This document shows positions 1-64,000 of a stretch of 64,000 bases of DNA, one piece after another. Source of the DNA: Pocillopora verrucosa. Its lineage: Eukaryota; Cnidaria; Anthozoa; Scleractinia; Pocilloporidae. The translations under genes and the position numbers were made by a program. Below the pieces are notes generated by a model, which saw only the letters and a list, made by a program, of their open reading frames with translations, made no database searches and was not told the DNA's origin. The DNA lies in the NCBI RefSeq assembly GCF_036669915.1, contig NC_089312.1, forward strand, positions 23,994,404 to 24,058,403, in the 5' to 3' direction. Each line of letters opens with the position of its first letter. Within the stretch, counting starts at the first letter, position 1.

Positions 1-470
1 TATAATTCTACGGCGCCTTCTTCTCGTTCAGCAATGATCCCCACTCGAAGTCTGTCAACTTCACGTAAGTAATCTACACCGACATACACTAGTCCAGCGC
101 TGGACGCCAGCGCCATAATGGCTCGAATCACTTTGTAGTCTGGGGAAATCTCCTTACAAATCGCCCAAAGCATCAGAGAACCAAAGTTGAACATCCATGT
201 GCCGAACAAACTCCATAAGAGACGTTTTGACCTAGGAGAATCCATGACATCAAACACGGGTCTGTTGTACAGATATGTGGCCATACCAATCCCTGACAAG
301 GTCAGTGCTCCGTGGAACACAACTGATCTCGCATTCTTTCCGATGATAATCTGCTCTGCATAAACTTTCATTGAATGAAGTGCAAGTATAGAGTAGCCAG
401 CTAGACCACCGTAAGGTAGGTATTTCACAAGGGCTTTCTTCGCATCTCTCAAACTAATACTGGCCGCCAT
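1..470 (-). CDS. Unrecognised multi-pass membrane protein (5' part, runs off window)
   Basis: An uninterrupted reading frame starts at the ATG complementary to 468-470 (MAASISLRDAKKALVKYL) and stays open for about 156 codons to the window edge, so the C-terminus or further exons are missing. The start is supported by a short basic, amphipathic N-terminus after the ATG. Hydrophobic stretches can be seen near residues 20-35, 50-65, 85-105 and 115-130, suggesting about four membrane helices, and the visible part ends in a charged segment (YLREVDRLR then acidic residues). I do not recognise the family and see no catalytic motif. A foldback element begins about 130 bp upstream, so the promoter must be short or overlap repeat DNA. 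The open frame and hydrophobic pattern are seen directly; the membrane location is inferred. Confidence 0.6.
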   Translation of the reverse strand, partial: MAASISLRDAKKALVKYLPYGGLAGYSILALHSMKVYAEQIIIGKNARSVVFHGALTLSGIGMATYLYNRPVFDVMDSPRSKRLLWSLFGTWMFNFGSLMLWAICKEISPDYKVIRAIMALASSAGLVYVGVDYLREVDRLRVGIIAEREEGAVEL

Positions 471-599
471 TTTGAAATTCCCGTAGATAGTGTCCAGTCC
501 CTATGAGTAATACGATGAAAGCGCAATAAGATTTCTGGGATTGCGTACAAGAGCATCAGCCAACACTGCTCGCATTAGAGCGAAGTGAAGTTTGAACAT

Positions 600-771
600 A
601 CAATATGCACGCAAAAATATGCACGGATATTTGTTCGCAGACATAATCTGTTGCGAGATGCGAACAGTTTTCCGAAAGCAACGCCCGAGGAAAACTGTGA
701 ACTTCGAGAAACAGGTAATGTCCGAGGAAAAACATACCCGGCGAGCATATTTTCGCACCAAACGGAGGCTA
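600..771. repeat. Palindromic MITE-like element, copy 1
   Basis: The left part (TGCACGGATATTTG, GACATAATCTG, GCGAACAGTTTTCC) reappears in inverted, diverged form at the right end (GGAAAACTGTGAACTTCG, GGTAATGTCCGAGG, CATATTTTCGCACC). The same motifs occur in the element at 1542-1709, so the two belong to one family. This copy is more eroded, and its outer limits are approximate. Confidence 0.55.
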
Positions 772-1016
772 TTGTTTATTGTTTATTTTTATAAAATAAT
801 TTAAATAGTACGCGCGCTCTGATTGGCCATAAAACCATTTGACATGAGCGTATGTAAACACGGTTTTCGTTCCTCTTTCATTAGTTATTTTATGAAAGAC
901 GCTTCGCGTCGTGGTTTCCTACGCTTATCTCGTGTTCTCCCAATCTCCCGCGTGTTTACATCAGGCTATGTAAACACGGAAACCATTTTACATTTCTTCA
1001 GTTCAACACGCGAGGA

Positions 1017-1499
1017 AAGTGTTTACGAACAGCTTACCGTTTACGGCGGAGGATGTTCACTTTTCAGTGTTCTCTGGCACGATTTTGTGAACAATAAAAA
1101 CGTTCCTTTTTCTGTAACAACCACACAACGCTTTCTCATCTTGAATTAAATTTCAAACGAAGAGTTTTCTCTATTAGACGTAAGATTTAAAAACTGGGAA
1201 ACATCAGTTAGGGAATAATCCTCGCTTATGATTCATCAAGTACTTTTGCTTGCGCGCGATTGGTCTTCTTAATGCAGTACTGGGTGATATCTAAGAACAT
1301 CACCCGAGCGATATTCCCTAATTCTTAAGGCTTACGTCCAATGCCATAAGTCTTCGTTTCAAATTTAATACAAGATGAAAGAGCGTTTTGTAGTTGTAAC
1401 AGAGGAGGGGAAATCTTCTTTTGTTCATTAAGTCGTACCAGAAAACACTCAAAAGAAAACAGCCCAAGCTGCGTACAGTGAGCTGTTCGTAAACATTTT
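1017..1499. repeat. Large foldback (inverted-repeat) element, about 480 bp
   Basis: The left arm begins AAGTGTTTACGAACAGCT and the right arm ends AGCTGTTCGTAAACATTT. Further paired blocks run inward: TGTAACAACCACACAACGC against GCGTTTTGTAGTTGTAACA, and TTAGGGAATAATCC against ATATTCCCTAA. Arms of roughly 160 bp or more on each side leave only a small centre. No transposase ORF lies inside, so this is a non-autonomous element or a long cruciform-forming palindrome. Confidence 0.7.
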
Positions 1500-1541
1500 T
1501 TCACCCGTATTGTATAGCATTTGATGGATGTTAAATTTAGT

Positions 1542-1709
1542 AGCCTCTATTTGGGCGAAAATATGTACGGATATTTGTCCTTGGACATTATCTGTTCATC
1601 GAAGCTCGCAGTTTTCCTCAAGCTTCACTTTCGGAAAACTGTTCGCATCTTGAAAAAGATAATGTCCGCGTACAAATATCCGTACACATTTTCGTGCCAA
1701 ATAGAGGCT
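1542..1709. repeat. Palindromic MITE with AGCCTCTATTTGG ends
   Basis: The element starts AGCCTCTATTTGGGCG and ends with the inverse CGTGCCAAATAGAGGCT. Inside, GTACGGATATTTGT pairs with ACAAATATCCGTAC and GGACATTATCT with AGATAATGTCC. It is bounded by T at 1541 and A at 1710, compatible with insertion at TA. It has no coding capacity and is related to the eroded copy at 600-771. Confidence 0.75.
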
Positions 1710-2358
1710 ATGGTTTACATACCCCCCCCCCCAGTTTTAGCTGGGGATATTTGGTCACCTGATCACGGTTTGACCAATCGTGCGCGAGCAAAATATTTGT
1801 TTCATTTACAATGACCGTGATCGCCATGGTTATATATGTAACAAATATGTTAAAAGCGGTGAACCACGTAAGAATTCACCTCAATAGCATCCACAGGGGA
1901 CAGTGGAATAGGAATCGTCATAGTGCGATTAAGGAACACCCGCCCGAGTTGGCCTGTTAGTACCAAACTCCCTGTGGGAGGAGAAATGGGCGAAAAATTC
2001 CCTACAGGAAGAAAGGGACAACAAGGAGAGCTAAAGGAAAATAAACTTCCCATTTCTGACTTTCAGTGACGTGTTCCTCGGGGATCAATGGTTAAAAATT
2101 ACAGTATTTATAGATCTTTCACCTCGATCATTTAAAAAGAACATAAATGAAAAAAGGGGGTAAATTTCTGAAGAAAATGTGGTGCCGCGTCTTTGGAGGG
2201 TATTACAAAATAATTCGGTCGATCAACTGAGTTGATAATGTAAATCAGCCACTGTAAAGAGTTTCTAGATCTGACGTTTGGAGCGTTGGTCCTCACCCCT
2301 TTGACAGATCGACCGTTGCTGCCGATACACAATACAAATCCAATTCCTATCAAATTAC

Positions 2359-2366
2359 TGACGTCA
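2359..2366. promoter_or_regulatory. Perfect CRE palindrome upstream of CDADC1
   Basis: TGACGTCA, the consensus CREB/ATF site, lies about 98 bp upstream of the chosen CDADC1 start codon. The match is seen directly; use as a promoter element is inferred from position. Confidence 0.4.
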
Positions 2367-2463
2367 CGCGTTATGGACCTCTTAGGGCTCTCAACATTTG
2401 GTGATGTGACATAGCATTAACATATCATCGACGACGGCCATCTTTTTGTTTAAAGCCCTCATA

Positions 2464-3711
2464 ATGGCGTCCAGTAAACCTATCTACACAGACCGTGGTT
2501 CTAGGATATCTAAGGAGAATCTATGCATGATTATTGCCCTATGGATGGGAGAACGTCAACTTCAATCTGAAGAAGACGACTCTTACCATAAAGTTGGTGC
2601 TGTACTTGTGCGTCCCGACGAAATGATTCATACCGTTGATTGCAGCCGTGATGGCGTCCATGGAATTGCACGGTTGATGATTAAGCACTATGATGTGGCT
2701 AAAGATTGTAAAGTCTTTGTGTCGAGAAAGCCGTGCTCCTTTTGCGCAAAGCTTCTGGTACAGTCTCAAGTTAAGAGGGTCTTCTATCTACCTATTAAGC
2801 CTGAGTACAAAGTTGAAGAGAAATTAAAGGAGGAAATGTTACGCGTCGATAACTTGTTCAAAACAAGCTGCATAAGCCAGTCTGTTTTCGTCCCTAAAGT
2901 AGGGAAAGAAGTGTTTGCCAAGGCTGAGAAATTAAAAGAAACGCCTAAGGATATTAGAGATAGCATAAAAAATGAGCGGTTTGCACAGTACTGGATTGAA
3001 GACTGGATGGAGAGAGCGAAAACTCATCTTCCATGGCCAGCTTTTGATGATAACATGAAACAACAGGTTCGAGATGATTTCGAGGAGACCATGGAATGGA
3101 TGGCTCGGATTTTAATCGGAATGGAAAAGGGATACACAGTTAAGCAGATCAACGCCACGTCAAAGAACGGGACCGTCTCCTTTGACCCAGAGAGAAATGA
3201 AGAGCATAAAACTGCTTCTCTTCGTTTTATAACCTTAGCTCAATTTTTAGCCGAACGATCAGACGATCCGAAAACAGGAGTGGGGGCGGTGATTATCAAC
3301 GAAGCGCAAGAGATCCTCGCTCTTGGGTGGAATGGATTCCCCACAAAGGCGCTTTATGGCGAGTTTCCAAGGGCTTCACATGACGACAACGCTGAAGACA
3401 AGAAGTACCCGTACATGATTCACGCTGAACAAAACGCCCTGCTAATGCGGAACACCAAGAGCCTGACGCACGGAATCTTGTTTGTAACGAAGACGCCGTG
3501 TGATGAATGCACCCCACTTATTGAGATGGAAGGTATAAAAACTGTTATTCTGGGCCAAGGATTGAAAACAGAGAAAGGGTCAGACGGAACATTGAGTTAT
3601 ATTAAGTTTGATAAAAAAGTTAAAGCTGGTGTCTTCAATTGTTTTGAAATGAGGATCACTGACAATAAACCTCCTCCCGAGAAAGCCGTACAAAACCTGT
3701 CTCAAATGTGA
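2464..3711 (+). CDS. CDADC1: CDADC1-like protein with two cytidine/dCMP deaminase domains (single exon)
   Basis: An intact 415-codon ORF from ATG at 2464 (MASSKPIYTD). The frame is open a few codons further upstream but without an ATG. Domain 1 (about 18-115) keeps His66 and the PCSFC pair (Cys91, Cys94) but has HGI where an active enzyme has H[AV]E, so the catalytic glutamate is missing. Domain 2 (about 252-395) has the complete zinc and catalytic set HAEQNAL (His320, Glu322) and PCDEC (Cys346, Cys349). This layout, an inactive N-terminal plus an active C-terminal deaminase domain, fits CDADC1. The family deaminates deoxycytidine nucleotides, and dCTP has been proposed as substrate for the vertebrate protein. 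At 415 residues it is shorter than vertebrate CDADC1 (about 510). It has no intron, unlike its neighbours, which suggests a retrocopy or ancient intron loss. An AATAAA signal follows at 3775-3780. Confidence 0.85.
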   Translation: MASSKPIYTDRGSRISKENLCMIIALWMGERQLQSEEDDSYHKVGAVLVRPDEMIHTVDCSRDGVHGIARLMIKHYDVAKDCKVFVSRKPCSFCAKLLVQSQVKRVFYLPIKPEYKVEEKLKEEMLRVDNLFKTSCISQSVFVPKVGKEVFAKAEKLKETPKDIRDSIKNERFAQYWIEDWMERAKTHLPWPAFDDNMKQQVRDDFEETMEWMARILIGMEKGYTVKQINATSKNGTVSFDPERNEEHKTASLRFITLAQFLAERSDDPKTGVGAVIINEAQEILALGWNGFPTKALYGEFPRASHDDNAEDKKYPYMIHAEQNALLMRNTKSLTHGILFVTKTPCDECTPLIEMEGIKTVILGQGLKTEKGSDGTLSYIKFDKKVKAGVFNCFEMRITDNKPPPEKAVQNLSQM

Positions 3712-5600
3712 AGAGAATCGGAGCTGAGGAAAAAGTTGACTGTTTATGCATTTTTCGGTATGGGAAAAATGTTAAATAAAATTAATTAGATTTAATTCAG
3801 TTTAAGTTTGAGGTGACTGACCGCGAGAGTGACTTTGAAGATCAGTCTCAATTTTTTTGTCTTATCTATTTCATTTGAGTCACCTGATAATGGTCTAGCC
3901 GGATCCGAGAATAGAGTTGCAAGTCGTATTATCGTCTTTTTTTGAGAGACAATTTACAAACCGTTCGAGACAACTCGAGGTGTTTGTGATTCCTTGATGG
4001 AGTTATTCTTCTGCTTTTTCAAGATTTAATTTCAGTCTGTTCGGTGTTGACAATAGACTTTTCTCTTGGTTTTGAATACTAAGCAAGTTTGGCCTTTCTT
4101 GGGATTCGTTAAGCAAGGAAACAATGCGTGACGCCAAACCTAAGGGGTCATTTTTTTACAAAAAAAACAAGCGATTAAATGAATAATCTAGTACAATAGT
4201 ACTTCGAAGACAATAAAGATTATGAAAGCAAAATTCGTCTATTCACATCACCTCTCAGTATTCAGCTTCGACTAGCGCTTTAAACCCAGTTTTCATCGAT
4301 AACGTCCAACCACACAGAAGGCCGACGAAAAATAGATAATATACATCTTGTGGCGTTCTATCACAAATAGTGCAATCTGATCGGCTGCGCTACTCGCTCT
4401 CTAGTCTGTGATAAATAGTGAGTACAGTGAACAGCTTCAGAGTAAGTGGTTGAAAAAAAAACAAAATAAAAGCTTTTGCCTGCCTTCTGATATGTTTTGA
4501 ACAACTAGTAGATTTATACCGAATTAATTAGATTACTTGCCCTCGATCTCTGTCTGGGCTTCGCCATAGTTAACTTTCACGTGACAGGAATGTAATTGTA
4601 AAAGTAGCGTTAGGGATCCACGAAACTTCCTGAATATTACAGTCCGTTCATTACTACTGCTGACAATCGTAAGATCACCTGAAAAAAAAAACAGTACCCA
4701 AAACGTGTATTTATTTTCTTTCTTACGAGTGTAACAAGTTTCCTTTTGTTTCGACGATACACAAGTCAAAACCATTATTATAACTCTACGATAACTTAAA
4801 ACTCTGGAAACTTCTTGACACGTGTTTAGTTGTCATTGAGTCATTGCTCGTTCTCGCCCTAAAGTCAATCAAAGGGAAAAAAATTTCATGCCGCCCCAAA
4901 ACGCACACCTCGCCCTTCAGTGCGTTCCTGCCACCTTCTGTTTTATAACGCGAAACACGGTTTGGCGGCCCTAAAGTGATTGGGTGGCTCGTGTTCAACC
5001 CTTTAACCCCTCAGAGTGACTAGCATCTAATTTCTCCGAACAGTATAACCCCTGCATCGCACGGTGAGGTACTGAGAATGAAGGAAATGATCACCAATTA
5101 AATATTCTCTTGATTGATATACAAATTCTCCTTGTCAGCACCTTAGGAATTGTATAGAAAACAGTATCGAGAACATGCATACTGATGTTAGGGTGTCAAG
5201 GGTTAATTAAAAACGGACTCCTGTTTATTATTGGTACGATTAGAGCTACGATCTCGGTAGTTAGTTTAACCCCGTCAGGCTACAACACCAAAAAATCATC
5301 TGTCGTTATACGCAATTTGGCATAAAACATATTTCGTATTATTATAGCTCAGACGTGAACTGTCACTTGATCACAGCAGTAGTCTAGTGGAACCTGGATG
5401 CGGCTACAGTTTTAATTCCTTATCTTGGGCGACATGTTCAACAATGAATTTAAGAGCTGTGAAGCCAAAATGGCTGAGATAGGAATCTTTCAATTCAGTC
5501 CAACAATGTGTTCAACACAAGTCATGTTTACGATAATATACCGAAACTTTCACGAATGTTCACGTATGAAACACGAAATGTTTTTTTTCCTTTTTGTTTA
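3712..5600. other. Intergenic region between CDADC1 and CARF 3' ends
   Basis: The two genes converge here. It holds the CDADC1 3' UTR with AATAAA at 3775-3780 and, on the minus strand, an AATAAA (TTTATT at 5224-5229) about 375 nt past the CARF stop that could end the CARF transcript. I see no convincing gene; the short minus-strand ORFs at 4533-4998 have no recognisable features. Confidence 0.5.
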
Positions 5601-8600
5601 CTAAGTAAAAACTTCAGGGTTATTAAGGGTGGGAACAGCACTCGAGTGAGAAGCAACAGCAGCTGTGTTCTCAGTCAACTGTTGGTCACTTTCAAACACA
5701 AGTGGCATGTTCATATGTTCACTGTTACTGGTGGATTCTGTGGACGGAGTTTGCATGCTGTAGTCTTGAATACCATGTTCTTCGCCTGTTGTGATCAAAC
5801 TGTTGTCATCTTCAACTGTAAGTTGTTTAGTTTCGTCAGAAGCTACTTCCATTGGAGTACAGACACCTTGCGCGGTTTCTAAGGGGGCAGACTCTGTTTG
5901 AGAAACTCTACAAATATCGGTAGCAAACTGCGCATTAGTTTGTTGTGGCGTCCCTGTAATTTGCACGGGAGCTGTGAAAGACTGGGCACTCTGTGCGACA
6001 AGTTTCTCCTCTTGGTTTCCAAGTAAAGAGTCACTGTTTTCACTATAATCTCTCACAACTCCCTGTCCACCCGGTAGTGACTGCAAAACTGATTCGGTCA
6101 CCATGTCCATTGATCGTGTTTCCATGGTAAGAAAATTCTCACTCACATCAGTTTGTGATAGACTGTTAAGCTGGGTGTTTCCAGCTGCCTGTACAGTGGT
6201 AGACGTTGGCGCGTTAACTACTGGTGACTGTTCACTTGTTCTTTCACTCTCTACTTGTCCGTCAGCCTACAGGAAATTTAAAGTTTTTGTTACAATTGCA
6301 TGAAATGGTCAATTAGAAATTACATTAATGAGGGAAAAGACAGAGAGAACTCTCTTTTTGCATAGGGCTACGTGATGGTTTCTGGCGCATAAAACTCCTT
6401 CGAAACGTGGTACCTGTTGATCATCAAAGACGACTTCCTTAACCAGTGACGTAAAGTCCATTCCAAGAGCCTGGCGCTTGGTTTGCGGTTCACCCTCGAC
6501 GCTCTCTTCTTCACAATTAGCTTGTTTTGTGTCTTCCCTGGATGTTGCTGCACTGAGAACAGCTTCAACAGCTGCTTGGGCCGTCATCACCTGCCCTGGA
6601 ACTAAAAAAAAGTGAAATTTTCACATAAAGCTCTAGCAAGTTTAAATGAACGCGTCGAATCCTGGCTCGGATCTTTAAGAGATTGATTTAATAAGAAAAT
6701 AGAGAGCAGACGATAATTCAAAGTAAAAATGAGCAAACTGCTTGAAGCGCGGGAAAACATGAGTGACCGAATCTCGATTGGTTTTGGTTTAGGATATCAT
6801 TGGCCAAAAGAGTGGCGCGAATTTTCTCGACAAATCAAAGACGGAAGAGAGGCAAAACCAATGCAAACCTCTATATTCATGTGAAAATTGCTCTAGTTTT
6901 GCGCGATTCTGTGTAACACAGGCTCAGTTTCTGCTGGTGACCTATGGAGTCGGTCTTCCATTTTTCTTCCAAGAAAAAAAATAAGGAAGGGGGTGGGGGG
7001 GGCAGACTTATTATTTATATAATATTATTTTGTAGCATATCTCCCGGACAGCGTGTAGTTATCGTACCTATTTTCACATGGCGTAGTTATATGGATATTG
7101 ACACAAGCAAAGTTTTGAGGGTAACTAGACTAAAGGACAAAACGAGATGTAAATAAAAGAAACAACCTTAACATTTTTTACCAGCATAGGACAAATAAAA
7201 AATCGATTCCAAAGAGAGTTACCGGAATCGTGTGCCTGACTGCTGTCTGCTATCTGGACTGTTCCAAGGTTTGAACCAACTCTGATCACAGGGCTAGTAC
7301 CTCCTGCAGATGCCTGCAGTGCAGAGTCGAGCATGCTCAAAATGTTACCTGACTGTCCATGAGCTGCAAGGTAAGCTGCAGACACAGGCACTTGGTTGAT
7401 ACTGTCCGTTTGTTGAGATGTTAAGAAAGCCACAGCACCACGACTGCTGTCCAGTGCTTGTGGAATGAATGCAACAGTTTGGGGGGTTGCTGCTGACCCC
7501 TGTGTCTGGGCTGTTGTGTTGGCTTGTGGAATGAATGCTACTGCTTGTGAACCAGCTGCAGAATGTAGTGAAGCATGGCTCAAGCTTGCCACCTGTGATG
7601 CTGGTATGGTTAAAGAGAGTGTTGTTGGTGTCTCAGAATCTGATTGACCAGAGAAGAAACTGCTGGCATTCACAACTATTACAACTTGACCTGTGTGGAA
7701 ATCATTGCAAAAAGAAAGTATAAAAATTGTGAAAATCAATAAAGACACCCCTTTTTCAAAAGGAAGACACTTATAATACATAATAATCCTTTTCATCCTT
7801 AAAGCTGTCTAAGGACCACATGCTACTTGTTTGGTTGGATTTATATTAAGACAACATCTCCCAGTTGGTAATTTCCTCAATTTAATTACTTGTATCCTTG
7901 TTTTAAACAAAGATTACTGTAAAGAGAATCAATGATACCAAGGCTCAAGTTCAACTTTTTTTAAAATTTGTTTTGGTAGCTTAAAATAATAAAATAGTCA
8001 GCATACATGCAGTTCTAGTCCCAAGAGGAAGCAAAAAAAAAAAAAAAAGACAGAAAAAAATTGAGACAGAAATGTTTTGCAAGTTTATAGTTCACCAGGT
8101 TGGGAACTTACCAGGTTGCAAATTTAGACTCAAAATTCTCTTTTCTTCATCTCATGGTAACTAACCTGGTCTCAGTGTGGAGCCCTGCTTACTAGTGGCT
8201 CTGGGGATTACTTTTAGCTTAAATAACAATCTGTCTTCACACAAACCTAAATCATTAACATGGGTATTCTTACCTTCATCTCTACCAGTCCCAGAGCCCT
8301 GAGTGATAAGTATCTGTGGCTGAGAAGAAATATCTACTTCTGCTGTTTCTCCTTCACTTCCCTGGATAATTTCTAATTGTTGTGTTTCACTGCCTTGGAA
8401 ATTTTCCCTGCCAGACTACAAAAGCAATTTCAGTACTGACTAAAAAGCCAAGACATCAATATTTGAGATAAATCAATTACAGTTAAGCATGCTCTTATGG
8501 GTGATTTTGAGTGAGTGGCCATCAGCCACAGAAGATGGGCAGGTAAGCAGCATAACAATGCCACCAATAATCACAATTGGAGGGCTCAGAGCAAGAACGA

Positions 8601-11600
8601 CCCCTTGATTTTTCGGCCATTTTTGAAAGTGATGATAGAAATAGATTTCATTTGGACTGAAAATCAAGTAAAGCAATGATCCTCATGCATGCTGCAATTT
8701 AAGCAATTGTAGAAAAGCCTGAAAAAAATTCAAACTTCAAAGGGATTTGAACCCACGCCTCCTCAATATTAGTTGGCCCTACTACCAACTGAGCTAGGAA
8801 AGCCACTACTAATGCTGCAGAAACTCTAAGAGCCTGCTGGCAGACTAAAAAGATTACAAATATAGAAACTTTTTTTCTCCACTATGGATGGGAAAGCTAC
8901 TGATTACAGTCATTTTGAACTTCTTTCTTTCTTGGCAATAAAGTCATTTGTAACACTGTTTTTTTTTTAATTTTATGCAGTTATGTAGCTTATTATTTTG
9001 TTTACTATGGAACAAAACTAGTCTGAGGCAAGTTCTTGTCCTACCTGCTGAATCAACTGTTCTTGTTCTTGATTACTTAACATTGATGGACGTGCTGACT
9101 GGTACTGTTGCTGCATGCTAGCCAAAGCCTCAGCTGTCTGAGATGATTGTGATAGTTTTTCTGTTGGATGCTTTCGCTTACGCGTTTTCTCTTTGAGTTG
9201 TGGAGAGCTTGGTGGGAGATTTGTAAGCTATAAAATATAGGACAAAAATTTGTTTATTATATTTACAAGATAGTTCTCTGATAGTTTTTACATATAAGTA
9301 TGTTTACTGAAGCAAATGATCCTGCCAACATGTACCAGAAGACTAAGGAACAACACTTTAAATCTATCAGGATATTTTAAGCAACACGTGTTGAGAGTGG
9401 GAAATTAACATTCTTATTTAACCCTTAACTCACATACCAGGTAGACAAAAGATGAAAAGAAAGAAAAATATTGATTAGGGGGTTATTAATTGATCTAATA
9501 ACAAATTCTCAGAGCTAAAATCATAAGTATAGTATTGCAGACAGTAAGGAGAATTACTTAAGAGATCTTGAGAGTGAAAAGAAAATTCATAGAAAATTCA
9601 CAAAGAAAAATTGCACCTAAAATTTGAATGCACTTGAAAGCAACTAACCAACTCAACTTACTGGGGGAAGTGGCAAAAGAGCTCCAGTAGCTAGTGCCAT
9701 CTGTGCTTGGTGAATATGATTCTGGATATCAATGATGGTAGGGAAATATGACTTGTTATGTCTGGGAGGTGGTTCTAAGTTGACAAAGAGTTCTTTCTCC
9801 ACATACTCCTTTAAGCAGTGCTTAACAGTGTAAATCCCAGTGACACCTCGAGCCACAAGTTCACGAATCTTATGCATGACCTCAGGATTGAGACGTTGAC
9901 CTTGACTGTCACCCTCATCAGGGTCCATGGGAATGTCATCCACATCATGGTATTCATGAGCTAATGGAAGAGGGAGCTGCACATAGTACCTAAAAGATTA
10001 ACACCAGGATCAGACAATGACCTCACAAGTGGGTTCTCTTTGTGCTGCAAACATCCCTAGGAAAGTAGGAATTAGACTTTCATTAAAAAACCCGAAAATC
10101 CACTGACCAGGAGAGCAGAATATGATATAATATAATTGTTCCTTAGAAAGAAGCACTAATTTCCAAATTCTTACTGGTAAAAAAAAAAGCCTTTATACGG
10201 GCTCAAGTGGCCCATGGGGCCAGTGCTTAACTCCGGTTTTCTTAGCATGAAGCAGCTAGGAGTATTGCTACTCCCCCCTGGATGGGATGCTAGTCCATCA
10301 TTTGCAAATGTGCTGGGGGGGTAACCCTGCGATGGACTAGCATCCCATATTCTGCTCTCTTACTGGCCTTAGTACAAAATATTTTTTTAATCAAAAATTA
10401 ACAATTTAATCTCTGTTTAAGTTACCTCTCTTCTCCTCCAACATGAACCCCCACAAGCCGTAATGCTGTAAGTGCTCTTTCCTGAGCCTGACGAATATTT
10501 TTTCCCTCCAGATTTGGATCTATCCTAAACTCTGGAAATTTGCGTACTTTTTTGATATATATCCTTGCAGGACAAGTTGGGCGATGTCTTTTGACAGGAT
10601 GGCCATGTTCATCATAGTCAACTTGTTTCTTGTTTACAGAACCTTTTCTTCTTGGACCATATTGACATTCCATAACTGTTGCCCGGCGACCTTAAAAATG
10701 TATCATACCTACGTGTTAATTGCTGGAGTAAAATAACAGTTCAATTAAGTGGATAATTTTTCCCTTTCCAGGATCTTTCATTCTAGTTCAGTTTTCAAGC
10801 TGATATTTTTTTGGTGTGTGTGATCTAACTTTTGCTTTTAGACCTTTCTTAAAAACTCTGCACCTTCTTGTAAACCTGATACTGTGAGAAATCACTAAAT
10901 ATAATTTACACAAAGTTAAGTGTTTTAAAATTTACAATCCTATTTGCCTTGATCTTCAAATAGTACAATATGTATCTTGTCAATGAGAAAGGTGATGGGA
11001 AGAAGAAAAAACATTAAGAAAACTCTGCTTGAATTTAAACCAGACTCTTGGAGCTTAAACTATAAGGAACGTACAACAAACAGGAGAGAAAATTTGTAAT
11101 ACAATCTGGTGAGAAAAAATGCTGATTTGAAGACTGAATGTCAGATACATGTCAAACTGCTAGGGTTACCCTCTTCATTTAAGACCATGGTTAGAACAAA
11201 TACATCTTTCTTATTAAACCAATGTAAAAAACTGGAAGATCATCAGGACTGAGGCAATCAGAGCAGTAAATAAGGCTCTATGATGCAGCTAATGTTACAA
11301 GGGTCACCCCCATAAAAATTCCATTGATGATTGAATTTGATCAAAATTCTTTGGTTCCGGTCCTTGGCACTGATTGATAAAACTAAATTAAATTGTTATC
11401 AATGTTCACTTCCTGTAGTGTGGTTCTTTTATATTATTTCAATGACCCCCAAAACAAAGGTGGATTTATAACTAGCCCAAAATACCTGTATTCAGGAATG
11501 GTATTCCATCATAAGGAACATATTGGGATTTCCACATAAGACGAATTGATGGTTTAGCTGAAGAAGGGGATTGTCTGGTTCCCCAGCAACTGTTGGTGTG

Positions 11601-12149
11601 CTGTTTGTGTAGCGTGAGGATCAAGTCCAATTCTACTTCAGTGGTAACATATCCCCTGTAGGAATCCCCTATGAGCTCACAGTCGTGAAGTCGCGCAGCC
11701 CAGGGGTTATTCGCTTGTACGGCACTCGATAAATTCGCTATTTGCTGAGAAGCGTCCAGTGAGGTACTTGCAGAAATCGCTACATTTTCAGAAGAAATGA
11801 CCACACTATCTTGAGTGCCAGTCACGCTTACCACCACTGACTCGTGTTGTTGGACTTGAGGTATACTCTCTGACATTTCTTGTCCGCTTAACGTGGCTGA
11901 AGCTCCCTGAGTATCTATAGAAATGCTCTGGGTCGCTATCATTGTTTCTGAAGTTGTCATCGTCTCGGGTAAAGCAGATGCGGAGATCGTAGTGATTACG
12001 CCAGCTTGTCGAGGAATAGTTTGGATTGTTGTTGGAATACTAGCCGACATTGTGTTTTGGAGAACTTCGGCCGCAGAAACTTGCTCAGAAGCCATGATTT
12101 GTTGTTGAATTGACTCGCTCGACAAACCTTCGGCGGAATCCGCCGCCAT
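5601..12149 (-). CDS. CARF: Calcium-responsive transcription factor CARF (ALS2CR8 family), eight exons
   Basis: The coding exons on the minus strand are 11486-12149, 10426-10690, 9662-9989, 9045-9227, 8274-8415, 7223-7690, 6414-6601 and 5601-6266. All have GT/AG borders and compatible phases, giving 967 residues. The start is the ATG at 12147-12149 (MAADSAEG). The ALS2CR8 domain spans about residues 148-418 over exons 1-3: [69 protein letters not shown] and a final [17 protein letters not shown] segment. A basic patch, KEKTRKRKH (about 431-439), looks like a nuclear localisation signal. The remainder is rich in Gln, Ser and Thr and resembles an activation region; so does residues 1-145. In mammals CARF binds a calcium-response element of BDNF; the target here is unknown. 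The gene is divergent from PDE3 and convergent with CDADC1. The last four exons are assigned by frame only and are less certain. Confidence 0.88.
8718..8805 (-). repeat. tRNA-headed SINE fragment in CARF intron 4
   Basis: On the minus strand the sequence has an A-box-like TAGCTCAGTTGG and a B-box-like GGGTTCAAATCCC, followed by GAATTTTTTTCAGGC. That same CTGAA-type tail follows the tRNA heads of the SINEs at 34438, 47462 and 62797, so this is a relative with a different head. The anticodon arm is poor, so a working tRNA gene is unlikely. It lies between CARF exons 4 and 5 in the sense direction. Confidence 0.55.
10103..10370. repeat. Intronic palindromic repeat in CARF intron 2
   Basis: GAGAGCAGAATATG near 10110 is mirrored by CATATTCTGCTCTC near 10346. 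Inside, GGATGGGATGCTAGTCCATC is mirrored by GATGGACTAGCATCCCAT. The nested inverted pairs suggest a foldback or SINE-like repeat. There is no ORF. Confidence 0.5.
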
Positions 12150-14563
12150 ATTGCATCAAAATCGGCTAACTCTGGTGAGTTTTGCGCGTAACAGATGATC
12201 ACTCTTATCAATGAAACAGTTTCTCGTGTTTACGCTTGAAAACGAGACAGGAAAGGGCTAAAAATAATAGCGCCAAACTTTTAAGGAGAGCCTCGCTTTA
12301 CAACGAGACGATGGCCTCGACCGCGTGGAAGAGAGAAGGCCTCCTTTTCATGCTTGACCGCGGAGAACTCTGGGATGTTTGCAATACCCCGGATTAAAAT
12401 TAAAAGAAAAGAAATATGGGAGACCTATCTTGGATAGGGGCATATGAAAAGGAAAATTAGAGTAAATTGAAAGGAAAGTAAGTAAATTGTAAAAATTAAA
12501 TCAAACAAAGAGGAATGAGGGTTGTATAACGATAATTGTTTCTTCTACAATACAGGTTCGTCCCTGTCTGCTTGTCTTCCAGCAAGGAACCAATCACTTG
12601 CCCGTTATGATGTGCAGGGTGATATATACCTGCTAGCTTTCTTTTTTCTGCCATTGGTAAAGGCGTAGTATAAGCTTTAGAGTGCCTGAGCATTTCCGTA
12701 GAGGGCCAGACGATTTCCGAAAATGGCTTAAAGAAATGAACCAAGATTAACTCGATTCCACACCAATATGCAATCAAACGTTTCAGCCAAAGACCGATCA
12801 TTTTCATGAATTTTTCATTCTCGTATCCACTCAAGTTTAGTTTACTCTCGTATCCCTTCAAGTTTAGTTTACTCCGAGTATTCTTTGAAAAAAATTTGTT
12901 AATTTTGAGCCGGTCAGCAGGCGTGAGATGGCGCGAGATTGAAACTTTCCATCTGCGGTAGTAAGACTTGATAGGTCACTATTCTTCAATAAGTTTAAAA
13001 TCGAAGACAGATTCTACATTAAAAAGGTGAAATCCGCGATCCTAATCGGCTGTCGTCAACGTACTTAGCCAAGGTGTAGTTAAGTTAAACACAAGGATGT
13101 TTTGAGGCTCACCAAAAAAATTTTGATTGCTTCTGAATACCAGCAAATCTATACAACGATGATATCATGGAACTGCACAACTGCGTGCGCGTAACCGGCG
13201 AGCAAACGAACGAAGGAAGAACGCAAACACAGCGAGTCTAGAGGCGTTTAATCATGCTGTCGCTCATGACCAAAAAGACAAAGGATAGGGTAGATCTATG
13301 GTGGGCAGGGTTTGGGCAAATGTAATACGGCGATCAGACGGGATTAGATAAGCTTCCGATGACAAAAAAAAAAAGAACAGCTACTATTGTTATCAGCTTC
13401 CTAACCAACTAGGAGCATTGTGTGCGTCTACCTTCATGTGGCATTTGAATTAAGAGAATTTTGTGTTAGCTTTATTCATAGATGCCAAAATTTGATATCA
13501 ACAGCATTCTCGTTCCTAGAGCCACTCGGTTTCACTTTAATCGAGTGGCTCCCCGCAATTGGGTAGCGTCCATAAGCTGACCAAAATGCAACAATTTGCA
13601 TTTTAACAACATAGATGCATTGAGTTATGTATCAACTTTCAGTGTTTCGATTCCTTGTGAGTTAAACTTGCCTAGGTGTCTATAAGCCTTTAAAATTCCT
13701 TTGTGAGTCACATGCCATCATACCAACACTGTGCACTCACTTCTGTCTAGGAAAGAGCTCTTTTACAAAAAGCCCGCACTTTCTATCGATCGTGCACTCA
13801 CCTGGCGCCTTTAGAGCTTTGAGCTCAAACTTCCCGACAAAAAATATTGTGCAAATTGAGTTAGAGTGAATAACACAGATGTGTATCCAGGATTTTTCAA
13901 AGGGGGTCACACTGTGTCAACAGAGGGTACTCACTAGTTTTCGCCGCCTGAATATCATAGGTTGTTTGCTCAAAAAAGAGGCTTGAAAAGGGGTAGAGGG
14001 GGCCACGGGCATCTCAGGACCCACCCTCCTAGTTGTGTCCTGAACGGACCGTCGCTCAGTATGTAGCTATAAGCACTTCTAGTATAGTACTTGGATATCC
14101 ACTTCGTGTTGCAATGGCGTTTTATTTGACAACGCCACTCGTTATCTAACCCGTGTTGGAGAGCAAGTAGAATGAGTAGCCTAAAAGTGCGCAATTGTAA
14201 ACAAAACAAAGAAAGAGCATGAGTATGTCTTGTCGAAAAGTTTCAAACGACTCGTTTATTTGTACTGAAACAATAAGATTATTTGCTATTGATTGATCGC
14301 GTGATAATATTGATTTGGGAATACACTTCTTGATTTCGTTTCGCTGGCTCCGTTCAATTGGGGCTTCATCTGTGAATCCGTCTCACGGTTCATTTTCGAT
14401 TTTAGACTCAGTAAAGAAGGTCTGAGGAGATAACAACAGTTTCCTTTTTGCTCATCTTGCAGCGTGACGATCAATGATTCTTGATAAATGCAAAGTGCAT
14501 TCGATGGGTTTGTTTGTTAACAAACAGGTTCCACTTCACCATTTTTCAGCTTAAGGTCACAGA

Positions 14564-14571
14564 TGACGTCA
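14564..14571. promoter_or_regulatory. Perfect CRE palindrome (CARF-PDE3 interval)
   Basis: TGACGTCA, one of three between the divergent CARF and PDE3 genes. The match is certain; its function is inferred. Confidence 0.3.
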
Positions 14572-14960
14572 AAATGTGACAGGACAAAAAGAATCAAACG
14601 GGACCCCCAGGCGAGTTTTTCAGGGTCACTTATGTTCCTACCGCATTTTGGCTTCTGGCATGATCTACAATTGAACAGAGACACGAAAAAATTAGGTATA
14701 CATCTGAATTATATAATATAATGAACAGGAAGGTGACATGGAAAAAATTACAAATTGCCTCTTAACGCTTGACCGGTCGCGTTAAATGTTCCTGTTTAGG
14801 TATTGCAAGGAACTTGGCGTCCGTCTAATCATTGTGAACAGAATCTACAATACTTATTCATAGTTTTTGTAGCCTTCGCTTACTGAGTTTATCCAAAAAT
14901 ATCTCGCAAATATTTTAAAACCGTTTGCCATTTTCGAAAAGCAAAGTAAACAAATTTCAT

Positions 14961-14968
14961 TGACGTCA
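14961..14968. promoter_or_regulatory. Perfect CRE palindrome (CARF-PDE3 interval)
   Basis: TGACGTCA, second of three in the interval, about 2 kb upstream of the PDE3 start codon. Confidence 0.3.
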
Positions 14969-16707
14969 TTTAGGCGTCTGACCTCTGTTAGATTATGGGT
15001 AACGACCAATCGGAGCGCGACAGATACATATGGATATATGGGACTATGAGATGTTCGATCTGGTGCTTAAATGCGTCTGACAAAGACCATGGATGTGATA
15101 TGTGAATTAACTTGGTCTTTCTTTTAGTCCGTTAATACCGGCTTTAATCTGCGGGCACACCGATATTGTATTTTTGCCGTTTACCACTATCAAAATGATG
15201 CGTTCTGCTGGTAACTTAGGTGATCCCTTTTTCTATTCACAAACAAACTCTCGCAGTTTACACTACGCGCAGCAAGGTTCCCCAGATTGAAAGCTTGGGA
15301 TAGCAGTATGTTAAGACTCATCATTTTATCGGCTTTGCAAAGAAAAGAAACTCTAACTTAGTACTCCCATGCTGTCGCAAACTGTAACACACTTAACAAA
15401 ACAGGAATACTAATTTTATTCTTTTGTTAGCAATAAGGAATAAAAATGTGTCTAACAAGCCTAGGAAAAAATCTAAACGGAAAAAAGATCCTCCGCTCGA
15501 AAAATGCAATTGAAAATGCCGCAGATTTTTATCATTTCATCATATCTTTTGCTTTATCAAAATAAGTTTTTCATGATTGATTTTAAGTCGATTGTGCTAG
15601 GCAAAAACATTTTGTAATGGAAAACCCAAGAATATTCCCATCTGGATGGGTGACAAAAGATCATTTACTTTTGCAATTTTTTTTTTCCAAAAAATTTCCC
15701 CTCGCGACCATAAAAGTAATAACACGTTTTGAGTGGGTCTCCTCCTGAGGCCTCCTATGTTGTTACGATCTTTATGGCTTTGGGAAATTAATCAACCTTG
15801 TTTACCAAAGTCGGGGTCTTCAAATGTTTACTTGTCATAAACACTAACTGGTGAAGAAATCAAAAGTTTTGTCTGACAACGGCTCCAGTTGGGACATTTT
15901 TATCTCCAGTGTTTAATTGAATGTATAAATATATAGATCATATTAAGGCAAATCCACATTTTTCTTTAAACGGCGAATTATTTCTTTTGTTTCTGTAGAC
16001 AAAAGAGGGCGAATTTTAATGGATTTAAAAAGGCCGACAATAAAATTAAATATTTTAGTCTTACGTCGAACAAATGAAAACATTGTAGTTTTCAGTGTTT
16101 TGAAATCTTGAGTTGTTTTGTCGGAAACCTTACTAAATTGTCCGATTGTTTCCGCGAATTTGAAAATTACTTTGGTACATGGTGCATTGATGCATCAATG
16201 AAGAAACTTTAAATTACGCCGCGTCTTTCTATTTTGTTTTGCCGGATCGCGCGCGGATAAAGGGAACTTTTGTGACGACCCAAAATGGATTTCGTTATGC
16301 GATTGTCATCGTTCTGTTTATCTCTTTTTCAGATTTTTTACAAACATAATCCATATGTTTTAGATTTGAATGGCCTGTTCGCTACATTTCCATTGATTGG
16401 CGAATTGAAATCTATAATTGCACGTCGACGAAGCCAATGATTTTCCTTTTTTGTCAAAATTATGTCGCAGTGGACGCACAAATTAACATTCACCACTGCC
16501 CTGTTTTGCATTTTAGGGAACAAAATTATCATAGTAATTTCGGGCCATTTTCGCCCCTTTGAGTTATTAGGCGCTATTTTGTTGAGTTATTTGCGTAACA
16601 CAGTGCTTAATTTAGGCAAAAGGAAAGATCAATTGCGTACGAATCAACCTTTTTACTTTAACTTCATTGCTGAAAAAAATTGTCAAAGGGATTTCGCGTG
16701 ACAGCAA

Positions 16708-16715
16708 TGACGTCA
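16708..16715. promoter_or_regulatory. Perfect CRE palindrome upstream of PDE3
   Basis: TGACGTCA about 218 bp before the PDE3 ATG. A cAMP-responsive site in front of a cAMP-degrading enzyme would give negative feedback. That role is an inference from position. Confidence 0.4.
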
Positions 16716-16932
16716 ACGACTCAAATGATCAACAATAATTGATAAAATTCTGTTACCTGATTGGTCCAGTTCCTTTCCCAGGATACCTGGCGCTGCTACA
16801 CGAACCGAAAGAGACGTTTCGCTGGCGAAACAAAAGTAAGCAAGGGAGCGAGCATGGAATAGTCGAGCGGAATTCTTGGCTATGAATTTGTCCTCTTTTA
16901 TTCTTGCAATTTTCCGAATGGGATAAATAAAA

Positions 16933-27348
<10,416 letters not shown>

Positions 27349-28617
27349 GTAAGCTGACTTTGTACTTAACCCTGTAAATTATAAGCTGCGACCATACTGT
27401 GAACTTAGGAAAAAATTAGCATTGTCTTTTAAAATGTACTGGCAGGCGCAAACAAACCTGAAGGTTTTCTGTCTTTTCGGTTAACCGTGATGTTAATGTG
27501 GTAGAAGTTGTGGCCTTTTGTTGAGTGGTTGTCGTGTTTGTGATTGGTGACTTGTAACTAAAGATTGTTATGTGAATTAGATCATCGCTCGACTCTGGTC
27601 ACTTTTGTCGTTTCTCAAGGGTAGGGATGGGTGCACGTTCGTACTATCGATGATGGCCTGCGGTAGTCTTTCTAAAGTAACCCAGTCGTTCAAGATTCTG
27701 TTCAAGTACGTTTTAGAAAACGTAAAATCAGCAGAGCTATATGAGAGCGAGTTAAAGTGTCAATTTTTTACAAGTGAGCTTGATAAAGCAAGTTTAACTT
27801 TAAAAAATATATGTATGATAAAATAATTTTATTGTTTTAATTCACTAATGAAAGTGTTACGGAATCCTGGTTTTAACGAAGGCTTTGAATGAGTTATTTT
27901 AGAAAGTTTATTACCCACATTGGAATCAAACTTTTAGCGGAGAGAATTTGCAATGATTAGATGAAAAACCGGAACGTAGAAGTGGACGAAAAGACGTCAT
28001 CTGAAAATTTCATTTACAGCTGAGATAACATTACTCAGACCTGGCGTGACTAGCACGATAATTGGTCACGCTATCGTCTGCCTGTGTATTATATGTACAG
28101 GGAATACACTTGTATGTACAAAACGAGAATCAAATTATGCAATTATAATGTGTAAATAACGTGGATTGCCACCGAGCCTTTCAAGGCCAAAATATTAAAG
28201 TATCAGAGTTGAGAATAGATCGACTTACTAATGAGAGAACAACAGCTGTAGTATTTAAGGACTCAATATTAAATATAGTTGGAAGAAATCTGTCACGCAG
28301 TAAGTGTGCTATTATAATGACTCTCCTTATCTAAATTTCTACCAAAGACATTTCGAGGCTGGAAACTTTCTCAGATGATTCTGGTATCAAGGAACTCACA
28401 TTAAGCTGCTACTGACTAATTAAACTAAATCAAGCTGATTAGTTAGTTGAATGCTATTGACTGTAAAGCGGGACTGTATCACCCTGAACTAAGCGGTCGT
28501 TTATCACAGGGATTGTTGATGAGCGTGAAAGGAACCAATCGAGAAGAAAAGAAATTGAATTTGCGAATTGGTTTCTGTTAATAAACTCTTTTCTTTTCTC
28601 TTTCGGAACTGGACAAT
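27349..28617. other. Intergenic region between PDE3 and KamA-like copy A
   Basis: The genes converge here. It holds the PDE3 3' UTR and, from about 28096 onward, the left part of the duplicated block that recurs from about 40108. No gene is seen. Confidence 0.5.
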
Positions 28618-31600
28618 TTATTGATACTGAAAGAGAACTCCTGAGGAATTTTCAGCGTCCTCTAACCCTTTGAGCTCATTCTCGTAAAAAAACTGCTCTT
28701 CTCCAAACGCCGGTTTTAACTGGTCCAACCATGCTGCTCTCTTGTCGTATTTTGCAAAAAACGGTCGTCCAGTCCATTGAGGATTTCGTGCCTGAAGGAA
28801 TTGCAAGACGAATACCTTTTCATTGGCAACTTCTGCAGTTCCTAACAAATGTACTTTTCCTGGAGCAGCGGACATGGACGGACCGCGCACCGTTCTCGCA
28901 ACTCCGGAAACTCGCCGAATAGCTTCGTGATAGATTCGTGAGGCCTCGACCAGTGGAACTTCAAAATAATGTTTAGCACCAGTGTCCCGCTCTACGAACA
29001 TGTAATAAGGAATCATGCCGAGAGAGAGCTGGGTCTGCCACATTTCAACCCAGACCCACGGGTCTGCATTGACATGATGGATCAATGGAGCCTGAGAGCG
29101 AATGACTGCTCCGGTCATGCGTATCCGTCGGATGGCTTCCCTGACGACAGGTGATTGGAGTTCACGGGGGTGGGACACATGAGCCATGATGGCAAGATGT
29201 CGACCGGACATAGTGACTGTTTCGAACAGCCTGAAAAGTGAAGAAAGTTATTAAAAATAAGTCATGAGAGAAAGGCGATTGATGTGCGAGATAGGGAAGA
29301 GGAGCGAATGCCTTTACCGCTGGTACTCAGTGTTAGCCACAGTTACTTAATTGAAAGATATGGTAAATAAACCCAGATTTCCCTAATATATATATATATC
29401 TTCTCAGTTTTGATTGCCTGTTTTGGACATGACCGGACACAATAGCATTCCAAGAAAATCGCACTGAACTAGCTTAGAAAAAGAGGTATCCCATTAATTT
29501 ACTCAGTCACAGAGTGTGAGCTTAAGAACAAAAGATTGTGCACGGTCTGGGAGCTACCGACATTAATTTCAGAACCGTTGTTTTGATTCTTTTATTTTTG
29601 CAAGCTCTCGTAACTAGTCATTAATCCTACTGACTTTAGGACCTGCGAGAAACTCTAAGGACCAAACGCCGCCATGTAAGTGATCATCATCAAAACCCAA
29701 ACTGAAAAGCATTTAATTTACCGTAGTAAATCGTCAGCGTCATCATTTGTGACATAACGGTAAGGCCAATAAGCAAGAGACTTGGTACCAATCCTGATAG
29801 TCCTTAAGTGGTCGAGTGTTGGATCCTGGAGGAGTGGGTGGATGTATCTTTCAAGCTGTTTTGTTGTCATCACCATAGGGTCACCACCGGTAAATAAAAC
29901 ATCTCTTATTCCTACATGAGAAATTGAGTGAAAACTGATATTTAACGTCATCTCATTAGCTGGGAAAGGAGGATTCAAGTGACTAGTAACGGTTTACATT
30001 ACTTTGCGATCATCTATCTAAATATTCAATCTGCTGTTGAGAATAACCCGAAATTACTTTGGTATCACCTTGCTACAATCGCTGAGATCTCATACCACGC
30101 CCTCAGCCAATCCGATTTTGAACCAAAATATATCATGTCTCGGTCACTCGCGTTTTTCCCACGCTTGGAACTTTTACATGTTCTCATTGGTTTCCTACGA
30201 TATTAACGTGAACAAAGATTGGCTTTTGTGACTTACCAGTCAATCGAAAAAAACTGATCCGTTTCTTGTAATACAGTGATATCAAAAAGAAATTCCCGAT
30301 CCCAGCTAGTCATCGCTCACGGTCGTGTCATAATTTTTATCTTTATTTAAAACATGTACGATGGTAACTGAAATATTTCCAAAATTCTCTCAATCTTGCT
30401 TTAAAAAGGACCAAATCACAATTTATGCAAAGTCGTTACGAACCAATTTGGCCATACATCTGCGTACATTCATGCCGTAGAATGATGCGTAAAGATTTCT
30501 CAAGGCACCACTAAGCCTGCAACTCTACAATCTCGGCTATAATGTTGAGAAAAACTAAGCTAAATGTTCTTTTCTTTCAGTCCTGGCAATATGTCACACT
30601 CTTCTGACACCTTGCAAAAATTGGAAACGTAAAGCACTCTTACGCAACTAAATTTAGTAGCTTTGTTACCTAAATATCATATGACCCGTCAGGCCCTACG
30701 CGTGTGCTTTTATTGAAAAACATGCAAGTATTCCCGAATGTCACATACTACATATGATCACTATCATTATTGTACCCGGATATCCCCGCCGTGGAGGCTC
30801 GATCAGCCAACTATAAGTGGATAACACACGATTGGATTATTGATTGCATAACTACAATGCCAGTGTTCAGATATTGAAGCGATTTTTCAAAAGTGTACCT
30901 TTGTGTTTTCGAATATAACTTGCCAGTTTCTCAGAATCATATGACTGGAAGGCTTGCGGAGATCCAACCGCGGTAAACTGGGCCCAACGGAAACAATACG
31001 TACAGAACGTGTGGCACCACTGACCTATCAAAAGCATTGACCTGTGAGTTACCATGGTCACTGCACAAGGGATTTCTTAATAAAAGCTATCTTGAGACGA
31101 TTACGAACTAACTGAAAGTAGTTTCAATGATGGCACAATGTTTTCTGGCGATACGAATATAATCAGTTTGTCTGTAATTTTAAAGTGCAAGAGTCAGTCG
31201 AGCTAACAGAACAGAGAGCGGAATGGAAGTGAGTGGAGTTCCCTTACAACAAAAAAAATGGTTTTAACTCTCACAGTTTTTTGTTTGTTTTTTTTTTCTC
31301 ACAGTTTTTTTTTAATGAAATAAATTTATTTCATAAAAGGATTCCTTAACGGGAAGGATAAACCCTCTAAAATTTGCTTCGCTTCCCACATGTGGCTTTG
31401 AAGCTCAGTTGGTAGAAGCGGGAAGGCACGGGTGTAAATCCCGTCGAAACCTGAATCTTTTACCATCTTCTTCTAGGCAATTGCTTAAAGTGCAGTCCAC
31501 CTGTGAGCATCATTTCTTTTCTTGAGGTTTAACTCTGTTAAGCACTTCTCTGCGATGTTAGCTGGAAAGTGTGAACGCATGTTAACAACCAAGCTAATAT

Positions 31601-33312
31601 TAGAAAGTAGTGATATACCTTCGGCGGGAAAGAAGAGAACCGTTTCTCGATATTTGTGCTGCATCCCAGGTAGCTCTTCGCCATTCTCACGTGGCACATT
31701 CATAGTTTTCTGGTTGGCTGGATGCGGATTCATGGATGTTCGAATTTTTTCCACTTTTTTTCGAAGAGAAACCCGACTTTTATTATCACGCATGGCATTC
31801 AGGATGTTGTGTAGGTCGTCAGGTGACACCATTCCTGATAAAGAAAAAACACGAAAGGATAAGAAATGAAAAGTGCTATCAACTGTCAAATGTCAAAGGA
31901 AGAGTTCAAACCCTTTACGTAGTTCGTTTAGAAAGTTAGAGCCCCTTAAATTTGTCGGAACACACCTGAGGTGCCCTCAGTAACGCAATTTTCTCATCGC
32001 TAAGGATGGCCAGGAAAGGCAATTATAATAATCATCACTCGAGACTATGATGGAGCTGGATGAACGTAGTTTAATGAGCTAAATCACAAAGGTTATTAAA
32101 ACATGGCCGACTCTACACACCACCAGTCCTCTAGACGCATATCTACTACATTGTAGAAAATACCGCTGATCACTACAGCAATCAATCAGTTTGGCTGAAT
32201 CTATCATATGACTTTTATTTCATTAAGTGCCCTCAAGGGCGCCCAGGGACAAATATTAGTAGCCAAGTCTTCATAATGGGCACAAAATATCAGCGAGTGT
32301 CCATGTATCAATCTATGATGAAATAAAAGATAATTTCGTTTTATCAACCGAGTTAATAATGTGAATTAGGCATAGTATAGATTCTAAAGCTGACGTTTCG
32401 AGCGTTGACCCCTCGTTATAGTGAATCGCGCCTTAAAAGCCCATAACGGTGGCTAATTCACTATCAACGCTGTCAGTAAATTCGCTTGCATGTCTTGCTC
32501 AAGGACAAGTTAAACTCGCCACGATTAACGTGGCTTGACACCTCTTGACGTGGCTATGGCTTAACTAAACCGTTTTATTGCTAACAAAATCCCTAATACT
32601 AAATTCTTGTAGCTTACCTGGTTGTGGAAAGGTGAGTTGAAACATAGGATCATCCGGTACAGCAGACCAGTCGATCAGCTGAGTAACCACGTAATTGTTT
32701 GTGCGCATCGGCAGAACGGATGCCGCTGCTAGGTATGGCAGAGGGTCCACTGACTGAACCCCTCGAGGCCAGTATGTGTTCAATATGGCTGGAATGTGAC
32801 TTTTAGTGTACATTTTCCATTGCAGCGGTTTGATATTTTCACCTGTAAGGATGATATTGCTTAATTGTTTGTGAAGAGTCTTGAAATTAAACCAAGAATT
32901 ATTTGATCAAAGAAAATCGCATCAAATCAAAATCTTTTCGCATTCCATTAGAGCAAAACTTCGCAAAGTCTGTCTGTCAAGAAGTCGATCGATCATGCAG
33001 TCGGTTGGGGTCACAGTCAGTTGGTTTCAAAAAATCACATTTCTCGTGTAACGAAAAGTACAAAGACAGGTTGGTGTGCTACGGTGTATATTTTTAAGTA
33101 CACTTCATTTCTTGTGTGTATAAATGTGAATTTAGTCACAGACCTGCAAAATTTGGAATATATGGGTTAGGAACATTGACGCTGCCAACATCCTTACATG
33201 TAGAATCGTACTTTCTCTCCTCCTGAGTGTTCAGTGTTGACATGAATCTGCGGGTGACCCATCTCCTTGCGCAACCCAGAGAAAGTGGTAAGACCTTGTT
33301 AAACTGAAGCAT
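28618..33312 (-). CDS. KamA-like radical-SAM/PLP aminomutase, copy A (six exons)
   Basis: Minus-strand exons 33144-33312, 32618-32842, 31619-31834, 30899-31024, 29722-29911 and 28618-29230 join in phase to 512 residues. Exon 4 carries the radical-SAM iron-sulfur motif CHTFCTYC (Cys207, Cys211, Cys214) followed by FRWAQF. Exon 5 has FTGGDP (254-257) and RIGTKSLAYWP, both typical of the lysine 2,3-aminomutase family. Exon 6 has SHPREL, VNADPW and a GK pair (Lys434, in SAAPGKV) that is the likely PLP-binding lysine. The N-terminus (MLQFNKVLPLSLGCARRWV, then RRFMST) is Arg-rich without acids for 30 residues, like a mitochondrial presequence. Bacterial KamA moves the alpha-amino group of lysine to carbon 3. 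The substrate here is unproven because pocket residues appear changed. An AATAAA overlaps the stop codon. Orthology to a specific eukaryotic subfamily was not checked. Confidence 0.87.
31388..31452 (+). repeat. Degenerate tRNA-like (SINE head) remnant, copy A
   Basis: GAAGCTCAGTTGGTAG resembles an A box, and a degenerate B box (GGGTGTAAATCCCGTC) follows, then AAACCTGAAT. The anticodon arm is missing. The same remnant lies at 43323-43387 in copy B, so it predates the duplication. Confidence 0.4.
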
Positions 33313-33379
33313 CTTAAAAACCTGAAAACAACTACCAGCGTGTGAGTCTACAGAAAATGTATTTAGCTTTTAACTCAGA

Positions 33380-34010
33380 AATTTTGGTGGCATTAGTACA
33401 TGTAACTGTTGTTATTATCCAACTGCACAAAGAAGAGTACAAATGACGCGCGAATACTGTAAAAATATTTTGCGATATTGTACGGTTATTTGGACAGTTG
33501 GTTATTTTGTACTATAAAAACCTGTTTAACCCTCCAAGCATGTCTAATACCACGGCTTGATACAAGTTGTCTAATGTATTCACGAGTCGTACGACTCCCG
33601 CGAGTCGTCTAATATATTCACGAGTCGTGTGATGTATTCACGAGTCGTACAACCCGTGCCCCTCACTAGGGAGACTACCATTTTTTTACCTCACACATTA
33701 GAAATTTTCGCCAAAAAGTTGCGAGTACATGTAAATGTTATTATCCAACTGCACAAAGTAGAGTACAAATGACGCGCGAATACTGTAAAAGTATTCTGCG
33801 ATATTGTACGGTTATTTGAACAGTTGGTTATTTTGTACTGTAAAAACCTGTTTAACCCTCCAAGCATGTCCAATACCACGGCTTGATACAAGTTGTCTAA
33901 TGTAATCACGAGTCGTCCAATATATTCACGCGTCGTATGGCTTGTACGAGTCGTGTGATGTATTCACGAGTCGTACGACCCGTGCCCCTCACTAGGGAGA
34001 CTAACAGTTT
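33380..34010. repeat. Direct repeat of about 310 bp with ACGAGTCGT palindromic motifs
   Basis: Two head-to-tail copies contain GTAAATGTTATTATCCAACTG-like starts, TGCGATATTGTACGGTTATT, AGCATGTC(T/C)AATACCACGG and end in GTGCCCCTCACTAGGGAGAC. Within each, ATTCACGAGTCGT recurs several times, partly as the self-complementary GAGTCGTACGACTC. A single related copy is at 46180-46460 in copy B. Confidence 0.65.
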
Positions 34011-34203
34011 TTCACCTCACACCACTGATGATCTAATGAAGTCGTTTACTTTTAAAGAGCTTTCTCCGATAAAATGTAACATACAAGAACCTCGATAAAA
34101 CAACATTGTCTGTGAAGACGCTCGCTATTACTAACGCATCGAACAAGTTTGAATGGATGATGATTTTAGATATATGAAATTCATATATTTTCACTGTGGT
34201 GAA

Positions 34204-34570
34204 GAGATGAAATTAAGAGATCCTCGCAGCTAAGAACACTACTGAAACGAGTAGTTGAAAATAGAACCTGAAAAAAATTCAGGCCCGAACAGGATTTGAA
34301 CCCATGACCTCTGCGAGTAATGAACTTTACTTGCCAACTGGGAGCTGGTAAATGTGTTGGGTCCAAATAAACCATCCAAGTAAAGTTCATTACTTGGATG
34401 GTTTATTTAGACTCAACACATTTACCAGCTCCCAGTTGGCTTGTTAGCTCAGCTGGTAGAGCGCTGCACCGGTATCGTAGAGGTCATGGGTTCAAATCCC
34501 GTACGGGCATGAATTTTTTTCAGGTCCTATTTTGAACTACTCGTTTCAGTAGTGTTCTTAGCTGCGAAGT
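34204..34570. repeat. Two tRNA-SINE copies in inverted arrangement (about 360 bp palindrome)
   Basis: The left arm reads CGCAGCTAAGAACACTACTG and onward; the right arm ends with its inverse CAGTAGTGTTCTTAGCTGCG. The centre is near CCAAGTAAAGTTCATTACTTGG (about 34374-34395). The left head is truncated inside the tRNA part; the right head (34438-34509) is complete. The same arrangement is at 47150-47600, so it predates the duplication. Confidence 0.7.
34438..34509 (+). repeat. tRNA-Thr(GGT)-like SINE head
   Basis: This 72-nt block folds as a tRNA: acceptor GGCTTGT pairs with ACGGGC(A/C), and the D arm GCTC/GAGC and T arm GGG/CCC are intact. Read as a seven-base loop, the anticodon loop CCGGTAT gives GGT (Thr), but position 33 is C rather than U and the last anticodon-stem pair is A/C. 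Together with the downstream TGAATTTTTTTCAGG tail this points to a SINE head, not a working tRNA. Confidence 0.6.
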
Positions 34571-36202
34571 TTGAATGGTTGCCACAGAAACAAATGATAC
34601 ATGAATCGAAATGAATATTCATGAATCGACGACTTGTACGACTCGTACGAATCGACACACCATCATCTAGGTTCAGTTCTCCCAAAATGGTGAAAAAATA
34701 TAAGTCTCTCTAATGACATTCATGGATAGACAACAAGAAGAGAGAGCATTTCGACACTTAAATCATCAAATTATAGTGTTCAGAAGATATAATATTTTCA
34801 GATCTTGCCGTGACACTACTAAAGACGATTAACATCTCAAAATAAGTTCACAGTAACATCCACTGACGCATAATTTAATAAAAACTCTTCTTTGCAGAAG
34901 TATCTCAATAGATGTGATCTACTCATCATCAAAGCAATTGAGGAAAATTTTTTTCTTTGTAAAGAGAGAATATCTCTTTTTGAGTTAGCGACTTACACCG
35001 AATAGGGCCGCCATAAATTTGCGAAGCGAGCAAGCAGAAAAATACGATTCCTTTGAGTTATGCAACAGAATGATGGAGCGGAGAAATGGTGGATTAGTGG
35101 AATGGCGGAATATCCAAAAAACGCGTAATGCCTTTTTCTATGAAACTTAAGTCTCAAAAAATGAAATTTCAATAAAATAAGAAAATTATTTATACCTAAC
35201 AGACGAAATTGAAAGAAGTAAAGATACATTTATCATTGCTAAGGCCCAGAGGCTAGAGGAACCATGAGGCGTTCGAGCCAGCCCCTTAAATTGTTATTAT
35301 ATTACTATCGTTATCATAATTATTATTGAGGATATTATCATTTGCTACCATTTAATTATTGGCTGAGTGTCCATTAGATAATATGTTCTTGGACAGGGTA
35401 CTCATAAGTATGTGGGATGCGAACAGTTTTTTGTTTTGCATGTAAGACAAATATTCTGCTACACTACCTTGTAGCGTCATTAGACAACCTCTGATTTATT
35501 TTCAATGCTATAAAAATTGTGTTAAATCAGTAGCCACATGCAGTCTTTGACTGTCTATTTTTTATACGTGAAGCGCAAAAACTACTCGTCAAAAAGCCAG
35601 AGTTGATCTGAATGTGGATGCGCACAATTGACGTAAACAAATACATTTAATTGAAGAGCATTTGAGACCAGTCTTTTGTGTAATTATCTCTAGACTCTAT
35701 AAAACAAGCCTCTTTTTCTTCCATACAAAATGATAAAGATGAAGGGGTGAAGCTCTTGAGCTGGCTTTTTTTTGTAGGCTTTGTTTCTTTTCGACTCAAA
35801 TAATCGGAGGACAAATATTGGAGGTTACTGCGTGATAACCGTCCAGTGATTTTGCATTAAATGACGAAAATTAGCTTTGATGGGTGGGCTATGATGTTGA
35901 ATAATCCCCGAGAAGAAGTCTTAATCAGACACGATTTGCCACCTTTGTTAGTATCACTGCATTAACGTCGACGGCTGAGTCCGTTCCTCCCGGATACCGG
36001 TTCTCGGTAACAAAATAATTGATATAAGACCAGCGGATGATATCAAATTTCGAAATACGAACCTCACTGTCTGTCAGCGATACGGAAACCTCTGACAACC
36101 AACTTGTATTGAGAATCGTGAAGACTTTGCCGTTCATTCATCAACCTGACCGAGTGGCGCTAGAGGCGAGTGACGTGTCAGCAGCTGATCGGCTATATCA
36201 AC

Positions 36203-36235
36203 ACACGTGAAAAAATACGATATTTTTTCACGTGT
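36203..36235. repeat. Perfect 15-bp hairpin with CACGTG at both ends
   Basis: ACACGTGAAAAAATA pairs exactly with TATTTTTTCACGTGT across a 3-nt loop (CGA). Each arm carries a CACGTG E-box. It may be a cruciform, a paired bHLH site or a transposon relic. Confidence 0.6.
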
Positions 36236-36798
36236 CTTGTTACTACTTTTCTCAGGGCCAGAAATCTTTGTATGACACCGCAGTTTATGTGATAAATATG
36301 TCGTACGTGCGCTAGTTTCTCTAAAATCCAAGCGAAGTATACATTCAAAGAAAGCTTGATAAATGCAATTTATGATAAAAATATAATTTAAGCGAGTTTT
36401 CCTTTTGGGAAATATCAGAAGTCGGTAAATACCCTGCTCGTTTAAAGTGGATGTATTCCTCCCAAAATCAAATGCAAAAGGGATTCGTCCGACGATCCGT
36501 GTCAAACTGACGGTTTATTTCAGAAGATTCCATCGATAAACGCTTTTACATAAAAATCAGGAACTTTCAAATTGATTATTTGTTTACCTTCTACGGGTAT
36601 TTCAATAAGTACTTACCTTCAAAGACTAAGAGAGCCGGCCTCAGTTTTATGTAATCTTTAGGTTCAGGTTGATACGTGACAATGCATTAGCCTGTTGACG
36701 AAGTAGACGCCAGTTCTTCGGCTCACCGTATTTCATGAATAGAGATTAAGAAAACATACTTATTGACTAAGTGACGAACTAAGTGGTACAAAGAAATG

Positions 36799-36885
36799 AC
36801 GCACGCACGTACGGACCTTGCACGTAAACCTTGCACGAACGGATATTGCACGTACGAACCTTGCATGTATGGACCTTGCATTGTT
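36799..36885 (+). repeat. Short imperfect tandem repeat (GCACGTACGGACCTT unit)
   Basis: About five degenerate units of 15-18 bp built on CACGTACGGACCTTG: CGTACGGACCTTGCACGTAA, ACCTTGCACGAACGG, GCACGTACGAACCTTGCATG, TATGGACCTTGCATTG. It has no coding sense that I can support. Confidence 0.6.
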
Positions 36886-37119
36886 CCCATTCATGTTGAA
36901 ATTTGTCGGATAGCAAAAAGGTTACTAAGAAAATGCCAGAGAAGCTTACCTGTTATCTCAGTTATAGCCTCAGTTGAAGGAGTGTGACAATAGTAGGAAT
37001 GCAAATTCACGCAGGTTACCGCAAGAGTGGCCTCTAAAATATTGCTGAAAATCGTTTTAATCAAGAAGAAAAAAAAGGTGTTGAAAAACGACAAGTTTTG
37101 ACCCTCGACTAACATCTAC

Positions 37120-37246
37120 AGGTACGGGCCTGAATTTTTTCCAGGTCTTATTTCAACTACTAGTTCAGTAGTGTTTATAGCTGCGAGGATCTCTTACATT
37201 CGTTTCTTCACCGCAGTGAGCACATATGATTTTCATATATTTACAG
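37120..37246 (+). repeat. SINE body fragment without tRNA head
   Basis: It begins GGTACGGGCCTGAATTTTTT and continues with CAACTACT, AGTAGTGTT, AGCTGCGAGGATCTCTTA and CATATGATTTTCATATATTT. This is the same order as the bodies of the SINEs at 47150 and 62667; only the last bases of the tRNA part remain. Confidence 0.65.
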
Positions 37247-37630
37247 GTAAAATATTGTTTTTTTAAAAAGATCAGATGAACTTTGTACACTATAGAATAA
37301 GTGCTCTCTGGCGCATATTCAAGGTTCTCACAAGAAAATTCTTTGGCGCCAGATACGTGGGACAGAAAAACTTTGCGTAAGTGTACCATGTTAACCATTG
37401 AACATCCAACAACTCATCGTCAATTCTTCCCTCGAGCTGCGACACATTTCCTTGCAAATTTGTCACGAAAATTTGGTGTTGGAACACGGGGCTTCCTATT
37501 ACATTTTCATAACTATTTTAAGTTTCTCTTTACGGTCCTGTACAAAGGTAATTTTTTCATGGTTCAACAACAAAACGAATTTACAACAGAATTTGAAAGC
37601 ACCCGTGCAATGATACTTAAACAACTATTC

Positions 37631-37687
37631 GCCTCAGGCTTAGTGAAAATAATAATTATTCCACAATATTCACTAAGACTGAGGTGA
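37631..37687. repeat. 57-bp palindrome (MITE-like hairpin)
   Basis: CCTCAGGCTTAGTGAAAATA is mirrored by AATATTCACTAAGACTGAGG around AATAATTATTCCAC. It is a compact imperfect hairpin without coding content. Confidence 0.55.
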
Positions 37688-39168
37688 GCAATTGCTTAAT
37701 AACTGTTTCTTCGATTGCATGAAACAGAACCGTCGCGAATCTGCTCTATTTGCTTTGCCATTACGAAGTCTTCCAAAATCTAAGTTCTGAATTTGGAGTT
37801 ATCAACCACACAGGCATGCCACAAAAGCTCACCACAAACGCTTCAAACAAAAGCGCTTTAATACTAACCCTTATTATCAGATCACAAATGAAAGTCATTA
37901 GAGCATATCCTAATTACAGCTAAGCTTTCAGGTTAGAAGATTTAATAGCGCACGCGAATGGCAGGAGTCACTCAAGCTATCAACACCTTTAAACGATCGA
38001 CTGCCTTTTGCTTTCCGGCTTACCCGGCATGTCACCGTGCGTATTGTAGAGTTATTCACTGGCCAAGTGGCTCCGTTCATAACTCAAATTCAACTGCAAC
38101 TACTTAGGAAAGTAGATTTACAGAACAATTGAGTATACAATAGTAACGCTGTGTAACGCAACAATTGGCCTTTTCTCGGCCATAATCGGTCTCAAACACC
38201 CGCACTTAAAATGCGAGAAACGCATGTGCCGTTGGAGAGCATTTGAGAGCGTTTGGTCAGGGCTATTAAAGAAGGATCAAAGCGGCCATCCAAATCTTTG
38301 AAAGGCTCCAAACTACGACGTACATCAAATTTGACCTTCTTGAATTCCGGTCACAAATTACATACAAAAAAACAGTGATTGCGTTTATCCTTGAGAACCA
38401 TAGAGTACGCGACAAATACGTACAAAAAATACTTTTACACGTTCAGAATAAATCAAAGTACATTTCCCTTGGTGAAAGGAAAAAGGAACGGCCTAACTTT
38501 CACGGAATGTTAAGTCAAAATCAGCCGAATTCTGCTGCTTTGACCGCCATATTGAAAATGAAGCTACCACAATGCAACGCAATCGGAGTGTACAAACCGC
38601 CTGGTCGTTAGCGGTGCTGGTTGTTTTTCATTTTCTGGGAGGAGTTTGACGAGAAAATTTTTTAAAGGATGATATTTCAGGGATGACGATATGTCATTCA
38701 CCTCTAACTGTGTTTTTAAACTACTTGTCCCCTTACGTTATGTGCTATGAGGCCGGTGCGCTTGCGCGCTGAAACTAAAAAAAAAAAGAAAAAAAAGGAC
38801 GAATTGAATTTGCTGTTCAAAATCTTGTGCCACACATCGGGGAGAATGATCTATACCATTGCATACGATTGTAAGCAAAATCGCTTAAAACTGCCGCAAT
38901 TGAAAACAAAAAAGAAAGATGTCAACGAAGTTTGCTAATTATAGTCCCAACTTTGAAACTGAGTGTTGGCCTGCTTCGTAGCAAGCTTGGATATGACAAA
39001 TAAAACACCTTTGAGAAATAGTTCGAATACATCCCCATGCATCAGTCCCAAAGGTGAACTGTTACCAACTCCATTTTTCTTTTTATCAAGTTACTGTACG
39101 CATAACAAATGATGAGGTTAAACGGAAATATTTCCAGGTAAACAAACAACAAATTAATTGAAAATAAA

Positions 39169-39247
39169 GATTCTAATGTTACGCGAATGCACAACTTTAT
39201 TGGTGGCACTGTCAAAATTATCTAACAGTAATCTAACATTAGAATCT
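39169..39247. repeat. Inverted repeat pair downstream of the desaturase remnant
   Basis: AGATTCTAATGTTA (39169-39182) is repeated inverted as TAACATTAGAATCT (39234-39247), enclosing about 50 bp. On the minus strand that block contains AATAAA. It lies directly after the point where the desaturase frame stops, and may mark a small insertion or foldback involved in the truncation. Confidence 0.5.
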
Positions 39248-39272
39248 AAACTTGGAGAAACTTGCGAGAAAC

Positions 39273-40136
39273 TTAGAGAAACCGCTGTCCAACGGTGAAC
39301 ACCACCGCGATGAAGAGGCCGCCAAGTGAATGGCAAATAAGGTGAAAAAAGATCCTTAGGGCTGCTGTTTCTAACAGCGTCGTGATGTACACCACTGCAG
39401 CATAATGAAGAACAAATGTAGAAATCTCGGCGATCTTCATAGGCAAACCACCAACGTATTTGCGCACAGCTCCAGTTGAAAGAGAAGTGACTGCAGCAGC
39501 CATGATATTCGAGTAAAGGCCATCAGTGGAAGGTAGAAGAACCGGCTTTTGATGCCTTACCATGAATCGCGGAAGGTCCTTAAGATCTTCTGAATCGCCT
39601 TCGATGATCTTCTCCGACCACAGCAGTAAGGGCATCGTCGATGTGTCTGGGTCTCCTCCAGCCTCAGTATGCACCACGTCTGGTGAGGCATGATGGTGGT
39701 TATGCTTGGTTTTCCAACATGCTGTTGAGAAGCCCTGCCAAATGTTACCAATGCAAAGGCCAGCCAAGTTGTTGTTCATGCGATTGGTGAAAACCTGGTA
39801 GTGAAGAAAATCGTGGGCCAGCCAGCCACACTGCTGCCAGAACAGAGCCATCAGAACACCGCATATGACTGCACCCGACATTCCATTCAGCAAAACAATT
39901 GCTGCAACAGCAGAAGCAAGTATGGCGGCATTGGATGTAACCTTAAATGCGTAATACAGCTTAGAAGATTCAAATGCTTTAGCCTTCATCAACTCTGACT
40001 TCATGAAAATAACATCCTGTCTATAATCTGCTTCCATCTGAGCATCTAAGGAAGTTACGCTTGAATCTTTTACCATATCGCTAATGTAAAACCGTGGCAA
40101 TGATTTGTACAGGGAATACACTTGTACAAAATACAT
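39273..40136 (-). pseudogene. Front-end fatty-acid desaturase fragment (both ends missing)
   Basis: A 287-codon open frame matches the central part of the membrane front-end desaturases (delta-5/6/8 type). Present are KSLPRFYISD, QQCGWLAHDFLH (first His box, residues 108-112), KTKHNHHHA (second His box, 145-149), GDPDTSTMPLLLWSEK, several hydrophobic segments and SLGGLFIAVVFTVG near the end. Missing are the N-terminal cytochrome b5 domain (no HPGG) and the third histidine box (QxxHH), which normally follows downstream. Recognisable homology begins at about 40105, where the duplicated block also starts. The active site is therefore incomplete, so this is a gene fragment. Missing 5' or 3' exons elsewhere cannot be excluded fully, although none is seen within the spacer. 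The frame has stayed open, so the loss may be recent. Confidence 0.75.
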
Positions 40137-40638
40137 ATGTACAAAACGAGAATCAAATTATGCAATTATAATGTGTAAATAACGTGGATTGCCACCGAGC
40201 CTTTCAAGGCCAAAATATTAAAGTATCAGAGTTGAGAATAGATCGACTTACTAATGAGAGAACAACAGCTGTAGTATTTAAGGACTCAATATTAAATATA
40301 GTTGGAAGAAATCTGTCACGCAGTAAGTGTGCTATTATAATGACTCTCCTTATCTAAATTTCTACCAAAGACATTTCGAGGCTGGAAACTTTCTCAGATG
40401 ATTCTGGTATCAAGGAACTCACATTAAGCTGCTACTGACTAATTAAACTAAATCAAGCTGATTAGTTAGCTGAATGCTATTGACAGTAAAGCGGGACTGT
40501 ATCACCCTGAACTAAGCGGTCGTTTATCACAGGGATTGTTGATGAGCGTGAAAGGAACCAATCGAGAAGAAAAAAATTGAATTTGCGAATTGGTTGCTGT
40601 TATAAACTCTTTTCTTTTCTCTTTCGGAACTGGACAAT

Positions 40639-43600
40639 TTATTGATACTGAAAGAGAACTCCTGAGGAATTTTCAGCGTCCTCTAACCCTTTGAGCTCAT
40701 TCTCGTAAAAAAACTGCTCTTCTCCAAACGCCGGTTTTAACTGGTCCAACCATGCTGCTCTCTTGTCGTATTTTGCAAAAAACGGTCGTCCAGTCCATTG
40801 AGGATTCCTTGCCTGAAGGAATTGCAAGACGAATACCTTTTCATTGGCAACTTCTGCAGTTCCTAACAAATGTACTTTTCCTGGAGCAGCGGACATGGAC
40901 GGACCGCGCACCGTTCTCGCAACTCCGGAAACTCGCCGAATAGCTTCGTGATAGATTCGTGAGGCCTCGACCAGTGGAACTTCAAAATAATGTTTAGCAC
41001 CAGTGTCCCGCTCTACGAACATGTAATAAGGAATCATGCCGAGAGAGAGCTGGGTCTGCCACATTTCAACCCAGACCCACGGGTCTGCATTGACATGATG
41101 GATCAATGGAGCCTGAGAGCGAATGACTGCTCCGGTCATGCGTATCCGTCGGATGGCTTCCCTGACGACAGGTGATTGGAGTTCACGGGGGTGGGACACA
41201 TGAGCCATGATGGCAAGATGTCGACCGGACATAGTGACTGTTTCAAACAGCCTGAAAAGTGAAGAAAGTTATTAAAAATAAGTCATGAGAGAAAGGCGAT
41301 TGATGTGCGAGATAGGGAAGAGGAGCGAATGCCTTTACCGCTGGTACTCAGTGTTAGCCACAGTTACTTAATTGAAAGATATGGTAAATAAACCCAGATT
41401 TCCCTAATATATATATATCTTCTCAGTTTTGATTGCCTGTTTTGGACATGACCGGACACAATAGCATTCCAAGAAAATCGCACTGAACTAGCTTAGAAAA
41501 AGAGGTATCCCATTAATTTACTCAGTCACAGAGTGTGAGCTTAAGAACAAAAGATTGTGCACGGTCTGGGAGCTACCGACATTAATTTCAGAACCGTTGT
41601 TTTGATTCTTTTATTTTTGCAAGCTCTCGTAACTAGTCATTAATCGTACTGACTTTAGGACCTGCGAGAAACTCTAGGGACCAAACGCCGCCATGCAAGT
41701 GATCATCATCAAAACCCAAACTGAAAAGCATTTAATTTACCGTAGTAAATCGTCAGCGTCATCATTTGTGACATAACGGTAAGGCCAATAAGCAAGAGAC
41801 TTGGTACCAATCCTGATAGTCCTTAAGTGGTCGAGTGTTGGATCCTGGAGGAGTGGGTGGATGTATCTTTCAAGCTGTTTTGTTGTCATCACCATAGGGT
41901 CACCACCGGTAAATAAAACATCTCTTATTCCTACATGAGAAATTGAGTGAGTTGAATTGAGTTACATTACTTTGCGATCATCTATCTAAATATTCAATCT
42001 GCTGTTGAGAATAACCCGAAATTACTTTGGTATCACCTTGCTACAATCGCTGAGATCTCATACCACGCCCTCAGCCAATCCGATTCTGAACCAAAATATA
42101 TCATGTCTCGGTTACTCGCGTTTTTCCCGCGCTTAGAACCTCTACATGTTCTCATTGGTTTCCCACGATATTAACGTGAACAAAGATTGGCTTTTGTGAC
42201 TTACCAGTCAATCGAAAAACAACCGATCTGTTTCTTGTAATACAGTGATATCAAAAAGAAATTCCCGATCCCAGCTAGCTATCGTTCGTCGTGTCATAAT
42301 TTTTAACTTTATTTAAAACATGTACGATGTTAACTGAAATATTTCCAAAATTCTCTTAATCTTGCTTTAAAAAGGACCAAATCACCATTTATGCAAAGTC
42401 GTTACGAACCAATTTGGCCGTACGTCTGCGTACATTCATGCCGTAGAATGATGCGTAAAGATTTCTCAAGGCACCACTAAGCCTGCAACTCTACAATCTC
42501 GGCCATATTGTTGAGAAAAACTAAGCTAAATGTTCTTTTCTTTCAGTCCTAGCAATATGTCACACTCTTCTGACACCTTGCAAAAAATTGGAAACGTAAA
42601 GCACTCTTACGCAACTAAATTTAGTAGCTTTGTTACCTAAATATCATATGACCCGTCAGGCCCTACGCGTGTGCTTTTATTGAAAAACATACAAGTATGC
42701 CCGAATGTCACATACTACATATGATCACTATCATTATTGTACCTGGATATCGATCAGCCAACTATAAATGGATAACACACGATTGGATGAATGATTGCAT
42801 GACTACAATGCTAGTGTTCAGATATTGAAGCGATCTTTCAAAAGTGTACCTTTGTGTTTTCGAATATAACTTGCCAGTTTCTCAGAATCATATGACTGGA
42901 AGGCTTGCGGAGATCCAACCGCGGTAAACTGGGCCCAACGGAAACAATACGTACAGAACGTGTGGCACCACTGACCTATCAAAAGCATTGACCAGTGAGT
43001 TACCATGGTCACTGCACAAGGGATTTCTTGATGAAAGCTATCTTGAGACGATTACGAACTAACTGAAAGTAGTTTCAATGATGGCACAATGTTTTCTGGC
43101 GATACGAATATAATCAGTTTGTCTGTAATTTTAAAGCGCAAGAGTCAGTCGAGCTAACAGAACGGAGAGCGGAATGGAAGTGAGTGGAGTTCCCTTACAA
43201 CAACAAAATTGGTTTTAACTCTCACAGTTTTTTTTTTGTTTTAATGAAATAAATTTGTTTCATAAAAAGATTCCTTAACGGGAAGGATAAACCGTCTAAA
43301 ATTTGCCTCGCTCCCTACGTGTGGCTTTGAAGCTCAGTTGGTAGTAGCGGGAAGGCACGGGTGTAAATCCCGTCGAAACCTGAATCTTTTACCGTCTTCC
43401 TCTAGGCAATTCCTTAAAGTGCAGTCCACTTGTGAGCATCATTTCTTTTCTTGAGGTTTAACTCTGTTAAGCACTTCTCTGCGATGTTAGCTGGAAAGTG
43501 TGAACGCATGTTAACAACCAAGTTAATATTTGAAAGTAGTGATATACCTTCGGCGGGAAAGAAGAGAACCGTTTCTCGATATTTGTGCTGCATCCCTGGC

Positions 43601-45308
43601 AGCTCTTCGCCGTTCTCACGTGGCACATTCATAGTTTTCTGGTTGGCTGGATGCGGATTCATGGATGTTCGAATTTTTTCCACTTTTTTTCGAAGAGAAA
43701 TCCGACTTTCATTATCACGCATGGCATTCAGGATGTTGTGTAGGTCGTCAGGTGACACCATTCCTGATAAAGAAAAACACGAAAGAATAAGAAATAAAAA
43801 GTGCTATCAACTGTCAAATGTCGAAGGAAGAGTTCAAACCCTTTACGTAGTTCGTTTAGAAAGTTAGTGCCCCTTAAATTTGTCGGAACACACCTGAGGT
43901 GCACTCAGTAACGCAATTTTCTCATCGCTAAGGATGGCCAGGAAAGGCAATTATAATAATCATCACTCGAGACTATGATGGAGCTGGATGAATGCATTTT
44001 AACGAGCGAAATCACAAAGGTTATTAAAACATGGCTGATTCTACACACCACCAGTCCTTTAGACGCATGTCTACTACATTGTAGAAAATACCGCTGATCA
44101 TTACAGCAATCAATCAGTTTGGCTGAATCTATCATATGACTTTTATTTCATTAAGTGCCCTCAAGGGCGCCCAGGGACAAATGTTAGTAGCCAAGTCTTC
44201 ATAATGGGCACAAAATATCAGCGAGTGTCCATGTATCAATCTATGATGAAATAAAAGATAATTTCGTTTTATCAACCGAGTTAATAATGTGAATTAGGCA
44301 TCGTATAGATTCTAAAGCTGACGTTTCGAGCGTTGGCCCCTCGCTATAGTGAATCGCGCCTTAAAAGCCCATAACGGTGGCTAATTCACTATCAACGCTG
44401 TCAGTAAAACCAAATTATCTCGTAATATCCCTGCACCGATGCAAAACACCATAATCTCTTAAGAAACTTACCCTTTTTACGTTGAAATACGCTTGCATGT
44501 CTTGCTCAAGGACAAGTTAAACTCGCCACGATTAACGTGGCTTGACACCTCTTGACGCGGCGATGGCTCAACTAAACCGTTTTATTGCTGACAAAATCAC
44601 TAATACTAAATTCTCGTAGCTTACCTGGTTGTGGAAAGGTGAGTTGAAACATAGGATCATCCGGTACAGCAGACCAGTCGATCAGCTGAGTAACCACGTA
44701 ATTGTTTGTGCGCATCGGCAGAACGGATGCCGCTGCTAGGTATGGCAGAGGGTCCACTGACTGAGCCCCTCGAGGCCAGTATGTGTTCAATATGGCTGGA
44801 ATGTGACTTTTAGTGTACATTTTCCATTGCAGCGGTTTGATATATTCACCTGTAAGGATGATATTGCTTAATTGTTTGTGAAGAGTCTTGAAATTAAACC
44901 AAGAATTATTTGATCAAAGAAAACGACCGTTCCTTTTCGCATTCCATTAGAGCAAAACTCCGCGAAGTCTGTCTGTCAAGAAGTCGATCGATCATGCAGT
45001 CGGTTGGGGTCACAGTCAGTTGGTTTCAAAAAATCACATTTCTCGTGTAACGAAAAGTACAAAGACAGGTTGGTGTTCTACGGCGTATTTTAAGTACACT
45101 TAATTACTTGTGTATATAAATGTGAATTTAGTCACAGACCTGCAAAATTTGGAATATATGGGTTAGGAACATTGACGCTGCCAACATCGTTACATGTCGA
45201 ATCGTACTTTCTCTCCTCCTGAGTGTTCAGTGTTGACATGAATCTGCGGGTGACCCATCTTCTTGCGCAACCCAGAGAACGTGGTAAGACCTTGTTAAAC
45301 TGAAGCAT
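40639..45308 (-). CDS. KamA-like radical-SAM/PLP aminomutase, copy B (six exons)
   Basis: Exons 45140-45308, 44625-44849, 43548-43763, 42850-42975, 41741-41930 and 40639-41251 have exactly the same lengths and phases as in copy A and give 512 residues. I count six amino-acid differences from copy A: L10R, K40N, N59Y, V85A, K150E and V153I. All fall before residue 154; exons 4-6 (cluster, PLP and barrel core) are identical in protein. All motifs are kept: CHTFCTYC, FTGGDP, SHPREL and the candidate PLP lysine 434. L10R adds a further arginine to the putative mitochondrial presequence. No stop, frameshift or splice-site loss is seen, so this copy looks functional. The frame is open upstream of the ATG at 45308 without another ATG. 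AATAAA again overlaps the stop codon. Confidence 0.87.
43323..43387 (+). repeat. Degenerate tRNA-like (SINE head) remnant, copy B
   Basis: Counterpart of 31388-31452 in copy A, with the same A-box-like GAAGCTCAGTTGGTAG and GTGTAAATCCCGTC. Confidence 0.4.
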
Positions 45309-46469
45309 CTTAAAACCTGAAAACAACTACTAGCGTGTGAGTCTACAGAAAACTGATGTATTTAGCTTTTAACTGGTGTGATTAATATAGCACTGGAGCC
45401 CCCGATGTTAATGGTCCCTGTTATTTTGTTTTGGTCAGCGCTAAGTAATTTAAAGTCACAGCTTGACAATATTTTGAATTGCAGAAATTGTAACAAATGA
45501 AATTGGTCAGGAATGAAATCATCTCAGGCCTAACTTATATGAATGAGATAAAGAAAGGTTCTATTTTGTGAGAGATTTTTTTTTTCAGAGAGAGGTCTTA
45601 TGGACCGATAAATACCTCACCAGTAGTATCAAATGGTCTATGTGGGAGTTTGCGTGATCACGAGAAAGCGAAACTAGCCTTTTTCCTACGAGACTGAGTA
45701 TCGAAAACCTTTAAAGAATAACGACGCCAAGACTTCAGGGATTTTCGTGCCTTGTTTCGTGATTCACAAATCGGACTCCTGCCTGGCATTCGTCCATTTT
45801 GTTAAGCACTCGTATGATAACAGACCGAATTGGACACCACATAGTCCTATTACCATTATCAATTAAAACTATAATAAAACGTTTCGAACGCGATTGGTTA
45901 TCACCAGCCCGATTTGAACACCAATAGGACATTGTACACGTCATGCTTGTAATTGGACAGTGTAATAGGGCAGTTTACTCGTCATGCCTGTGTTAAGCCC
46001 CGTTCAAAGGGTCATGATGGTTGATGATAGTCGACGATAGTTTTAACTTTCATTCACTGTCATTGAATATCATGTTTGCGTTCAAACGGTTCATGATAGT
46101 TGATGACAGTTGACAAAATAAGGCAATGAGATCGCGTAATTGTAACCAAATACGGCAGGCGCTTCAGTCAGCAATTTTGGTGGCATTAGAAATTTTCGCC
46201 AAAAAGTTGCGAGTACATGTAAATGTTATTATACAACTGCACAAAGAAGAGTACAAATGACGTGCGAATACTGTAAAAGTATTCTGCGATATTGTACGGT
46301 TATTTGGACAGTTGGTTATTTTGTACTGTAAAAACCTGTTTAACCCTCCAAGCATGTCCAATACCACGGCTTGATACAAGTTGTCTAATGTATTCACGAG
46401 TCGTACGACTCCCACGAGTCGTCCAATATATTCACGCGTCGTATGGCTTGTACGAATCGTGTGATGTAT

Positions 46470-46470
<1 letters not shown>

Positions 46471-46516
<46 letters not shown>

Positions 46517-46902
46517 TAACTTTATTTAACGAGGGTAAAGACATTGATTACTGGTCACCCTGTAGTTTTCATAATGGCCCTCCTACAATTAAAGTACTAA
46601 AATGTATCGATTGAATAATTGACTACCTATATAATCTACAAACTAAAATTACATTAAGAACTACTATTAATACAATATTGATTGATTTACTACTAATGAA
46701 ACTAAAAAGTTTTACAAATCTTAAAATGATCAAGAAAAGAAGTCATACTACGGTAAAATTTAACTAAGTAATTTTTAAAATTAGTATGAGAGAGTGTCCT
46801 TGGTTCGGGATCAAGAGCGTTCCACAAACGGCAAGCGCTTGAGTGAAACGTTCTAAGGCCAGAGTTCCTTTTACAAGCTGGTGTTGTAATATTGTTAATA
46901 AA
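46471..46902 (-). mobile_element. 5'-truncated LINE (non-LTR retrotransposon) 3' end with (TTAC)n tail
   Basis: On the minus strand an open frame gives a typical non-LTR reverse-transcriptase C-terminus (CKRNSGLRTFHSSACRLWNA, then LDPEPRTLS), ending at a stop, then a short 3' UTR with AATAAAG and a TTAC microsatellite tail (about 46471-46517 on the plus strand). A 7-bp target-site duplication, ATGTATT, flanks it (46464-46470 and 46903-46909). Copy A has the empty site (GTGATGTATTCACGAG), so insertion followed the segmental duplication. The simple-repeat tail is reminiscent of the CR1/L2 group, but the clade is a guess. Confidence 0.85.
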
Positions 46903-47224
46903 ATGTATTCACGAGTCGTACGACCCGTGCCCCTCACTAGGGAGACTAACAGTTTTTCACCTCACACCACTGATGATCTAATGAAGTCGTTTACTTTTAA
47001 AGAGCTTTCTCCGATAAAATGTAATACATACAAGAACCTCGATAAAACAACATTGTCTGTGAAGACGCTCGCTATTACTAACGCATCGAACAAGTTTGAA
47101 TGGATGATGATTTTAGATTTATGAAATTCATATATTTTCACTGCGGTGAAGAGATGAATTTAAGCGATCCTCGCAGCTAAGAACACTAAACGAGTAGTTG
47201 AAAATAGGGCCTGAAAAAAATTCA

Positions 47225-47296
47225 GGCCCGTACGGGATTTGAACCCATGACCTCTGCGATACCGGGGAAGCGCTTTACCAGCTGAGCTAACAAGCC
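47225..47296 (-). repeat. tRNA-like SINE head (copy B, left)
   Basis: A full 72-nt tRNA-like block on the minus strand, with A box TTAGCTCAGC, B box GGGTTCAAATCCC and acceptor GGCTTGT/ACGGGCC. The anticodon stem is damaged (TTCCCCGG), consistent with a SINE and not a tRNA gene. Confidence 0.55.
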
Positions 47297-47461
47297 AACT
47301 GGGGGCTGGTCAATGTGTTGGGTCCAAATAAACCATCCAAGTAATGAACTTAACTTGCTAACTGGGAGCTGGTAAATGTGTTGGGTCCAATTAAACCATC
47401 CAAGTAAAGTTCATTTATTGGATGGTTTATTTGGACCCAACACATTTACCAGCTCCCAGTT

Positions 47462-47533
47462 GGCTTGTTAGCTCAGCTGGTAGAGCGCTGCACCGGTATC
47501 GCAGAGGTCATGGGTTCAAATCCCGTACGGGCC
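47462..47533 (+). repeat. tRNA-Thr(GGT)-like SINE head (copy B, right)
   Basis: A 72-nt tRNA-like fold with a seven-pair acceptor stem GGCTTGT/ACGGGCC (two G-T pairs), intact D and T arms and a CCGGTAT anticodon loop. It is followed directly by TGAATTTTTTTTTCAGG, so it is part of the SINE. Confidence 0.6.
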
Positions 47534-50500
47534 TGAATTTTTTTTTCAGGTCCTATTTTCAACTTACTCGTTTCAGTAGTGTTCTTAGCTGCGAAGTTTC
47601 AATGGTTGCCACAGAAACAAATGATGCATATCGTTTCCATGGTTTCCGTAATGAATATTCATGAATCTACGACTTGTACGAATCATACGAATTGACACAC
47701 CACCATCTAGGTTCAGTTCTCCCAAAGTGGTGAAAAAATATTTAAGTTTCCCTAATGACATTCGTGGATAGACAACACAGCCTCACGACTCGTTTCGTTT
47801 CCATGGTTTCTGTAATGAATATTCATGAATCGACAACTTGTACGACTCGTACGAATCGACACACAACCTTCTGGGGTCAGTTCTCTTATGACATTCATGG
47901 ATCGACAGCACGGCCCCAGACTCATTTCGTTTCCATGGTTTCCGTAATGAATATTCTTGAATCGACGACTCGTAAATACATTAGACGACTCGTACGGTGC
48001 GTACGACTTGTGAATACATTAGACGACTTGTATCAAGCCGTGGTATTGCACATTTAACCAGTCGGCTGCACGCGCTACGTTTCTCTATCCGCTAAGTCAG
48101 TGTAGTCGAATCAAGTATCATTACAAAAAATTTGGGCGTGGTATTTGTTTTCGACATTTTAACTGTGTGATGTGTTTCAATAACCGCTAGTTGCGCTCGT
48201 CTCGTTAGGATCAAGATGCATTACTTGTGTAGTTACGTGTTGTTCCTTTGTAAACGATCGCCTGCCTCACCAAAAATGCACAATTTAAAAAGGAAAATTT
48301 TCATCTCTATTTATTGTATGTCGTTGTTAGCGTTGTTTAAGTCAGCCCTTTTAGGTGGTCTTGCGGTTAATTTCGTCTTTGTACGGCGGCAAATGCATCG
48401 TCAACGAAGCTTAATCAAAGCAGTATTAGCACTGTAATGATTGAAGGGGATACCGTAACTTTTGTCGGTAAGTCGTCTGGGTAAGTTTTCTTCGAGGTTT
48501 TGCATTACATTTTCTGCGATAATAACAGAAACTGTGGACCTCATAGCCGTTCTTTGCGGCTATTTATGATGTTCACCGTTACTATGTTTACCATCCAGTT
48601 GAGTTTATCTCCTTTTATGATTTCTGGCTCATAGCCACCAGCACATTACGTTTTCAGTTCTTGCTGTGACACTACAGAAGACGATAAACATCTCACAATC
48701 ATTTCAGGATTGCGAGCGATTAAAAATAATAGTTTTCCTTGCAAAAGTATCTTAATTGGTAAGATCGCGGCATCGTGAAACTAATTTCGATAAACAATTT
48801 TCTTCCTAGAAGAGAGAGCATTTTGCTGCTTAAATCATCAAATTATACCGATCAGAAGGTGTAATATTTTCAGATCTTGCCGTGACACTACTAAAGACGA
48901 TGAACATCTCAAAATAAGTTCACAGTAGCATCCACCGACGCAAAATTTAAATCAAAACTCTTCCTTGCAGAAGTATCTCAATAGATGTGATCTACTCATC
49001 ATAAGAGCCATTGAGGAAAATTTTTTTCTATGAAAAGAGAGAATTTCTCTATTTGAGTCAGCGACTTATACCGTATAGCGCAGCCATAAATTTGCGAAGC
49101 GAGCAAGCAGCAAAATACGATTCCTTTGAGGTATGCAACAGAATGATGGAGCGGAGAAATGGTGGATTAGTGGAATGGCGGAATATCCAAAAAAACGCGT
49201 AATGCCTTTTTCTATGAAACTAAAGTCTCAAAAAATGGAATTTGAATAAAATAAGAAAATTATTGATACCTAACAGACCAAATTAAAAGAAGGAAAGATA
49301 CATGCAATCATTGCTGGGGCCGAGAGGATAGACGAACCATGAGGCGTTCGAGCCAGCCCCTTAAATTGTTATTATATTACTATCGTTATCATAATTATTG
49401 TTGATGATGTTATTATTTGCTTTCATTTAATTATTGGCCGAGTGTCAATTACATAATATTTTCTTGGACGGGGTACTCATAAGTATGAACAATCACTCAT
49501 TGTGAAATTACAAATATTGACATCAAAAACATCTTTTTGTTCGAATACTTACAAAGAAAAATACGGCATGATACATGCAATTATGCTCTATGAGGCAAAA
49601 CCTCTCGAAATTGTTTCTTCAATGTATGGAAGAACATTTGAAATGGTTTTGTTTACCAAACGGCTTATTCCATCGCTCAGTAAATGCAAACGTATCAAAA
49701 TGGTAATTCGGAAATGATTCACGGCTTGTTTGGACTACCGGAATGGTTCTTTCGATTTCCTATTGTTATTGCGTCAAGTGGAAAGCAAGAACTCCTTAAC
49801 AATTTGTATATAGATATTTATATAATAAGCTCAGTTATGCGTGCATTCTGATTTGTTCTCATTTATGATCTATTGGAGGACAGACGTATAGATGACGTCA
49901 TCATCAAAATTTTTTTTAATTCTTTATTATATAAAACAAATAGATTCCAAGTTGCCGTGCGTCTGTTTACCGAACGGCCGGAACGTCGTGGATAAAACTC
50001 GTCCAGAATAGTCCAGAGTTGGCCTCTTCGTTACGTCCTTATAGAACACTTAACTACAAATTCACGTCGAGACATTGTATTCTGTGGATCCTCTTACGGA
50101 GAGTTCATCTTTAGGTATACCAATTCTACGCTGCTTTTATATATATATATATATTGTTATTTTGTGAATCGTGCAGTTTTGGCATTGTTTTTATTTATTG
50201 CTATCTATTGTTCATTTCGAGAATGTATTGACCTTGACGGTGCACACGTTTCTTAAATGTTCGAAATGGGCGGTAATATTTAGTGATAGCATCAGTGGTA
50301 ATAAAGATTTCGAGACAACTTCCACTCTAATTAGCCAAAATACCAGTATTGAGACTAGCGGCATGATTTGTATTGTCTGGTTCAGAAATATATATGAACA
50401 GGATATTAAGTGTTACTGTTGTATTTCGAACATTCAAAAATTGCGTCAGTTCTATCCATCTTGTACCCATTCGAGAGGTCAGGCTGAGTATACAGCCGCA

Positions 50501-50599
50501 ATTTCACTTGGAAGGAACGACTATGTAAGGAACGAAGAAGGGCAAGGAATTCCTTTCTAAAAATAAATGTGGTGCTATGTCGGTAGGGGTACACTTAGA

Positions 50600-50795
50600 T
50601 AACTTGTTTTTATCAACTGAGTTGAAAATGTAAATCGGCCTCCGTGAGAGTTTCTATAGTTGATGTTTCGAGCATCAGCCCTTCGTCTTTCGCTCTGACG
50701 AAGGGCTAACGCTCGAGACGTCAGCTTTAGAATCTCTCCCTGATGACCAATTTACCTCGTCAACTCAGTTTATAAACCAAATTATTCTTGTAATA
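50600..50795. repeat. Palindromic MITE of the ATCAACTGAGTTG family
   Basis: The left arm contains TTTTTATCAACTGAGTTG, GTTGATGTTTCGAGCATC and AGCCCTTCGTC; the right arm has the inverse GACGAAGGGCTAACGCTCGA, GACGTCAGCTTTAGAATC and CAACTCAGTTTATAAACC. Single-arm relatives lie near 2200-2310, 32330-32470 and 44265-44470, making this the most repeated foldback family in the window. Confidence 0.7.
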
Positions 50796-51487
50796 CCCGG
50801 CATCTACGAAGCACCACAGTTTCTTGAGGAACTAACTTCCTTTATTCATTTGAATAAAAATGAACTTGTTATTCTTCACAAAATCATCAACGCTTTTAAT
50901 TTGCTGAACTTCAACAATTTTTTAAAACTAAATTGGTGAGCAGCACTCTGCTAACAGTAGTTGTAAAACTTCTTCATTCTCCGACGCTTTTAATTTGCTG
51001 AACTTTAATACATGACTAGGATTTAAGATAAAATTGGAAAAAACTTTTCACCCTCCTAATTGAACAATTTGCTCGGGAAAAGTATCTTTGTGGCATTTAA
51101 ACAGAAATTTCCTATTTTCCAAAGTTGCTGACATACGCCTTTTCCGCCGACCAGGACGTTTTGACGATTAGCGTTTTTATCTCTTTGGATGCCTTACTCG
51201 AGTTCAAACGGTACCCACGCATCGCCTAATAGTTTACATTCGGGCGCCCTTCCGAAAACTATTCCGCAGCAGAGAATGAAAGCGTACTGACCACAAGATC
51301 GTAAGGTATGAGGTTCGAGACTAATTCATTGATTAGCGTTTGTTCCTCGTTTAGCAAGTACACGTTAGATTTGTCTGCAGTTGATCCAATGTCTTTTTTT
51401 AAAACCTTGTGTAAACAACCTTTGATGGAAATAAATGAAATTGAAAGTGTTTCGATTATCGGGTGTTGCTAAAGTGTGAATTAACAG

Positions 51488-51590
51488 ACAGGAACCTGCA
51501 AAACCTGTGGAACCTGTGGAACTTATGGAACCTGTGGAACTTATGGAACCTGTGGAACCTGCGGAACCTGCAGAACCTTCGGAACCTTAT
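51488..51590 (+). repeat. GGAACCTGT minisatellite (9-bp unit)
   Basis: About eleven units related to GGAACCTGT or GGAACTTAT in tandem. In one frame this reads as Glu-Pro-rich triplets (EPV, ELM, EPA, EPS), but there is no start codon or surrounding long ORF. I treat it as a simple minisatellite. Confidence 0.75.
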
Positions 51591-52896
51591 ACTTTTTGTA
51601 AAAGAATAACAATCAAATTAAATATAAAACTAAAAACACCTGAACATTGTTTGAAAGTTCGTTTTCGGGTATAAAGAAGATTACTTTAAAAGAAAAATAT
51701 GTTTTAATTGTCTGTGACGACCAACTTTAACTGTGGCGACTTTCACCGTACAAGGGTATGTAATGTAATAAGGAGGCATCAGAAGCCTACAGTGCCGGCG
51801 TCTTATTAGTGTGAGCTAACGTTATAAGCTTGTTTGATTTGGAGTTGGAGTGGGTGGTGGGGGTAGGGAGCCAGGAAAGGAATGGCTTCAACAAAACTTC
51901 CTCCGCGCTCACAAACATGAGCCGGCATTTGCTGCACTCTATATTTCCAAACGAAAATCCTTGAGTATAGCTGTCGTTAATCTATTCGAAAAGTTTTCTT
52001 CCATTTGACTGTTTACGGTACGTGGAAGCAACGAACAACTGCACTCGAAACCGGCATACTATGGTGAAACGGTGTGGCTGTTTTTTTCATCAACGAAAAA
52101 AATGGCCTCACCAAAACGTTCTCTGCTGACGCAAATACGAATTGATATTTGCCGCACTCCATATCCTCCAAATGGTAATCCGTATGCGAAGCTACAGTTA
52201 ATCCGATCGAAGATGCTTATTTCATTTGATCATAAACAATACGTTGAAGCGGACAAAGACAACGAACGGAATTTTGCAAAATAATGTTATATTGTTTTCT
52301 ATGTGTATTTCGTTTACGCGTTAATTAACTGCGAGTGTTTTTACGTTTCTTTAGTTGTATCGTGTACTTGTAGTGGATGTTTGAACCGTTGTTGATCTGT
52401 AGTTCTGCAGTAACACCCCAGATTGTCTACCTTTACACTTATTTAAAGACATTCGAAACAGACTTTGTATTTAGAAACGTTCTCAAACTCACCTACTCTT
52501 TTAGCCGATCTTTTACGTTCTTTTATCAGTAGACGCACTGGTCTGTTAACTGTGAAGAACTTTCAAGAAATATGAAAAACATTTCTTAATACAATAATCA
52601 CTGACGCGTTGAAATACGGCATAATTATATTCAAATGTATCTTGATCCTCCCACACGCGGGCGTGGACCTAAGGCATGATCGAATTTGGAATGAATGGCG
52701 AGTTCCAGTTGGACTCTAGGTTGGAAGACGAGTTGGACTTTGAGTTAGGTTCAGAGTCAACAATTTTAGAGTCGATTCAAAATACGGTACTTGGTGTGTT
52801 GAAGTAATACAGCACAGCTTAGGCTGCTTTTCCACATTGCAATATCAGAAAACCGCATTTCTTTCGGCCAATCAAAATGGGAAACATTTTTCAAGA

Positions 52897-53680
52897 CATG
52901 GGGACCTCGATTTAACGAACCTCTATATAACGAAATCCTCAGTATAACTAACGATACTCTTCAGCCCAGTCAGTTACGGTATGGAAAAGAACCTCGATAT
53001 AACGAACCTCAATATAACGAACACAATATAGAAGCCCAAACGAATAATATGTGACCCTGACATGACGAACAAGTGTCATCGCGTGACAAAAGACAAATGC
53101 GACTGAAACAGACCAACAAGAGTCAAAATCCTTTAATTCTGTAACAATAGAACAACTTCACCGTTAACAGCTCATCTTAAATGCCGACGCTGACATTACC
53201 GACGCATCTACAGATTCGCTTTATCCTCTTGGTCTCTTATCAGGCCTATTAAGTTGAATTTAACTGCTATTTTTGAAGGCTTCCTATAGTAAAAGGTGTA
53301 AGAGGCAGGAATTTCCAGTCCAACACCCTTATTTCTCCGTTTGCTAGTCACTTCCATTGAAATTTGTCTTACTTGCTTTAAAAATAAGGTGCTTTAGCAA
53401 TGTACAGATCTGTATAGTGCATTGTCACTTCATATAGACATTAAAGCAAAAATGTTTTTTACTTTAAACATTCCGATCCCAAATTCCTGGGTAGGGCGAC
53501 GTCACACCACAGAAAAAAAAGAGAAAAAATAAACATCTACCAATCATCCCTCGATACAACGAACATTTTGGTTGTTTTTCCGCAAATTCGTTAAATCGAG
53601 GTTTTCGATATAGCGAACCCTCGATATAACTAAACAATTTCCCCAGTCCCTTAGCGCTTCTTTAAATCGAGGTTCCACTG
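52897..53680. mobile_element. Non-autonomous pogo/Tigger-like DNA transposon (degraded)
   Basis: The right end, read inverted, is CAGTGGAACCTCGATTTAAA, the classic pogo/Tigger terminus. The left end, CATGGGGACCTCGATTTAAC, matches with a few changes, and CTCGATATAACGAACCTC subrepeats occur inside both ends. The interior has no transposase frame. The right flank is TA, as expected for Tc1/mariner insertion; the left TA has been lost. Confidence 0.7.
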
Positions 53681-55379
53681 TACATTATCATAAGGCAGAA
53701 CCCAATATCTTATAATCCCGCATACCGTACTAATTTTCCTTCAAAGCTTTCTTTTCTAGCTCCCGCTGCTAATCACATTTGCTACTCACGTCACCCTGTG
53801 AAGTCAGTCAAGGCGGTCAGAATTAATCAATGTTCTTCCCTCTCATTCACGACTAAAAAACCCACCATCAACGTTCAAAATAAGTTAGTTCTATACATTG
53901 AGTTAATTTCGCCCGACTGTTTTTTTCCCGGTTAGTAAGACTTACAGATATTCTCTTCCGATTACTGGTAAGCCGAAGGTGACGCACCGGCTTGAAAACG
54001 CAGACTGTTTAATACAGCTGTTTCCGGTTGCCTTCGCCCGAGCAGCTGACGACCCACGTAAGGAAATAAATCAAAACACGCAGGCTGTCTTCTAACCAGA
54101 AAAGATTCTCACGATTAATAGAAGCAAGCCTGGGCTTAGTGTGCACCTTGGAATTTGAACTTTAAAATACTCGAGCCATGACGGCTGCTCGCTCAGGCTG
54201 ACTCTTTCCTTAGCTTGCTCCGACAAATGCGTTTTATTCTGGACATTAAACCTTTGCTGAACACCCAGAATAACTCAATTTGGGCCAAACTTTTTGCCTG
54301 ACACTTACTTGCTGAGCGCAGAAAAACTCCTGTTTATTGATTTGTCACTTACAAGATTTTTTTATCAGATTACTTCTGACATGACAGTGATGTGAAGCAA
54401 AATCAAAACATCTTCAACATATTACAAATGAACAGTTTTTTAAAAAAGTTTTAAAGTTTTATCTAATAAATGTTCTAGCTTTGAACTTTGCCACGAAATG
54501 TCACCCTGGATCTCTTCCGATATCGAAAATAATGAATACGAAAAGATGATTCTCGATTAACTCGAAAGTAATGGTTGAAATGCTTTTTCTCACTTCACTG
54601 AGGGTCTGAAAAAGGCGTTATCAAACTCGCACTCCACCGCTGTTCTTAACGCAATGAGAATTTTCATCCCGATCGCGCTTGGCTAAAAACCAAGTCACGG
54701 TCACCTGGGCGTAACGTCGTATCTAAATTGATGGATGGTATACACAACTTCCATATTACCAAAAATATACCCCCCTCCCCCCTCCCACAAATAACGATTC
54801 ACTTAGCTTAGATGCCTAGGTTCAATTAGACACAAGAAGGCCACAAACATTGGATTAACCTGTGTGAGAATTATACGCTCGCGTGCACTTCCATTATTTG
54901 CTAATGATGTTGAAAAGACACTAACCGTTTCGCTCAGCAGAGCAGCAAATGCGATGTAATGAAACTATTTCTTCGCTGTGCTTTACGCAGTACAAGTGAA
55001 CGTTACTGTCAGCAAACACAGGTGCTGGGAATTCTAGAGAGACAACTGATCTCCGGATCCTGGCGGGATAAACTTAAAGGCCAATTTTCAACCTTGATAC
55101 AACGCATCATCGAGATAACACGCGTGATCAGCATGTGAACACCTCATTGGGTCACAGTTAGTTGTCATGGTGTTGAGGGCCCAATGATCACTGGGTACTA
55201 TTGCGCAATTTTTCCATTTTGTGGCGGAGGAAAAAAAAAAGACGACAAAAAAACAAAGGCATTTTATGACTAGGCTGCCACAGGTATCCCAGTAAATAGC
55301 TTTTGCGTTTTCTCCGATCAATTTGAGGAGCTTGTCAAAATAATTCTGGTTAAAACAGTTCTATACGTTTTAATCCGGC

Positions 55380-55688
55380 ATGGAATCAGATGAATCCATT
55401 GATTTTGTAGATTCCGAGGTAGTAAACGCTTATGGATCGGTTGTTGCTAAAGAGGAACACGAAAATCCTTGTGAGTATTTCGAAGAAGGTGAAAGTATTG
55501 ATCCACCAAGTTTTCATCCATTCATCAATTTTTTTTAATTGAAGTTTGCCATCCTTGTTAAATAGGACCAAGGGTCAGTTGAAGTTTCCTGCCCGTGGAG
55601 AGGAGCTTGTGCTCGAAAGAGTGGTCGTGGTTATTGTCCGTGCAAAGCAGCAAATAAGAATTGTAACGCAAACTGTCAGTGTCGCTGA
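55380..55688 (+). CDS. Possible two-exon small cysteine-rich protein (tentative)
   Basis: An ATG at 55380 opens 30 acidic codons (MESDESIDFVDSEVVNAYGS) up to a good donor (CCTT|GTGAGT, exon end 55470). A second exon from 55573 (CCAAG|GGTCAG) continues in phase to a stop at 55686-55688 and encodes regularly spaced cysteines (SCPWRGAC, YCPCKAANKNCNANCQC). The CPC...C...CxC spacing resembles cysteine-rich zinc-binding tails. I do not recognise the family. It could equally be a fragment of a transposon-borne or duplicated gene. Confidence 0.3.
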
Positions 55689-55734
55689 CGTTCCTGCAAT
55701 GAAGTGACTAAACTTAAAATAATTAAACGTCTGG

Positions 55735-56260
55735 CAGTCCGATATTTTTTCCATATTTCTCTTCGAAATCCAAAAATATTTAAACGAAAATGTTCTAATT
55801 TTATTTAAAATCCTCAAGCGCTTCCAGGCAGCCTAAAATTTCGAACTTGATGTTTTTCGCTAACCCTGTATACAGAGTACGAAGCCATCCAAACGCTTGA
55901 CACTTAAAAACTTTTCAACGGACACGGCTGGACATGGTCCTCAAATAACTCCATATTTCTCTCTGAAATATACCAATTTTTCGTTGGAAGATATTCTACC
56001 TTCATTTACAATCGTCAAACGCTCTGGAAAGTGGAAAAATTCCAACGTTGTCCGTTTCACTGACCTTGTACACAGAGTGCGAAGAGATCCAAGCAGTCTG
56101 ATATTTTTCCATATTTCTCTTTCAAAAATACCAATTTCTATTGGAAATATTTTATCTTCATTTAGAATCTTCAAGCGCTTCTAGAAAGTGAAAAAAATTT
56201 GAAAGTTGTCCTTTTCGCCGACTCTGTTCACAGAGCACGAAGAGATTTAAGCGTGACACT
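55735..56260. repeat. Three degenerate tandem units of about 150-200 bp
   Basis: Each unit has CCATATTTCTCT, a CCAA(A/T)-rich block, TTCATTTA(G/C)AATC or a similar block, TCAAGCGCTT or TCAAACGCTC, and CTGTACACAGAGTGCGAAG-like endings (TGTATACAGAGTACGAAG, TGTACACAGAGTGCGAAG, TGTTCACAGAGCACGAAG). The units are near 55740-55885, 55948-56085 and 56103-56250. They are strongly diverged, so the array is old. Confidence 0.65.
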
Positions 56261-56479
56261 TAAAATTTTCTTCGGATTCTTCCGGACAAAATTCAAAATA
56301 CTGTAAGGAAACTGTAAAATGACGAACGGCGTAAAACAGTTGACTTTATGTCCAGGATGGCTCTTGAGAAAGACGATTTTAGAAGGTTTTCAGTGACCTG
56401 GGAATTTCGTGTTACAGGAAATTGGGTCGCGGCGCGCGTTGCACCAAGGTTGGAAATGGGCCTTTAAGGAAACGAGTCT

Positions 56480-56870
56480 CAGTCTCAGGCGGCCCAAGCT
56501 CACGTCTCAAGAAAAAGTAAACGATTAATTCATGAAAGCGTCACGCGTTGTGTGTCTCGGTGTTAGAGCGTTTTATAACAGGAATAACAGTGATGGAAAA
56601 ACAGGCTTAAAACGGCAGAAATCGCCAGAAACTACAGCGGACACACAAGATGTGAGTAAGTTCGATTTATTTTACGTGTAGAATGTTCATATTTCGAAAT
56701 ATTTATCTTTGTAAATCGACCATATTTCGTTCCCCAGACTATTCCTTATAACGTGTTTAAGGTCTCAACGGTTCCTCTCGCATAAACTTAACACTGAGTC
56801 ACACAACACGGGACTCCTTCATGAATTAATCGTTTGCTTTTTCTCGAGACATGAGCTTGGGCCACCTGTG
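56480..56870. repeat. Foldback element with long terminal inverted repeats (about 390 bp)
   Basis: The left end has GGCGGCCCAAGCTCACGTCT, AAGAAAAAGTAAACGATTAA and TTCATGAAAG; the right end has the inverse CTTCATGAATTAATCGTTTG, CTTTTTCTCGAGACATGAGC and TTGGGCCACC. Inner blocks also pair (CGCGTTGTGTGTCTCGGTGTT with AACACTGAGTCACACAACACG). The outer motif GAAGCTTGGGCCGCCTG recurs at about 58752-58768. Confidence 0.7.
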
Positions 56871-57825
56871 GTCTCGCCGTCAAATTATCACCCCAAATCT
56901 TGCTTTAAAAGTATTTCATATCTCATTTACCACCAAGATATCCAGCCCCATCCTACATCCCATAAAATCTATCTTGACCCCTCTTTTTAGGAGATAAGAG
57001 CTGTGAAGGCTCGGACGCCGCGACTTGTTTTATCATTTTGCAGGGCGTGAAATTAATTTTATTTCTGATAGCCACTTGGCTCCTAAATTCTTCAAAGTGG
57101 TAGCCAATTCAAAAAAAGTTGGTCGCCATTTTCAAAGACAAACAAAACCTTTTTTTTACGCACGTTTTAGATAGACCCTCCAAAATTAAGTTAGGGGAAA
57201 GATCTCTAACGTGCTACAAAGTGGACACTAGGATGGATGATATACAACGTTCAAGCTCATCTAAATCCAAGATAGCGTCCAGTTATCCGTGATAGATAGC
57301 GTCCAGTTATCGATCGAGATGCATGTGCTGCGTTTTGGAAACAAACTTAACGAGGAAGTTTGCCGCGGATTTCTCTTTGCAAATCTTTTTAATTCACTAT
57401 ATCTCTTGGTAAGGTTATGATGAAATATTCCAGTCGCCAATTTGGAGACTAATTTTTAGGATTTGGCCACGAAAGTGAAAAATTTAGTCGCATTGGCGCC
57501 TGAATTAGGCGCAATTTCACGCGCTGTATTGGAACTAGGTACAAGGTCGCCTTCTGAAGTGTTTACAAATTCAAAATAATTTTCAACCATCATTGCAAAC
57601 TGCACAGCTGATCTCGTAAATTTCGTTAATTTCTTTCAATTTCAAAAGGAAAAAATGTCGTCGGAAAAAATGGTGTATTCCACGGTTGCAGCAAGGACGT
57701 AATCAATTCCAACTCGTATCTAAAATGGAAATCATGGTAAGTATTGTTGCTGGATATCCATTTCAATATTTTCACGCATGGAATTGGACACTTTACATCC
57801 AAATGAACAAATGATTATTCTTTGA

Positions 57826-58224
57826 ATGTATACTTTTCCTTTTACTTCTGTGCTCGCCAAACGGAAATTTTCATTCTTCATTATAAGGGTTTTGTTTCAC
57901 TACGATTGTGAGGCCGATAACATTGCAGACGCCAGCGAAATCCTGTGTCGTGCAAACGTAGAGAAGGAAAATTTCCTGTGCCAGCTTAATTCAGTTACGC
58001 TTGGAAAAATCGTTAGCGACATTTGGGGAGAAAAGGTGAAATGGGTTCAACGTGAACCGCGTACGCAACGGAAAGCTTTCTACCAAAACCACAAGATAAA
58101 AGAGTTAATCGCATCGCAAACACTTCCGGAGGCGAATTCAATTGGCCGATCGAAACAATGGCCTCTTGATCGATTCGACCTGAGGGGACCCGTGGTTCTA
58201 AAACAATTTATTGATGATGACTGA
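57826..58224 (+). CDS. Unidentified 132-residue ORF inside repeat-bounded DNA
   Basis: The frame starts at ATG 57826 and ends at a TGA after FIDDD. The second half (LGKIVSDIWGEKVKWVQREP, then RTQRKAFYQNHK) is hydrophilic and looks like genuine coding sequence with balanced composition. The first 25 residues are hydrophobic and may be non-coding, since a splice-acceptor-like ATTATAAG|GG lies at about 57887. I cannot name a family. It sits between copies of the GCTTGGGCC(G/A)CC terminal motif (56489, 56858, 58757), so it may belong to a mobile element or be a captured exon. Confidence 0.35.
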   Translation: MYTFPFTSVLAKRKFSFFIIRVLFHYDCEADNIADASEILCRANVEKENFLCQLNSVTLGKIVSDIWGEKVKWVQREPRTQRKAFYQNHKIKELIASQTLPEANSIGRSKQWPLDRFDLRGPVVLKQFIDDD

Positions 58225-58929
58225 CGGTGTGGTCCCTGGCGAGGTTCAGTTTGAAAAGGATTTAGGGCTACCAAGCTGGTTTTCAACGGTTGTGTGTGTA
58301 CGCGGGCTTTAAGAAACCTCTAAACTGGAAATTTTTGAGGCAAACTGCGGCTCAGCGTCAGTTGCACGGAGAAGATTGAGTTTGTAGTGAATTTTAAGTG
58401 AAACTACAGTATATGTACTTGGATTCTGCGTCGGATCGGATTTGTGGCCGCCCGGTCATTTTGCGCTGGGATTTTTCGCTTCTTGGATCGGGCGTTCGGA
58501 AATGTAGTATTCAGCATTAGGCTTTTCTTATGTACGTGGAAAACCTCGAAATGGACAACTCGCTTAAATGGGCTCTTTTCATCAAAGTAAACGGTCAGAT
58601 AAGAAGCGATAGACTTTGGAAGTAAGGTGAGGTATTTTTATTGAGAATTTGACGTATTTTTTTATTCCTTAGAGCGGTCGTAAATATTCCCACACAAACT
58701 CTTATAATTCTGCCATGATTGTTGCCGCGCTAGATGATCATCTCAGAGCTGAAGCTTGGGCCGCCTGTGCTCTACGTAGAAAAAAACACTCACATAGTGA
58801 AAAATTACAGTTAATTGTATATCTAAAACAAGAATGGAAGAAATAAAATAATAAAAATTAACTCCTTTACACGCGCCGAACTGAGTAAACTGAATACAAT
58901 GTTTTGAAAAAAAAAATGAGATTGATAAA

Positions 58930-61757
58930 TCATTGACCAAGATCGAATTGGAGCCCAGAACCATCCAGTCTGCTCAGCACTTCTTTTTCAAACCTCTGGA
59001 TCAACTGAGGAGTGAAGTAATCTTTCCAGCCTCCAATCTGACCTTTCCTGAGGAAGTTGGGTAGTTCGCCATCACGAGTCATCATCCAGTAAGCCGATGA
59101 ATTATTTTTCATGGCGTCAAAGGTGCACTGTTGAGCTATGCGGTCGATCATGCCCTCTGTTAAGGACTTGCCCAGAAACTTAGTTAATAGGCGTATTTGA
59201 GATGGTAAGTCCTGAAAGAACAAGTAAGGGTGCAATCATAACTCGTGACTAATTTTTTCCAATTAAGTTCAGGAACGGAAGTCAATTTACATCATTATAC
59301 CTTAGACTTGCTATGAAAAATCTAATTGGTCGAGAGCATTCAACCAATACGCAATAGCATGCAAAGTTGGCATAATAAATGAAATATTTGCAACTGGTAT
59401 TAAATTTATCATTTCCGGTTCAAAGTCTGCCTAAGAAAGAATTTTTGCACGGTAGACCCAGGCCTGTCACTGCTGTAAAATTGCATGCTGGGTGCAAGGT
59501 TTTAAGAGGCTTCCTAAAATACTTAGGAATCTTAAAGGAACACAAATGAGTGAGAATAAGCTGATACGAAAACAATAGGAGCACAGTACCAAAATTTCTT
59601 CATGTTTTTTAGTCGTGAGGTGGAAAACCAAGCAAGTCGAACATCCTTTTACGGCTACAAACAGCGTTGCTTCCCATCTGCTAAAGCGAAGTGATCCGTC
59701 AATAATGATTCCATTGGGTCATGGTTTTAACGATGAAAACAATGGAGGTCGAGCGGTTCACATAGATTTTTGAAACGGTGGGTGAAAAAATTGATGAAGT
59801 GTTTATCTTAATCGTAACTCGCATGACCACAAACCTTCTTCATGTCTTCGTATTTGAGAAACAAAACGTTTTCGTCATCTCTGTGTCTCCACCATCCCAG
59901 GACATGCTCGGCCCAAGATCCCCAATAAACTATGATCAAGCAACGGAAGATATGGTAAGTACTCATATCATGACCCAACACAAAAGGAAAATTCTTACAT
60001 TGGATCAGCAACAGGACTCTCTTTTACAGAGCAACCTCCTAAAAGTATGTAGAGCCCCTAAATATTTTCAAAAGTTAATTTTCTCCTTAAAAACACTGGA
60101 AATAGGAAAGTGCCTTCAACGACAACAAAATGCCACGGTTTTAAATGCAAGCCCCTTTATTTCCGTGAATTTCGCTCAATTTTAAATCTCGCGCGCTGGA
60201 GCCCACGTTGTTGACCGCATACTTGTGATCGCATTTCGTTATTCGGCTCTGCCTCGTACACTCCGAATACGATACACAGAGAAACTACCAAATTTATCAT
60301 CCGCAAAAGTAACCAATAGAATTGAATCTCCAGATGACTAACCTTGACCCTTGATGAACATGTCTGCAAAGAACTCAAATGGCCCTGAATAGTCCGTCAT
60401 AGGCGCCATTTTGCTCTCAAAATTATAAAAGGAAACAACGGCATCGAGAGGATTCCTCGCAACATAGATGTATTTACATCTTGATTCCTTGCATGTTCCT
60501 TTGGGAATTGTTGGAAATGGCTGGTGAGTCTTTATGAGGCGTGGACTGGGTCGAGTGGTGATATCTGATTGGGTAGTATGTGGAAATTTCGCCTCGTCAA
60601 AGAATTGAACTCGGTGACCAATTGGTACTTGGCTAACTTCTCCATCATTGCAGATCTGCCAAGTGACCTCTTGAAGCCACGTCGTCCCTGGAAGAGAACA
60701 TTACAAATGCGTTATTGATCAAGCGTGAGGGCAAGATGGCTGGATATTGACCGAGTTCAATTTTTTTGCGCCGCTCTGAGACGTCAGAGACGAGTCGAGG
60801 TCCATTAAAACGCCAAAAGAGAACGAGGCTCACATCAAGCCATCTGGACCGCACAAGCTTGGTCAATAAAAGATTTTATTATATAGCAAATACCTTTCGA
60901 TAAACTAAGAAACAGAAATGACTTGTTTATTTCGAGAGCCGGGAAAGAAATCGAGCTGTGTTTGTAGCTCAATAAACCCTTAGGAGTCGTTTAATGCTTT
61001 CTTTGTTCTGCGCTTTTTTTTTTTACGAACTTTGTAGGTCCGCTCCACGCAATCTTTTATTGTGCAGGATGAAGATGGGCGATCCCGAGCGGGCGAGATA
61101 AGCCCGTCATGCTCGCTTGGATAGCCAATCAGAACACAGGATTCGCTTATTCGATAACAGCATCTAATACCCATTGATTTTAATAATATCCATGATCAGT
61201 GCTACGAATCTAAAGAAAAACAAGAATACTCCTATGTTCAACTCAAAGTGAGTTTAACAGTGTGCAGTAGCATGTAAACTGTGGAAATATTTTCATGATG
61301 ATGGCACTCATTGAGAAAACTGCAGCAACTATAAATGAACAAAAAGAAGCATGCTTGTTAAACTTACGACCCACTTACGAGTGTCGTGTTTTTCTTTAAA
61401 ACTATTCAATGCTTTGTCCACGAGTTGGAAATTTGAAGTCATCTGATAAAAGCTGTGTCAGGAAACGCGTGATCATTTCACCAAAAAGAGTAGGGTGCTT
61501 GTGGGCCTGGTCTTCATAACAAAATATTTTTGGAAATTTTTTGTCTTTGTTTCACTTTTAGAGAGGATTATTAATTCACCTGATCTTGGGAAACCGACGA
61601 TAAAGACATCATCGTGTCTGGTTTGAAAATTCTCTATGAAATCTTTAAATCCTTTAACGTAGAAAGGAGGCATTCTTACACCTAACACCAGCGCAGTTTT
61701 GCTGTTACGGTATTCACCATATCTCTCCTGTATAGAATTTTCGTCCTCAGTAGCCAT
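58930..61757 (-). CDS. Cytosolic sulfotransferase (SULT family), four exons
   Basis: Exons 61580-61757, 60343-60687, 59835-59929 and 58930-59211 join in phase to 299 residues, the usual SULT length. The enzyme transfers sulfate from PAPS to hydroxyl or amino groups of small molecules in the cytosol. Motifs: VGFPRSGTTW (54-63) is the 5'-phosphosulfate loop, with Arg in place of the common Lys; the catalytic histidine is His114 (LIKTHQPF); [15 protein letters not shown] (134-147) is the 3'-phosphate site; the C-terminal [13 protein letters not shown] (261-273) matches RKGxxGxWKxxF. Exon 3 has the conserved [11 protein letters not shown] and VLFLKYEDM. The start chosen is MATEDENS; the frame is open further upstream. 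A minus-strand AATAAA lies about 290 nt past the stop (TTTATT at 58637-58642). The substrate cannot be told from sequence. Confidence 0.92.
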
Positions 61758-62666
61758 AAACAAAGGTAATTGCTGGAAACTGGAACAAAAAAGTCGGTCT
61801 TTGCTAATGGAGAAAAAAGAGGGATCACAAAATTTCATTGGCTTTTGTTCGCGAAATGAAATGAAATGGAGTACTTGAGAAATTTTTTAAAATTGGGCCG
61901 TTTACTACATCACGAGCGACGAGCCGGGAAGAAGGACAGTCTCAAGTATGAGTGATCAGCGATTATGATAGAATATGATAGAAACGATGCTTAAAAGGAA
62001 AGTTTGGTAGGGGGTCCATATCCACTAGCGGATTTGGACCGGGGGGTCCAGATCCGCTGTGACACCAGAACGCTTCTTGCTACATTCCTCGCATCTACTC
62101 TAGCGATCGCCAAATATCAACTCGCTTGATAAATAATCAAACATATATAAAAAAATGGATTTTGAGCATCGAAACGCTACACGACAGTGGAAATTATTTA
62201 CATGCCGAAGCCGAATTTCGTACACGGGTAGTGCTTGACCGACTTAATGACTGACTTTCGCGGTTTATTAACATCAAAAGTCACGTGACACTACACGTGA
62301 ACTCTAAAAATTCAAATTCAACATCCTAGTCCAGCTGTTAGCGACCAAAAAAAACACTGAATTGTTCAAATTAATGATAAAAGCATGAAACTTTGCCACA
62401 ACTCTTATGAACCTAAGTCTAACATTTTCTGATATAGGGCCAATCCAAACGCATGTAAGAAATTCGCTAACATGGAAACGAGGCTATGAATAAAAAAAAT
62501 CCTCTTTAACAACATTGCTTGGGGAAATTGTCGACAAAAGCCTACAAACATAACAACCGAGTCATTTTCTGTCCGTTCGTATTCATCTTATGCTATTACG
62601 TGACTATCCTCTATGATATTTATCATAATGTTTGGGTGCCCTGGGGTTAAGCGTTAAATATACCTA

Positions 62667-63145
62667 GTGAATGAAGATTTTAGATATATGAAAATTCATA
62701 TATTTGCACTGCGGTGGAGAGATGAAATTAAGAGATCCTCGCAGCTAAGAACACTACTGAAACGAGTAGTTGTAGATAGGACCTGAAAAAAATTCAGGCC
62801 CGTACGGGATTTGAACCCATGACCTCTGCGATACCGGTGCAGCGCTCTACCAATTGAGCTAACAATCCAACTGGGAGCTGGTTAATGAATTGGGTCCAAA
62901 TAAACATCCAAGTGAATGAAGATTTTAGATATATGAAAATTCATATATTTGCACTGCGGTGGAGAGATGAAATTAAGAGATCCTCGCAGCTAAGAACACT
63001 ACTGAAACGAGTAGTTGTAAATAGGACCTGAAAAAAATTCAGGCCCGTACGGGATTTGAAGCTGCGAGGATCTCTTAATTTCATCTCTCCACCGCAGTGC
63101 AAATATATGAATTTTCATATATCTCAGAGGTCATGGGTTCGTGAC
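62667..63145. repeat. Tandem and inverted tRNA-SINE cluster
   Basis: Unit 1 (62667-62911) is a complete minus-strand SINE starting GTGAATGAAGATTTTAGATA. Unit 2 (62912-63060) repeats it almost exactly but stops inside the tRNA B box at GGGATTTGAA. An inverted body piece (63061-63123, GCTGCGAGGATCTCTTAATT) follows, then TCAGAGGTCATGGGTTCG, a plus-strand bit of the tRNA head. The layout suggests template switching during insertion. Confidence 0.75.
62797..62868 (-). repeat. tRNA-Thr(GGT)-like SINE head
   Basis: A 72-nt tRNA-like block with acceptor GGATTGT/ACGGGCC (one mismatched pair), B box GGGTTCAAATCCC and the same anticodon region (GCACCGGTATCGC) as the heads at 34438 and 47462. It is followed on the minus strand by TGAATTTTTTTCAGG and the SINE body. 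Confidence 0.6.
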
Positions 63146-64000
63146 AAGATTCCTTTGCTTGCGGTAGAGCTTTCCAGAATGGTGACCATGAGTTGTGGAA
63201 GCACTTTCTGACAAAGGAGAGTTTGGCCCCATACGTAGCCGTCTTAGAACACTGCTCTTTTGACGTGCTGCTCAAGTCATGCTCCAGTGGGAGGGATACT
63301 GTCTAAGCTTCTAGACCTCTTTGAAAAGAGCTTTTGTTGCTCCTCGTTTACTTGTGGTGTAAACGGAAAAAAGCAATGTTAGCGCGCCGCGGGGAGCTCA
63401 TGCAGTGAGGCGCTTGCTTAGTTCTTTGGAATACAGACAGCGTAAGAGTTTGACCTTGCACGGCTGAGTGATTTTTAGGCGTCAAATTTTAATTTCATTG
63501 AGGTGTAACCAATGACATTCCTTATCTTAATTAGCAATCAATCTTCATGTCGTCCCAATGGGCGGATGATATCACGAACACTTAACCATCTCAAATTAAA
63601 CTGGAAATCTGTGAAACGTTCCAGCAAGGACGATTATCACGAACGAAACACCTAAATGTAATTTTAATTTTTAATCAATCTCAGTTTTCATATCAGTACT
63701 TCATTGTTGTATATTGCTCCCTTTTAATGTAAATCCTGGTCATACATTAAGATTAATGACACCTCAATGGGGTAAGAAGGGGGGGGGGGAGGGAGGGGCT
63801 CAGTCTTACTGCACTACTTTCTTTTGAACGGAAAGGGAAGTTAGTCACACCCCTCTCCCATTCTTGAATGTTTTGCTCTCTTTTTTACCTCCCCTTTTAC
63901 GTCAACTAGTCACGCTCAACTCACTTGTTCCACGTAAACGGAATAGAAAGCTATCCTAGCTATGACTTCTAGTTTGTCTTTATTAGTTCTGGCACTTCGT

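Follow-up and report, generated by a model that had tools for sequence, protein, structure and literature searches.

A candidate glutamate 2,3-aminomutase of the radical-SAM class encoded by two tandem genes in the coral Pocillopora verrucosa

Introduction

The list of radical-SAM enzymes in animals is short. The locus described here lies in a 64,000-nucleotide stretch of DNA from the coral Pocillopora verrucosa (the window; C1:23994404-24058403 of the host genome), and raises the question of what a KamA-type radical-SAM enzyme, present in two copies, does in an animal and how it came to be there. A literature search of titles and abstracts, with wording that was partly weak and in part not directed at animals, showed no KamA enzyme in an animal among the papers listed, and the term 'aminomutase' is absent from the accessible part of the text of a coral KEGG annotation paper (PMC3750612). 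With a probability of roughly 0.55, the product of each gene is a mitochondrial, PLP-dependent aminomutase of the radical-SAM class that has the fold of lysine 2,3-aminomutase (LAM) and converts L-glutamate to beta-glutamate (3-aminoglutarate), substrate and activity being predicted from sequence.

Gene structure and copy number

Both genes lie on the minus strand and have six exons. In copy A, exon 1 (33144..33312) carries the start codon and a presequence-like N-terminus, and is followed by exons 2 (32618..32842) and 3 (31619..31834); exon 4 (30899..31024) encodes the CxxxCxxC cluster motif, CHTFCTYC, and Arg216, exon 5 (29722..29911) encodes TGGDP, and exon 6 (28618..29230) encodes VERDTG with Arg390 and GPSMSAAPGK with Ser427 and Lys434, the equivalent of the PLP lysine, before the stop codon. 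Exons 1 to 6 of copy B are located at 45140..45308, 44625..44849, 43548..43763, 42850..42975, 41741..41930 and 40639..41251, respectively. Splicing of the window established that all introns (10/10) are GT-AG, that the intron phases are identical in both copies, and that each copy is complete at 512 codons, with the motifs CHTFCTYC (Cys207, 211 and 214), FTGGDP, RIGTK and SAAPGKV. The two intact six-exon genes with these motifs that had been reported in the initial annotation were confirmed at these coordinates.

A six-frame search of the host genome (353,415,432 bases in 52 contigs), using as query the database protein P0001, which is 99% identical to the coral protein, gave 12 matches, corresponding to six exons in each of two copies, and found no further copy elsewhere in these contigs. 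A second database protein, P0002, is 78% identical and 513 residues long; we take the source tag lgn on both entries to denote assembled public reads. The longest contig of the P0002 cluster is 1699 bases, too short for coral-like introns, which suggests a spliced transcript in a relative. Among the matches listed, the nearest named homologue of the coral proteins is from Acropora. Another gene of the window (2464-3708) has named matches in Stylophora, Oculina, Montipora and Acropora, and both results mark the DNA as that of a stony coral.

The duplicated unit extends over 28113..33375 on the copy A side and 40136..45374 on the copy B side, both on the minus strand, and the two copies are 12 kb apart on the same contig. 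The 3' part of the unit (28113-29931 versus 40136-41950) is 99.3% identical and the remainder about 95%. The coding sequences differ at 14 of 1539 bases (eight synonymous and six nonsynonymous), and the proteins at six residues. Across exons 1-4 there are 11 differences in 736 bases, a lower divergence than that of introns 1-4, which differ at 106 of 2561 aligned bases (range 3.3-5.2%), so that the coding sequence of both copies appears to be under constraint. At 0.6% divergence, intron 5 and the 3' flank likely represent a recent gene-conversion tract, and the history of the locus would be an older tandem duplication followed by recent conversion at the 3' end.

Family membership

The coral protein scored 117.3 bits against the NCBIfam KamA subfamily model TIGR00238, below its curated cut-off of 199.2, and fell far below the cut-offs of the models for AblA (81.5 bits; cut-off 525.4), glutamate 2,3-aminomutase (TIGR04368; 77.8 bits; cut-off 650) and EpmB. 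Its predicted structure matched a single solved KamA structure, that of LAM from Clostridium subterminale (PDB 2a5h), with 20% identity over the alignment; lower rows of the structural alignment, including viperin, RlmN and PFL activase, were set aside as reflecting the shared radical SAM barrel. The homologue search returned at least 7999 scored proteins. Among the matches listed, bacterial homologues are up to 64% identical to the coral protein, and the Acropora and Branchiostoma homologues bear the database name putative L-lysine 2,3-aminomutase aq_1632.

Residues were counted in 246 sequences (164 database proteins, 80 bacterial loci and the two coral copies), which are near relatives by construction. 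The cysteines of the CxxxCxxC motif, which lies within the radical SAM barrel, are invariant, as are Arg390 and Lys434 (246/246 each), and Arg216 is found in 245/246. We take Arg216 to be the equivalent of LAM Arg134, the substrate-carboxylate arginine, and Lys434 that of LAM Lys337, the PLP Schiff-base lysine. Thr196 (244/246), Glu389 (235/246), Arg421 (245/246), Arg424 (238/246) and Ser427 (241/246) are also widely shared, and the C-terminal motif RTxRGPSMSAxPGK is kept within the family. The fold and the catalytic residues uphold the earlier assignment to the KamA type, and the coral gene is, as judged from its sequence, real, intact and duplicated, and its product a radical SAM/PLP enzyme with the LAM fold that belongs to a distinct subfamily.

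Substrate-binding residues

The active-site alignment included two loci above the AblA cut-off (from 25 genomes), E. coli EpmB, other KamA-type loci and, for the glutamate type, 16 of the 49 places that, across 119 genomes, exceed the glutamate 2,3-aminomutase cut-off. Where LAM (KamA/AblA) has Asp293, Asp330 and Arg116, the coral protein has Arg390, Ser427 and Thr196. Profile and multiple alignments run without a gap from PYY through LAM Asp293 and place Arg390 opposite Asp293, whereas the single-sequence pairwise alignment has a gap near this site and places Glu389 there instead. LAM Arg116 presumably takes part in binding the PLP phosphate, and its replacement by Thr196 means that phosphate binding may differ. 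The two side-chain sites are Lys and Asn in each of the 16 glutamate-type loci, and, according to the accessible part of the SFLD paper, Lys/Asn versus Asp/Asp differences separate glutamate from lysine enzymes (PMC3965090). The glutamate 2,3-aminomutases of Bacillota (TIGR04368) resemble the coral protein in having a basic residue at the side-chain site and an uncharged one at the 330 site, but theirs are Lys/Asn rather than Arg/Ser, and they form a separate clade (100/100). E. coli EpmB belongs to the same superfamily, but has Asp and Glu at the two substrate sites and is placed in the outgroup. The invariant Arg390 predicts an anionic substrate side chain and disfavors lysine. The emphasis that the initial annotation had placed on lysine and beta-lysine is not supported, because both lysine-binding Asp residues are replaced (Arg and Ser) and the scores are far below the AblA and EpmB cut-offs; among the products that it named, beta-glutamate fits best.

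Actinomycete relatives and bacterial gene neighborhoods

Actinomycetes offer a link to glutamate. As given in the accessible part of a review (PMC11284099), beta-glutamate is an intermediate of incednine biosynthesis that is decarboxylated by IdnL3, and the radical SAM protein IdnL4 is likely a glutamate 2,3-aminomutase, disruption having confirmed its involvement and no activity having been seen in vitro. We compared 18 actinomycete loci, namely 17 strong matches of the class sample outside the Nocardiopsis list plus the weaker L163 (33% identity). Arg390, Arg216, Lys434 and the cluster cysteines are kept in 17/17, and the 427 site is Ser in 12/17 and Val in 5/17 (L156 and L158-L161). In four loci (L150, L159, L160 and L161) a related fold-type-I PLP enzyme is encoded next to the gene; AMP-binding enzymes occur in L150, L159 and L161, and L160 and L161, which are near-identical, encode a VinK_C acyltransferase and an alpha/beta hydrolase (that of L161 being over the proline-iminopeptidase-family cut-off), with PKS modules in L161 as well. 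This gene set resembles beta-amino-acid macrolactam loci. The adjoining PLP enzyme may be an IdnL3-like decarboxylase, and, judged by gene neighborhood, IdnL4 may belong to the coral-type family. IdnL4 differs in serving bacterial secondary metabolism, and of the four comparable loci L150 alone has the coral-type Ser427, the others having Val there.

A second link is provided by Nocardiopsis, for which production of beta-glutamate is recorded in the accessible parts of the sources (PMC1224877, for N. halophila; PMC5884947, repeated in PMC10513789). The coral-type family is present in 40/40 genomes of this genus (that of L062, from Nocardiopsis sp. FR4), and in the same 40 genomes no protein exceeded the cut-off of the glutamate-enzyme model (0/40): this model gave a single match in 38, two matches in G165, both of them coral-type family loci, and one additional weak match (E 5e-4) in G172. 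In the class-wide actinomycete sample, 74/197 had some match and 22/197 a strong one (E <1e-180), five of the 22 being also in the genus list. According to PMC1224877 (accessible part), NMR excluded a glutamate aminomutase as the source of beta-glutamate in methanogens; another route may thus exist, and the Nocardiopsis link is a correlation.

Clustering of neighboring genes, up to 10 kb on each side, in the best 80 of 583 confirmed bacterial loci found no conserved operon that names a pathway, and neighbors recur only within groups; ORFs were picked mechanically, which performs poorly where the G+C content is high, as in L062. In 11/80 loci an MFS-type gene follows downstream (one member scanned), and class III aminotransferase-type genes are near 10/80 (three scanned), that of L064 being BioA. 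A Pseudomonas locus (L052) has a branched-chain aminotransferase and TauD, L059 and L074 have an asparagine synthase, and L061 an amidase. Such neighbors would fit the making, export, amidation or degradation of a beta-amino acid, without fixing which one.

Predicted location and reaction

The coral N-terminal segment has no acidic residues and 5-6 Lys/Arg in 30 residues, and residues 1-50, modeled with low confidence, have a composition compatible with a cleavable basic presequence. Similar N-termini occur in several fungal and animal orthologues, and unlike ones in, for example, P0009, P0121, P0015 and P0022; in bacterial members the number of basic residues is comparable (4.8), but acidic ones are present too (2.2). 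The presequence-like composition makes a mitochondrial location, as in the earlier proposal, likely. Four database homologues (P0012, P0017, P0051 and P0065) have an N-terminal 2Fe-2S ferredoxin domain, and this fusion suggests ferredoxin as the electron donor.

Radical SAM aminomutases of the LAM type cleave SAM and act by way of an azacyclopropylcarbinyl-type radical. In the coral the presequence would be removed in the mitochondrion, and a ferredoxin-reduced 4Fe-4S cluster on Cys207, 211 and 214 would cleave SAM. The 5'-deoxyadenosyl radical would take a beta-hydrogen from glutamate held as a PLP aldimine from Lys434, with Arg216 holding the alpha-carboxylate, as LAM Arg134 does. The side-chain carboxylate would be held by Arg390, which occupies the position of Asp293 in LAM and of Lys in the glutamate enzymes. 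The amino group would move from C2 to C3 through such a radical, SAM would be re-formed and beta-glutamate released. Glutamic acid and beta-glutamic acid are isomers and share one exact mass (PMC8269262). The physiological role may be that of an osmolyte, or lie in glutamate or nitrogen handling. Soil-type bacterial genera and land fungi are among the named carriers in the matches listed, which argues against a purely marine osmolyte role.

Evolutionary origin

In a bootstrapped tree of 62 rows, whose outgroup consisted of AblA, glutamate, EpmB and further KamA rows, the coral-type family splits from the outgroup at 100/100. A clade holding the eukaryotic rows (fungi, protists and animals, together with metagenomic rows) received 99/95, the animal group, with one further row, 97/95, and the fungi, divided into basidiomycetes and ascomycetes, 97/95; the corals (100/100) stand beside Lingula and Branchiostoma (95/74). 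Quick trees gave 97 for the animal group in both, with its inner order open, and 78 and 96 for the fungi. The placement of P0035 and P0127 differs between trees. Eukaryotes are nested among bacterial members (88/72 and 94/78). A direction from bacteria to eukaryotes has no more than moderate support, given the great length of the branch that leads to the outgroup (3.82 + 3.82 changes per column, measured to the 13 sampled KamA rows).

In the simplest history, an early eukaryote already carried the gene, which is older than the divergence of cnidarians and bilaterians and was widely lost; corals, amphioxus and a brachiopod retain it, and it was duplicated here, with no recent gain by the coral. 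The earlier suggestion of an old transfer agrees with this tree as regards the old origin and the nesting among bacteria; any transfer would most simply have been into an early eukaryote and not into this animal lineage.

Alternative explanations

Several observations count against the glutamate reading: the score below the glutamate cut-off, Val427 in 5/17 actinomycetes, Glu389 in the pairwise alignment, Thr196, the methanogen NMR result and the other neighbors. An enzyme of the same class might act on another anionic or polar substrate (e.g., alpha-aminoadipate, cysteate, cysteine sulfinate or a glutamyl-containing molecule) and yield another beta-amino acid. Arg390 suits any anionic side chain, the pocket differs (Ser427 for the Asn of glutamate enzymes, Val427 in PKS-associated members, and conserved Arg421 and Arg424), and no general bacterial neighbor fixes the substrate; but glutamate is favored both by the macrolactam-like loci and by Nocardiopsis, and we regard a different substrate as rather unlikely. 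A radical SAM/PLP enzyme with the LAM fold that has ceased to be an aminomutase, being instead a lyase, a racemase or a modifier of a protein or bound substrate, would account for the long branch to the 13 KamA rows, for Thr196 and for the family-specific C-terminal motif. This is improbable, since hardly any member lacks the cluster cysteines, the carboxylate Arg or the PLP Lys, and the idnL4 genetics fit a mutase, provided that IdnL4 belongs to the coral-type family.

Lysine 2,3-aminomutase, producing beta-lysine, is what the source names of the Acropora and Branchiostoma proteins imply; LAM is the sole solved KamA structure matched, and the pairwise alignment would leave an acidic residue, Glu389, at one lysine-binding site. 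Against this, the multiple alignments lack both lysine-binding Asp residues (Arg390 in 246/246, Ser427 in 241/246), and the protein reaches 81.5 bits where AblA requires 525.4, which makes lysine a very poor candidate. The two copies, 12 kb apart on one contig, and the bacterial proteins up to 64% identical might also suggest a recent horizontal gene, a contaminant or, for copy B, a haplotype artefact. Such an origin is hardly credible: the introns are spliceosomal, the contig is tens of megabases long (the window lies at 24.0 Mb of C1), and the corals group with Lingula and Branchiostoma (97/95) inside the clade with fungi and protists (99/95), in agreement with the initial annotation, which had taken this to be an animal gene and not contamination; the introns differ by 3.3-5.2% and the flanks are unlike, which speaks against a simple allelic duplication, although a haplotype artefact retains a small probability for copy B.

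Implications

At slightly less than even odds, we propose that some animals, namely corals, amphioxus and a brachiopod, make mitochondrial beta-glutamate by means of an ancient, vertically inherited radical-SAM/PLP mutase that most animals have lost, that beta-glutamate is an unrecognized native animal metabolite, and that the family of bacteria, fungi and animals, often labeled lysine aminomutase, consists of misnamed glutamate 2,3-aminomutases. If this is true, a radical-SAM amino-acid mutase would join the animal enzymes of this class, and the substrate name of a large family would be corrected. A new metabolite, an unexpected product for an animal, would be predicted in reef corals, and the enzyme would lend itself to studying how a radical mutase that is sensitive to oxygen operates in a symbiotic animal rich in it.

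The duplicated unit and neighbouring sequences

Sequence comparison revealed that the two copies of the unit carrying the aminomutase genes (copies A and B) are 99.3% identical between positions 28113-29931 and 40136-41950, a stretch that starts in the 3' flank and takes in everything up to and including exon 5, and about 95% identical in the rest of the unit. On the basis of this sequence comparison, the stretch is likely to be a gene-conversion tract.

Mutually related repeats of 150-450 bases, in both direct and inverted orientations, are located at 33395-34567, 46184-47594 and 62655-63060, and probably represent a family of mobile elements. Such repeats were found close to the upstream ends of copies A and B alike. 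The interval separating the two copies contains a single-exon fatty-acid desaturase reading frame on the minus strand (39273-40157; 294 codons from stop to stop), which aligns to no more than positions 6-179 of the 253 in the FA_desaturase profile and has its next-best genome match, with 68% identity, on contig C5; it may be a truncated copy. An uninterrupted reading frame of 415 codons on the plus strand (2464-3708) resembles dCMP/cytidine deaminases and has numerous homologues, and the named ones among the matches listed are from corals.

Aminomutase homologues in other genomes

In the actinomycete loci L150, L159, L160 and L161, the aminomutase-family gene adjoins a gene for a PLP fold-type-I enzyme. 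AMP-binding enzymes are present in L150, L159 and L161, and VinK-like acyltransferases in L160 and L161. These four loci are candidate beta-amino-acid macrolactam clusters. The alignment showed that the family's Ser at the site of Asp330 of L-lysine 2,3-aminomutase (Ser427 in the coral) is replaced by Val in actinomycete loci L156, L158, L159, L160 and L161, possibly defining a subgroup with an altered pocket. A distant relative (33% identity) without the family motifs, encoded at 8947-10074 on the minus strand of L163, possibly belongs to a separate KamA subfamily.

Four homologous proteins (P0012, P0017, P0051 and P0065), all placed with the eukaryotic part of the tree, are fusions that carry a 2Fe-2S ferredoxin domain at the N-terminus. 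Genes of the class III aminotransferase type, assigned by clustering in the nine bacterial loci concerned (L016 and L040 were scanned), lie near the aminomutase gene in L012, L016, L018, L023, L029, L034, L040, L047 and L069, a possible pairing for beta-amino acid degradation.
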